Shown here in pieces: positions 1 to 64,000 of a stretch of 64,000 nucleotides of DNA. This DNA is from Hymenopus coronatus. Its lineage: Eukaryota > Arthropoda > Insecta > Mantodea > Hymenopodidae. Position 1 is the stretch's first letter. Each line of letters opens with the position of its first letter. Position numbers and translations under genes: made by a program. The stretch is taken from NCBI GenBank assembly GCA_030762935.1, contig CM060882.1, positions 20,527,001 through 20,591,000 of the forward strand, given 5' to 3'. The notes beneath the pieces were generated by a model. That model had not been told where the DNA came from. It saw only the letters and a program-made list of their open reading frames with translations, and ran no database searches.

Positions 1-35
1 TATTGTGGTCTATAGTGTTAATCTAATTGTTTTTC

Positions 36-158
36 TATTCAAACCGTGGTAAGACAGGAGTTAGATAGGTAGAGTCAGACTGAAAAATTCAATGCCATAG
101 CCGGGATTTGAACCATGGATCTCCCGGTCTCTAGCCGGTTGCTCTACCTCTGAACAAT
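36..158 (-). mobile_element. SINE B, tRNA-derived retroposon
   Basis: Read on the minus strand this has a tRNA-like head with the B box GGTTCAAATCCCGG, followed by a non-tRNA body ending in a motif like TCCTGTCTTACC. The same head and body recur at 268, 18546 and 25830, so this is a dispersed SINE rather than a tRNA gene. It forms an inverted pair with the copy at 268-380. Seen directly; that it is a SINE is an inference from the tRNA-like promoter plus the repeated tail. Confidence 0.7.
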
Positions 159-267
159 GCTGTTTAAAGACTTACGACATTGAAAATCGCCATTGGGGTA
201 TGTCATCTCAAAATCATCTTGTTGTTTACCGGGAAACATGCGAGAAATTTAATGCCGTGCCGATATA

Positions 268-380
268 TTGCCATGGTATCTCAGCTGTAGAGCAACCGGC
301 TAGGGACCGGGAGATCTGTGGTTCAAATCCCAGCCGTGAAATTGTGTTTTTCTTGTCCTACACACGGCTTGTGTGATAAA
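268..380 (+). mobile_element. SINE B, tRNA-derived retroposon
   Basis: The tRNA-like head (TCTCAGCTGTAGAGC, then GGTTCAAATCCCAG) is followed by a shortened tail with CCTACACACGGCTTGTGTG. It faces away from the copy at 36-158, with about 110 bp between them. The middle of the tail, present in the 18546 copy, is missing here. Confidence 0.7.
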
Positions 381-902
381 ACGAAATATATTAACACTGT
401 CAAAACATATATTTCCAATGAAATCTCGACATGGAATTTTTAGGTGAAATGCAGTGTATTTAGGTACGTAAATATCATTTGGTAGAGAAAGTTGTCCCTA
501 AAATGAAAATAATAGAATATAACAATTAGTAGTGTATTATACTAGTATAGTAGCTGAAGACGCCAGCCACGGACCTGCAGAAGCGGCTAATCTCGTAGCG
601 AATGTACTATGTTTCTCTGGCATAGTCATAAAATGGCGGACGGATGCGTGATGCACTTGAGCCGATGCTTTACGCCGTTTCTGTTGTTTTGTTACGACTC
701 CCTGAGGAGCCCGGGCCCCGACCGTGCTGCCTCGTTTCAAACGTTACGGCTTAATCTCAAGCACTGCAGTCAAAATATCTCCAAAACGTTACACATTATC
801 GGTAGGGAATATCAAAATACCACAGCTAACACTCAGAGAATATTATATGGTCTGGAGTCCAGTGGAATCAACGAAATTAACAGTTTTTCATAATAAAATA
901 AT
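381..902. other. unassigned stretch
   Basis: AT-rich to about 550, then more GC-rich from about 550 to 760 (CCCGGGCCCC near 710). Short open frames exist on both strands (up to 94 codons) but none shows a recognisable domain. No function assigned. Confidence 0.4.
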
Positions 903-1018
903 GGCAGAATGGTTAGACCCCTCGCCTCTCACCATGGGAACCGATTTCAATCCCATGAGACCGCATGTGAGATATGTGGTGGACAAAGCGGCCTCCGGTT
1001 AGCTTTTCTCAACACCAT
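903..1018 (+). mobile_element. SINE D, head and body, 3' truncated
   Basis: A tRNA-like head (GGTTAGACCCCTCGCC, then a degenerate B box GATTTCAATCCC) is followed by the body motif CCGCATGTGAGAT and GGTGGACAAAGCGG. The same order occurs at 61283 (plus) and 27504-27869 (minus), which identifies the family. This copy stops before the family tail. Confidence 0.6.
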
Positions 1019-1122
1019 CTAAACAGAAAGCCTTGCAAATTGATATATGAAGTCAAACTTTGAAGCTTTTAGCGGGTGCGTCAAAGTTGTACGGTAGAGT
1101 TATTGCTTTTTTATTTTATTTA

Positions 1123-1954
1123 TTTTTACTTTCTCTACACGCACCATATATTTAGTGTATAGAGAAGGTATTGTATTGCATCCAACAATTTGATATTGAG
1201 ATTTCACCGGAAATACATGTTTTGAGACTCCCTGAATCCAAAAAAAAATAAAAAAAAAAATAGAAAAATGCCAGTGCGTGTTGTCTGTGGGTAGCATAGC
1301 TTAAAAACGAAAAAACCATTAAATACCAAACTTGGTATTTTAGCTTCGGTTTCTTCCAAACATGCGTCACGAATACTTTCAAGAAAATCCACCCACCCCA
1401 ACTACCCTTTTCATGGAAAACATTTCGAAAATTTTGATTTTCTCAAAAATGGCTCTAACGATTTTGATTAAAATCCTTATATATAAGATATTTACATGAA
1501 AAATAAAATGTATATCTTGAATTTTCTGGGAATAGCCTCTGAAGATATGTTTATTCTGGATGAACTTTGCGGAAATTTGCATGACTGGTAAACTGTAAGA
1601 GATAGACAAAAGGTTAGCACACAAAATATGTAGAGCTCGTTAAGACACACAATTTACGTTATATACATTTTTTTTTTCGTGGAGTTGACCGTTTCTGATA
1701 TATTCCTTGTTATTAGTTTCAGCTTTAAAATACACCGTTCTCACATGGGAATTTATCAACTCCTGTCCATATAAACAAGAGAACTTCAATCACATAGCAA
1801 CCAGCTTTTGACTATCGCTTTAGACTATGGTATACCATTTCTGCTATTTTTTTTCGCAATTAGCATGAAGTAAATACAAGAATAAGTTTTTTTAATAATA
1901 ACTTGTAGCAGATATGTAGAGAAAGTCATATGAATGGAAAACATGAGATTTTTT
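1123..1954 (-). mobile_element. H-family element, near full length
   Basis: It starts with TTTTTACTTTCTCTACACG and the terminal palindrome, and ends with the complement of TCTGATG in mutated form (ACATGAGATTTTT). The internal microsatellite is reduced to an A-rich tract near 1239-1262. It belongs to the subgroup whose internal sequence reads CCCTGAATCC rather than CCCTGTATCC. Confidence 0.8.
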
Positions 1955-2508
1955 TAATAATAACGCTACTTAAAGCAGCTGTTACGGTTTATATTACTCG
2001 AACCAAAAGTAATCTGCGCAGAAGTTTAAACACCCAGCGTGTACCGTCTTTAATGACAAAACTAGCAACATACTAAGAAAGAAGCACAGCTCAGTAAATG
2101 TGGCATCATTCAATCATGCCATACAATAATTCCTAAGTTTGTTAATCACAAACTATGCTGTAGTATCGTAACCAATGTCTTTAATGACTCGCGCATTTAT
2201 TACAAAATAAGTATTTCATTCGCTGCTTTAATTCGACGCTTCGACGCGTAGAAAATTGACGGCTCTCTCACGCCACTGCACGCTAGCACTCTAGTCGAAT
2301 AGTTTCTAAACGCTAGTGGAAGATTCTGGCAAGGTCTCGCATTCCAAGGCTTCCGGCTACTGGTGCATCGCTTCCTGCGTTTACCACACTCCAAGGCCTC
2401 CAGCCTTGACGATTCAAATACCAAAGTGAGAACGGCCGCATACGGCACCGTCAGAGTATTCATTGTACCTCCATACTGTGCAGGTTTTTGCAGAAATATA
2501 AAAAAAAA
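1955..2508. other. unassigned stretch
   Basis: AT-rich to about 2215, then a GC-richer block (2220-2450) with a 107-codon open frame on the minus strand and no recognisable motif. No promoter, RNA or repeat identified. It abuts the H copy beginning at 2509. Confidence 0.35.
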
Positions 2509-3242
2509 TCTGATGTGTTCCATTCACATGACTTTCTCTATATCTCTGCAACAAATTATTGTTAAAAAGCTTATGCTTCTATTTATTTCATACTACTCGA
2601 GAAAAAATCAGCAGAAATAGTCATATTACTTGCTTACTTGTAAGTAGAAGCGAAATAAGGGAGTATTATTGGTTAAAGTGGTAGTCAAAAGCCGGTTGCT
2701 ATGTGACTGAAGTTCCTTTGTTTGTATGGACAGGAATTGTTAAATTCCTGTATGAGAAAAGTATGTTTTTAAAGCTGAAACCAAAAACAAGGAATATTTA
2801 AAAACGATTAACTACACGAAAAACATGTATAAAGATACATTGTGTGTTTTAAGGTGCCCTACATTTTTGTGTGTTAAGCTTTTTGTCCATCTCTCACGGT
2901 TTAGTAGTTATGCAAAATTCCGTAAAATTGATCCAGAATAAAGTCTTCAGAGACTATTCCCAGAAAATTCAAGATATACATTTTATTTGTTAGGTAAATA
3001 TCTTTAAGGTACAACATTTAATCAAAATCGTTAGAACCATTTTTGAGAAAATCAAACTTTTCGAAAATTTTCCATTTAATGGGGTGGGGGTATTTTTTTG
3101 AAAATCTTTGTGTTGCATCCTTGGACGATACTAAACTTAAATACCAAGTTTGGTATTTAACGGTCTTTTTGTTTTTGAGCTATCGTATTCACAGACACAC
3201 CGACACACACACGTCCATGCACACGGACCTTTTTCTGAAATG

Positions 3243-3277
<35 letters not shown>

Positions 3278-3389
3278 ATTCAGGGGACCCTAAAACATAT
3301 ATTTCCGGTGAAATCTCGTATCGAATTTTTGGGTAGAGTGCAATACCTTTTCTATACACTATGTACATAGTACATATAGAGGAAGTACT
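2509..3389 (+). mobile_element. H-family element, near full length
   Basis: Both termini are present: TCTGATGTGTTCC at the left, and the palindrome ending ATAGAGGAAGTA at the right. A run of about 33 T at 3244-3276 follows the ACACAC tract, at the place where other copies carry a short T-run. The copy is otherwise collinear with the family. Confidence 0.85.
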
Positions 3390-3717
3390 AATACGCTAAT
3401 TATCTCTGGTATAACTTTTCAGTTTTTCTTTACTGAATGTTAATATTTTAACATTATGATAGAAGAATAAATTGTAACGCGTGTTAAGGCAGACATCGGA
3501 TCCCTAATCTGCTTTGCTACACTGAAACCTCAACCTTTTGTCTGTCTGTCCCAGAAGTACCCGACCTAAGGTATAGATAGCGGTTGTTGTTTCAAAACAA
3601 CAACAATGGCAAAAAGTACCAACCATAGAATGCTTAAGTTTAAAGTTCGACGATTTTACATTGTTTAGCATTTGTTTGGTAGTCATCATTAGTGAATGCT
3701 CTCAGCGAATTTGTAAA

Positions 3718-4600
3718 CATGGATAACACTGATCATCGTTGTGTGATACAATACTTTCATTTGAAGGGCCTTAGTCCAACTAATATTAAAGCTGAGCTAG
3801 ATTCTACTTTCTGCTCCTACGTTTATAACAGTGAAATATTTGGTGGCAGAGTTTAAGCTTGGCCGTACGAGCTGCCAAGACGAACATCGCAGTGGTGGAC
3901 CAAATGAGGTGACGAGTCCAGAAATTGTAAAAAAAAATCCACAAAATGGATTTGGATGACCGTCAACTGAAAGTGTACGAGCTAGCAGAAATTGCAGACA
4001 TTTCAAGCATTTGTCTACATCGCATATTGACTGAAAATTTAGATATGAGAAAGTTGTGTGCATAGTGGGTGCCGGTTTGCTCACAATAGAACAAAAACAG
4101 CGTCGAGAGAATGTTTCAGTTGAGTGTGTGGCAATGTTTCGCTGCAATAAAGCTGCGATTCATAACAATGGATGAAACCTGGGTCCATCTCTTCACACCT
4201 GAGATGAAGGAATAGTCAAAACAATGCATTGGAAAGGGAGAATCGGCTCCAAAGAAGGCGAAGACAGTTCCATCTACAGACAAGGTCATAGTGTCAGTTT
4301 TCTGGGATGCGGGATAATTTTCATTGATTATCTCAAAAAAGGAAAGGTAATCAATGGTGAATATTATGCAAACTTGTTACAACGTTTGAGTGATGAAATC
4401 GAGCAAAACCGGCCGCATTTAGCGAAAAATAAGGTTTTGTTTCATCAAGACAATGCATCAGTTCACACGTTCATTATCGTCGTGGCAAAAAATCAATGAG
4501 TTGAAGTTCAAATTGGTTCCTCATGCACCCTGTTCTTTAGATTTAGCTCCCTCTGATTATTTTCTGTTTCCAAACTCTTATGTCTTCCCTGAAAAGACAC
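3718..4600 (+). pseudogene. mariner transposase, inactivated
   Basis: Transposases of this family cut and paste their own element at TA sites using a D,D34D triad. Translation begins at ATG 3718 with a mariner N-terminus containing HLKGLSPTNIKAEL, then DDRQLKVYELAEI and LTENLDMRKL. The first catalytic Asp lies in MDETW (4168), the second in FHQDNA (4449), and the third in DLAPSDYFLF (4555). The 103 nt between the last two Asp codons fit the family's 34 residues plus a one-base shift. In-frame stops (for example in WDAG-stop) and several frameshifts destroy the gene. The C-terminus is lost after about 4600, and a possible element end lies near 4665-4690. The coding similarity resembles the cecropia/Hsmar1-type group, but I could not test that. 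Confidence 0.88.
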
Positions 4601-4864
4601 TACATTTCATTGTTAGTGGTCAATGACGTTTTACTAAACTCTATTTCAAGATTGCTGAAATGTAAATAAGCAGAAAAATCTCGATTTTATGTTCTCTAAA
4701 GTGGAGTTCATAAACCAATATATTCAACGAAATGTGAATATGAATGACCACGTGAAGGTTGTAGCACTTTCCAATAGTTTGCTTAATGATTTAATACATA
4801 TTACATTCAAAAAGTTCCTGGAATATGTAAATAACACAGAAGCAAGTTACCATAAGGCAATTTA

Positions 4865-5000
4865 CACAAAACAATTGCCTTCAGCAGTGACCCACTTCTG
4901 CCACCGCGTGTCAAGAGACTGGAAGCACTCGTGGAAACCATTTTCAGATACCTGTCGTAGTGTCGTTGTCCAATGTACAGTAATTTCTTCAGCGTTCATA
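4865..5000 (-). pseudogene. possible mariner transposase C-terminal scrap
   Basis: On the minus strand the frame reads NAEEITVHWTTTL, then SENGFHECFQSLDTRWQKWV, ending near GNCF. This resembles the usual mariner C-terminus (F..CF..W..RW..C....G.YF). It points opposite to the mariner at 3718-4600, so it would be a separate insertion. No catalytic motif is included, so the assignment is tentative. Confidence 0.35.
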
Positions 5001-5309
5001 CATCTGCTTTTGTTTTCATCGCTGCTTCTTCCATCATTCTCAATGCCTCTGAGGGAGTTTTGTTTAACAAAACACAAAACTTTATGTTGGAACGTGCTCC
5101 GTTGCCGACGAACATGCACACACAAAAACACCAGTTGCCAAGCAAAGACAACAATCATTATTAGCATGAAAATTGAAATGAAGTGTCATGGACGTTACCA
5201 ACATCTAAAAATAAAATGTTCTTTACTTTCGTGTACATTAAAGAGAAAATAAACGATTCCGGGGATTATGACTCTTAGGGTTATTTAGTAATCGATAAAC
5301 GGTTATATA

Positions 5310-5470
5310 GCATATTGCGTACTAAGAACTGTAAGTTATACTTTCAGGTAATGAATGCATATTGGGAATACGAGGTCCGCAGGAACGAGTTATCCCAAGC
5401 ATTCGAGATCTGATAAGTAACTTACAGCTCCTGGTTAGCCAAATACTTTTTGAAATGCTTGAAAAAAACT
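5310..5470 (+). repeat. repeat X, palindromic left module
   Basis: It contains CATATTGCG, then CTGTAAGTTATACTTTCAG near 5329 and its inverted partner CTGATAAGTAACTTACAG near 5411. The same order occurs at 18691-18835 with a shorter centre. The centre here (GGGAATACGAGGTCCGCAGG...) is itself partly self-complementary. Likely a non-coding DNA transposon relative or foldback repeat; class unknown. Confidence 0.5.
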
Positions 5471-5534
5471 GTAATAAAAACAATAAATAAAATTGCTTTT
5501 GAATATTTTATTAACCATTAATAAAACTGAATTC

Positions 5535-5800
5535 TCAATGTGAACAAATGAAAGGCTATATCTAAATTATACGGACAAAGGCTTCTTATACATTCTTTTG
5601 TTAATGAATTTTGCAATCGATTCTTTACTTGAAGTAGCTCATGTCATTTTTCAATTGTACTGTAAGTATTAATGACCTCTCAAACTTACTGTAAGTACTT
5701 ACAGTGCTTGTTGGCATGGCAATTAATAAATTAATTGTAAATTTAGCTTACTTTACCAAATATGTGTTCAGAATGATTAACTTATATATGAAGTATTTCA
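5535..5800 (+). repeat. repeat X, right module
   Basis: It runs from CAATGTGAACAAATGAAAGG to the AATTGTAAATTTAGC region and includes the palindrome ACTGTAAGTACTTACAGT at 5687-5704. An inverted copy lies at 58065-58375 with the same landmarks in reverse order. Whether it is one element with the 5310 module is unproven. Confidence 0.55.
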
Positions 5801-6922
5801 AAGGGTTAAAACTTATATTACATACCTTGGAATTATCTGTAGGAACAAATTCTTCCAATGAATAGCCTAATCCATTTGGATTTCAGATCTTCATCTTCAG
5901 AAAAGGAAAACAAACGAACTTATGAATCTTTCGCGCAATTACCATTACAATTTGGTACACTTCTGAGATATTATAGAGTTGAGAATAAGTTACGATTTAA
6001 AACCACTAATATGAAACTATTCCCACAAATCAAACATGTGCTTAGTGTAACACAAGACAAAAGAAGATAACATCACGCCATGTACTATTGTTTGATGCAA
6101 GGCTTTCTAACAAGGTGGTGTTGGTTTAATAGTTGATCAGGCCATGAGCTTAGGGCCAAGTCCAATCGGGAGCAAACCAATGCATGGTATTATTCAAACC
6201 TATCTGATAGTTTAAATAGCTTTGGTTATTATATATTAGCTCTGGTAGAATTAAAAATAGCTAACAATATATAAAAATACAATGAAGTACTTATCGAGAC
6301 TGATGTAATCATATAGAAACGGCAGAAGAGAAGAAGATATTTTATATTTTTGATTCCCTCAGAGATATAAGCAGCTAATCTCTTATCATCCCTAGACTAT
6401 ATTACTTTTCACAGTTCTTTCAGCCTTATTATTTATAGTTTGCCAACTTATCATGGATCCATATGACGAGCAGATTGTCACGAATAAGTGAAAACAATCT
6501 TCACGTGCAAGATTCTAACAATTTTGGTTCATTCCTTAACGAAATATATTTTTGTGAGACATTAGTAGGTTTGTGGTAACAGTCTTCGACAGTGATGTTT
6601 CTACGTCACCGGAACGGCCCCCCGGGGGATGAGGTGGCCAGAACTAGGAGCGAAGACACCGTTACTACAGTTTCCAGGCTGAGACGTCAGACAGAGGATC
6701 CCCCATCTAGAGGGTCCAAAGCCCACAGGGAGCGATCTGTATACCCTAGAAACGAACCAAATATCAAGGGATGGTGAAAGTTCCACAGAGGACTTCCTTT
6801 TCCCAGCCACGCTGCACCGAAATACATTTGTTAACCCCCTCCAAATGGGATGGCGGATGAATGAAAAATACGGAGGGGCAGAAAATCAAGGGAAGAGAGA
6901 CACCACTTCAGCATCGGCATGT
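5801..6922. other. unassigned stretch
   Basis: AT-rich to about 6580, then a GC-richer block (6590-6840) with short overlapping open frames on both strands (61 and 69 codons). No domain, splice pattern or repeat was recognised. Confidence 0.35.
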
Positions 6923-7150
6923 ATCGCCCTCCGTGGTGTAATAACCATGCTAAGTTCATATTTCCAAGTTCGCGGGTTCAGAAGAGAAGTAAAGTCGTTT
7001 GTTCTCTGTCGTAGATTTCTGGCACGTAAAAGAACCCCAAGCCCGATAAAGAGGCCTCTAGGCAAAATTATTTAAAGCCCAGTATAGAATGGGATGCTGA
7101 GAACCACAGCAGTTAAAGAGCATTCATAAATAAAACTCCATTTTCATTTC
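6923..7150 (+). mobile_element. SINE C
   Basis: The head CGCCCTCCGTGGTGTAAT and a degenerate B box (GTTCGCGGGTTCAGAA) are followed by the shared body: CGTAGATTTCTGGCACG, AAAAGAACC, then AGAACCACAGCAGTTAAAGAG and ATAAATAAA. Part of the region after the B box is missing compared with the 15302 copy. Confidence 0.75.
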
Positions 7151-7509
7151 TATCAGCATTTACCTGACGACCCGGGGGACCACCGAAAAAAACAAACTCA
7201 TAGGGTAGAGTGGGCAGCTGCCGGAATGCGAATACCATGTGTTACCAACTCTACCTTATCAGTAATCTTTTATATTACGCAATCTTAAGATTAGAGTAGA
7301 CGGGAACAGGGTAACCAGAATAAATCCTTAAACTAAATACAATTAGACCTCGTCCATGCTGTAAATTATTTACCAATTATAACGTGTTTAACTAAACGAG
7401 AGCGCAGGAATACTTAAAACAAAGTATTTTACTAAAGTACTGATTTAGAAATAATACATTACAACCTTTTTCAATGGGTTAAGAAAATTAACGTAAACTC
7501 GGTTTAAAA
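7151..7509. other. unassigned stretch
   Basis: Mixed composition to about 7260, then AT-rich. Nothing recognised before the H copy begins. Confidence 0.35.
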
Positions 7510-8367
7510 AAATGATGTGTTCCATTCACATGACTTTCTCTACATCTTTGCAACAAATTAGTTTTAAAAAGCTCATGCTTATTTTTACTTCATGCTAATC
7601 AACAAAAAATTAGCAGAAATAAGTCTTATTACTTGCTTCCTTGTAAGTAGAAGGAAAATAGGGAGTAGTATAGGTTAAAGCGATAGGCAAAAGCTGGTTG
7701 CTATTTGACTGAAATTCCTTTGTTTGTATGGAAGAGTTGACTAATTCCTGTATGAGGAAAGTTAAGTTTTTCGAACCTGAAAACAAAAACTAGGAATATT
7801 TCAAAAACGATCAACTCCACGAAAAAATGTATACAACCTAGGTTGTGTGTTTTAATGTGCTCTACAGTTTTTGTGTGGTAAGTTTTTGCCTATCTCTTAC
7901 GGTTTAGCAGTTATGCAAAATTCCCTAAAATTAACTCAGAATAAAGTAGTCTAAGAGGCTATACCTAGAAAATTCAAAATATACATTTTATTTGTCAGTT
8001 ACCTTTAACGATATTTTAATCAAAATCGTTAAGAGCCGCTTTTTAGAAAATCAAAATTTTCGAAAAAAGTTCCATGTAAAGGGTAGCTTGGGGGTGGGGG
8101 GACTTTTCTCAAAATCTTTGTGTCGAATTCCTGCAAGATACTAAATTTAAATACCAAGTTTGGTATTTTACCGACTTTTCGTTTTTGAGTTATCGTGTTC
8201 ACAGATACACGGACACACACACATGGACCTTTTTCTGAAAAAACCTTTTTTGGATACAGGGGACCCTAAAACATATATTTCCAGCGAAATCTTGGTATCG
8301 AATTTTTTGGTGGAGTGCAATACCTTCTCTATACACTATGTAAATAGTACGTGTAGAGAAAGTAAAA
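7510..8367 (+). mobile_element. H-family element, reference full copy (Helentron-like)
   Basis: The left end matches TCTGATGTGTTCC with one change. ACTTTCTCTACA lies at 7533-7544, about 24 bp inside. The body ends with a short ACACAC tract near 8213, then ATACAGGGGACCC. A palindrome at 8325-8360 (TTCTCTATACACTATG... to ...GTGTAGAGAA) is followed by AGTAAAAA. The inner left motif is the inverted repeat of the right terminus, so the inverted repeats are asymmetric. With the terminal hairpin and no coding capacity for a transposase, this fits non-autonomous Helitron2/Helentron elements. No Rep/helicase is present to prove it. It could also be an unclassified MITE. Confidence 0.8.
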
Positions 8368-8624
8368 ATTGGTTTGCATTCAGTATTACAATTTCTGGTC
8401 CTTTCCTGTTAGTTAGCTATTTCCTGTAACTCCTACTTGGAACATAGGATAACGTTACGATGTTTCTGTGATCGAATTTTCATTTCTAGTTCGCAAGTTC
8501 GCCGCTGTGCACCATGGTGACGGGGGATGAACTTGTCGCCCACAGATGGCTCTGTAGGACGAAATCACGACTTGTGAACGCGAAATGACGGAATTTTGTC
8601 CAGGAACCCCCTTCTTTCAAAGTA

Positions 8625-8762
8625 CAGGGTTTCCTTCCGAAAGCATCCATGTTAAGGATTTTTGCGTTAGAAAAAATCTATTACCCTCCGACAGGTTTGA
8701 GCCTACAATTTTGGTTTTATAGCCAAGCATGTTAACCACTACACCACAGAGACAGACTCATT
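8625..8762 (-). mobile_element. SINE C fragment
   Basis: The minus strand reads a tRNA-like head (GTGTAGTGGTTAACATGC, B box similar to AGGCTCAAACC) and then ATCCTTAACATGG, matching the SINE C body motif ATCCTTAGCATGG seen near 49895. The tail is missing. The head here begins with TCTGTGGTGTAGTGG. Confidence 0.6.
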
Positions 8763-8783
8763 TCCTGTTAATCATGATAAAAT

Positions 8784-9068
8784 CAATATGTGATCCATTG
8801 ATATGATTTTCTCTATCTATTCTGCAAATAAGTTAATCTTATAAAAGATTATTATTTTATTTACATCGTGTTTCGTGTGTGTCTATGGACGGTACAGCTC
8901 AAAACTGAATAGTCAAATTAATACACCAAATTTAAAATACCACTTTGATATCTTCCAAGGATGTGACACAACTGTTTGTTTAAAAAAAAACACCCACCCA
9001 AAACTATTCTTAAATGGAAAATTTTTCGAAAATGTTAATTTTCTAAAAAGTGGTTCTAAGCGTTTTTT
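8784..9068. mobile_element. H-family composite of two opposed fragments
   Basis: From 8784 to about 8867 there is a degraded plus-strand H left end (ATGTGATCCATTG...TTTCTCTATC). From about 8869 to 9068 the sequence is the inner part of a minus-strand H copy (GTGTGTCTATGGACGG... to ...TGGTTCTAAGCG). The junction lies where the CA/GT tract would be. Confidence 0.6.
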
Positions 9069-9071
9069 TTA

Positions 9072-9786
9072 AATCTGATGTGTACAATTTACATGACTTT
9101 CTCTACATCTCAGAAACAAATTATTCTTAAAAAGCTTATAGCTATATAGCTTCTGTTTACTTCATGCTAATCAGAAAAAATAGCAGAAATAGTTTTATTA
9201 CTTGCTTCCTTGTAAGTAGAAGTTAAATAAGGCAGTACCATAGGTTCAACTGATAGTCAAAAGCTGGTTGTTATGTCACTGAAGTTCCTTTGTTTCTATG
9301 GACCGCAGTTGACAAATTCCTGTATAAGAAAAGTATAAGTTGTTCAGAAAAAAAAAAAAAAAAAAAATGAATATCTCAAAAAAGATGAACTCCACGAAAA
9401 AAAATGTATATAACATAAATTGTGTGTTTCAACGTGCTCTACATTTTTCGTGTAGTAAGTTTTTGTCCATCTCTTACGGTTAAGCAGTTATGCAAAATTC
9501 CGTAAAATTGATCCAGAATAAAGTAGTGTTCAGAGGCTATTCCCGGTAAATTCAATATATACATTTTATTTGTCAGTTAAATATCTTCAATACACGAAAT
9601 TTTAATCAAAATCGTTAGAGCCATTTTTAAGAAAATCAAAATTTTCGAAAAAAATTCCATGTAAAGGGTAGTTTGGTTTGGGAGATTTTTCTCAATATCT
9701 TCGTGTCGCATCCCTGGAAAATACTAAATTAAATACCAAGTTTCTCCTTACACTATATACATAGTGCGTGTAGAGAAAGCAAAAAT
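9072..9786 (+). mobile_element. H-family element with internal deletion
   Basis: The left end AATCTGATGTGTACAATT and right end GTGTAGAGAAAGCAAAAA are both present. The microsatellite and the following ~120 bp (the GGGGACCC block) are missing, so AAATACCAAGTTT joins directly to CTCCTTACACTATATAC. A run of 18 A lies near 9350. Confidence 0.8.
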
Positions 9787-9873
9787 AGATTATTAGCACA
9801 GAAATTACAACTTTACAAATAACCGTTACTATTGAATGAAAGTAAAAGTAATAAAAATAAATAAAAAATGAAA

Positions 9874-10556
9874 CTACATAATTATGAAGTTTATGAATAG
9901 TAAATACATAATACAGGAGTCCTCTGTATGACTGGTTAAGAAATGTTGTGGTAGTTTTCTTTTCAGTCTTTTGTGTGGAGTTTTGATATGCAGGTTAAAT
10001 GCTTGAGCACCAGTAACGTTGCTTAATTTGTTGAAGAATGTCTTGGAGAGGTGTTTCATATAGTGTTCTATTGGTAGTTCGTGTTGAAGCTGAGTATTTC
10101 TTACAAACATAGTGAGGAGAACTTATTTTGTACAACTTGCAGTTTATGAATATTAGTTTTACTTGTTGTGGACCATATAGGAGCTGCAAACGTGAGAGGG
10201 GGTCGAATTAAAGATTTGTAAAGGAGGATGGAGCAGTCCAGGCCAATCTTGGAGCGTTTATTAATTAATGGATAAAGTTTGATGATCCTTGACTTAGCAA
10301 GTATTGTAACGTGATATTCCATGTCATTTTTGTGTCCAGTAGAACGCCAAGACATTTAACTGAGTTTTGAGATGACAACCAGAGTAGCTGCTCATTCTGT
10401 AAATGTAAATAATCAAGGTCTTAGAGAAAACATTTTTGCTTCTGTCTTGTTGATGTGAAGTGAAATGCGTCAAACTGTAAGCCATTCAGCTAATATTGAA
10501 AAAGATGCTTGCATGTGTCTAGTTGTTGTATTTAGTTTGTAGTGTGAATAAAAAAG
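9874..10556 (-). pseudogene. Jockey-type LINE ORF2, C-terminal part
   Basis: The ORF2 of such elements encodes endonuclease and reverse transcriptase, which copy RNA into a nicked chromosomal target. On the minus strand the frame at 10355-10101 has the post-catalytic Jockey block KLYPLINKRSKIGLDCSILLY, then LIRPPLTFAAPIW and LQVVQNKF. The next frame (10110-9874) continues with LQHELPIEHYMKHLSKTF, a typical C-terminus without RNase H. Frameshifts and stops are present. It continues at 11539-11790 if the intervening insertion is removed. Confidence 0.8.
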
Positions 10557-11538
10557 ACTAATAATGGCTGTGGCTGCGCCCTCATTATTGACCATGAGAA
10601 CAACATACTTAAAAAACTGCCACAGCTATGTACAATTTTCACAAGTGAATTGTTTGCCATCAAGGAAGCTCTATCTTACATTAACGAACTGGATAACGAA
10701 ACGCCTTTTCTTATGCTTACTGACTCCAGAAGTGCACTTTTAGCTATTCAAGATATCTCAGTAGCTCATCTTCTAATTAATGAAATTCATCACCTCCTCA
10801 ATTGCATCTTCACGAAGAAAAAAAACCACAGTATTAATCTGGATTCCTTCACACACCAACATCCATGGAAGTGATTTAGCCGACAAAGTAGCCAAAGATG
10901 CAACAAATCTTCCAAGTGCGAAAATTCCATATCAAGACGTCAATGTTCATTTGAAAAGAACTCTCCGCGATACATGGAAAAGCTCTTGGGTTACCTCTCC
11001 CAAAAGTAAACTCCACGACGCAAAAGGTAATTCTACAGCACCTTTTCCAGTGAAATTCCTAAATCGCCGTGACCAGATACTCATAACTAGAATCCGAATT
11101 GGACATACAAAACTTACACATTCCTACATCCTCTCTAAAGAAGAGCTACCGCAATGCACAACCTGCAATACAAGAAACAGTATCCAGCACATAGTCGAGA
11201 ACTGCCCGCTCTACCAACTCCTCAGGAAAAAACTCAAGATCCCAGATAACCTAAAGCTGACAATGAAGGACTCAAGCTCATGTCGTAGACTGATACTGTT
11301 TTTTAAATGCACCAAATTGTATGATAAATTAGTGTAAACCTGCTTCACAATGCAATCTCAATGTAAACAGTGTATGTGAATTTGTTTAATATTTTAGCTT
11401 GGGAAATATTGTAAGGTTAATGTACTGTATAATGTTACATGTTTATCCCATGTGTTAAAGTTTGTATACTGTTTTTAAAGTCGCTATAAGACCTTGCAGT
11501 TAGACGACTTAAAATAAATGCATTAAAAAAAGAAAAAA
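10557..11538 (+). pseudogene. RNase H-bearing LINE, 5'-truncated insertion
   Basis: The frame opens truncated with GCGCALIIDHENN. RNase H signatures follow: SELFAIKEAL (catalytic Glu, near 10647), TDSRSALLAI (Asp, near 10713) and WIPSHTNIHGSDLADKVAKD (His/Asp block, near 10845). A C-x2-C-x7-H-x4-C knuckle (CTTCN...HIVENC) sits near 11157. The frame shifts once in the A-run at about 10816-10826 and ends at 11337. A 200 bp 3' UTR leads to an A-rich tail ending at 11538. RNase H places it in an I/R1/LOA-like group rather than Jockey. The 5' truncation is typical of LINE retroposition. Confidence 0.85.
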
Positions 11539-11790
11539 AGGACAGTGTCGTCTGCGTACATGGCGATGGAAGCTGGTTGTAAATCAGGTATATCGTGAGT
11601 GAATATATTAAACAGTAGCGGTGCGAGAAATGATCCTTGTGGTACTCCAGCTATTGTTCGTAAAGTTGATTTGAAATCAATTATGCGGACTAGAAATTGC
11701 CGTCCTTATTATCGGTATAAGATTTATCTGAAAAAGTTATCCTTTGTCCCAAGTAGAAGTACTCTCTGATACACCCAAAGTTTTCTCCGT
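11539..11790 (-). pseudogene. Jockey-type LINE ORF2, reverse transcriptase core
   Basis: The minus strand encodes the RT core IAGVPQGSFLAPLLFNIFTHD (11590-11655), with AGVPQGS at about 11632-11652, and then MYADDTV, where YADD is encoded at 11548-11559. The frame breaks off exactly at the other LINE's A-tail. Resuming at 10556 gives an uninterrupted continuation (LFYSHYKLN...). It is therefore the upstream half of the copy at 9874-10556. Stops near 11700 show it is dead. Confidence 0.82.
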
Positions 11791-11832
11791 AGATCTTGAT
11801 TTCTAATGAACAATACTTTAACCAGAATCATT

Positions 11833-11925
11833 CCATATCTCCCACAGAGTCTGTAAGTATGTATATGAGAGTGAATCTGCGTGAGTTTGAAAAATAGGAA
11901 ATTATTAAAAACCTACAGCAAAGCC
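11833..11925 (+). mobile_element. SINE A tail fragment
   Basis: CTCCCACAGAGTCTGTAAGTATG, then ATGAGAGTGAATCTGCGTGAGTTT, matches the body of the tRNA-headed copy at 36722-36890. The head is absent. Confidence 0.5.
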
Positions 11926-11975
11926 CCCGATATAACCATAGATGTTAAAGGGGACTATTTAAATGGAACACATAA

Positions 11976-12352
11976 ATCTGCGTTCCATTCATATGACTTT
12001 CTGTACATCACTGTAACAAATTTTCGTTAAAAAAGCTTATATTTCTATCTACTTCATGATAGTTGAGATAAATGTTAGCTGAAATGCTTTCTTGTGAGTT
12101 GAAAGGAAATTATGGGATACACTAGGCTAAAAAAACAATCTACTGTTTTAAAAGCTGGTTGCCACGTGGATGGAATACGTTTCTTTGCATTTCCAGGAGT
12201 TGAAAAATTCCCGTACTATGTGAAAAGCTTTTAGACTTTTAAAATCAAAACCAATAACAATGGATATCTAAAAACTCGCAAATTCGCGAAAAAAATGCAT
12301 ATGACATAAATTGTGTGTTTTAACGAGATCTACATTTGTGTATAGTAAGCTG
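11976..12352 (+). mobile_element. H-family element, 3' truncated
   Basis: The left end (ATCTGCGTTCCATTCATATG) and about 370 bp of body are present. It stops at TTTGTGTATAGTAAGC, mid-body, so the microsatellite and terminal palindrome are missing. Confidence 0.75.
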
Positions 12353-13800
12353 ATCATTAAGTGGATGACAGTGTTTAAAGTGAGCCATTAGAGATTAAAG
12401 CTTTTTACTTTTTCCACGATTTTTTTACGATGCATTTTCACTGTAACATATAGAGGTCAATCTAAGACATTAATATGTCGACATCAATGACCCCTTGTGA
12501 GGGGAAAAAGAAGTCGTAGTTGAGAGAGAAACTTATATCTGTTTTCCAAATGTTTCCTGGTTACTTCTTTATGTTTTTTAATCTATTTTATTTTACGTTG
12601 GTTTAAATTCTAGGCAATAACGCGACGGAATTGTTCCATAAGATACACAGTCTAGCTGCACATATGCGTAATCAAATGACGCCATCCGTAGTCAGATGGC
12701 ACGCACAGCCATCTGGTCAAGCTGCCTCCATCATCCATAGTCAGAGGACAGTTGTGCTATCCCTTCGAGACACATATCACAACCATACTACTTTTCTCCG
12801 CGACAAGCAGATAGCGTTGGGGTGCATTTCAGTCTAAATGCTGCAACTATAAGAGGATAGACGGCAGTGTAATCGCTTTATACCTTCTGTTTTCAGTTTT
12901 ATTGTTTTAGACTGAAGCTAGAACTTTGGGTCATGGTATTAGTAGCAGTACGTTTGGAAGCAGTTTCCCTTAAGCACCTCAGCCTAAAAATACTTTTTCT
13001 GCGACCGAGGAGGGTAAGTGAGTAGTTTACGAGCTCATTTCAGATCTCAAAAGTGACTTTTACGGAATCCACATGCAAAGAAGTGCAGCAAGTGTAAAAT
13101 GCAAACGTCAAAAAATTTTGTTCCAACTTTATGCTCGCCAAAAGAAACAAACAATTAAAATTAGTCGTGCACGATAGAATCTTATGTTCTACGTCAATAA
13201 GTGACAAATATCCAATCGCACCTCTAAGGATATCATAATTCTGCCATTTTCTGTAAATACATCACAGAACAACAATAATATTGGTTTGTCACGGCCTGCT
13301 ATAACCGTACCATCATCGCGCCAAGCACCCACAAAGCGAAACTATACCCACTGAACGCACCCGATCCTAACGTTGCGAAATGAATAACGAAGTATAGCGC
13401 TCGGTGAATTGCTCAAACTTAACCTCAAATGTATTTAATCTTTTGTTGATCTTCTTTTAATATCAGAAATTTCTCGTAGAAAAAAAACATTGTATGGTAG
13501 GCGAGGGTAAAGTTTCTTTTTGATTTGAAGCATAATAGTACTTTTTGTATGGGTGCTAAGTTTGAAGTAGAAATTTACTCGCACTTGCGCATAGTTTAAA
13601 TTAGCAATCGATTCTTATCTCAGGGCGTTGTAATGTACTTGTTGGGTTTTGCAGATCTAGACTACTTGGCGATTTCTTAAATAATCCATCACTAGGATTT
13701 TCTTGGGGAATTGTAGTTTATTCACAATTATTTCGTACAATTCTTATACGAAACTGCAGTCACTCGATACAATTATGTGCTTTGTCGAACGTGAACATTG
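12353..13800. other. unassigned stretch
   Basis: Moderately AT-rich single-copy-looking DNA. A 68-codon plus-strand open frame at 12631-12837 has no recognisable domain. No promoter, RNA or repeat could be supported. Confidence 0.35.
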
Positions 13801-14600
13801 TTTCTCTCGCGGCTCTAATGCTACATTCACAATGAAATGTAAGCGCCAGAGTTTGGACTCATATTAATTAATGTAAACATTCACATAAAAACACGCAAGA
13901 CGCAACGCAATGCAAGAGTTTGCAAACTCCAAACTTTATCCATGCGTTGCGGGCAAAGAGGAGGAATTCTACTTCTTTTCTCTATGCATTGCCTATGAAT
14001 TCAATAAGAAAGGATCGCACTGCAAGAGTTTACAGGGCCTGCTGTACATGCATGCTCTTCTATTTGGCCGTGCAGTGCCGCGCCATCTCTAATCTCTCTC
14101 AAGAGGTTATAACAGTCTCCTTGCCAATTCTCCTTTGATTTAATGGATGTAACTATCATCTGCGTCTAGATTTCTTGGTTCTCATAAATCGAAGACGCAG
14201 AGAGATAATTCTAGTTCATTAAATGTGTAGCTTTATCACTTTCTGAAGTCTCTATGCTTGTACTATTTTCAATAATTTTGAATGAGCAATTACTGTGACG
14301 TCACTGCCGCGAGCTTCAGTTGTTAGTATGTAATTTTATAACATATTTATTTGTAAAAGATTGGATGAATTTTCTTATGTGGTATTGTTGGTCATGATAT
14401 TCAGTTCGTAACTTGCGGAGCGCTTGGAGGATATTTGCATGCAACTTACAGATCTAGAAACCCTTGCCAACTTCTTGCGTTGCGCTTACGATTGCATTGT
14501 GAATGGTATCTCCTTGCGTCGGCACATACGCTACGTTACGTCTGCGCTTGCATCTCATTGTGAATATAGCATAACTTCTTTCACAAGTTCCGACGGGAAA
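13801..14600. repeat. possible MITE with inverted end motifs
   Basis: ACATTCACAATGAAATGTAAGCGC at 13823-13846 has near inverted partners at 14482-14505 (GCGCTTACGATTGCATTGTGAAT) and again at 14543-14564. Related GCAACGCAATGCAAG strings lie near 13900. Paired inverted motifs 660-720 bp apart suggest a small DNA transposon, perhaps hAT-like, but ends and target duplications were not established. The 60-72 codon frames inside show no domain. Confidence 0.35.
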
Positions 14601-15301
14601 ACCTAACTTATTCCTCGGAACAGTATGCTTTCACTTTTTAATACAAATGAGCAGAAACGACTCAACGATCCTGCTACAAATATTCATAAGATTCCACGCG
14701 AATACTTTAAATGTATGCGTAATATTTAGATTCACCTTCGATTTCCAAATGGCCTTTTCACCGTCATTGGACGAATACTTATGTCCGAGAGGTCTTGTCA
14801 TGCTTGTGAAAAGCCTCTCTCTTTAATAACTGGCTTCACAACCAAGAAATCAACACGTAACTAGATACTTGTTTATAAAAAAACAATATCGCACAGGGAA
14901 AATCAAATCGCTATACACGACGGAAGCACATGGAATAATAAACATTGCGATTTCAACTTCGGAATGCAACAAAACAAAAACATTTGAACATCAAATATTA
15001 CAAAAATTACATGTAATTCACAAAATGTCGGCAGATTTTGTGATTAGGATATAAATATTTCCTCAGATTCTCGCCTGCGTCTCCTTTCACAATATTTCCG
15101 CTCGAATTAAAAACCATAACTTTACGCTCGTACCATAAATATTTTGTGCGCCTCCTAGTTTCTAGTTTAGGAATTATATCTAAATTTTTGGTTATTTTTA
15201 GTATCTGTTTTTCTCACTAAATTAGGATCTCTTCCAAAGTTTGTGTTAGCTTCGAGATCTTGGTATCTTCTTGTACGTTCTGTGGTTTTACATTCTAATT
15301 C
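14601..15301. other. unassigned stretch
   Basis: AT-rich, with a 61-codon plus frame at 14869-15054 of no recognisable type. It ends at the SINE C head. Confidence 0.35.
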
Positions 15302-15590
15302 AGTCGCCCTCCGTGGTGTAATGGTTACTATGCTAACTTCATATACCCAAGGTCGCGGGTTCAAACCAGGCGGAGGATGATGGATTTTTTTCGGGTGTAA
15401 AAATACTTAGCATGGCTTCCATCGGTTCCGTGTCGTAGATTTACGGCACTTAAAAGAACCTCAAGCCTGATAGAGAGACCTCTGAGCAATATTAAGCGAT
15501 CTTTCACGCCCAATTTAGAATGGAACGCTAAGAACCACAACAGTTAAACAGCGTCTATAAATAACACGCCATTTCCATTTCCATTCCAAT
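15302..15590 (+). mobile_element. SINE C, most complete copy
   Basis: The A-box region GTGGTGTAATGGTTACTATGC and B box GGTTCAAACC (about 15359) form a tRNA-like head. The body carries GATTTACGGCAC, AAAAGAACCTCAAGCC, GATAGAGAGACCTC and AGAACCACAACAGTTAAACAG, then ATAAATAACACGCC, with a tail of repeated TTTCCA. This copy serves to define the family. The tail is not a simple A-run. Confidence 0.82.
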
Positions 15591-16383
15591 AGGATGGATG
15601 TGTTTTGCCGTTTCAACTCCTCGTAAGTATAGACGGTTCCATTTGGTGTTTTCAGAACATACCATGTTCATGAAGCTTATTAATTCTGTAAGTGAAGGTT
15701 TATTAAGTTTAATAAATGACATATTTTATATTTCCCTGTGTTTGTTAAAATACGGGCCTTATATTAAACATGCAACCTTGGTAACTGAGGGAAACCACGA
15801 AAAAGCATTAGCCGACCCTCCTGTGAACCCGGCACCTTCCGAATGTGGTACACAGACCTGAGCTAGCCCACACGGTTTCTCAAACTATTATTAAGGTAAT
15901 GAAATGTTTTGAGCTGTGGGTACTCGAGTGCTGGGAGGGCAAAGCTAGATTAGGCAGTGCGGTGGCACGGATCACGTAGCAGGGAGTCGGCAAGCCACGT
16001 AGATGAGCCGGGTTGGCTTTATTGCCTGCCGCAGACGACAACAAGCAACCGTAACTGGACAAAACGTCCATTTGGAAAGCAAACCATGTGTGTAAAGGGC
16101 AACAACGGCGCTCACGTCGTAAAATATATCACCAATTAACGCTAATATTGTGGTCCTTGTTGTGACAGTAAACTTGCCTCAACACATTCATCGACGGCGG
16201 TTCGATCACCCCCGTCGGGATATTTCATTTTAAAGTTACCAGTACCACGAGCTCTATCATAATGCATTCTCGGTCGCTTGGAAACTCATATCAGATCAAG
16301 TATTGTGTTCCATACACAATTAAACTCTAGATACACATATCGAGATACTCAGTATAATATTCTAATGTGTCTCATCATTATGA
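15591..16383. other. unassigned stretch
   Basis: It includes an 87-codon plus frame (15598-15861) and a GC-richer section near 15930-16100. None encodes anything I recognise. Confidence 0.35.
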
Positions 16384-16406
16384 TTTTTACTTTCTCTACA
16401 CATACT
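16384..16406 (-). mobile_element. H-family terminus only
   Basis: TTTTTACTTTCTCTACACATA is the palindromic end of the family, but the second arm and body are absent. The next bases (AATAAAATAAAAATAAAA) are unrelated. Confidence 0.5.
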
Positions 16407-16489
16407 GAATAAAATAAAAATAAAACCTGTATACAATATCCCGGTAGCTAATTGCTTACACCGAGGCAAATATCTCAGACCTTATTTTG

Positions 16490-16930
16490 TTTATTACATT
16501 TTTTTTTAAATTTTACAAAATAAAATAAATATACAATTATCAGGTTAATAACTTAACTTAAATAACTTAAATTAAACTATACATCTGAATCTATATATTT
16601 ATCAAAATTAAATTTAATATTTAAATGCTTATGTAATATATTAATTATTATTAATTACCTAAAATTTTAAAATATATATATTTAAAATTTAGGTTATTAT
16701 TTTATACTATTATTATTAACTATAATTCATTATAACTTTACTATACTATAGTTAATATATTTAATTATTTATTATTATTATTATTTATTTATTATTTTAA
16801 TCGATATTTATTACAATTTATTTTATTATTTATTATCACAATTTCATATATAACATTCTTTAATATCTACTCTAATTATACCATTGTAATTTGCTTTATA
16901 TTTATTATAATCATTATTTTTAAATATTTT
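16490..16930. repeat. extremely AT-rich block
   Basis: About 440 bp of almost pure A/T with many TTATTA, TATTTA and TAATTA strings and very few G or C. No open frame or ordered repeat unit is visible. It runs into the H copy at 16942. Confidence 0.6.
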
Positions 16931-16941
16931 ATTTCTTTATC

Positions 16942-17067
16942 CCACATTCTCTACACATAATATATACGTAGTGTATAGAGAAGGTATTGTAATGCACCGA
17001 GATTTCACCGGAAATACATGTTTTGGGTCCCCCTGAATCCAAAAAAAAGCATTTTTGGAGAAAGGTT

Positions 17068-17113
<46 letters not shown>

Positions 17114-17706
17114 TTTGTGCAGCATAGCTAAAAATGAAAAGACCGTTAAATACCAAACTTGGCATTTAATTTTGCTATCTTCCAAGGATACGACATAAAG
17201 ATTTTAAAGAAAATCCCCTCACCCCAAACTACGCTTTATATGGAAAATAAAAATCGAAATTTTTGATTTTCTCAAAATTGGCTCTAACGATTTTGATTAA
17301 AATCTCATATTTAACACATGCCAAATAAAATGTATATCTTGAATTTTCTGGGAATAGCCTCTAAAGACCTCTTTATTTTGGATGATGTTTATTGAATTTT
17401 CCATAAGTGGTAAACTGTAAAAGATAGACAAAAACATACTGCACAAGAAATGTACATCATAATAAAACACACAATTTATGTCATGCATTTTTTTCATGGA
17501 GTTGATCGTTTGTCAACTCCCGTCCATACAAACAAAGGAACTTCATTCATATAGCAACCAGCTTTTAACTAACACTTTAACCTATGGTACTCCCTCATTT
17601 CCCTTCTACTTACAAGGAAGCAAGTAAATAGAAGCATAAGCTTTTTAACAATAATTTGTTGCAGAGATGTAGAGAAAGTCATGTAAATGGAATACATCAG
17701 ATTTTT
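16942..17706 (-). mobile_element. H-family element, internally shortened
   Basis: Both ends are recognisable. The palindrome at the left is degraded (CATTCTCTACACATAATATATACGTAGTG) and the right ends in ACATCAGATTTTT. A (GT) run of about 22 units lies at 17069-17112, at the family's fixed microsatellite site. About 90 bp before the CAACTCC block (near 17512) is lost. Confidence 0.8.
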
Positions 17707-18545
17707 CTACCTGTTCCGTAAACAAAGTATTCTTACAAACATATTTCTTTATCATAAGTAATACAATGAAAACTCCAGCTTTTATCTAGAGAAAAGTTGT
17801 AACTGATAAGAATAAAATAACAATAATTAGCCTATATGGACACAAAAAATAATATTGCTAAACTCCCATTTGTCTTGACGTATATTTGCACCGAAATCAC
17901 AGCAACTTGATGTCCATGTCATAAATCATTTCTTACAGAATTTTTGAACTGGTTCCACACACTTTCTCTGTTGTTTTTAGTATTCTGTGACTTTGATAGG
18001 TCTATTTCAGTGATAGATCTTTCCCCAAAACCTTTTGGAACTTCCGCCAGTATGTTCGGGAATATCACTGCACTCTGATACTATTATTATGAGACGAACA
18101 TTAGTTCAGAGAGAAAACAAATAGACATGGGTGCGATAAATTTAGACAAAAAAAATTGTACGTAGATGTGATAGAAAAAGATTAAATGCAGAGATGAGTT
18201 CCGTCCGATTGGTTGGAATTTTACGCGCCAATGTACTGGATTGGCCACTTCCTACGATCACGTGATATGAACGAAATAGTCTACATAATACCAAAATAGA
18301 TAACTCGCAGCAGAAATGGTTGAATGTGGAAGGGAAATAACGGAATGCGCTAGGCTAAAACCATAGTAAAATCTTTTAAAAGTCATTGCTATGTGAAAAA
18401 TTAAAGTTAAGTTCGATTTGCGGAATAAATCAAAACAGAGATAAAGCAAATGATGACCGCCCGTTTGAGTAAAACAGAAGCAGCTTAAAATTGAAACCAG
18501 AATGTATAAGAAATTTAATATTGAGAAAATTAATGCTGTACTGGC
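17707..18545. other. unassigned stretch
   Basis: AT-rich with no recognised gene. It includes a 100-codon minus-strand frame (18258-18560) of no known type, and a short dispersed repeat at 18232-18279. Confidence 0.35.
18232..18279 (-). repeat. 48 bp dispersed repeat with CACGTG palindrome
   Basis: The complement of this stretch recurs nearly base for base at 30611-30658 (ATTTCGTTCAT...CACGTGATCGTAGG...CCAATCCAGTACAT). It contains the palindrome ATCACGTGAT. Source element unknown. Confidence 0.6.
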
Positions 18546-18690
18546 ATGTTGCCGTGGCACCTCAGTGGCAGAGCAACCGGCTAGAGACCGGAATATCCGT
18601 GGTTCAAATCCCGGCTATGTCGTTGAATTTTTCAGTCTGATTCTACTTACCTAACCCCTGTCCTACACGCGACTTGTGTGAAATAGTATA
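18546..18690 (+). mobile_element. SINE B, most complete copy
   Basis: A-box-like TGGCACCTCAGTGG (18554) and B box GGTTCAAATCCCGG (18601-18614) sit in the head. The tail reads GAATTTTTCAGTCTGATTC, then CCTGTCCTACACGCGACTTG. It runs directly into repeat X. Confidence 0.75.
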
Positions 18691-18835
18691 TTGCGCACTA
18701 AAAACTGTAAGTTATACTTATCAGGCCGAGATCTGATAAGTAACATGCAGTTTGTAGTTAGCCAATTATGCTTTGAAATACTTAAAAAAGGTAAAAAATC
18801 AGAATTACTTTTCAAAATATTGTTCAACATTAAGA
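18691..18835 (+). repeat. repeat X, short form
   Basis: GTATATTGCGCAC, then CTGTAAGTTATACTTATCAG and CTGATAAGTAACATGCAG, form an imperfect palindrome, followed by TGCTTTGAAATACTTAAAAAA. The 5310 copy matches but carries about 55 extra bases between the arms. Confidence 0.55.
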
Positions 18836-18841
18836 AAAAAA

Positions 18842-18941
18842 ATCTGGTGTGTTCCATTCACATGACTTTCTCTACATCTATGCAACAAATTATTGTTAAA
18901 AAGCTAATGCTTCTATTTACTTCATGCTAATCGAAAAAAAG
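18842..18941 (+). mobile_element. H-family 5' end, array unit 1 (truncated)
   Basis: AATCTGGTGTGTTCC through the ATGCTAATCGAAAAAA block, then an abrupt restart of the family's left end at 18942. Only about the first 100 bp are kept. Confidence 0.75.
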
Positions 18942-19246
18942 AATCTGATGTTGTCCATTCACATGACTTTCTCTATATCTCTGTAAATTATTATTGTTAA
19001 TAAGCTTATCTTTTATTTATTTCATGCTAATCGAGAAAAATTAGCAGAAATAGTCTTATAAATAAGGGAGAATAAAGCAGAAATAAGGGAGTACCATAAG
19101 TTAAAGTGAAAGTCAAAAGCTGGTTGCTATGTGACTGATGTTCCTTTGTGTGGACAGCAGTTGACAAATTCCAGTATGAGAAAAGTAAAATTTTTCAAAG
19201 TTGAAACAAGGAATATCTAGAAAATGATCAACTACACGAAAAAAAA
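18942..19246 (+). mobile_element. H-family 5' part, array unit 2 (truncated)
   Basis: It begins ATCTGATGTTGTCC and runs to CAACTACACGAAAAAAAAT, where unit 3 restarts. Its first ~95 bp are almost identical to those of unit 3, including the private TGTTGTCC variant, so units 2 and 3 are recent local duplicates. Confidence 0.8.
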
Positions 19247-20103
19247 TCTGATGTTGTCCATTCACATGACTTTCTCTATATCTCTGTAAATTATTATTGT
19301 TAATAAGCTTATCTTTTATTTATTTCATGCTAATCGAGAAAAAATAGCATAAATAGTTTTATTTCTTGCTTTATTGTAAGTGGAAGCGAAATAAGAGACT
19401 ACCATAGGTTAAAGTGAAAGCCAAAAACTGGTTGCTATGTGACTGATGTTCCTTTGTTTGTATGGACAGGAGTTGACAAATTCCTGTATGAGAAAAGTAT
19501 GTTTTTCAAAGCTGAAACCAAGAAAAAGGAATATATCAAAAAGGATCAAATCCACGAAAAAAATGTGTATAACATAAATTGTGTGTTTTAACGTGCCCTA
19601 CATTTTTTGTGGGTTAAATTTTTGTCCATCTCTTACGGTTTAGTAGTTATGAAAATTCATCCAGAATAAAGTAATCTTCAGAGGCTATTCCCAGAAAATT
19701 CAAGATATACATTTTATTTGTTAGGTAAATATCTTTAATATACGAAATTTTAATCAAAATCGTTAGAGCCATTTTTGAGAAAATCAACATTTTCAGAAAA
19801 AATTTCCATTTAAAGGGTAGTTGGGGGTGGGGGGATTTTTCTCAAAATCTTCGTATCGCATCCCTGGAAGATACTAAACTTGAATAAAAAGTTTGGTATT
19901 TTACCGACTTTTCGTTTTTGAGTTATCGAGTTCACAGACACACGGAGACACGGACACACACGGACCTTTTTCTGAAAATACTTTTTTTGGATACAGGAGA
20001 CCCTAAAACATATATTTCCGGTGAAATCTCGGTATCGAATTTTTTGGTGGAGTGCAATACAATCTCTATACACTATGTACATGGTGCCTATAGAGAAAGT
20101 AAA
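19247..20103 (+). mobile_element. H-family element, array unit 3 (full)
   Basis: Complete from ATCTGATGTTGTCC to CTATAGAGAAAGTAAAAA, including the palindrome at about 20062-20097. The microsatellite is short (GGACACACACGG, near 19949). Confidence 0.85.
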
Positions 20104-20416
20104 AATGTATGTAATATAAATTGTGTGTTTTAACGTGCTCTACATTTTTAGTGTGTTAAGTTTTTGTCCATCTCTTACGGTTTAGTAGTTATGCAAAATT
20201 CAGTTCCAAGTTTGGTATTTAATGGACTTTTCCTTTTTGAGCTATGCTGCCAAAACAAACACACACACGCACACACGGACACTTCCAAAAATGATTTTTA
20301 TATTTTTCCGAGATCTCAAAACATATGCTTCTAGTGAAATCTCGGTATAGAAATTTTGGGTGCAGTACAATATCGTCTCTATACACTATCTATATAGTAC
20401 ATGTAGAGAAATTAAA
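20104..20416 (+). mobile_element. H-family 3' part, array unit 4 (5' truncated, internally deleted)
   Basis: Joined directly to unit 3, it enters mid-body at TGTATGTAATATAAATTG, jumps from CAAAATTC to AGTTCCAAGTTTGG near 20201, and reaches a terminal palindrome and GTAGAGAAATTAAAAA. Its GAGATCTCAAAAC block marks a different subgroup from unit 3. Confidence 0.78.
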
Positions 20417-21095
20417 AACGAAAACGTGGTTTTCCTGGCAGGCAGACTGATCAACGCTGCTCTCCTCATTACAGTGTCACGCCTCTAGCCGCGTATTGCA
20501 ACTGTCAGTGTTCATTGTTCGGAAGAGTTGCTCCCAAACAGTGCACTTTACTAAAATAGCTGGTCGCACACTATGTTGAATAGTTTCACATGAAGTAAGA
20601 GTTTCCTCGATTCGCTCCAAATGGAAGGAAATCATTTGAATGAAACCGCCTCTGGTTTTGCTTATACACCTGTCGTTTTCAATAAACGCCCGAGAGGAAG
20701 ATGGAGGCTGTCTCTGCAGTAAGACATAGTAGATCCAGTTGCGGTCGCCAAATGCTGCTGACAAACTCCTTAAATAAGTGAGCATCGAGGTGGGGATGCG
20801 CGCTAAATTTTAATGCTGGTGGGCACGAAGGGACGGTGCAAAGGTTTCCCTTATTGGATTACATGGCGATATCGAAACAAAACCTGTATCAATTTAAAGG
20901 CTACGACGTAGCAGGATTCTTTCAGCTCCTACAACACCACCTCGGCGGTCTTGGTCCTTAAGATAATGCCTCTGTCAGATGTGAAAAACACACCTGTCAG
21001 TATGCAAGATATCCAACTGTAATTTATAATAGTTACGTTTTGGAAATGTTTCAAAACTCCAGCCAGCATGGTTATTTGAACATAGACTTTTTATC
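20417..21095. other. unassigned stretch with one protein-like frame
   Basis: A minus-strand frame of 102 codons (20477-20785) has an ordinary amino-acid mix (for example NWIYYVLLQRQPPSSS) unlike the low-complexity frames elsewhere. I recognise no domain. It could be an exon or a remnant of an unidentified transposon. The rest shows nothing. Confidence 0.25.
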
Positions 21096-21831
21096 GTCTA
21101 GAGAAGGTATTGCACTCCACCCAAAAATTCGATAACGAAATTTCACCAAAAATACATGTTTTGGGTCTCCCTGAATCCAAAAAAGGAATTTCTGGAAAAA
21201 GTTCCGTGTGTACGTGCGTATTTAAGTTTGGTATCTTCCAAGGATGCGACACGAAGACTATCAAGAAAATACTCCCACTCCCAACTACGCTTTGCATGGA
21301 ACTTTTTTCAAAAATTTTGATTAAAATATCGTATACTAAAGATATTTACCTGACAAATAATATGTATATCTTGAATTTTCTGGGAATAGACTCTGAAGAC
21401 TACTTTATTCTGGATGAATTTTACGGATTTTTGCATAACTGCTAAACCCTAAGAGATGGACAAAAACTTACCATTCAGAAAATGTAGAGCACATTAAAAC
21501 ACACAATTTATGTTATATACCTTTTTTCGTGTAGTTGATCGTTTTTAAGATATTCAGCTTTGAAAAACATACTTTTCTCATACAGGTATCAGTCAACTCC
21601 TGTCCATACAAACAAAGGAACTTCAGTCACATAGCAACCAGATTTTGACTATCACTTTAACCTATGGCACTCCCTTGTTTCGCTTCTACTTACATGGAAG
21701 CAAGTAATAAGACTATTTCTGCTATTTTTTTCTCGATTAGCATGAAGTAAATAGAATCATTAGTTTTTTAAGAATAATTTGTTGAAGAGATGTAGAGAAA
21801 GTCATGTGAATGGAACACATCAGATTTTTTC
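21096..21831 (-). mobile_element. H-family element, palindromic end truncated
   Basis: It starts inside the palindrome (TCTAGAGAAGGTATTGC) and ends in full at ACACATCAGATTTTTT. The microsatellite is reduced to GTGTGTACGTGCG at about 21207, joined to a shortened inner part. Confidence 0.8.
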
Positions 21832-22105
21832 GAATTGTGTTTCACACCAACTAATTATCAAGTGTCCTGTTCACATTCACTGATATAAATGCAAAACTTT
21901 CGTTACTAATTAAAATGTGTATATATTCACATCATAAACATCAATAGTAATAAAAGATAATGTAAAATGGTACAATTACGATCCAGCAGTAGGTTACATA
22001 TTGGAAACGCAAAATGTTGCATACCGTCACTGCAGTGAACGAATATCCGCACAGTTCAAGGTCGCACAGTGCACTGTAGATGAGTCGGTGCAACACCGAG
22101 CAAAG

Positions 22106-22106
<1 letters not shown>

Positions 22107-22189
<83 letters not shown>

Positions 22190-22228
22190 CACACGACACA
22201 CGACACACGACACACGACACACACACTC

Positions 22229-22281
<53 letters not shown>

Positions 22282-22284
22282 TTC
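22107..22284. repeat. compound microsatellite (CA)n-(ACACGAC)n-(CT)n
   Basis: About 80 bp of pure CA (to about 22188) is followed by five short ACACGAC-type units and then about 40 bp of CT ending near 22284. Open frames through it encode only Thr-His, Cys-Val or Ser-Leu repeats and are not genes. Confidence 0.9.
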
Positions 22285-22300
22285 TGATTTAATGATATTT

Positions 22301-22632
22301 ACATTTTTGTGTAGCAAGTTTTGTGTACCTCATAAGGTTTACGAGCTATGCAAAATTCATCCAGAATGAAGAGGTCTTCAGAGGCTATTTCTAGAACATT
22401 AAAGATATACATTTTGTGTGTGATGTACTCAAAATAATTGCATTCCTTTTTGAGAAAAATTTGGGATTTTCTTGGTATGTTTGTGTCACATTCTTGAAAG
22501 ATAATGAACTTGGTTGTCAATTCAGGGGACCTCAAAACATATTTCCGGTGAAATATCGACATCGAAGTTTTGGGTGGAATACAACACACACTCTACCAAT
22601 TATGTGCATAGAACGCGCAGAGAAAGTAAAAA
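22301..22632 (+). mobile_element. H-family 3' fragment, shortened
   Basis: It begins mid-body (ACATTTTTGTGTAGCAAG) and ends at CGCGCAGAGAAAGTAAAAA. The microsatellite block is deleted (GAACTTGG joins to TTGTCAATTCAGGGGACC). Confidence 0.7.
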
Positions 22633-22688
22633 TAAACATACACAAAATAGATATGAAAACCGGATAATTTCCCTATTTCAGACAAGTT

Positions 22689-22870
22689 TTAAGTAGTTTA
22701 AAATTGAAGCCAATAACAAGGAATATCTCGGAAACAGTTAATTGTACCAAACATTGTATATAACATAAATATTGTGTTTTAATGGGATCTAAAATTGTTG
22801 TGCAGTCAGATTTTTGTCCATCTCGTATTGTTGATCAGTTACACAGATGTCACTCAGAATAAAGAGGCTG
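22689..22870 (+). mobile_element. H-family mid-body fragment
   Basis: From TTTAAAATTGAAGCC through ATATCTCGGAAACAG and TTTTGTCCATCTCG to CAGAATAAAGAGG. Neither end is present. Confidence 0.6.
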
Positions 22871-23569
22871 CTTTTGAGAATTCTTGCACTCAAGGTGCGT
22901 AGTTGGTGCGGGAACTTGATTGTAGAAAAGGACATTTTCTTTTTCTTTGAAACAAAAATCGCCTTTATTTGAATTTTTCAACACCAAAATATTTCAAATT
23001 TGAACGATAGCCTTCTTCTTTTAAACAAAACTGAATCGTCTATAATCAAACGATGCTTTCACGTAATGCTTTCTTTCTCGCTTGAACTAAGATGCGCTGA
23101 GCAATTCTCGGAAATTCAATTTTCTGACCGACGATTGTAACTGCTCTATTCTCCGACACAATATCAAATCGAAGCATTTCTCGCCTGACCAGAACTGTTG
23201 TCTCTCAGACTTAATCTCCCTCCCTTACACAATCGGCAGGAGGAGAATCAACGCAGGATCTCCTTTCCGACAAAGTCAAAAGGAGAGGTGTAGAAGCTTT
23301 AAAAGTTTCCTTGGTTACTGAGAAAAAAATATCCGTTGCTAAAACAGGTTATTGACATAAAATTAAACAACTCGTCGCCATATGAAAAATCGACTGACGA
23401 GAAAACAAAATCTTAACGAAACTCTATCTTCTCAAAAAGTAAGCAAGAAGTAATAAAATCAAAACATAAAAACGACGGGGAAAAAACGTGTTCTTACAGA
23501 GAAGGTATGGAAGATACAAACAAAACATGAAATAAACACGGTTATTGCTCCGCAATGCTAGATCTTGCT
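22871..23569. other. unassigned stretch
   Basis: AT-rich, no open frame over 60 codons, and nothing I can name. Confidence 0.35.
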
Positions 23570-23946
23570 TCAATATACACATTTTGTTTGTTATAAAAAT
23601 GTCTTAAACACATAGAATTTTAATCAAAATCGTTAGACATTTTTAAAAAAAATGTTCCATGTAAAGGGTAGTTTGGGGTGGAGGGAGTTTATAAAAAGCC
23701 GGGTGATGCATCTTTAAAAGAGTTCAAATTGTGCACCCATATTGGTGTTTAACGGACACTGAGTTGTTCTGTCCACAGACACATGTTCACACATGCATCT
23801 TTTATCAAAAAAAAAAAAATGCTGTTTTATGAATTCAGGGAACCTCGAAACATGTATTACCTTTGACATCTCTACATCGAATTTTTGGATGCAATGCAAT
23901 ATATTCTCTACCAATAATGGTTTAGTATGCTGTACAGAAAATAAAA
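23570..23946 (+). mobile_element. H-family 3' fragment
   Basis: It enters mid-body at TTCAATATACACATTTTG and keeps the block before and after the microsatellite (now a run of A near 23807). The last palindrome is much decayed (ATTCTCTACCAATAATGG). It joins the next H copy through AATAAAAATCTGATG. Confidence 0.65.
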
Positions 23947-23947
23947 A

Positions 23948-24785
23948 TCTGATGTGTTCCATTCACATGACTTTCTCGACAGCAAATTATTGTTAAAAAA
24001 CTAATGCATCTATTAACTTCATGCTAATCGAGAAAAAAATAGCAGAAATAGTCTTAAGTAGAAGCGAAATAAGGGAGTACCATAGGCTAAAGTGATAGTC
24101 AAAAGCTGGTTGCTATGTGACTGAAGTTCCTTTGTTTGTATAGACAGGAGTTGATATATAATTGTATGAGAAAAGTATAAGTTTCTTAAAGCTGAATCCA
24201 AAAATAAGGAATATCTAAAACACGATCAACGACACGAAAAGAATGTATGTAATATAAATTGTATGTTTTAACGTGGTCTACATTTTTTGTGTGGTAAGCT
24301 TTTGTTCATCTCTTACGGTTTAGCAGTTAGCAAAATTCCTTAAAATTCATCCAGAATAAAGTGATCTTCAGAGGCTATTCCCAAAAAATTCAAGTTATAC
24401 ATTTTATTTGTTAGGTAAATATCTTTAATATACGATATTTTAATCGAAATCGTTAAGAGTCCTTTTAGAGAAAATCAAAATTTTCGAAAAAAGTTCCATT
24501 AAAGGGTAGTTTTGGGTGGGGGGATTTTTCTCAAAATCTTCGTGTAGCATCCCTGGAAAATACTAAATGGAAATACTAAGTTCGGTATTTTACCGAATTT
24601 TCGTTTTTGAGTTATCGTGTTCACAGACACACGAACACACACTGACCTTTTTCTGATTTTTTTTTTTTTTTGGGAAACGGGGACCCTAAAACATATATTT
24701 TCGGTGAAATCTCGGTACCGAATTTATGGTTGGAGTGCAATACCTTCTCTATACACTATGTACATAGTACGTGTAGAGAAAGTGA
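23948..24785 (+). mobile_element. H-family element, full length
   Basis: TCTGATGTGTTCC to GTGTAGAGAAAGTGAAA with an intact palindrome at about 24746-24779. A 14-T run lies after the ACACAC tract near 24656. It is followed head-to-tail by another H left end. Confidence 0.85.
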
Positions 24786-25276
24786 AATTGATATGATTAT
24801 CTCACATGCCTTTCTCTACGTGTTCTGCAAACTAAGATCTTATAAAAATTCTTCTTCTTTCTACTTCATATTAATCGAGATAAATATTAGTTGAATGTTC
24901 TTATTATTTAGCTATAAGCGGAAAAGAAAAAAGGGAACACAAGGAATAAATATATAATCAATTGTTTTAGTACTGTGGCTATGTGATTCTCATTGAAATC
25001 CGCTTTTTAGCATGTACAGGAGTAAAACAAAAGGAACGTGAACTTCCTGTGAAAAATATAAAGCACTTTAAAGTGAAACCAATAACATGGAATATCTCAA
25101 AAACGGTGAACTCCACGAAAAAAACGAGTATAACTTAAATTATGTGTTTGAACGAGCTCTACATTTTCACATAAGTTTTTGTGTATCTCTTACGGTTTAC
25201 CAGTTATGCAAAATTGAGTAAAATTCATCCAGAGTGAAAATGTCTTTAGAGGCTATTCCCAGATAATTCAAGATAG
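24786..25276 (+). mobile_element. H-family element, 3' truncated
   Basis: A divergent left end (GATATGATTATCTCACATGCCTTTCTCTACG) follows the previous copy with no spacer. The body continues to CCCAGATAATTCAAGATAG and stops before the microsatellite. It is related to the subgroup at 40034 and 61500. Confidence 0.7.
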
Positions 25277-25407
25277 TCTAACCCTAACATGCTTTTGTAA
25301 TACAATTATTAATATTCTGAGACAATGCTTGCGATCTTTCTCGTGTTCACTATGGTATGCGGCAGTAGAGCTGGAGTGTAACACATCGCAGTTGGATGCG
25401 TAAACAA

Positions 25408-25415
25408 TGACGTCA
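25408..25415. promoter_or_regulatory. CRE-like palindrome TGACGTCA
   Basis: An exact TGACGTCA lies upstream of the LTR-like module. CREB/ATF-type factors bind this palindrome in animals; use here is not shown. A single 8-mer can occur by chance. Confidence 0.3.
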
Positions 25416-25469
25416 TGAAACAAGAGACTTCAGAACATGACACATCGACATCATGATTGTTGCATAGGT

Positions 25470-25511
25470 AGAGACAGATGAAAAATTTAATGCCGTAGCT
25501 CGGATTTGAAT
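25470..25511 (-). mobile_element. SINE B fragment
   Basis: GAGACAGATGAAAAATTTAA, then TGCCGTAGCTCGGATTTGAA, is the complement of the SINE B tail and B box. It leads straight into the LTR-like module, as the larger fragment at 25830 does. Confidence 0.55.
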
Positions 25512-25800
25512 CACGACTTTGGTGAAAAAAGAATTATATCAATCATGATTCTTTCTCGAAATTCCAGATGCTTCTTTCAACTTCGTTTATGGAAACTTCT
25601 CTAAAGTCTACAAAGTATATGATGTAATTTTCTCGCTATAAAAGGAGGAAGAATTGCAGTGGATTGTTTTGTGATTTGTACTGAGTCATGAGTGACTGGA
25701 ATGTTATCACGCAGAGGTGCTCAAGTCACGAATGGAGAGCAGACTATAAACTGTCAACTGTCTTACGTTCGATGAATTATTTGAGCACTGAATTTAATTG
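25512..25800 (+). repeat. TATA-promoter (LTR-like) module, copy 1
   Basis: It aligns throughout with 25942-26220. TATAAAAG lies at 25637-25644, preceded by TTTCTCGAAATTCCAGATGC (about 25552), which resembles a heat-shock element. The second heat-shock element and CRE seen in copy 2 are degraded here (GATGTAAT). It stops after TTTGAGCACTGAATTTAATTG at a T-rich run, with no polyadenylation signal. Confidence 0.55.
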
Positions 25801-25829
25801 TTTTTTTTTTGTTTTTTTTTCCACACAGG

Positions 25830-25941
25830 CCTGTGTAGGACAGGAGCTGGATAGATTGAATTAGACTGAAAAATTCAATGCCATAGCCGGGATTTGAAGC
25901 ACAGATCTTCCGGTCTCTACCAATCCAATTCCTGTCCTACA
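25830..25941 (-). mobile_element. SINE B fragments between the two modules
   Basis: The minus strand carries the SINE B tail and head up to the B box. From about 25924 a short plus-strand SINE B tail (CCTGTCCTACACACGACTTG) leads into module copy 2. The two pieces are opposed. Confidence 0.6.
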
Positions 25942-26030
25942 CACGACTTGCGCGAAAAATCAATTAAATCAATCATAATACTTTCTCGAAATTCCAGATG
26001 TTTCTTTCAGCTTCGTTTGTAGACTTTTGA

Positions 26031-26044
26031 GAAGTTTCCAGAAG
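26031..26044. promoter_or_regulatory. perfect three-unit heat-shock element
   Basis: GAAGTTTCCAGAAG satisfies nGAAnnTTCnnGAAn exactly, 22 bp before the TATA box. A second block TTCTCGAAATTCC lies at 25983-25995 with one mismatch. HSF trimers bind such arrays. Activity is not shown. Confidence 0.55.
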
Positions 26045-26049
26045 GTATA

Positions 26050-26057
26050 TGACGTCA
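26050..26057. promoter_or_regulatory. CRE palindrome TGACGTCA
   Basis: An exact CRE between the heat-shock element and the TATA box. Copy 1 has TGATGTAA at the same place, so copy 2 is the better preserved. Confidence 0.45.
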
Positions 26058-26066
26058 TTTTCGCGC

Positions 26067-26074
26067 TATAAAAG
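26067..26074 (+). promoter_or_regulatory. TATA box
   Basis: CGCGCTATAAAAGAAGG, a strong TATA context, occurs in both copies with only small changes. A start site would be expected about 25-30 bp downstream. Confidence 0.55.
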
Positions 26075-26300
26075 AAGGAAGAATTGTAGCGGGTTGTTGT
26101 GTTGCGATTTGTACTCAGTCTTGAGTGAATGGAAAGTTATCACGCAGTGGTGCGCAAGCCCGAATGGGGTGCACCCATAAACTGTCAACTGTCTTACGTT
26201 CGAGTGAACTATTTGAGCAGTTTATTTGTAAATAATTATTGAGTCAATAAATACATTTGTTGCAATATAAATTGGTTTATTACGTAGCTATTCGTAACAG

Positions 26301-27384
26301 TACAAATGACCAAGTTTCTGTCAAGCTTGTAAAGCTCTGATATTTCGGAAACTTGCTATGGCAGTGCTTAAAGCAAACCCTGGAAGAACGGCCCTAATTA
26401 CGTGAAGCTAATTAGCGGAAATAATTTTACTACGTCCAGTGCATATCTTGTTCTTTACGGGTGGCTGCCTTAGAATTGCCAAAACTGTGGAATAAAACAC
26501 GTACGTTTCGGAAACAATGGCTCCCATTTATCTGTTCATTCAGGTAGGCGTATGGGGCAGGGAGCATAGTACGAGAACGGTAGTACAAACGGAGATCATC
26601 TTAAAAATTAATAATTATTTCATACTTGTAAAAATGACGTCCGAGGAAGTTCTTAACGTTTCCAGGAGATCTCAAGGGGCCCGGAAGAAAAAGGAGCCCC
26701 GTTTTTTTGGGCACACACATATTATAATAGAATAAGAGTGGTGGAGTATCATTAAAATATTGCAATGGAGAAGCGCACAAGTAAAAAATATATGGGGAAG
26801 GGAAGACACCGGGATGAAAGAAGAAAAGAAAGAATTCAGCAATTTAAAAGGCGAGTTGGAATCTCTCCCAAAGGGGTCGCTATGCAGTACTACCACCATT
26901 CTTCGGAGCAATTTCCCTTCCTTGTTCGGGCGAGCGAATGCATTGTAATGCGTGCACCTGTATATACAACATGGGGCTATGTCGTAACATAAAGTAGCGG
27001 GAGGGGGGGGGTTCTGTTTCTCCAGCTAGGCAGCCCCTTGCCGTTAATAAGCTGCTCGCCTTACCTCACCTCCATAAAGCACCGCGGCCTCCGTCTTCTC
27101 CTACCTCCTCACTCTTATCATTATTATATTTATTATTATAATATTGATTATTATGTTTTTTATTATTATTGCCAAAATCACTCAGAGAGATTTTGGTAAG
27201 TAAACAGAGCAATCGAGTTAACCACACAGAGATTAGGTAACATCAGACACTCTCCTCCTCTTTCCTCTACAACAGCCGGTTCCGTTGCTACTGTTCCATT
27301 TATTTCCTACATAAAAACCAGCAGAAAACCGTAGCATTGTACTTGTAAATAAGAAAATATACATTTTAATCATCATTATAATTA
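26301..27384. other. unassigned stretch
   Basis: Mixed composition with several 62-79 codon frames at 26517-26992 (for example TSEEVLNVSRRSQGARKKK) that show no recognisable domain. ATT-rich near 27117-27170. Confidence 0.3.
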
Positions 27385-27503
27385 GTATCGTAAAATGCCA
27401 GCATCTGGTTCCCAAAAGCAGGGGTTCAAACCTGTCGATGTCTTATTTTCGGGAGAACAAATCCTTAGCATTGTTTCCTTCGTTGGTCACGTGCTTTAAA
27501 TTT
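27385..27503 (+). mobile_element. SINE C, left half
   Basis: A tRNA-like stretch with GGTTCAAACCTGTCG (27424) is followed by the family body TTCGGGAGAACAAATCCTTAG. It breaks at CTTTAAATTT, where another SINE has inserted. The right half resumes at 27870. Confidence 0.6.
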
Positions 27504-27869
27504 CATTTTGTTTTTTAATCAGCTTACTCTGCCCGTATTCTTAGGACTGACACCCCTAGGACTTACAAGCCAGTGACTAGGGGTCAGGAGCCTGTCGGAG
27601 AGCCAACGTCACGAAACCACAGAATGTAGAACCTGTTACGAGGGGTCAACCCATACCGTAGCATGAATATGAGGAGTGGGTGATATGAAATGTAAGCGAA
27701 CATTGATGATGGAACAATTGGTGGAATGAGTGGCGGGGAAAACCAGAGGACCCAGAGAAAATCCGCCCAGACGCCACAACGTCCACCAGAAATCTCACAT
27801 ACGGACGCTTGGGATCGAACCCGGGCCGCCTAGATGGGAGGCGAACGGTCTAACCCACGGCTCCGCCGT
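27504..27869 (-). mobile_element. SINE D, complete insertion
   Basis: On the minus strand, GGCGGAGCCGTGGGTTAGACC and the B box GGTTCGATCCC (about 27810) form the head. The body has GTGAGATTTCTGGTGGACG and TTTTCCCCGCCACTCATTCC. An A-rich end (AAAAAACAAAATG) abuts the target. CTTTAAATTT at 27494-27503 and CTTAAATTT at 27870-27878 are the likely target-site duplication. Confidence 0.75.
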
Positions 27870-27990
27870 CTTAAATTTACGGCACGTTAAAGAATCTTAC
27901 GCCTGATAAAGATTCTCTTAAGCCGACTTTCAGCCCAACATAGAATACGCCGAGAGCCGAAAGGTTAAAGAGTGTCCATAAATAAAGCTC
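27870..27990 (+). mobile_element. SINE C, right half
   Basis: CTTAAATTTACGGCACGTTAAAG, GCCTGATAAAGATTCTC, GGTTAAAGAGTGTCC and ATAAATAAAGC match the 15302 copy's second half in order. It abuts an H copy. Confidence 0.7.
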
Positions 27991-27994
27991 TATT

Positions 27995-28812
27995 TATTAC
28001 TTTCTCTACACGTACTATATACATAGTGTATAGAGAAGGAGTTGCACTCCACCCAAAAATACGATACCGAGATTTCAATGGAAATATATGTTTTAGGGTC
28101 CCCTGTATCCAAAAAGAGCTTGTTCAGAAAAAGGTCCATGTGTGTATGTGTGTGTATGTGTCCGTGTGTCTGTGAACACGATAACTCAAAAACGAAAAGT
28201 CGGTAAAATACCAAACTTGATATTTGAATTTAGTATCTTCCAGAGATGCGACAAGAAGATTTTGAGAAAAATCTCCACACCCCATACTACCCTTTGCATA
28301 AAACACTTTTCGAAAATTTTGATTTTCTCAAAAATGAACATAATGATTATAAATCGTATATTAAACATGTTTACCTGATAAATAAAATGTATATTTTGAA
28401 TTTTCTGGGAATAGCCTCAGAAGACTACTTTATTCTGCATGAACTTCACAGAATTTTACATAAATGCTAAACCGTAAGAGATGGACAAAAACTTACCACA
28501 CAAAACATGTAGGGTACGTTAAAACACACAATTTATGTTATATACATTTTTTCGTGGAGTTGATCGTTTTTGAGATACTCCTTGTTTTTGCTTTCAGCTT
28601 TAAAAAACTTACCTTTCTCACAGAGGAATTTGTCAACTCGTGTCCATACAAACAAAGGAACTTCAATCACATTTCGCTTCTACTTACAAGGAAGCAATAT
28701 TTTTTCTAATTTTTTCCTCCATTAGCATGAAGTAAATAGAAACATAAGCTTTAACAATAGTTTATTGCAGAGATGTAGAGAAAGTCATGTGAATGGAACA
28801 CATCAGATTTTT
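27995..28812 (-). mobile_element. H-family element, full length
   Basis: An intact palindrome (CTCTACACGTACTATATACATAGTGTATAGAG) at the left and ACACATCAGATTTTTT at the right. The microsatellite is GTGTGTATGTGTGTGTATG. A 78-codon plus frame ends near MYILNFLGIASEDYF (see findings). Confidence 0.85.
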
Positions 28813-28991
28813 TAATTTTTTTTTTTCACAATTAGCCTTGTTTTAGACGGAATTTGGCTGGGAAACTGCGGCTCAAATGGCGAACCAGGATTAACGGCTT
28901 GGACATTTTTTGTGTTCTTGGCTATATTTGTTTCTTTGAAAGAAACCATTTAAAAGATTTGACGTCTTACGATTAAATTTGGTTATTAAAA

Positions 28992-29572
28992 ATCTGATGT
29001 GTTCCATTCACTTTCTATACCAGTTCTATAATAAATTATTCTTACAAATGTTATTCTTATTTTACTTCATGCCAATCGAGATAAAAATTAGCTGAAATGG
29101 TTGTAATACTTAGTTCCTTATAAGTAGAAGGGAAATAACGGAATGCACTAGGATAAACAGTCAAGTCCTATAAAAGCTGGTTGTTATGGTACATTGAAAT
29201 TCGCTTCCCTTTGCACAGACAATAAATATTTTAAAACAGAAACAATAAACAGTGAATATTTTTAAATGTTTACCTCCTTAGCAATAATATCTACGGGATA
29301 AATTTTATAAATTGTGTGTTTTGACGAAATCTACTTTTTTATGTAGTAAATTTTTGTCAATTTGATATGGTTTATCAGTTATTCAAAACTTAACCAGAGT
29401 GAAGAGTAATTCAGTGGCGATTTTCAAGAAATTCAAGATATACATTCTATTTGTTATTAAATATCTATAATATACGGAATTTTAATCACAATCACTAGTT
29501 TTGAAAAAAAAATCAAAATTTATGAAACTTTCTCCATGTAAAGGTTAGTTTGTGTAGGGGCTTTTCTTGAAC
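28992..29572 (+). mobile_element. H-family element, 3' truncated
   Basis: The left end TCTGATGTGTTCCATTCAC is intact. The body diverges from the consensus (TTGTGTGTTTTGACGAAATC) and stops near GGGGCTTTTCTTGAAC, just short of the microsatellite. Confidence 0.75.
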
Positions 29573-29631
29573 AAATTCTAGCAAATTTTGTGAAATGTTG
29601 ACTACATTCGATCAAAAAATCTAAAGTACTA

Positions 29632-30499
29632 TTACTTTCTCTACACGTACTATGTACATAGTGTATAGAGAAGGTATTGTATTGCACCCAAAATTTCGAT
29701 ACCGAGATTTCATCGAAAATACAAGTTTTGGGTCCCCCTGAATCCAAAAAAATCATGTTTACAAAACCGTCCGTGTGTGCGTGCGTGTGTGTCTGTGTAC
29801 AGCATAGCTCAAAAACGAAAATACCGTTAAATACCAAACTTGGAATTTAAGTTTGGTATCTTCCAAGGACGCGACACGAAGATTTTCAAGAAAATCCCCC
29901 ACCCCCAACCACCCTGGACATGGAGGTTTTTTCGAAAATTTTTATTTTCTCAATAACGCTCTAACGATTTTGATTAAAATGTCGTATATTAAAGATATTT
30001 ATTTGAAAAATAAAGTATATATCTTGAGTTTTCTGGGTAAAGCCTCTGAAGACTAATTTATTATGGATGAATTTTACGGAATTTTGCATAACTGCTAAAC
30101 CGTAAGAGATGGACAAAAACTTACCAGACTAAAAATGTAGAGCATGCTAAAACACACAATTTATGTAATATACATTTTTTTCGTGGAGTTGCTCGTGTTT
30201 AAGATATTCCTTGTTTTGGTTTCAGCTTTGAAAAACTAGTACTTTTCTCATACAGGAATTTCTCAACTCCTGTCCATACAAACAAACGAACTTCATTCAC
30301 ATAGCAACCAGCTTTTGACTAGCACTTTAACCTTTCGTACTCCTTTATTTCGCTTCTACTTACAAGGAAGCAAGTAATAAGATCATTTCTGCTAGCTTTT
30401 TCTCGATTAGCATGCAGTAAAGAGAAGCATAAGCTTTTTAACAGTAATTTGTTACAGAGATGTAGAGAAAGTCATGTGATTGGAACACATCAGATTTGT
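29632..30499 (-). mobile_element. H-family element, full length
   Basis: It starts ATTACTTTCTCTACACGTAC with a clean palindrome and ends GGAACACATCAGATTTG. It belongs to the CCCTGAATCC subgroup, with GTGTGTGCGTGCGTGTGTG at the microsatellite site. Confidence 0.85.
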
Positions 30500-30610
30500 T
30501 TCCCAAGTTTTTAAGGTATAAAACAAAGGACAATGGAAGGGCAGATATCTCTAATTGAAGGAATATTTAATACTGTCACCTTTTTTGGCCTATGAGAAGT
30601 TATTATTGTA

Positions 30611-30658
30611 TATTTCGTTCATGACACGTGATCGTAGGAAGTGGCCAATCCAGTACAT
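30611..30658 (+). repeat. 48 bp dispersed repeat, second copy
   Basis: Inverted relative to 18232-18279, differing at about two bases (CATGACACGTG against CATATCACGTG). It is joined directly to an H fragment. Confidence 0.6.
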
Positions 30659-30717
30659 AAAATTCGATATGGAGATTTCACCGGAAATAAACTTTTTATG
30701 GTCCCCTGTATCCAAAA
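30659..30717 (-). mobile_element. H-family fragment
   Basis: AATTCGATATGGAGATTTCACC through GGTCCCCTGTATCCAAAAAA only. The terminal palindrome is missing on one side, and the other side meets a plus-strand H left end at 30718. Confidence 0.65.
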
Positions 30718-31563
30718 AATCTGATGTGTTCCATTCACATGACTTTCTCCATATCTCTGCAACAAATTATTGTTGAAAAGCTTATACTTCTATTTACTTC
30801 ATGCTAATCGAGAAAAAAAAATGTCAGAAATAGTCTTATTACTTGCTTCCTTTTAAGTAGAAGCGAAATAAGGGAGTACCATAGATTAAAGTTATAGTCA
30901 AAGACTGGTTGCTATGTGACGGAAGTTCCTTTTTAATGGACAGGAGAATATATGAGAAAATATACGTTTTTGAAAGGTGAAATCAAAAACAAAGAATAAC
31001 TAAAAAACGATCAACTCCACGAAAAAATTGTGTGTTTTAACGTGCCCTTCATTTTCTGTGTAGCAAGCTTTTGTCCAGCTCTTACCGTTTAGCAGCTAAG
31101 CAAAATTCAGCAAAATTGATCCAGAATAAACAGGTCTTCAGAGGATATTTCTAAAAAATTCAAGATATACATTTTATTTGGTATGTAAATGTCAGAAATA
31201 TATGGAATTTTAATCAAAATCGTTAGAGCCATTTTTGAGAAAATCAAAATTTTCGAAAAAAGTTCCATGTAAAGGGTTGTTTGGGGCGGGGGGATTTTCT
31301 TGAAAATCTTCGTGTCACATCCTTGGAAGATATAAAACTTAAATATCAAGTTTGGTTTTTAACGGTCTTTTCGTTTTTGAGCTATGCTGCCCACAGATAG
31401 ACAGACACACACACGGACATGCTTCTAAAAAGGTTTTTCTTTTTTGGATTCAGGAGATATCAAAACATGTATTTCCGGTGAAATCTCGGTATCGAATTTT
31501 TGGGTGCATTACAATACCTTTTCTATAAACTATGTACATAGCACGTAGAGAGAAAGTAAAAAG
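30718..31563 (+). mobile_element. H-family element, full length
   Basis: TCTGATGTGTTCC to TAGAGAGAAAGTAAAAAG with the palindrome near 31521-31556. Its antisense frame (31349-31107) is open for 80 codons. Confidence 0.85.
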
Positions 31564-32487
31564 TATTTTCAGAAAAAGGTTGTAGGGTATACTGTGCGGC
31601 CGTAGTATGCACCACGTTCGGGACGTCAAGTATATAGCGTTATAATCCCGCGGTGCTTAAAGATCTACTCCGCTACCAGATGAGTAGATCTACGTACCTT
31701 ACGTTGTGCAGGTCTACTACCGTTGATGTGCCTCAGCTAGACTAAGTCTGCATGCTGGTTTGACTCACTCGGGGTGTAAGCAATGAGGGTAGTTTGGGGA
31801 GTGATCTTATGAAATTGCTTAGACACACGTTACTTTTTCTTCAATTTATTGTCACTAGAAGACACAAGAAAGCACTTTGCTTTACAACCTGCTATGTCAA
31901 TTATTTACTAGGAGCTTTCTTTATCGACATTTCACACGTATTTTACTTATAACCCTTTTCTCTTTAAGTTAGCTTTATATAATTAAGTCTGGATGCGCGT
32001 CACTGACTTTATCTATCCACTACTGAGGGCGCCGATAACTAAATATCTATGAGAGTCGCGTTGTTTAACTTGAAAGCCGATGTAACTATGTGACAGCTCT
32101 GACGTAACTTCAGTGCTTCAATACAACTAACAAACAGCCCCAATGTGCGACAATCTTCTCCTTATACAGCAAAATTGCTATAATGGCGGCTTCTTTCTGA
32201 TTGGTCAGAAAGGCCGCGAAACTGGAGTTGATATCACCCAAAATACATAATTTTCTTCCCAGGATGCAACATAACACCCACGTGACAAGTGTTACACAAT
32301 GGAAAAATACTCTTTTCCAAACTAAAAGGGACTTTACCGACACTCGCAGTTCGTACGTGCCTGGACAAAAGAGCATCTGCTAACAATGAAAACCTCTCAC
32401 TCCACTTTCCAAGTTTGGTGTAAACAACTCTCAACTGCTCTTACTAAAAGCTGAATTTTACACTCTGAATACATGAAATAATAGAGT

Positions 32488-32489
<2 letters not shown>
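31564..32489. other. unassigned stretch with a hairpin
   Basis: The first 20 bases repeat an H scrap (GTATTTTCAGAAAAAGGT). AGATCTACTC at 31661-31670 pairs exactly with GAGTAGATCT at 31682-31691 (10 bp stem, 11 nt loop). Frames of 60-88 codons at 32110-32434 have no recognisable domain. Confidence 0.35.
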
Positions 32490-32541
<52 letters not shown>

Positions 32542-33237
32542 CACAATAACTCAAAAACAAAAAGTCGCTAAAATAGTAAACTTGGTATTTAAGTTTAGTA
32601 TCTTCCAGGGATGCAACACGAAGAATTTGAGAAAAATCTCCCACCCCAAACTACCCTTTACATAGAAATTTTCTCGAAAATTTTGATTTTCTCAAAAAAA
32701 GGCTAACCATTTTGATTAAAATACCGTATATTAAGGATATTTACCTGACAAATAAAATGTATATTTTGAATTTTCTGGGAATAGCTTCTGAAGACTACTT
32801 TATTCTGCATGAATTTTACGGAATTTTACATAACTGCTAAACCGTAAGAGATGGACAAAAACTTACCAAACAAAAAATGTACAGCGCGTTAAAACACACA
32901 ATTTACGTTATATACAATTTTTCGAGGAGTTGTTCGTTTTTAAGATATTCCTTGTTTTTGGTTTCGGCCTTGAACATTTTATTCTTTTCTCATACAGGAA
33001 TATGTCAATTGCTGTCCATACAAACAAAGGAACTTCAGTTACATAGCAACCAGCTTTTGAGTATCATTTTAACCTATGGTACTCCCTTATTTCGCCTCTA
33101 CGTACATGGAAGCAAGTAATAAGACTATTTCTGCAAAGTTTTCTTATTAGTATGAAGTAAGTGGAAGTAAAAGGTTTTTAATACTAATTTGTTGCAGAAT
33201 GTAGAGAAAGCCATGTGAATGGAACACATCAGATTTT
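32490..33237 (-). mobile_element. H-family element, palindromic end replaced by (GT)n
   Basis: The copy begins in a pure GT tract of about 25 units (32490-32539) and continues normally to ACACATCAGATTTTTT. The terminal palindrome and the first ~130 bp are gone. Confidence 0.8.
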
Positions 33238-33542
33238 TTAAAGACTGGGCAATGAATAGGAAGTGTAGTGGAGACGAATACAAGGAATCTCTGTCAAATT
33301 TGTTAATCACGAAATAGTCTCGTATCAAGTTACTTGCGAATTTGTCGATTAAAGTTGAGCTCTGGTTATATTGTAAATGATAAATTAGTATTAATGCAGT
33401 AAACATCGCGGCAAGGTGGTAATTTTGCTCTCATTTCTGGTCTAAAACTGAAGAGGGGCAAAATATCAGATTTTGACCAAACCTTACTGTGCTCTCATGT
33501 CTGTAGCCACTACATGAACTTATAAATAAGTACACACCAAAA
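33238..33542. other. unassigned stretch
   Basis: AT-rich spacer between two H copies of opposite orientation. Nothing recognised. Confidence 0.35.
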
Positions 33543-34358
33543 TATCTGAAGCGCTCCATTCACATGACTTTCTCTATGGTCCTGCAACAGATTATTGTTA
33601 AAAAGATTATGCCTCTATTTACTTTATACTAATAAATTAGCAGAAATAGTCTTATTACTTTCTTCCTTGTAAGTAGAAGTGAAATAAGGGAGTACCTTAG
33701 GCTAACGTAACAGTCAAAAGCTGGTTACTATGTGACTGAAGTTGACAAATTCCTACATGAGCAAAGTAAGTTTTTCAAAGCTGAAACCAAAAATAATGAA
33801 TATCTCAAAAACGTTCATTTGCTCGGAAAAAATGTATATAACTTAAATTGTGTGTTTTAACGTGCTCTACATTTCTTGTGTAGTAAGTTTTTATCTAAGT
33901 CTTACGTTTCAGCAGTTATGCAAAATTCCGTAAAATTCGTCCAGAATAAAGTAGTCTTCAGAGGCTATTCCCAGAAAATTCAAGATATACATTTTGTTTG
34001 TCAGGTAAATATCTTTAATATATAGTATTTTAATAAAAATCGTTAGAGCCATTTTTGCGAAAATCAAAATTTTCGAAAAAAGTTTCATGTAAAGGGTAGT
34101 TGGGTGTGGCGGGATTTTTCTTAAAATCTTCGTGTCGCATTCCTGGAAGATACTAAACTTAAATACCAAGTTTGGTATTTTATCACCTTTTCGTTTTTAA
34201 GTTATCGTGTTCTTTGTGAAAATGCTTTTTTTTTTTTTTTTGGATACAAGGGGCCCTAAAACATATACTTCCGGTGAAATCTCGGTATCGAATTTTTGGG
34301 TGGAGTATAATACCTTTTCTATACACTATGTACGTAGTACGTGTAGAGAAAGTAAAAA
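33543..34358 (+). mobile_element. H-family element, CA tract lost
   Basis: ATCTGAAGCGCTCCATTCAC to GTGTAGAGAAAGTAAAAA. The CA tract is deleted (CGTGTTCTTTGTGAAAATGC), leaving a run of 17 T. The antisense frame 34169-33909 is open for 86 codons. Confidence 0.83.
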
Positions 34359-34644
34359 TGATGACAACTATCAGCGATTATCCCAAAAAATTTAATGTGT
34401 TTCACTGTGGACGGCATGTGTTGCACTCCGAGTCCGAGGAACATGCCCCCTATTCTCACGGTTCTGGTATCAAAAGCACATAATTTGATAACTATTTCTA
34501 GGGATAGTTGCTAAATGGTCGAATTAGCAAGAGGTTTCTTATAAACCGGATTAGGTTGCCAACTTTGTCTGCTTCTCAACGGTCTTTCCGAGTTGGTGAT
34601 CCAAAATCTAACAAACAATACAGAATCGTTCTGTTGATAATGTT

Positions 34645-35975
34645 CAACATATCCCATTAAATACACCATCGAAATATCACCTAAAGAAGTATACTAACCT
34701 ATGTATTGAAACTCAGTTTTCTTCCCTTGTTAATGCTTCTGCTATTCGAGAAACTACATCCAAACACACACGTACTGACCATTATACTGGTTTAAGACTT
34801 AGTCTAAATTTACTGCTTAATTGAACATTTAACACCATACAATCATTTAAATAAGTACACTAACTTATGTATTAAAACACATTTCCTTTTCCTTGTTTAT
34901 TCTTATGCTATTCAAGAAACTACAACCAAACAGTACACACCTATTGTCCATTATATTGGTTTAAAGCCTACACTATAAATTTACTACTAAATTTACACCT
35001 CAATCACTTAAATACGTATTCTAACCTATGAATTAAAACACATTTCCCTTTTCTTGTTTATGCTTCTACTATTCGAGAAGCTACAACCAAACACCACACA
35101 CATACTGGTTTAAATCTTACACTCAAAATTTACTGCTCCATTGAACATTTAACACCACAAAATCAGTTAATTAAGTACACTAACCCATGTATTGAAACAT
35201 ATTTGCCTTTCCTTGTTTTATGTTTCTGCTATTCGAGAAACTGCAACCAAACACCACACACATACTGACCACTAGACTGTTTTAAAACTTACACTCTAAA
35301 TTTACTGCTTAATTGAATATTTAACACCAGAAACCCAGTTAAATAAGTACACTATCCTATGTATTGAAACACATCTCCCTTTCCTTGTTTTTGCTTCTGC
35401 TATTCGAGAAAATACAACACTTATTGATTATTTTGCTGGTTTAAAACTTATTCTAAGTTTATTGCTTAATAAAACATTTAACACCACAAAACCACTTAAA
35501 TAGGTACATTAAGCCATGTATTGAAACGTATTTCCCTTTCCTTGTTTTTGTTTCTGCTATTCAAGAAACAACCAAACGTACTGGTTTAAAACTTACACTG
35601 CAAATTTACTCCTTCATTGAACATCTAACACCACAAAATCGCTTAAATAAGTACCCTAACCTAAGCATTGAAACACATTTCCCTTTCCTAGTCAAGAGAC
35701 TACATCCAAACACCACACACGTACTGACCATTATACTGGTTTAATCATACTCTAAATTGACTGCTTAATTGGACATTTAACACCTTAAAATCAGTTAAAT
35801 AAGTACACCGTACTAGTGTACTGCTTTTGAAACAGTTTACCTTTCCTTGTTTTTGCTTCTGCTATTCGAGAAACTACAAACAAACACCACACACGTATTT
35901 ATTATTATATTGGTTTAAAACTTAGTCTAAATTTACGGCTTAATTGAACATTTAACACCACAAACGCTTATTTTT
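34645..35975. repeat. tandem repeat, about 160 bp unit, about 8 copies
   Basis: Landmarks recur in order: ACATTTAACACCAC, AAATAAGTACACTAACC, TATGTATTGAAACAC, TTTCCCTTTCCTTG, CTGCTATTCGAGAAACTAC, and GGTTTAAAACTTACACT. The TATGTATTGAAA landmark falls at about 34701, 34868, 35028, 35188, 35359, 35516, 35663 and 35818, giving periods of 147-171 bp. Units differ by scattered changes and short deletions. No coding frame. A final partial unit ends at about 35970. Confidence 0.85.
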
Positions 35976-36720
35976 GTGTGCACATTTAACTTACACAAGG
36001 CATGCTCATCTCAAAAGTGTAGCGTAGTGCCTAAATATGGCGGCTAAGCAAAACTCTTACTTCACCGACCACAATACATAAGGATAAGGCATTTTTAGTC
36101 TAATCTCTCTCGCTATATCTATGATGAGGACGAGAGATTGCGCAATGGAACACTTTTGGTGCCTGGTCTGCTTTTCCACACTACCAGTGACCAACAAAAG
36201 CATCGTCATATTTCCACGCACGACGACGTATAGCAAAAGCCCAGGTGTTTACTCAGAAGTATGGCCACGTGAGGTGTCGGCGCGCGCTCTGGGACTGAGG
36301 AAAACAACGAGAGTAGCATCTCATTGGCGGGTTGTTATTCTAGACACGTGGGCTCCCTCAGGACCATAGGTACCACACTTGTTCCTTCCCGGGGGACCTC
36401 ACGTATACGCGGAATGTGAAATGTTTCACTGCTGCCAACCTGGTATTCTCAACTTCTACTCCGGTGTCTTCCTAGGTAAATTCTCGACCACCAGCGTCAC
36501 CATCATTTTCCTACAATTTATTGCTTTTACCTCTTTCTGGACATGCTCAAGAATTTAAAATTCAGAAAGGAAGCACTAAGGTTTGTTGTCTTTGTGATCA
36601 AAATTCGAAAAGGGTTCTTGAAGACCACACTGAGTTCGTAAGACCAATATTTCCTAATTCAATTAAGTTGTTCAGAAGAATACTTCAATAAATCTCCTTG
36701 TTGAGAACAAACCTAACATA
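35976..36720. other. unassigned stretch
   Basis: More GC-rich than its surroundings, with an 82-codon plus frame at 36121-36369 of no known type. Possibly single-copy DNA. No gene signal found. Confidence 0.3.
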
Positions 36721-36721
36721 A

Positions 36722-36890
36722 CTGCCTTTGTGGTCGAGTGGTCAGCGAGCCAACTTCTCACGCGGAGGTCCCAGGTTCGATTCCCGACTGGACGGTGGAT
36801 TTTTTTTTAACAGGAACTTATTCCCTATCCCCCACAGAGTCTGGAGGTATGAATGTGAGAGTGAGTATGCTTGTGTTTAGATATAAAACA
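36722..36890 (+). mobile_element. SINE A, tRNA-derived
   Basis: An A-box-like TGTGGTCGAGTGG (36730) and canonical B box GGTTCGATTCC (36774-36784) form a tRNA-like head ending near GACGGTGG. A T-run and a non-tRNA body (CCCCCACAGAGTCTGGAGG, TGAGAGTGAGTATGC) follow. Tail pieces of the same family lie at 11833 and 39764. The T-run directly after the head could let RNA polymerase III stop early. Confidence 0.7.
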
Positions 36891-36892
36891 TA

Positions 36893-37692
36893 TCTAATGT
36901 AGTCCATTCGCATGACTTTCTCTACATTTCTGCCCATGCATCTATTTACTTCATGCTAATCGGAAAAAAAATTAGCAGGAATAGCCTTATTACTTGCTCC
37001 CTTGTAAGTAAAAGCGAAATAAGGGAGTACCATAGGTTAAAGTGTTAGTCAAAAGCTGCTTCCTTTGTTTGCATGGACAGAAGTTGGCAAATTCCCGTAT
37101 GACAAAAGTATTAAGCTTTATGTAGCTGAAACCAATAACAAGGAACATCTGAATAACGATCAACTCCACGAAAAAAATGTATATAACATAAATTGCGTGT
37201 TTTAACGAGTTCTATATTTTTTAATCAAAAAGTTTTTGTCTATCGCTTACGGTTTACCAGTTACGCAAAATTGAACAAATTTCAATAAGAATAAAGGGGT
37301 CTTTAGAGGTTATTCCCAAAAAATTCAAGATATACGTATTTTTTACCATATAAATATCTAATGTACGGTATTTTAATGAAAATCGTAAAGTTATTTTTGA
37401 AAACATCAACATTTTCGAATTTTTCCATTTAAAGAGTAGTTTGAGGTGGGGAATTTTTCTCAAAATCTTCGTGTCACATCCCTGGAAGATACTAAACTTA
37501 AATACCAAGTCTGGCAGTTCGCCGATTTTTCGTTTTTGAATTATCGTGTTCAAAGACACACACACGGACCCTTTTAGATACAGGACACCCTAAAGCGTAT
37601 TTTTCCGGTGAAATCTCCGTATCGAATTTTTGGATGGAATGCAATACCTTCTCAATACACTCTGTACATAGTACGTGTAGAGAAAGTAAAAA
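36893..37692 (+). mobile_element. H-family element, near full length
   Basis: TCTAATGTAGTCCATTCG to GTGTAGAGAAAGTAAAAA. The antisense frame (37565-37254) is open for 103 codons. The microsatellite is shrunk to GACACACACACGG. Confidence 0.83.
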
Positions 37693-38006
37693 TTGATAAA
37701 GTAGCAACTGTACTATAAAGATTATAATGCAATATCGATAGTTTTCATTAGTGTGGCAATCCAAAAGAAGACAAAAAGATGCAAACGGACTATTAAACGT
37801 AATATAAAATATACAGCGAATAAATTAGTTAAAGCAACAGAACACAGACCGTAAATTGCAGAACATGATTTCTACGTAAAATGATTTCGAAAAAGGAAAT
37901 TGAACCTCTTACTGTATATATGGCAATTTCTTGTATTTTGTTCTTCTTCAGTCCAAACTTTTTCCAGGTGTTTAAAAATATGTAAACGGGTTGTATGTTG
38001 TAAAAA
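37693..38006. other. unassigned stretch
   Basis: AT-rich spacer between two same-strand H copies. No feature recognised. Confidence 0.35.
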
Positions 38007-38761
38007 CCTGATGTGTTCCATTCGCATGACTTTCTCTACATCTCTGCAATACATTATTTTTAAAATGCCTATACTTCTATTTACTTTATGCTAATCGAGA
38101 AAAATTAGCAGGAATAGTCTTATTACTTGCTTCCTTGTAAGTAGAAGCTAAATAAGGGAGTATCAGAGGTTAAAGTGATAGTCAAAAGCCGGTTGCTATG
38201 TTACTGAAGTTCCTTTGTTTGTATGGACAGGAGTTGACAAATTCCTGTATGACAAATGTATAGGTATTTTATAGCTGAAACCAATAACAAGGAATATCTG
38301 AATAACGATCAACTTCACGAAAAATATGTATATAACGAACTCTACATTTTTAATCAGTAAATTTTTGTCTATCTCTTACGGTTTACCAGTTACACACAAT
38401 TGAAGATATACATTTTGTTTGCCATATAATATACGGTATTTTTAATGAAAATCGTTAGAGCCATTTTTGAGAACATCAACATTTTCGATTTTTTTTCCAT
38501 TTAAAAGAGAGTTTGAGGTGGGGGATTTTTCTCAAAATCTTCGTGTCTCATCCCTAAAAGACACTTAACTATCTTACCGGTATTTTACCGACTTTTCGTT
38601 TTTAAGTTATCGTGTTTATAGATACACGAACACACAGACACACACATGGACCTTTTTCTGAAAATACTTTTTTGGATACAGGGGACCCTAAAACATATAT
38701 TTCCGGTGAAATCTCGGTATCGATACACTATGTACATAGTGCGTATAGAGAGAGTAAAAAA
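38007..38761 (+). mobile_element. H-family element with two small deletions
   Basis: CCTGATGTGTTCC to GTATAGAGAGAGTAAAAA. About 60 bp between the ACACAATTGAAG and ATATACATTTTG blocks, and the ATTTTTGGGTGGAGTG block before the palindrome, are missing. Confidence 0.8.
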
Positions 38762-38774
38762 GGAAAACATATTG

Positions 38775-38840
38775 TGTGGAGTTCCATTCACATAACTTTC
38801 TCTATCTATTTTGCAACAAACTATGTATTACCAAGGGGGA
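38775..38840 (+). mobile_element. H-family left end only
   Basis: GTGGAGTTCCATTCACATAAC through TTTGCAACAAACTATG. It is cut off by the tRNA-like insertion that follows. Confidence 0.6.
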
Positions 38841-38846
38841 TGGCTC

Positions 38847-38915
38847 AGGCGGTAACGTCAATAGCCCGCATTCGGGAGGTTGCTGGCTCAAATCCCGGAG
38901 ACCGTCAAATCTGAT
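38847..38915 (+). mobile_element. tRNA-like sequence, possible SINE E head
   Basis: TGGCTCAGGCGGTAACG resembles an A box, and GGCTCAAATCCCGG (about 38886) a B box. No tail is visible, since an H copy begins at once. A single copy, so it could be a tRNA pseudogene. Confidence 0.4.
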
Positions 38916-38920
38916 TCTTT

Positions 38921-39753
38921 GTTACTTTCTCTACACGTGCTCTGGTCATAGTGTACAGAGAAGGCATTGCATTCTAGCAAAAATCGATTTAGAGATTTCA
39001 CCAGAATAATATGCTTGGGGTCCTCTGAATCCGAAAAAAAAAAAAAAATGTAGAACAAGATCCTTCTGTGTGTCTGAAAAGTATTGCTCTCTCAAAAACG
39101 AAAATACCTACTTAGTATTAAAGTTAAATATCATCCAAGCATACATTACAAAGAGTTTCAAGAAACTCCCCCCGACAAACCACCCTTAACATGGAAATAT
39201 GTTTCAAATTGTTATTTTTCTCAAAAATGGATAAACACTTTGCTTAAAATAGCGTATATCAAAGATATTTACATAAAAATAAAATGTATATTATGAATTT
39301 TCTGGGAGTATACACTAAACACCTCTTTATTCTGGATACGTTTTGTAGAATTTTGCATAACGGTTAAACCGTAAGAGATAGACAAAAGCTTACTACACAA
39401 AAATGTAGATATCGTTAGAAAAACAATTTATATCATATACGTTTTTTATATAGAGTTAAACCGTTTCCAAAATATTCTTCGTTATTGGTTTCAATTTTAA
39501 ATTACTTAAACATTTCTCAAATGGGAAGTGGCGTTTCGTTTCATCTCTCTTGTTTTACTGCATGCAAAGAGAACCAGACTTCAATCGTTTCACATAGGAA
39601 CAGCTTTTAAGAGTTTTTACAGCTAGTAATATGACAATTTCTGCTACTATTAACTTGATTAGCATGCCGTAGATAAAAATATAGTTTTGTAAGGAAAGTT
39701 GTTTGTGTAACAGCTAGTGAAAGCCATATGAATGGAACACATCAGATTTTTTA
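38921..39753 (-). mobile_element. H-family element, divergent full copy
   Basis: GTTACTTTCTCTACACGTGC to ACACATCAGATTTTTT. The microsatellite is lost (GTGTGTCTG only), a run of A replaces the usual site, and the last 250 bp are rearranged. Likely an older copy. Confidence 0.78.
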
Positions 39754-39763
39754 ACTCGAACTA

Positions 39764-39850
39764 TTCCGTATTAACCACAAAGTCTGGAAGTAAGCATATA
39801 AGACTGACTGTAAGCGTGTTTAATGATATAAAATTATTAATCTAACGTCT
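39764..39850 (+). mobile_element. SINE A tail fragment
   Basis: TTAACCACAAAGTCTGGAAG, then AAGACTGACTGTAAGCGTG, matches the body at 36830. The head is absent. Confidence 0.45.
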
Positions 39851-40033
39851 ATAACTTAAAGTTAATATCGATAGGCAAACCTTTAAAAAGTTGGTCGTTA
39901 TGCAAAACATTGAAATTCACTTCCCTTTCCTTGCTAGCAGTAAACAAACCAGGAACGAAAGGAGGTCTCCCACGTGAGAAAAGCTGAAACCAATAACTCT
40001 GATATTCTCAGAAACAGTTAACTCTTAAAAAAA

Positions 40034-40775
40034 TCTAATGTGTTACACTCATATGACTTTCTCTAGCTGTTCTACAAACTTCATAATAAGATTCTTCTTC
40101 TTTCTGCACCTTGCTAATCGTGGTACTCATTAGCACAATGTTCTTATTATTTAGTTCCGTATAAGTAGGAAGAAAATAAGGGAATACACTAGGCTAAACC
40201 AGTAGTCAAATGTTTTAAAAGCTGTCGTTATGCGATGGTCATTACAAATCGCTTCTTTTCTTGGCCAGGAGTAGAACAAAAGAAAAACGGACACGCCCGT
40301 CTGAGAAAAGTATACGATTTTCACAACTGAAACTAATAACAATGAATACCTGAAAACGGTAAGCTCCACGAAAAAAATGTATATGACGTAAATTGTGTAT
40401 TTTAACAAGGCATACATTTGTTGTATAGTAAGTTTTTGTCTATCTCTTACGGTTTACTAGTTATGCCAAATTAAGCAAAATGCATACAGAATAAACAGGT
40501 CTTGAGAAGCTATTCCCAGAAAATTCAAGATACATATTTTATTTGTTAGGTAAATATCTTTAATATGTGATATTTTAATCAAACTCGTTAACAGCCATTT
40601 TTAAGAAAATCAAAATTTTCGAAGAAATTTCCATGTAAAGGGTAGTTTGGGGTGGGGGGATTTTTATCAAAATCTTGTCGCATGCCTGGAAGATACTTAA
40701 CTTAAATACCAAGTTTGGTATTTTAACTACTTTTCGTTTTTGAGTTACCGTGTTCACAGACACACGGACACACAG

Positions 40776-40806
<31 letters not shown>

Positions 40807-40951
40807 GACCTTTTTCTCAAAATGCTTTTTTTGGATACAGGGGGTCCTAAAACATGTATTTCCGGTGAAATCTCAGTATCGAATTTTTGGGTGGAATACA
40901 ATACTTCTCTATCCCTATGTACATTGTACATATGGGGCTAGAGTAGGTAAA
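40034..40951 (+). mobile_element. H-family element, subgroup 2, array unit 1
   Basis: Left end TCTAATGTGTTACACTCATATG, which marks subgroup 2 (GTTACACTC instead of GTTCCATTC). The CA tract at about 40771-40802 is long. The right end has a decayed palindrome (CTATCCCTATGTACATTGTACATATGGGGCTAGAG). Confidence 0.82.
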
Positions 40952-40952
40952 A

Positions 40953-41486
40953 GTACATAAATATATGTATATGACATAAATTGCGTGTTTTAATGAGATC
41001 TACATTTTTTGTGTAGTAAGTATTTTCTATCTCTAATGGTTTACCAGTTATGCAAATACAAAAGCCATCCAGAATGAAGAGGTCTTCGTAGGCTATTCCC
41101 AGAAAATTCAAGTGGTACATTTCGTTTGTCATTAAAATATCTTAAAAATATGACACTTTAACCGAAATTGTTAAAAAAATGTTCGATTTTAGGTTTTTCG
41201 TGATTTTCTTGAAAATATTCGTGTTGCATCTCTGGAAGATATCTGAACTTAAATATCAAGTTTGTTATTTAACAGAATTTTCGTGTTTGAGCTATGCTAC
41301 CCATAGACAGACACACACACACACACACAAATGGACTTGTTTCTAAAAATGCTATTGTGTTTGTAATCAGGGGGTCTCAAAACATGCATTTCCGGTGAAA
41401 TCTAGAAATCGAATTTTTGGGTGGAATACAACGCCTTCTTCATCCATTATGTGTATTATACATACGGGCTATAGAAAGTAAAAATG
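40953..41486 (+). mobile_element. H-family 3' part, array unit 2 (5' truncated)
   Basis: It joins unit 1 directly and enters at ATGTATATGACATAAATTG. CA tract at about 41312-41328. It ends in the same decayed palindrome type as unit 1 (CATACGGGCTATAGAAAGTAAAAA). Confidence 0.8.
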
Positions 41487-42297
41487 TTATGTTTTCCATT
41501 CACATGATTTTCTCTACATCTCTGCAAAAAATTATGCTAATCGAGAAAAACTTAGCGGAAATATCTTATTACTTGCTTCTTTGTAAGTAGAAGCGAAATA
41601 AGGGAGTATCATAGCTTAAAGTGATAGTCAAAAGCTGGTTGCTATGTGACTGAAATTCCATTGTATGGGCAGGAGTCCTGTATGAGAAATGTATAATGTT
41701 TTTAAAGCTGAAACCAACAAGGAATATCACAAAAACGATCAACACCACGAAAAAATGTATACAACATAAATTGTGTGTTTTAACGTGCCTTACATTTTTG
41801 GTGTGGTAAGTGATTGTCCATCTCTTACGGTTTAGTAGTTATGTAAAATTTCGTAAAATTCACCCAGAATGTAGTAGAGACTATTCCCAGAAAATTGAAT
41901 ATATACATTTTATTTGTCATGTAAATATATCTAATATATTTAAACAAAAACGTTAGCCATTTTTGAGAAAATCAAACATTTTGAAAAAAAGTTCCAGTTA
42001 AAGGGTAGTTTGGGGTGGGGGAATTTTTCTCAAAATCTTCGTGTCACATCTGTGGAAGATAGTAAACTTAAATGCCAGGTTTGGTAGTTTATCGACTTTT
42101 CGTTCTTGAGTTATCGTGTTTACAGGCACACAGACACATGGACACACACATGGACCTTTTCGTGAAAATGCTTTTTTTGGATACAGGGGACCCTAAGAAA
42201 TATATATTTCCATTGAAATCTCGGTATGGAATTTTTGGGTGAAGTGCAATGCCTTCTCTATACACTATGTACACAGTATGCGAAGAGAAAGTAAAAA
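41487..42297 (+). mobile_element. H-family element, array unit 3 (full)
   Basis: TTATGTTTTCCATTCACATG follows the previous A-run with no spacer. It ends GCGAAGAGAAAGTAAAAA after an intact palindrome. Subgroup 1. Confidence 0.83.
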
Positions 42298-43118
42298 CCT
42301 GATTTGTTTCATTCACATGGCTCTCTTTATATCTCTGACACAAATTATGGTTAAAAAACTCATGCTTCTATTTACTTCATACATCAGCAGAAATAGTCCC
42401 ATTACTTGCTGCCTTGTAAGTAGAAGGGAGTACTATTGGTTAAAGTGATAGTCAAAAGCTGGTTGCTATGTTACTGAAGTTCCTTTATTTGTATGGACAC
42501 GAGTTGACTAATTCCTGTATGAGAAAAGTATAAGTTTTTCAAAGCTAAACTTAAAAACAGCGAATATCTTAAATAAGAATAACTCCACAAAACATTTATA
42601 TTAGATAAATTGTGTGTTTTAATGTGCTCTACATATTCTATGTGGTAAGTATTTGTACATCTCTTACGGTTTAACAATTATGCAAAATTCCGTAAAATTC
42701 ATCCAGAATAAAGTTGTCTTCAGAGGCTGTTCCCAGAAAATTCAATATGCATTTTATTTGCCTTGTAAATATCTGTAACATATGACATTTTAAACAAAAT
42801 CGCCATAGCCGTTTTTAAGAAAAACTAAATTTTCGAAAAATGTTCCATTTAAAGGGTAATTGGGGGTGTGGGGACTTTCTTGAATATCTTCGTGTCTCAT
42901 CCTTGGAAGATACCAAACTTAAATGCCAAATTTGGTATTTAACGGTTTTGTCGTTTTTGAGCTATGCTGCCCCTCCTACACACGAACATGTTCCTAAAAA
43001 TGTATTTTTAATTCAGGGGGTGTCAAAATATGTATTCCTTGTGAAATCTCGAATTTTTGGGTGCATTATCATACTTTGTCTATACACTATGTATATAGTG
43101 TGTGTAGAGAAAGTAAAG
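42298..43118 (+). mobile_element. H-family element, array unit 4 (full)
   Basis: CCTGATTTGTTTCATTCAC starts immediately after unit 3. The right end GTGTAGAGAAAGTAAAGG follows a palindrome. The microsatellite is reduced to CTACACACGAAC. Confidence 0.83.
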
Positions 43119-43129
43119 GCAACAAAATC

Positions 43130-43240
43130 TAGGATACGGGACCAACGGCTTTACTTCCCTTGCGAAAGAAGCCATACTAAGAATTTTTAAGGCTAAAAAA
43201 GTCCACAGCCCTCCGCGGGGTTTGAAGTAGCGATCTTTGG
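43130..43240 (-). mobile_element. SINE C fragment
   Basis: The complement holds the head B-box region (AAACCCCGCGGAGGGC) and the body AATTCTTAGTATGGCTTC. It ends near GGTCCCG of the family body. The tail is missing. Confidence 0.6.
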
Positions 43241-43263
43241 AAAGAGAGGCAACCAGAGAAGCT

Positions 43264-43355
43264 AAAACATGTTTCTGTTAAAATTCGGTATCGAATTTTT
43301 AGGTGGAATACAATACCTTCTGCACGCAGTATGTACGTGGCAGAGAACGTAAAAA
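43264..43355 (+). mobile_element. H-family right end only
   Basis: AACATGTTTCTGTTAAAATTC to GGCAGAGAACGTAAAAAG, with a decayed palindrome. Confidence 0.6.
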
Positions 43356-44850
43356 GTTGGGGACGTGCTAATATGTAATGAAAAAGTGGTGGAAAAAAGC
43401 TGGGAGCAATATTAGCATAGTAACACGTTCATACGACTCTACAGTAAATGTTTCTGAAAAGGCTGTGAAATAATTTCACCGGGCAACACATCCAACTGCC
43501 ACACGGTGACAAATTGTAACTGTGATTCGTGCAGATTCATGGTTTCCTCCCCCACCTCCCTATTTTTGGACGTTATCATACCTTCATGAATTATTCATCA
43601 GATGGCAGCACATATGCTGATTTCCAAGAGTCTCCTTGTTCGCGCAGTTTTATTTGTTTACATATATATGTATATCAAGAGCGAAACGCCAAATGTTGTT
43701 ACAGTGCTTGCGATTTTTCAAGTGCAAGCCGGTGGGGAAATGAGATAAGTGACGTCAATAATTGATAAAGAGGGGCAGGACAAGAGCCAGAGAGCCAATC
43801 AATCCCTTTCAACAACACGTGACCGCCGACAGACGAACGCTAATTGGCTAAATTCGCTTGTGTCATCCATACAGTATGCTATAGATGCACAATCAGATGA
43901 GAAAATAATTTAGCAGGATAGACTGTAGGTTCTTTCAGAAAAACAGCACTCCTCGTGATTAGTGCATGCGAGAGCTGCAGTAATCCAATCAAGAAGTAAT
44001 GCAATTTCCAAGCGAGGGGGACTCTAACCACTCGATGCTTGCTTGTTATTGATGTGGGAACTTGTGAAGGGTGTCATCTTCATAACCCGAAACACTCAAA
44101 TCACAACCTTTACCCTGCTCAAGGCAGCAGGGAGAACCTCGCATCACTTTCCCCACTCACTCTTCTAAAATTATTCTTACAAAATGCTAACTAATTGTTC
44201 ATTCCACGTGTAATGTTTTATGTTCTACTTTATCTCTACTTAACACATTGATGCCCAGGAGTTTCTTCAGTTGGGGAGCCAAGAATCCCAAGGTTTTTAC
44301 AGCTATTTTTTACAGTACAACTGCCAAAAAGTTGTGGAGGGAATTATTGTTTCGGGGCTTTGGAGGGGAATAAGGAAACAGGTTAGATCGCCGGCTAGCT
44401 TAGGAACTGTGTGATGGTCTCTGGGTGTGCGGAGAGAAACCTGAATGAAACTCTTGTTTCTAATATCCTTTACTTTCCCGCACGTAATGTTTCACTTTTC
44501 CTCTAGCCGTCCAAAGTACAAGAACTCGTTAGCCTCCCCAAAACAAAACCGATCGCAAACTATTTCAGCTGTGTCACCTTCCCTTCGCGCTAACCTCTCT
44601 CTTAATTCTCTTTCCCTGTGAACAAACTATTTCACATCACGCACTAGGAACTTCTCAGTTCGCTATGAGCTACGACTCGACGCGGATTCAACACACGGTA
44701 ACAGACATATGAGTGTCGATGTGCTCCCCGACTTTCCCCATGCTCGCGCGGCTAGACAATAGTCTATTCGCCGCCTCTTTTCTAGGATTTGCCTAGACTT
44801 TTGCTATCTTCGTTGCTTTCACCCAATTTATTGGCCGAAACTGTGGAGCA
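43356..44850. other. unassigned stretch
   Basis: Less AT-rich than most of the window, no H sequence. A 78-codon frame (43529-43765) has no recognisable domain. This is the longest block without an identified element after 43 kb and a fair place to look for single-copy sequence. Confidence 0.35.
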
Positions 44851-45647
44851 TTTTTACTTTCACTATACGCACTATGTACATAGTATATAGAGAAGGTATT
44901 GCATTCCACCCAAAAATTCGATACCGAGCTTTTACCGGAAATATATGTTTTAGGGTCCCCAATATGCAAAAAAAGCATTTTCGGAAAAAGGTCCGTGTGC
45001 CTGTGAACACGATAACTCAAAAACGAATCGTAGGTAAAATACCAATCTTGGTATTTAAGTTTAGTATCTTCCAGGGATGCGACACAAGATTTTGAGAAAA
45101 ATTCCCCCATCCCCAATTACCCTTTACATGGAACTTTTTTTTCGAAAGTTTTGATTTTCTGAAAAATTGATCAAACGATTTTAATTAAAATTTCGTATAT
45201 TAAAGATATTTACCTGAAAAATAAAATGTATATCTTGAATTTTCTGAGAATAGCCTCTGAAGACTACTTTATTCTGGGTAAATTTTACGGAATTTTGCAT
45301 AACTGCTAAACCGTAAAGAGATGGACAAAAACTTACCACACAACAAATGAAGAGCACTTTAAAACGCACAATTTATGTTATATACATTTTTTTCGTGGAG
45401 TTGATTGTTTTTTTCAGCTATAAAAAGCTGAACTCGTATCCATACAAACAAAGGAACTTCAGTCGCAGAGCAACCAGCTTTTGATTATCACTTTAATCTA
45501 TGGTACCCCCTTATTTCGCTTCTACTAACAAGGAAGCAAGTAATAAGACTATTTCTGTTAATTTTTGCTCAATTAGATGAAGTAAATAGAATAATTTGTT
45601 GCAGTGATATAGAGAAATTCATGTGAATGAAACACATAAGATTTTTA
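44851..45647 (-). mobile_element. H-family element, near full length
   Basis: TTTTTACTTTCACTATACGC to AAACACATAAGATTTTTA. The microsatellite is nearly absent (CCGTGTGCCTGTG). About 60 bp between GTTTTTTTCAGC and AACTCG are missing. Confidence 0.82.
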
Positions 45648-46600
45648 TATTTTCACGTTTTAGACGCCACGCATGTCCTTACTGCTATAAACGTTTTAAC
45701 GCGCCTGATTATACGCTTTCTGTGTGCGATGGAGTGTGAATTTTGTTTGGGTTTTTTCCCTTCATTGTTCATAGCTGAGTTTCTGCATATCAGCTCCTTT
45801 TGTTCACTAGCTTTGCTGCCTTTTCTTTCTTTCTGGACTCACGATCTTTCGTGTTTCAAGCGCTTTTATTTCATGTTTCTTTTCCCTTTTGATATAGCTA
45901 ACACTGTTTAAGTGAATTTGATTCTGTTTTAATTGTGATTGTATTCTATTTATTACTTTGTTTCTTTTCTTAAACTTTCTCTGCTTGTTTGCGTTATTTT
46001 TCTTTCTTATTTATTTAATTAGTTTTATTTCATTCGTTTTCCCCAATGTTTTATTATTACGTTACTCATATTTGTCTGTCTACTTTTATTGCTTCAAAAG
46101 GGACAATCTAAAAGTATGGTATTCAAGGATTTCTCAAGAAAGAAAATAGTCTGAGTTTGAAAAAATCTGCGTGAAGCTGCTTACACCTATTTATTGAAAG
46201 TTTGAAAAACTCTTCCCCGGAATCGGAATTTTCCAGACCTTCTATTGTATATTGAATTTCTGTTCCAATTCACAGAAATCGAGGATAATGCAGCATCTTA
46301 ACATTTAAGAACATAAACAAATATATCACCACCTTCAAGGAAAATGGCGGACTACCCGAGAGCAGCCAATATTACTAACTCTTCCAAATTTTCCTAATAG
46401 TTGACTAAAGCATGGATAGATGACAGCATTAATCAGAAAACTAAATAACTGAAGTATGTTCGTTGCCGCATAGCCCAAGACGGAGTTGAGGTCGTGGAAT
46501 TGCATTAAAAACGTTGGGCCGCATGAACATTTTGGATGGCCCGAGATATACTTGTGCTTGGGCTTCAATATGTTAATAATTAGTACATGGGCGAGAGAAT
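45648..46600. other. unassigned stretch, T-rich; weak receptor-like frame
   Basis: Strongly T-rich on the plus strand from 45720 to 46090, so Phe/Leu-rich frames there are compositional. A minus-strand frame at 46500-46335 reads ILQLFSFLINAVIYPCFS, which resembles a seventh transmembrane helix ending N-x-x-I-Y. It is too short to assign. Confidence 0.25.
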
Positions 46601-46601
46601 G

Positions 46602-46660
46602 TTGCATTCCACTCAAAATTTCGATACCGAGATTTCACTGGAAATACACGTTTTCGTGTG
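46602..46660 (-). mobile_element. H-family fragment
   Basis: TGTTGCATTCCACTCAAAATTTC through GGAAATACACGTTTT. Both ends are missing. Confidence 0.6.
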
Positions 46661-46788
46661 TCCGTAGAAGTAGTGTAGGCTCGAGGAACAATTACATATA
46701 TGTTTGTGAAATGGAGGACAAAGTATAAAATTTACAGAAGTGTGGAACAAGCAATCGCGGAAAACATCATAAAACATTCCGTAGCCAT

Positions 46789-46815
46789 TTTTACTTTCTC
46801 TAAACGTACTATGTA
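46789..46815 (-). mobile_element. H-family terminus interrupted at its palindrome
   Basis: TTTTTACTTTCTCTAAACG followed by TACTATGTA. The sequence then switches to the Tc1-like end CAGTCATGG at the central TA of the palindrome. Confidence 0.65.
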
Positions 46816-48400
46816 CAGTCATGGAAGAAATGATTGAGCGCTGTAACCTTTCAGTGTCGCTTCGGCCTCACGGAAGCACACGAAGTTACACAAGCTGGGT
46901 TCACTCGTGCGCGTGCGCTATGCTATAAAACATGCTTTTATTTAGCGAGGTAAGACGTAGTTGTTTGCTTTATAACATAAAATAGCAACCAGGGAACAAT
47001 CAAAATAACTGTTTTTCGCTAATATGCGCAGAAACACTAAAAAGTAAGCAAAACCTTGATAGTTTAGCTGTTTGCTGTAGTTCTTTATAAACAGGGAAAA
47101 GAATGCTCCGCGGTAGAAATGTCTCAGTGCTTGCGTGCTCCGTTTGAAACTCAAGAGTGCTACCTGGCGTAGGTTCGAGGCCAGTAACCCGCATAGTTTT
47201 GATTATTATTATTATTATTATTATTGTTGTTGTTGTTTTTAGTTTTCATATTAGTACGCTTTACAACCGATGTAGATTACGTTACATAATTCATTTACTC
47301 TGTGAAATGTGAAATCTTTTATTTTCTGTTCTCGCAAACTAGAAAACAAAGGAAAACACTGCAACCTGATTTCCGGTTGCTTTTAAATACAACAAAAGGC
47401 CTATAAAACAAGAGAAAACAAATTATAATACTTTGTGTGGCCCCCATTATTTGCTATCACTGCCCTCAATCTTCAAGACATAGAATCCACAAGCGTTTGA
47501 AAATAGGTAATGTCTTCTGCTAGTGAATCCCACGTTTCTGTCAGGGCAAACCAGAGCTGTGTAGCACTATTCAATTTCGGACCTTGGGAAAGCATCTGCT
47601 TTACTTTTGTCCAAACACGTTCAATTGGGTTGAGAGCTGCTGACTTTGGAGCCCATGGTGTCTGCTCCAATATATTTGGTGCTCCGAAAACCACTTTTGA
47701 ACTTTGGCCGACTTGTGGTTATCTTGTTGGAATTTAATATTATCGTTCCAGCATACCTGCACCTTCCCGAGATATCCATGCCCAAGCAGTAACGTCCGTT
47801 CGACCAATCCTTGAACGAATGGCCAAATAGCGCTTACCATATCGAGCACCACTAAACTTTTAAACAAACACAGCCGAATTGGCAGAACAGAACGTAGCGT
47901 CTTCGGAGAAAATTACTTCGCTCAAATCGAAGTATTCGTACTGTACATACAGCAAATGCCAACCTGTCAATTTTGTGGGCTTCAGTTAGCACTTCCTTCA
48001 CTGACGCACATCTACATCGAATTTCGGCATCTTTACAGGGGTTGCTAACCGTCCCTGCACTACCAGGGATTAAAGATAAAGCCTTGTATTCAGGGGCAGT
48101 AAGAACCTTATCTATTTCGACCTCTGCCATGAGAGACCTGTTTTCATTCTCCGTAGATACACGTGAGCGACCAGTGCTGTTCCTTGCAGCAACCTGTCCA
48201 TCCTCACGATATATCTTTGCCCACCTCCTCGCAGTGGACTGTGGAAGATCACAGATGCTACCCGCTCTGGTGGCCGTATTGGTGGCTGTACAACTCTGCG
48301 AAACCAGGGTGAGAGCAGTAGAACGTTTATCAACAGCCTCTGCCATTGCTAAACTATGAATGAGTGCGTCGGTGCTATAGCTGACTAATGGAACCAAGCA
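46816..48400 (-). pseudogene. Tc1-like transposase and element, inactivated
   Basis: The plus-strand left end CAGTCATGGAAGAAATGATTG looks like a Tc1 terminal repeat after a TA. The minus-strand coding remnant runs from about 48345 to 47473. An N-terminal HTH (DLPQSTARRWAKIYREDG) is followed by a basic linker and GRSRVST. The second catalytic Asp is in KFQQDN (codon 47721-47723), and the Glu is in AALNPIERVWTKVKQ (codon 47620-47622). They are about 33 codons apart with a frameshift between, consistent with a DD34E-type enzyme. Multiple frameshifts; the right terminal repeat is missing, as H sequence begins at 48402. Confidence 0.82.
47201..47237. repeat. (ATT)n-(GTT)n microsatellite
   Basis: About eight ATT units, then three to four GTT units, inside the non-coding part of the Tc1-like element. 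Confidence 0.8.
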
Positions 48401-48401
48401 C

Positions 48402-48579
48402 AGGGATGCGAAGATACTAAACTTAATTACACACACGGACAATGTTTTTGAAAATACTTTTTTTGGATACAGAGGACCCTAAAACATATATTTCCGGTGA
48501 AATTTCGGTATCGAATTTTTGGGTGGAGTGCAATACCTTCTCTATACACTATGTACATAGTACGCGTAGAGAAAGTAAA
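48402..48579 (+). mobile_element. H-family right end fragment
   Basis: It enters at GGATGCGAAGATACTAAAC, carries a short ACACACAC and the GAGGACCC block, and ends in a perfect palindrome and GAGAAAGTAAAA. A full copy follows at once. Confidence 0.75.
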
Positions 48580-48584
48580 AAAAA

Positions 48585-49375
48585 TCTGATGTGTTCCATT
48601 CACATGACTTTCTCTACATCTCTGTAATAAATTATTATTAAAAATCTTATGGTTCCATTTACTTCATGCTAATCGAGAAAAAATTGGCAGAAATAGTCTT
48701 ATTACTTGCTTCCTTGTAAGTAGAAGCGAAATAAGGGAGTACCATAAGTTAAAGTGATAGTAAAAAGCTGGTTGCGATGTGACTGAAGTTCCTTTGTTTG
48801 TATGGACCGGAGTTGACAAATTCCTATACAAGAAAAGTATAAGCTTTTCAAAGCTGAAACCAAAAACAAGGAATATCTAAAAAACGATCAACTGCACGAA
48901 AAAAATGTATATAACATAAATGGTGTTTTAATGTGCTCTACATTTTTTATAGTAACCTTTTGTCCATCTCTTACGGTTTAATAGTTACGCAAAATTTCGT
49001 AAAATTGATCCAGAATAAAGTAGTATTAAGATGCTATTCCCAGAAAATTCAAAATATCCGTTTTATCTGTCAGGTAAATATCTTAAGTATACGATATTTT
49101 AATCAAAATCGTTAGAGCCATTTTTAAGAAAATAGAAAAAAGGTTCCATGTAAAGGGTATTTTGGAGTGGAGGGATTTTTCTCAAAATCTTCGTGTCGCA
49201 TCCCTGGAGGATACTAATTATAAATACACACACGGAAGATTTTTTTGAAAATGCTTTTTTTTGGATACAGAGGACCCTAAAACATATATTTCCGGTGAAA
49301 TCTCGATATCGAATTTTTGAGTGGCGTGCAATACCTTCTCTATACACTATTTACATGGTACGTATAGAGAAAAAA
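48585..49375 (+). mobile_element. H-family element, full length
   Basis: TCTGATGTGTTCC to ACGTATAGAGAAAAAAATAG. Like the fragment before it, it lacks the GTTTTTGAGTTATCG block (ATACACACACGGAAG follows TAATTATAA), so the two share a deletion. Confidence 0.83.
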
Positions 49376-49448
49376 ATAGTAGGAATAGGTCTGTGTGTGT
49401 TCCTATATTTGTATGAGGAACACTATTTTAGAGACTAGTAATAAAATA

Positions 49449-49781
49449 TCTGATGTGTTACACTCACATGACTTTCTCTGGCTTCTCTAAAAACTTCTTA
49501 GAAAAGAACATTCTTCTTTCTACACAATGCTAATCGAGATAAACATTATCATAATGTTCTTATTACTTAGTTCCTTATTAAGTAGAAGGGAACTAAAGAA
49601 ACGCGTTATGATAAATCGATATTCAAATGTTTTAAAAGCTGTCGTTATGCGATTGTCAATGCAAATCGTTTCTTTGCTTGGCCAGGAATAGAACAAAAGA
49701 AAAACGGATACCACATTCTTTACAACAGAAACCATTAACAAGGAATACATCGGAAACGGTTACCTCCACAACAAAAGAAAG
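49449..49781 (+). mobile_element. H-family element, subgroup 2, 3' truncated
   Basis: ATCTGATGTGTTACACTCAC to CGGTTACCTCCACAACAAAAG, stopping before mid-body. Confidence 0.72.
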
Positions 49782-49834
49782 ACAGGTTAATTTTGCTCAC
49801 AGTACTCCTTATTACGATTGAGATTCTTATGCGT

Positions 49835-49985
49835 GACGTAAATCTACGACACTGGACGAACGACTTTACTTTGCCTCCGAAGGAAGTCATGCTAAGGATT
49901 TTTACGCCCGAAAAAAAATTCCACCGCCCTCCACCGGGTTTGAACTCGCGATCTTGGGTATAAGATAACCATTACATCACAGAGT
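49835..49985 (-). mobile_element. SINE C fragment
   Basis: The minus strand reads a tRNA-like head (GATGTAATGGTTATC, B box GAGTTCAAACCC) and the body AAAATCCTTAGCATGAC through CGTAGATTTACG. The tail is missing. Confidence 0.65.
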
Positions 49986-49992
49986 ACGACAC

Positions 49993-50035
49993 AGAGATGT
50001 AGAGAAAATCATGTGAATGTAATATATACTTTTTT
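49993..50035 (-). mobile_element. H-family left end only
   Basis: GAGATGTAGAGAAAATCATG, then TGAATGTAATATATAC, is the complement of the TCTGATG end, degraded. Confidence 0.55.
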
Positions 50036-50730
50036 TACGAATAAATAATTAAATTTCGGAGTGCTGAAAATGTATTTACTGTTGAAATATTTTAAAGTGT
50101 TTCCTGCAACGGTGTTTTTAGGATGGCATTGAGGTGGGAGTGTGACGCAAGTAACATTTCTTGCAGTGTGTCGGTTGGTCGTCCCCAAGCTCTCTAACAT
50201 GACATGGACGAGATAGCATCGCTTCTCCCCAAGAGACAGACGCCGCTGCCTAGCCAATTAAATCACCCGAGCCGCTAATTTTCACAAAGCGCACAGACTG
50301 ACGTTACTCGTGCACAACGAATGTGAAATGCGCAGGAGTAGTGGCTAATGGCTTCTGCCCATCTGCCAACATGTCCAATGCTCTTAGCTCTGTGTACATG
50401 CTATTCAGCTCCTTAAGCTCTGAACCACAGCGCTGAAAAATGTTCCATTAATTTCACATCATAGCACTGAGTGCTCAAAACTTGCGTCTAGTCAGGCTTA
50501 AATACGAACAGTGTTCGAACTTGAGAGTTGCTGAAACCATCAAAACTTGAGTAGAACGTGTAAATGCCCGAGTACGCTTAAATTCGCGATGTTGAGATGG
50601 ATGGCCTAGCCTAATTTACTGACGTACCGAGCAATCGATATAGTTCATACATTGCTGCGTAAACCTGCCGGGATTTTTTTGTGGTAGCTTAACCCTTAGT
50701 TGCCTCATTAGTATATATCCAGTTTTTCCT
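50036..50730. other. unassigned stretch
   Basis: An 82-codon minus-strand frame (50009-50257) with no recognisable domain; otherwise nothing. Confidence 0.35.
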
Positions 50731-50770
50731 TTATTTCAAGTTTGAAACTAGAGTTCAAGTAAAAAAAAAA
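50731..50770 (+). repeat. flank duplicated at 52313-52348
   Basis: CTTTATTTCAAGTTTGAAAC, TAGAGTTCAAGT and an A-run precede an H left end. Nearly the same stretch (TTTAAATTTAAAACTGGAGT...) precedes the H left end at 52349. Confidence 0.55.
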
Positions 50771-51445
50771 TCTGATGTGTTCCATTCACATGACTTTCTT
50801 TACATCTCTACAACAAACTATTCTTAAAACGCTTAAACTTCTATTCACTTCATGCTAAACGAATAAAAATTAGCAGAAATAGTCCTATTACTTGCTTCCT
50901 TGTAAGTAGAAGTGAAATAGGGGAGTACCATAAGCTAAAGTGATAGTCAAAAGCTAGTTGCTATGTGACTGAAGTTCTTTTATAAATATGGACAGGAGTC
51001 AACATATTCCTGTATGAGAAAAGTTAAGTTTTTCAAAGCTGAAACCAAAAACAAGGAATATTTCCAAAACGATCAACTCCTCGAACAAAATATACAGGAC
51101 ATAAATTGTATGTTTGAATGTGCTCTACATTTTTCAGTGGTAAGTTCTTGTCCATTTCTTACGTTTAGCAGCTATGCAAAATTCGGTAAAATTCATCCAG
51201 AATAAAGTAGTATATATAGTATTCACAAAACATTCAAGATATACATTTTATTTGCAGGTAAACATCTTTAATATACGATATTTCAATCAAAATCGTTAGA
51301 GCCATTTTTGAGAAAATCAACATTTTCCAAAAAAGATCGAAGTAAAGGGTAGTTGGGGTGGGGGAGTTTCTAGAAAATCTTCGTGTCACATGCTTGGAAC
51401 ACACCAAAATTAAATACCAAGTTTGCTATTTACCGATCTTTCGAT
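50771..51445 (+). mobile_element. H-family element, right end missing
   Basis: TCTGATGTGTTCC to ATTTACCGATCTTTCGATT, then an opposed H terminus begins. The microsatellite and palindrome are absent. Confidence 0.8.
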
Positions 51446-52311
51446 TTTACTTTCTCTATACGCACTATGTACATAGTGTATAGAGAATGTATTGCACTCC
51501 ACAAAAAATACGATACCGAGATTTCATCGGAAATATATGTTTTAGGGTCCTCTGTATCCAAAAAAAGTATTTTCAGAAAAAGGTCCGTGTGTGTGTCCGT
51601 GTGTCTTTGAACACGATAACTCAAAAACGAAAAATCGGTAAAATACCAAACTTGGTATTTAGGTTTAGTATCTTCCGGGGATGTGACACGAAGATTTTGA
51701 GAAAAATCCCCTCACTCCAAACTACTCTTTACGTGGAACTTTTTTCGAAAATTTTGATTTTTTAAAAAATGGCTCTAACGATTTTGATAAAAATAATCGT
51801 ATATTAAAGATATTTACCTGACAAAATGTATATTTTGAATTTTTGGGAATACCCTCGGAAGACTACTTTATTCTGAGTGAATTTTACGGAATTTTGCATA
51901 AGAGCTAACCTGTAAGAGAGAGACAACGACTTATCACACAAAAAATGTAGAGAACATTAAAACACACACTTTATGTTGTATACATTTTTTTCGTGGAGTT
52001 GATTGTTTTTGAGATATTCCTTGTTTTTGGTTTAAGTTATAAAAACCTATAATTTTCTCATACAGGACTTTGTGAACTCGTATCCATACAAACAAAGGAA
52101 CTTCAGTCACATAGCAACCAGCTTTTGACTATTACTTTAACCTATAGTACTCCCTTATTTCGCTTCTACTTTACAAGTAATTAAAGAAATAAGGCTATTT
52201 CTGCCAATTTTTTCTCGATTAGCAGGAAGTAAATAAAACCATAAGCTTTTTAAAAATAATTTATTGCAAAGATATAGAGAAAGTCATGTGAATAGAAAAC
52301 ATAAGATTTTC
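51446..52311 (-). mobile_element. H-family element, full length
   Basis: TTTACTTTCTCTATACGCAC with a perfect palindrome, to AAACATAAGATTTTC. The antisense frame (51487-51765) is open for 92 codons through the GTGTGTG tract. Confidence 0.84.
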
Positions 52312-52348
52312 TTTAATTTAAATTTAAAACTGGAGTTCTAATAAAAAA

Positions 52349-52809
52349 ATCTCATGTGTTCCATTCACACGACTGTCTCTACATCTCTGCAACAAATAGT
52401 TAAAAAGCTTATGCTTTTATTTACTTCATGCTAAACGAGAAACAATTAGCAGAAATTGTCTTATTACTTGCTTCCTTGTAAGTAGAAACGAAAAAGGGAG
52501 TACCATAGGTTAAAGTGAAAGTCAAAAGCTGGTTGCTAAGTCCCTTTGTTTTTATGGATAGGAGTTGACAAATTTTTGTATGACAAAGGTATAAGTTTTT
52601 CAAGGCTGAAGCCAAAAACAGGGAATATCTAAAAAGCGATCAACTGCACGAAAAAAATGTATATTACATAAATTGCGTGTTTTAATGTGCTCTACATTGT
52701 TTTTGTGGTAAGTTTTTGAATATCCCTTACGGTTTACCACTTATACAAAATTCCGTAAAATTCATCCAGAAGAAAGTAGTCTTCAGAAGCTATTCCCAGA
52801 AAATTCAAG

Positions 52810-52841
<32 letters not shown>

Positions 52842-53095
52842 TGTCGTGTAAATATCTGTGATATATGGCATTTTAATCAAAGTTATTAGAACCATTTTTA
52901 AGAAAATAAAAATTTTCGAAATGTTTGCATATAAAGGGTAGTTTGGAGTGAGGAGATTTTCTAAAAAATCTTTTTGTCGCGTCCTTGGAAGATGCCAAAC
53001 TTAAATACCAAGTTTGGTTTTTAACGGTCTTTTCATTTTTGAGCCATGCTGCCCACAGACACACAGACAGACAGTCACACACACATACACACACA
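52349..53095 (+). mobile_element. H-family element, joined head-on to an inverted copy
   Basis: ATCTCATGTGTTCC to the CA tract (CACACACACATACACAC). An (AT)n run of about 14 units lies at 52810-52838. Beyond the CA tract the sequence is the complement strand of the family. Confidence 0.8.
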
Positions 53096-53542
53096 GCATA
53101 GCTCAAAAACGAAAATACCGTTAAATAACAAACTTGGTATTTAATTTTGATGTCTTACAAGGAGCGACACGAAGATTTTCAAGAAATGCCCACCCCCAAC
53201 TACTCTTTACTTGGATAGTTTTTTCGAAAATTTTGATTTTCTCAAAAATGCCTCTAACGATTTCGATTAAAATATCGTATATTAAAGATATTTACCTGAC
53301 AAATAAAATGTATATCTTGAACTTTCTGGGAATAGCCTCTGAAGACTACTTTATTCTGGATGAATTTTGCGGAATTTTGCATTACTCCTAAACCGAAAGA
53401 GATGGACAAAAACTTACCACTCAAAAATGTAGAGCTCAATCAAACATACAATTTATGCTACGTACATTTTATTTGAGGATTGATCGTTATGGAGATATTC
53501 CTTGTTTTTGGTTTCAGCTTTGAAAAAACTTATATTTTCTTA
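53096..53542 (-). mobile_element. H-family fragment, inverted partner
   Basis: AGCATAGCTCAAAAACG to TTTGAAAAAACTTATATTTTC. The palindromic end is missing at the CA junction, and the TCTGATG end is missing on the right. Confidence 0.78.
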
Positions 53543-53876
53543 AAAATGGCTCTAACGTTTTTGATTAAAATCTCGTATACAAGTATTTAAGATATATACT
53601 TTACAAATAAAATATATATCTTGAATTTTCTGGGACTAGCCTCTAAAGACTACTTTATTCTGGATCAATTTTACGGATTTTTGCATAAATGTTAAACCAT
53701 ACGACAAAGACAAACACTTACCACACCAAAAACGTAGAACACGTTAAAACACACAATTTATGTTATATAATTTTTTTTCCTGGAGCTGATTGTTTTTGAT
53801 ATATTACTTGTTTTTGGTTTCAGCTTTGAAAAACGAATACTTTTCTCATACAGGAATTTGTGAACTCGGGTCCATC
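53543..53876 (-). mobile_element. H-family fragment, direct repeat of previous
   Basis: It restarts at AAAAATGGCTCTAACG, so this block occurs twice (53247 and 53542). It runs to CTCATACAGGAATTTGTGAAC, where SINE D sequence takes over. Confidence 0.75.
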
Positions 53877-53879
53877 CGG

Positions 53880-53990
53880 GTTCTACGGTTTTCATCAGAT
53901 TCCACCGGTGCTGCATCTTCATTTCGTGTATCACTCATCAATGCCATCGCCTGCGGTGCCACAAGTAGTAAAAGCGGGAATTAAAACACT
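53880..53990 (+). mobile_element. SINE D, tail part
   Basis: GATTCCACCGGTGCTGCATC, then CATCGCCTGCGGTGCCACAAG, matches 61399-61470 closely. The head is absent. Confidence 0.65.
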
Positions 53991-53999
53991 ATACAATAA

Positions 54000-54671
54000 A
54001 CATCTTTTGAGTTGCATTCACATGAATTTCTCTACATCTCTGCTTAAAACATATTATTAAAAGGCTTATGCTTCTATTTACTTCATGCTAATCGAGAAAA
54101 AATGAGCAAAACTAGTCTAATTACTTCCCTCCATACAAGTAGAAGCGAAATAAGGGAGTACCATACGTTAAAGTGAAAGCCAAAAGCTGGTTGCTATGTG
54201 ACTGATGTTCGTTTGTTTGTATGGACAGGTGTCGACACATTCCTGTATAGAAAAGTATAAGTTTTTAAAGCTAAAACCAATAACAAGGAACATATCCAGA
54301 ACGATCAACTCACGAAAAAAATGTATATAACATAAATTGTGTGTTTTATCGTCGTCTATATTTTTTGTATAGTAAGTTTTTGTCTATCTCTTACGGTTTA
54401 TCAGTTATACAGAATTCAATAAAGAGGCCTTCAGAGACTATGCCCAGGAAATTTATTTTATTTAGCATGTAATATCTACACATAGGAGATTTTAATCAAA
54501 ATTGTTAAAGCAATTCTTGAGAAAACTATAATTTTCGAAATTTTTTCCATATAAAGGGTAGTTTGTGGTGAGGGGATCTTCTTAAAAACCTGCGTGTCAC
54601 ATCTAAACTAAACTTAAATACCAAGTTTGGTATTTAATGGTTTTTTCGTATTTGAGCTTTGCTGTCCACAG

Positions 54672-54706
<35 letters not shown>

Positions 54707-54858
54707 CACACACATGGACCTTTTTCCAAAAATCCTTTTTTTGGATTCAGGGGGACCCAAAACATTTATATCCGTTGAAACCCAGTATCGAATTTTTTGA
54801 TGGAATGCAATGCCTTCTCTATACACTGTGTATAGAGTACGTGTAGAGAAAGTAAAAT
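54000..54858 (+). mobile_element. H-family element, near full length
   Basis: CATCTTTTGAGTTGCATTCAC (mutated left end) to GTGTAGAGAAAGTAAAA. CA tract at 54671-54700. CCCTGAATCC-type subgroup (GGATTCAGGGGGACCC). Confidence 0.82.
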
Positions 54859-54923
54859 GAATAATCTGTTGTAAGAAGTTTGTAGAACATCTAGTGAAAG
54901 TTGTGCGATGGCAACATTCAGAA

Positions 54924-55063
54924 TTTTACTTTCTCTATACGCACGATGTACATAGTGTATAGAGAAGGTATTGCACTCCACCAAAACATTTGATACCGAA
55001 ATTTCACCGGAAATATTTGTTTTAGGGTCCCCTGTATCTAAAAGAAGTATTTTCAGAAAAAGA

Positions 55064-55105
<42 letters not shown>

Positions 55106-55484
55106 CGTGTGTCTGTGAACACGATACATCAAAAACGAAAAGTCGGTAAAATACCAAACTTGGTATTTAAGTTTAATATCTTCCAGGGATGCGACACGAA
55201 TATTTTGAGAAAAATCCCCCCACCCCCAACTACCATTTACATGGAACTTTTTTCGAAAATTTTGATTTTCTCAAAAATGCTCTAACGATTTTGATTAAAA
55301 TATCGTATATTTAAGTTATTTACCTGACAAATAAAATGTATATTTTGAATTTTCTGGGAATAGCCTCTGTAGACTGCTTTATTCTGGGTCAATTTTACGG
55401 AATTTTGCATAACTGCTAAACCGTAAGAGATGGATAAAAACTTACCACACAACAAATTTAGAGCATTTTAAAATACACAATTTT

Positions 55485-55542
<58 letters not shown>

Positions 55543-55837
55543 TACGTGGAGTTGATTGTTTTTTTAGATATTCCTTGTTTTTGGTTTCAGCTATAAAAAC
55601 TTATAATTTTCTCATAAAGGACTTTGTGAACTCGTGTGCATACAAACAAAGGAACTTCAGTCACATAGCAACCAGATTTTGACTACCACTTTAACCTATG
55701 GTAGTCCCTTATTTCGCTCCTACTTACAAGGAAGCAAGTAATAAGACTATATCTGCTAAATTTTTTTTCGATCGGCATGAAGGAAATTTTTTGCAGAGAT
55801 GTAGAGAAAGTCGTGTGAATGGAACACATCAGAGTTT
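54924..55837 (-). mobile_element. H-family element, full length with (AT)n
   Basis: TTTTACTTTCTCTATACGC to ACACATCAGAGTTTTG. The GT tract (55068-55100) grades into GCGCGC. A 50 bp pure AT run at 55490-55540 interrupts the ATATACATTTTTTTCG block. The frame 54971-55285 is open for 104 codons. Confidence 0.84.
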
Positions 55838-56335
55838 TGTTCTTAGAAGTATACAAATGTTCTGGATGCCCTCCATTTTGAGTAGTATAACATGAGCCAA
55901 AATGAATGACCTAATTTCATAGAGGAAGATTATCTCCATGGAGAAAGAAAGAAGGATTGTACATTCAGAGCGAGATGGACATAGGTCAATAAAAAGCAGG
56001 GGATAGGATAAGCATAGAGATATCTTCCTCTGGGAGGGATACATAGTGGTATGATGTTCTTAGAGTAAAGCCACGCGGAGGGATCTGTTTGATGGTAACT
56101 AGCAGCGACAAAGCTTCTTTTAGCAACTAGATTACACTGAGGCAATCATCGGCTTGGGTACAAATCCTGCGGTACGAGGGAAACATTTTCATCCCTTCTC
56201 TCTGTCACTTCGTGTCTTTTAACTGAGCCCCAACCTCAGCAGTGGATCAGAATTCCATATTTCTAACCTCACTTATTGGTGCTTCTGTCAGTTTCTGTTC
56301 AGAACGATAAACTTTAGTTCTTTTAAAAACATACC
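55838..56335. other. unassigned stretch
   Basis: Spacer between two minus-strand H copies with a mixed base composition. Two 71-codon minus-strand frames have no recognisable domain. Confidence 0.35.
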
Positions 56336-56451
56336 TTTTTACTTTCTCTATACGTGCTATGTACATAGTGTATAGAGAAGGTATTGCACTCCACCAAAAA
56401 ATTCGATACTGAGATTTCACCGGAAATATTTATTTTAGGTTCCCCTGTATC

Positions 56452-56497
<46 letters not shown>

Positions 56498-57206
56498 GAA
56501 AATGGTCCTTGTGTGTGTCCGTGAACACGAAATCTCAAAATAGCAAACTTGGTATTTAAGTTTAGCATCTTCCAGGGATGCGACACGAAGATTTTGAGAA
56601 AAATCTCCACACCCCCAACTACCCTTTACATGGAACATTTTTCGAAAATTTTGATTTTCTCAAAAATGGCTCTACCGATTTTGATTACAATTTCGTATAT
56701 TAAAGGTATTTATCTGACAAATAAAATGTATATCTTGAACTTTCTGGGAATAGCCTCTGAAGAGTACTTTATTCTGGATGAATTTTCCTGAATTTTGAAT
56801 AACTGCTAAACCGTAAGAGATGGACAAAAGCTTACTGCACAGAAAATGTAGAGCACATTAAAACACACAATTTAAGTTATATACATTTTTTTCGTGGAGT
56901 TCGTCGTTTTTGAGACATACCTTATTTTTGGTTTCTGCAATGAAAAACGTATACTTTTCTCATACAGGAACTTGTCAACTCCTATCCATTTAACAAAGGA
57001 ATTTCGATATATAGCAATCAGCTTTTGAGTATAACTTTAACCTATGGTAGTCCATAATTGGCTTTTACTTACAAGGAAGCAAGTAATAAGACTATTTCTA
57101 CTAATTTTTTTCTGATTAGCATAAAGCAAATAGAAGTATAAGCCTTTTAAGCATAATTTGTTGCAGAGATATAGAGAAAGTCATGTGAATGGTACACATC
57201 AGATTT
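56336..57206 (-). mobile_element. H-family element, array unit 1 (full)
   Basis: TTTTTACTTTCTCTATACGTG to GTACACATCAGATTTTT. An A-run plus (AT)n lies at 56453-56494 before a short GTGTGTG. The next unit shares the T-run at the junction. Confidence 0.85.
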
Positions 57207-58060
57207 TTACTTTCTCTATACGTGCTATGTACACAGCGTATAGAGAAGGTATTGCATTCTACCAAAAAATTCGATACCGAGATTTCACCGGAAATATATA
57301 TTTTAGGGTCCCCTGTATCCAAAAAAAAAAAGTATTTTCAGAAAAAGGTCCATGTGCCCGTGTGTCAGTGTGCCTGTGAGCACGATAACTCAAAAACGAA
57401 AAGTCGGTAACATACCAAACTTGGTATTTAAGTTTAGTATCTTCCTTTAGTATCTCACGAAGATTTTGAGAAAAATCCCCCCACTCCAAACTACCCTTTA
57501 CATTTAACTTTTTTCGAAAATTTTGATTTTTTAAAAAACTCTAACGAATTTGATTAAAGTATAGTATATTAAAGATATATACCTGGCAAATAAAATGTAT
57601 ATTTTGAATTTTCTGGGAATAGACTCTGAAGACTACTTTATTCTGGGTCAATTTTACGAAATTTTGCATAACTGCTAAACCGTAAGACATGGACAAAAAC
57701 TTACCACACAACAAATGTAGAGCACCTTAAAACACACAATTTATGTTGTGTACATTTTTTTCGTGGAGTTGATATTTTTTTAGATATTCATTGCTTTTGG
57801 TTTCAGCTATAAAAACTTATAATTTTCTCATACAGGACTTTGTCAACTCCTGTCCATACAAACAAAGCAACTTCAGTCACATAGCAACCAGCTTTTGACT
57901 ATCATTTTAACCTATGGTACCCCCTAATTTCGCTTCTACTAATAAGGAAGCAAGTAATAAGGCTATTACTGCTAATTTATGCTCTATTAGATGATGTAAA
58001 TAGAATAATTTGTTGCAGTGATATAGAGAAAGTCATGTGAATGGAACACATCAGATTTTT
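57207..58060 (-). mobile_element. H-family element, array unit 2 (full)
   Basis: It begins ACTTTCTCTATACGTGC directly after unit 1 and ends ACACATCAGATTTTTT. The GT tract is broken into GTGCCCGTGTGTCAGTGTG. Confidence 0.85.
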
Positions 58061-58064
58061 TATA

Positions 58065-58375
58065 ATCTGCACCATTTCAAGATATGTATCAGATAGGGCT
58101 AGGAAATAATCATTCTGAACTCATATTTGGTAATGTAAGCTAAATTTACAATTCATTTATTAATTGCCATGTCAACAAGCACTGTAAGTATTTACAGTAA
58201 CAGTTTGAGAGGTCGTTAATACTTACAGTACAATTAGGAAATGACGTAACACTCAAGACATGTGCTACTTCAAGTAAAGAATCTATTGCAATACTCGTTA
58301 ATAAAAAGAGTATAAAACAACGCTTTGTCCAAATAATTTATATGTAACCTTTCATTTGTTCACATTGATAATTCA
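58065..58375 (-). repeat. repeat X, right module, inverted copy
   Basis: Complement of 5535-5800: GCCATGTCAACAAGCACTGTAAG, AGAGGTCGTTAATACTTACAG and CTTTCATTTGTTCACATTG appear in reverse order. It lies between H units 2 and 3. Confidence 0.6.
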
Positions 58376-59040
58376 TTTTTACTTTCTTTACATGTAGTAT
58401 GCACATAGTGTATAGAGAAAGTTCATCCAAAAATTTGATACATAGATTTCACCGGAAATGCACATTTCAGGATCACCTGTATCCAAAAAGAATATTTTTT
58501 TAAAAAAAAGGTGCGTGGGCGTGTGTGTCCGTGAACATAACTCCAAAACGTAAACTCCGGAAAATACCAAACTTGGCGCTTACGTTTAAGATCTTCCAGG
58601 GATGCGACACGAAGATGTTGAGAAAAGTTCCACCACCCCAAACTTCTCTTTACAAGACAAACATTTCGAACATATTGTATTTCTCAAAAACTGCTTACGA
58701 TTTTGATTAAGCACACAATTTATAGCATACATTTTTTGGTGGAACTGACCATTTCTGAGATGTTTTACTTATTTGTATCAGATTTAAGGTATTTTTTCAC
58801 ACAAAAAGTTGTAAACTCCTGATACTGCGTGGAAATGGATTTCAACCACATGGCAACCAGCTTTTAAATGCTTTGATTAACAGAGCCTCTTGTATTCCCT
58901 TATTTCTCTTTTACTTACAAGTAATAAGACAATTTGCTCTAATTTTTATCCCAATTATCATAAAGTAGATAGAAGAATATGCTTTTTAATAATTATTTGT
59001 AACAGTAGTGTAGAGAAAGTCGTGTAGATGGAGTCCATTT
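58376..59040 (-). mobile_element. H-family element, array unit 3, internally deleted
   Basis: TTTTTACTTTCTTTACATG to GTCGTGTAGATGGAGTCC. About 170 bp in the middle are missing (GATTTTGATTAAG joins to CACACAATTTATAGC). More diverged than its neighbours. Confidence 0.76.
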
Positions 59041-59800
59041 TTAGTTTTTCTACACGTACTATGTGCATAGTGTATAGAGGAGGTATTGTAATGCACCCAA
59101 TTCGATACAGATATTTCACCAGAAATACATGTTTTGTATCTCCCTGAATAAAAAAAAACATTTTTAGATAAATGTCCCTCAGTCTGTCTGTCTTTGTGCA
59201 TGTGTGTGTATATGTCAGTGGGCATCATAGCTCAAAAACGAAAAGACCATTAAACACCAAACTTGATATTTAAGTTTGGTATATTCCAAGGATGCGACAC
59301 GAAGATTTTCAAGAAAATCCCTCACCCCCAACTACCCATCAATGGAACAATAATCGAAATTTTGATTTTTTAAAAATGGCTAACGATTTTGACTAAAATA
59401 TCCTATATTAAAGATATTTACCTGACAAATAAAATGTATATCTTGAATTTTCTGGGAATAGCCCCTGAAGACTACTTTATTCTGGATGTATTTTACGGAA
59501 TTGTGCATAACTGCTAAACCGTAAGAGATGGACAAAAACTTACCACACACAAAATGTAGATTTCGTTAAAACACACAATTCATATGATATACTTTTTTTT
59601 TTTCGTGGAGTTGATAGTCCTTGTTATTTTCAGCCTTTAAGAAACTTCTACTTCTCTCATACGAGAATTTGTCAACTCCTGTCCATACAAACAAAGTTAC
59701 TTAAATTCACATGGCAACCAGCTTGTAAAACATATGACTATCGCTTTAATCTATGGTACTCCCTTATGTCCCTTCTACTAAGAAGTAAGCAAGCAGTAAG
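59041..59800 (-). mobile_element. H-family element, array unit 4, TCTGATG end lost
   Basis: TTTTTAGTTTTTCTACACG to AAGCAAGCAGTAAG, then the next unit's ACTTTCTCTATACG. The last ~120 bp are missing. The junction lies in TTACTTTCT, which both partners contain. Confidence 0.8.
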
Positions 59801-60603
59801 TTACTTTCTCTATACGTGCTATGTACATAGTGTATAGAGAAGGTATTGCACTCCACCAAAAAATTCAATACCGAGATTTCACTGGAAATATATGTTTTAG
59901 GGTCCCCTGTATCCAAAAAAGTATTTTCCAGACTTTGTATTTAAGTTTAGTATCTTACAGGGATGCGACACGAAGATTTTGAGAAAAATCCCCCCACTCC
60001 AAACCACCCTTTACATTGAACTTTTTTCGAAAATGTTGATTTTCTCAAAAATGGCTGTAACTATTTTGATTAAAATATCGTATATTAAAGATATTTACCT
60101 GACAAATAAAATGTATATTTTTAATTTTCTGGGAATAATCTCTGAAGACTACTTCATTCTGGGTCAACTTTATGGAATTTTGAATAACTGCTAAACCGTA
60201 AGGGATGGACAAAAACTTACCAAACAACAAATGTAGAGTACCTTAAAACACACAATTTATGTTATGTACATTTTTTTCGTGGAGTTGATTATTTTTGAGA
60301 TATTCCTTGTTTTGGTTTCAGCCTTAAAAAACTTATACTTCTCTCATACGAGAATTTGTCAACTCCTGACCATACATACAAAGTTACTTAAATTCACATG
60401 GCAACCAGCTTGTAAAACATATGACTATCGCTTTAACCTACGGTACTCTCTTATTTCCCTTCTATTAAGAAGTAAGCAAGCAATAAGTTACTTTCTGCTA
60501 ATTCTTTCTCGATGAGCTTGAAGTAAATAGAAGCATAAACTTCACAACAATAATTTGTTGCAGAGATGTAGAGAAAGTCATGTGAATGGAACACATCAGA
60601 TGT
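59801..60603 (-). mobile_element. H-family element, array unit 5
   Basis: TACTTTCTCTATACGTGC to ACACATCAGATG. The microsatellite and about 75 bp around it are deleted (GTATTTTCCAGACTTTG). It shares with unit 4 a private insertion (AACCAGCTTGTAAAACATATG), so the two are close relatives. Confidence 0.82.
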
Positions 60604-60775
60604 TTTTCAATCCAGTTGTTCTTCCAGTTTTGTACCAGCTTCTTTTTAACATACCTTTATGTGGAGTAGGGTCAGGGGGATAAACTGGTGGTTGTTTTGT
60701 TGCTTCTTTTGCTGCTTTATGTGCTCTTTCGTTCCCCTCTAGCCCTGATGGGAAGGTTACTTCTTTATTTTCAAG
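60604..60775 (-). pseudogene. LINE RNase H fragment
   Basis: The minus strand reads FPSGLEGNERAHKAAKEATKQPP, the C-terminal RNase H signature (W.PSH..I.GNE.AD..AK) with the His replaced and W changed, followed by LKRSWYKTGR. It differs from the RNase H at 10845, so it is another family. It abuts an H left end. Confidence 0.65.
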
Positions 60776-61282
60776 CACATTTTGGTTGTATAAATTGTAT
60801 ATTTCATGTATTAACTATAATTATCCAAATGATTATTTTAAATTTTAGAGAATCACAGCACATATGAAATTGAAGTTTTATAAATCACATTTTAGAAGCC
60901 TTTGGTTACACTATGTATCAAATTAAGGATAGAAGTAGAACTAATACAGCATGGTTGTGAAAGTCGAGTTTCAATCGAGATATGCAGAATCTGCTGTTGT
61001 CGATATAAAATCTTTTTCATTGAATACTACCCTTGCCCAAACGCGCCCTATCTCCACGTATGTGATTTGATTATCTTTTTCGTTCATTTGACGCATAGCG
61101 TCGATGTGTTTTATCATTTGTTTCTGTGGCAGCTCGCTCTTGCGGAACTCGTCGCTATTACAGGTGCGTCAACATTTGAATTCCCATACCATTTTGTTGA
61201 GTTCTACCTGATGGTGTTTTGTCTCCAAAACAAAGAAGCAGAGGGATGTCAGAATATAGTGGAAGGCAGTTGTAAAAGGGAA
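60776..61282. other. unassigned stretch
   Basis: A 137-codon plus frame begins at 60902 and runs into the SINE D at 61283. Its Cys/Phe-rich residues match no family I know, so I do not call it a gene. Confidence 0.35.
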
Positions 61283-61490
61283 CACTGTGCAACTAGGGCC
61301 GCGCCTCTCACCTAGACGGCCCGGGTTCGATCCCAAGCGACCGCATGTGAGATTTGTGGTAGACAAAGCGGCGCAGGGATTCTCCGGTTTCCCCGCCATC
61401 GCATTCCACCGGTGCTCCATCTTCATTACATGTATCACCAGTGTCATCGCCTGCGGTGCCACAAGAAATAAAAGCGGCCGTAAAACACTA
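61283..61490 (+). mobile_element. SINE D
   Basis: GCGCCTCTCACCTAGACGGC and B box GGTTCGATCCC (about 61324) are followed by CCGCATGTGAGATTTGTGG, GACAAAGCGG, TTTCCCCGCCATCGCATTCC and GCCTGCGGTGCCACAAG. The first ~20 bp of the head are degraded. Confidence 0.75.
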
Positions 61491-61499
61491 TCCAAAAAA

Positions 61500-62388
61500 T
61501 CTTATATGTTACACTCACATGACTTTCTCTAGCTGCTCTACAAAATTCCTATAACAGATTATTCTTCTTTCTAAACAAAGCTCTTATTACTGCTTATAAG
61601 TAAAAGGGAACTAGGGTAATGCACTATGCTTAAGTGATTGTCAAATGTTTTAAAAGCTATCGTTATGCGATTGTCATTGCAAATTGCTTCTTTGCTGGCC
61701 AGGAGTAGAACAAAAGAAAAACGGACACTTCCTGTCTGAAAAAAAGTTAAAATACTTCACAATTGAAACCAATAACAAGGAATATCTCGGAAACTGCTAC
61801 CTCCACAACAAAAACGTAAAGGACATGAATTGTGTGTTTTGACGTGATGTACATTTTTTTTTTTTTGTGTTCTGAGTTTTTGTCTATGTCTTACGGTTTT
61901 GCAGTTAAACAAACTTTGGCAAAATTCATCCAGAATAAAGAGGTGTTCAGAGGCTACTCCCAGAAAATTCAAGATATGCCTTTTATTTCGGATATAAATA
62001 TCTTTAATATACGGGTTTTTAATCAAAATCGTTACAGTCATTTTTAAGAAAATCATCATTTTCGGAACTTTTTCCATGGAAAAGGTAGTAGGTTATGCGG
62101 GGATTCTTCGTGTCGCATCCTTGGAAGATAATAAACCTAAATCCAAGTTTGATATTTAACGGACTTTTCGTTTTGGGGCTATGCTGCCCCCCCCCCACAC
62201 ACACGCACGCATGCACGCGCACGCGCACACGCACACGCACACGCACACGCACACGGACCTTTTTTAAAAATTGCTTTTTTCAGACTCAGAGGACCCCAAA
62301 ACATATATTTCCAGTGAAATCTCTACATCGAATTTTTGGGTGCAATACAATACCTTCTCTATCCCTATGTATAGATACAACTAGATAG
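61500..62388 (+). mobile_element. H-family element, subgroup 2, right end truncated
   Basis: TCTTATATGTTACACTCAC to TATCCCTATGTATAGATACAAC. The right palindrome is only half present. It contains the (CACGCA)n tract described separately. Confidence 0.8.
62188..62256. repeat. C-run plus (CACGCA)n microsatellite
   Basis: Ten C, then ACACACACGCACGCATGC and about seven CACGCA-type units. It occupies the family's fixed microsatellite site in the H copy at 61500. Confidence 0.85.
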
Positions 62389-62582
62389 CCATTTTAGCTT
62401 TTACTTAACCCCAACCAAAGGCATCATGTGTGCTTTACTTTCATTTTTATTTTACACAAAAGATTAAAAGTATACAAGATATTCATTTCAAAACTTTCCA
62501 GCGTAAATAAAATGCATTTTAGGTTCACCCTCTCATGCCCAGTCACTTGCAGTTTAAAATTTGAAATGGCATCTCTGTATTT

Positions 62583-62839
62583 TTTCTTTCTCTACACTTA
62601 CTATGTACGTAGTATATGGAGAAGGTATTGCATTCCACCCAAAAATTTGATGCTGAGATTTCACCGGAAATTATGTTTTGAGACTCCCTGAATCCAGAAA
62701 AGCATTTTTTGCAAAATGTCTGTATGCGCGTATTTAAAAAAAAACTGAAAGTACGTTAAATGTCAAACTTGGTATTTAAGTTTAAAAGCTCCCAAGGATA
62801 CTACATTAGGATTTTCAAGAAAGTCCATCCACCCAACTA
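62583..62839 (-). mobile_element. H-family right-end fragment
   Basis: TTTTTCTTTCTCTACAC palindrome to AGTCCATCCACCCAACTAC, then an opposed H left end. The microsatellite is reduced to GTATGCGCG. Confidence 0.76.
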
Positions 62840-63560
62840 CGTGTTACACTCACATGACTTTTTCTAGCTGCTCTACGAAACTCCTACAAAAGATTATTCT
62901 TCTTTGTACACAATGCTAATCAAGATAAATGGTAGCAGAATGTTATTACTTAGTTCCTTATAAGTAGAAGGGAATAAGGGAATACACTATGCTAAAGTGA
63001 TTGTCAAATGTTTTAAAAGCTAACGTTATGCGATTGTCATTGCAAGTCACTTCTTTGCTTGGCCAGGAGTAGAACAAAAGAAAAGCGGACACTTCCTGTC
63101 TTAGAAAAACTTAAGTACTTCACAATTGAAACCAATAACAAGGAATATCTCGAAAACGGTTACCTCCACAACAAAAACGTATAGGACAAAAACTATGTGT
63201 TTTGTCATGAGATACATTTTTTGTGCAGTACGTTTTTTCTAACTTTTACGGTTTAGCAGTTATGCAAAATTCAGCAAAATTCATCCAGAATAAAGAGGTC
63301 TTCGGAGGCTTTTCCCAAAAAATTCGAGTTATACATTTTATTTCGGACATAAATAGCTTTAATATACGGGATTTTAATCAAAATCATTAAGAGCCATTTT
63401 TAAGAAAATAAACATTTTCGAAATTTTTTCCATGTAAAGGATAGTGGTTTGGGGATTTTTTTTTGAAAATCTTCGTGTCGCATCCTTATAAGATAATAAA
63501 CCTAAATACCAAGTTTGGTATTTAACGGTCTTTTTGTTTAGGGGGCTATGCTATCCACAG

Positions 63561-63597
<37 letters not shown>

Positions 63598-63748
63598 GAC
63601 CTTTTTTTAAAAAGGCTTTTTTTTTTTCGGACTCAGGGGACCCCAAAACATATATTTCCGGTGAAATCTCGGTATCGAATTTTTGGGTGCATTACAATAC
63701 CTTTTATATCCCTATGTCCATTGTACATATGGGGCTAGAGAAAGTAAT
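62840..63748 (+). mobile_element. H-family element, subgroup 2, full length
   Basis: GTGTTACACTCACATGAC (first bases lost at the junction) to GGGGCTAGAGAAAGTAATAAA. CA tract at 63563-63592. The palindrome has the subgroup 2 form CCCTATGTCCATTGTACATATGGGG. Confidence 0.83.
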
Positions 63749-64000
63749 AAAATGTATATCTTGAATTTTCTGGGAATAGATTCTTAAGAACTGTTTGTTC
63801 TGGATGAATATGTATTTTATATATTAGAGTTGACCGTTTCCAAGGTATTGCTTGTTATCAGTTTTAACTTTACTCTACGTAGCTTTTCTCAAACGCGGAT
63901 ACGTTTATGTTTATAGCTGGCCTTGCAAAGTGAACCGAATTAAAGTTCTCACACAGCGACTAGATATAAAAGGTACGGCTATCGCTTTAGACATATTTAC
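63749..64000 (-). mobile_element. H-family fragment running off the window
   Basis: ATGTATATCTTGAATTTTCTGG through TTGCTTGTTATCAGTTTTAAC to the window edge. Subgroup 2-like (CAAGGTATTGCTTG). It joins the previous copy with no spacer but in the opposite orientation. Confidence 0.68.

Follow-up and report, generated by a model that had tools for sequence, protein, structure and literature searches.

About half of the 64,000-nt stretch of DNA analysed here (the window) consists of one repeat family, H. With a probability of roughly 0.93 we regard H as a non-coding Helentron derivative of the HINE/DINE-1 type, whose ends recur on elements of this genome that encode Rep, helicase and endonuclease, and which was likely copied by the proteins of these elements via rolling-circle replication. 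H is a new family of a kind that is already known; its mechanism is ordinary, its local density unusual. A dense repeat linked to a Rep-helicase-endonuclease family within one genome provides material for testing how Helentrons choose their ends and targets. An earlier note on this DNA had suggested a non-autonomous Helitron2/Helentron, and this reading is upheld by the layout of the ends, by insertion into T-runs without duplication of any non-T base and by a coding family, D, with H-type ends.

All copy counts rest on the 27 H copies of the window whose ends could be joined by our pairing rule. Blastn with these copies covered 32,810 of 64,000 bases (51.3%), in agreement with the earlier estimate of about 33 of 64 kb, and 0 bases in one shuffled window searched in the same way. 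The focal stretch gave 68 blastn pieces in the window, including itself, and the motif ACTTTCTCTACA was found 54 times at up to one mismatch (0.45 expected from shuffles). Outside the window, H covers 23,436 of 200,000 bases (11.7%; 0 to 8,258 per 20 kb) in stretches around ten canonical-Helitron Rep matches, which are a non-random and biased sample. The 27 copies diverge from their majority consensus by a median of 0.096 K2P (range 0.069–0.306); thus, the family is not very young. A literature search, in which sequences cannot be queried, did not turn up family H, and we make no claim that it is unpublished.

The focal copy has a core of 853 bp (7511..8363), delimited by its paired ends, and lies on the minus strand when read from the Helentron 5' end to the 3' end. 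Directly 5' of the core stands a TTTTT block (8364..8368, minus strand). The core begins with an asymmetric terminal inverted repeat, ACTTTCTCTACA (8352..8363, minus strand), recognised by motif and by repeat match, which pairs with downstream bases in a predicted terminal hairpin with stems of 9 and 7 bp (8323..8362, minus strand, DNA fold). Near the other end the inverse repeat, reading TGTAGAGAAAGT on the minus strand, is located at 7533..7544, 22 nt from the 3' end, and is followed by a weak putative stem-loop, ATGTG-7 nt-CACAT (7515..7531, minus strand), 4 nt from the 3' end, and by a T-run directly behind the core (7506..7510, minus strand). In summary form, the family reads 5' T5-ACTTTCTCTACACGTACTATGTACATAGTGTATAGAGAAGG ... 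TGTAGAGAAAGT-C-ATGTG-AATGGAA-CACAT-CAGA-T run 3'. The 12-nt 5' repeat is present at the start of the core in 25 of 27 copies with at most four mismatches, the two copies without a recognisable one being 21058..21824 (plus strand) and 61500..62391 (minus strand, with an AGC-type 3' repeat). For the 3' repeat the distance to the 3' end is 22 nt in all 27, a constancy which is partly given by construction: within a span of 24 nt the script takes whichever 12-mer fits best, and alignment places the 3' end itself.

Further copies with paired ends are located on the plus strand at 1128..1948, 16944..17701, 27999..28807, 29634..30494, 38924..39746, 44856..45641, 51449..52306, 54928..55833, 58381..59042 (3' end decayed) and 59803..60600, and on the minus strand at 2509..3386, 23948..24783, 33545..34353, 36893..37687, 40034..40948 (AGC-type inverted repeats), 54003..54853 and 62835..63745 (AGC-type inverted repeats, 3' end decayed). 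In addition, two tandem copies of 101 bp of the H 3' terminal segment are found at 18833–19040.

This arrangement equals the published one of Helitron2 and Helentrons. According to PMC3627910, PMC4067079 and PMC5148889, the 5' repeat of such elements lies 0–4 nt from the 5' end, in a hairpin formed with downstream bases; the 3' repeat is separated from the 3' end by 20–30 nt (up to 60) and precedes a hairpin, and the element is bounded by T strings of variable length at a TT target. H fits this layout when it is read from the palindrome end, and therefore what the earlier note had called the TCTGATG end corresponds to the Helentron 3' end. This end usually reads TCTGATG in the family; in the focal copy it reads AATGATG. 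The note's statement that ACTTTCTCTACA sits about 24 bp inside this end holds for its subterminal position, the spacing being 22 when counted from the end at 7511, and the exact inverse at the other terminus was indeed found at 8352–8363, within an imperfect palindrome of about 40 bp. The terminal hairpin proposed there exists at the 5' end (about 40 nt), while the candidate 3' hairpin is weak.

Several tests bear on these structures. Folded as DNA, the 5' hairpin of the focal copy has a z of -3.66, and 0 of 200 shuffles were as stable. The four 5' ends that were folded gave -3.66 (ACA variant of the repeat), -5.71 (ATA), -4.92 and -1.05 (both AGC); the last one is not stable. Among 23 aligned 5' ends, 21 of them distinct, 91.7% of 336 cells of the hairpin are paired, versus 30–67% in slid controls, and no covariation beyond that of shuffles was detected in the same alignment. 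In the 5-bp 3' stem 89.6% of the cells are paired, two of them being compensatory, a count equalled or exceeded in 28 of 500 shuffles, and its energy offers no advantage over shuffles in any of three folded ends (focal copy, z 0.15).

The match between the repeats of the two ends is a stronger sign than the hairpin tests. Although the ends are about 800 bp apart, both carry the same variant in 18 of 27 copies (ACA/ACA in nine, ATA/ATA in seven, AGC/AGC in two; other combinations in nine). The repeat mismatches within copies sum to 46, against 58.2 when the ends are re-dealt; a sum as small as the observed one arose in a fraction of 0.00045 of 20,000 shuffles. Shared descent within subfamilies can add to this match, and therefore the match alone is no proof of function. 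The Helitron2 model, as laid out in PMC3627910, has the two repeats pair with each other, so that the 5' hairpin opens and the end point of replication is fixed. Applied to H, the 5' hairpin with its repeat would mark the start of replication and the subterminal repeat that precedes the 3' stem its end. A Rep-helicase-endonuclease of the D type would recognise the H ends and mobilise H in trans, and the displaced strand would insert at the 5' edge of a T-run in the host DNA.

The likeness to known systems extends to details. HINE/DINE-1 elements (PMC4067079) share with H an inverted repeat that occurs close to the 5' terminus and again subterminally at the 3' end, a 3' stem-loop that in H is weak and putative, a microsatellite, lack of coding capacity, a TT or T-rich target left without modification, variable Ts and high copy number. 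H differs from them in its sequence, in having its 5' repeat within a hairpin of about 40 nt and in a 5' T block of sharply five. With Helitron2 (PMC3627910, and the fungal FoHeli, PMC5148889) H shares asymmetric terminal inverted repeats, a 5' repeat that forms a 5' hairpin and a 3' repeat about 20–30 nt inside, upstream of a hairpin. In contrast to Helitron2, the putative H 3' hairpin is weak and family D possesses a C-terminal endonuclease, the mark of a Helentron, rather than plain Rep-helicase.

H copies do not appear to code for protein. The longest stop-free stretch of the consensus, a single one, amounts to 121 aa. There are 39 frames of at least 100 aa in the window, of which 20 were scanned against Pfam, ten overlapping H and ten mostly outside it; the former gave no match, the latter two sub-threshold ones. 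No stop-to-stop frame of at least 100 aa overlaps the focal copy (7511..8363), and a short (CA)n stretch lies within it at approximately 8200..8225. The exact 32-nt H 3' end had no match among viral contigs. Because it is short, abundant and non-coding and an A/T run borders one of its ends, H might be taken for a tRNA-derived SINE or another retroposon whose A/T run is the tail. We consider the chance of this practically negligible: T-runs stand at both ends of H, no Rfam family overlaps a paired-end copy at the gathering threshold, and neither paired inverted repeats nor ends shared with Rep elements are expected of a retroposon. Two tRNA-like Rfam matches, at 270–341 and 18551–18622, lie outside the paired-end copies and are possibly heads of SINEs.

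A T adjoins the core on the 5' side in 23 of 27 copies and on the 3' side in 24 of 27. The earlier note had named consistent target duplications of 2–10 bp as evidence against its reading; none that includes a non-T base was seen in the 27 copies. The T-runs shared by the two flanks of a copy have a length of 2.37, versus 2.53 for swapped flanks, and the identity of own flanks was never clearly higher than that of swapped ones for k = 2–12 (smallest fraction 0.164).

Three empty sites could be compared with their filled state. Two belong to minus-strand copies that each sit inside the T-run of a different H copy, 19247..20100 (in the CATTTTTTTCGTG T-run) and 30720..31557, the third to an H copy in family D (L090 6689–7562, compared with L089). 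One nested copy has 13 Ts when filled (5 + 8) versus 7 as the commonest empty run, in a loose pattern with 5–8 Ts in 20 of 25 sites; the other has 11 (5 + 6) versus 5–8 in 12 of 13 sites. The site in D has 12 filled versus 7 empty. These T-rich sites answer the suggestion that insertion without target duplication be checked on empty sites: each gained the core plus about 4–6 Ts and no other base, a gain which by itself does not separate a five-T duplication within a T-run from Ts belonging to the element. Many flank alignments consisted of a flank matching itself and its neighbour and were for this reason not counted as empty sites; the copy 40034–40948, with 12 extra bases, was left out as ambiguous.

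More can be learned from the T frequencies on both sides, for which 54 5' ends and 39 3' ends were collected from 284 kb (the window, ten 20-kb stretches and the loci L089 and L090). On the 5' side they are 0.96, 0.89, 0.74, 0.85 and 0.69 at positions -1 to -5 and fall to background (0.31) at -6; exactly five Ts stand there in 24 of 54 ends, fewer in 24 and more in six. On the 3' side they are 0.92, 0.79, 1.00, 0.92 and 0.97 at +1 to +5, followed by 0.72, 0.54 and 0.51. As a block of five which drops at -6 faces a 3' T-run of variable length, the Ts are asymmetric. Whether the terminal Ts of Helentrons belong to one end or to both is left open in PMC4067079, and H, with a 5' block that is sharply five Ts long and a variable 3' T-run, bears on this question.

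If H were a MITE mobilised by a DDE transposase through cut-and-paste, the same features would be accounted for differently, the repeats being its TIRs and the Ts its target duplication. H does have inverted repeats, the five Ts on both sides of several copies resemble a 5-bp duplication, and the 4–6 Ts gained at the empty sites would suit one. However, one H repeat is terminal and the other 22 nt inside, and non-T bases are not duplicated. Where one of the first two bases of the 3' flank (+1 or +2) is not T, that base is absent from the 5' block in seven of seven copies, including 58381 and 62835, whose decayed 3' ends make the place uncertain. Furthermore, the coding relatives with H ends that a Rep-profile search found are Rep-helicase elements. 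We therefore hold a MITE to be very unlikely.

For coding relatives, the host genome (G000, 3.127 Gb) was searched with the Helitron_like_N profile, which gave 112 matches there and none in any of 14 control genomes. Merged by eye, these correspond to about 86 places, and 70 of these places were read, ten with 20 kb of sequence and 60 as the match only. The ten strongest form two families, A (four) and B (six), located at C16:120.9M, C3:27.3M, C3:68.7M, C5:4.65M, C18:147.3M, C19:144.9M, C21:196.7M, C21:248.7M, C2:150.4M and C2:150.9M. These elements of about 5 kb with CTAG|T 3' ends are roughly 82–92% alike within a family in most aligned pieces. The right ends read GTCAGCTAG|T or a close variant in eight of eight printed, and judged by such sequences A and B are canonical Helitrons and not partners of H. 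As the strongest Rep matches they had been tried first as partners and were excluded by their CTAG|T ends.

A descent of H from the genome's own canonical Helitrons (Helitron1) is extremely improbable. Such Helitrons do exist here, making up both families of the ten strongest Rep matches, and the TCTGATG end read inwards starts with TC. Yet the right ends of A and B are unlike those of H and refute a descent from these two families; H has no CTRR end, and in the published orientation it targets T-runs, as opposed to the 5'-TC, CTRR-3' and A|T criteria. Moreover, the H repeat stands at both ends, and by the published description Helitron1 is without such a repeat. Among the 60 further Rep matches, blastn gave no similarity to A or B for 17. 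Of these, 15 resemble one another and are grouped as family D, another is closest to a family C and the last matches nothing.

Family D supplies the long relative with both ends, Rep and helicase that the earlier note had proposed to look for, and in addition an endonuclease domain; the frames read are broken. In L090, matches over the Pfam cut-off were obtained for DUF6570 (2.9e-13), Helitron_like_N (2.5e-9) and PIF1 (2.3e-23). Exo_endo_phos_2 was found over the cut-off (1.4e-6) in a read-through of the D stretch after the helicase; a comparison of this endonuclease piece with the PDB gave no match (best E 0.23), and pieces of L089 had only sub-threshold, unrelated Pfam matches. The predicted succession of Rep, PIF1 helicase and endonuclease is the Helentron order, and D resembles Helentrons in these four domains together with H-type ends. 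It departs from them in that both copies whose frames were read, L089 and L090, are broken, the other copies having been seen in short pieces only, and in that several D copies have H copies head-to-tail before them.

The 3' ends of D were read in 20 out of 41 matches, and 16 of the 20, including L090, have an H-type 3' end; it is absent in L089, L100 and L108 and partial in L095. A T-run of 4–9 follows directly in 11 of 18 tabulated ends. For the opposite side, 14 leaders were read out of 42 matches (about 40 places), seven of them extended upstream, L089 by L091. The H 5' hairpin end is fused to D in four of the 14 (L114, L116, L118 and L120), and the mutual homology of L114, L116 and L118 ends at the T block. 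The leaders of L089 and L115 retain the repeat and have the hairpin deleted (two of 14), in L111, L117 and L119 H copies lie between the 5' end and D (three of 14), and the H-like leader of L090 is interrupted at a T-run by an H copy in reverse orientation; L110, L112, L113 and L121 (four of 14) allowed no call either way. One D copy, G000:C17:12468168-12477226 on the minus strand, combines the 5' end, a Rep match with five stops and the 3' end. In L089, L115 and L120 the homology does not stop at the 5' end but runs on upstream into an H copy, and for this reason the limits of the C17 copy are structural only. The H piece before D aligns across L115, L120 and L089, a pattern that joint movement of H and D beyond the H 3' end would produce.

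The H-like part of the D leader comprises about 370–530 bp with about 70–79% identity. At the 3' end, two D copies agree with H in 91% of the last 34 nt and in 58–60% of the last 60. The D 3' repeat GTAGAGAAAGT is the inverse of H ACTTTCTCTAC, in accordance with the rule of at least 11 bp of identical subterminal repeat given in PMC4067079. By such published rules, D and H would be assigned to the same family (11-bp repeat) and to different subfamilies (58–60%). This distance is too great for D to have served as the direct donor; in the same paper, Culex HINE families are more than 95% like their partner, so that the coding relative of H is far less similar than those described there. With the D frames that were read broken and about 70–79% identity at the 5' side, D is therefore a relative and no proven mobiliser of H. 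The mover of H may be a relative of the D type, or one closer to H than D.

H copies also adjoin each other. Head-to-tail neighbours with TTTTT between them are 41485..42292 and 42298..43114 on the minus strand and 56341..57203 and 57209..58055 on the plus strand, and the 3' end of the minus-strand copy 48585..49374 is separated by eight Ts from the 5' end of another H piece, 48429–48576. Three 3'-to-5' junctions within 15 bp were counted, with about 0.14 expected for uniform placement, and no 5'-5' or 3'-3' junctions. All three are in the window and none in the other 220 kb of the same scan; D leaders outside that scan show head-to-tail H neighbours as well. Tandem Helitrons are known, according to PMC4067079. 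Identity within the two pairs of neighbours that the 27 copies include is 84.8% and 78.7%, ranks 72 and 222 of 351 pairs. Each member has a closer relative elsewhere, for which reason an origin from concatemers was rejected; as the neighbours are not sisters, independent insertion fits better. Insertion beside or into the T-runs of earlier copies explains the clustering of H. A more far-reaching version is tentative and in our view rather doubtful: the family might seed itself, each H landing at the 5' edge of a T-run, adding five Ts and so leaving landing pads at its ends and inside. Copies and Rep-bearing relatives could then pile up head-to-tail, and H might in this way have filled half the window and perhaps a tenth of the 3.1-Gb genome; the five-T register would show the source of the terminal Ts of Helentrons.

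Some other features of the window were noted. Frames that overlap at 10548–11334, of which one matches RNase H below the threshold, are possibly a broken non-LTR retrotransposon. A frame of 208 aa at 47855–48478, which runs into an H piece, has a sub-threshold HTH_28 match and is possibly a transposase fragment. At 34676–35569, in a stretch of strong GC skew, a unit of 157 bp is repeated in about 5.5 tandem copies.
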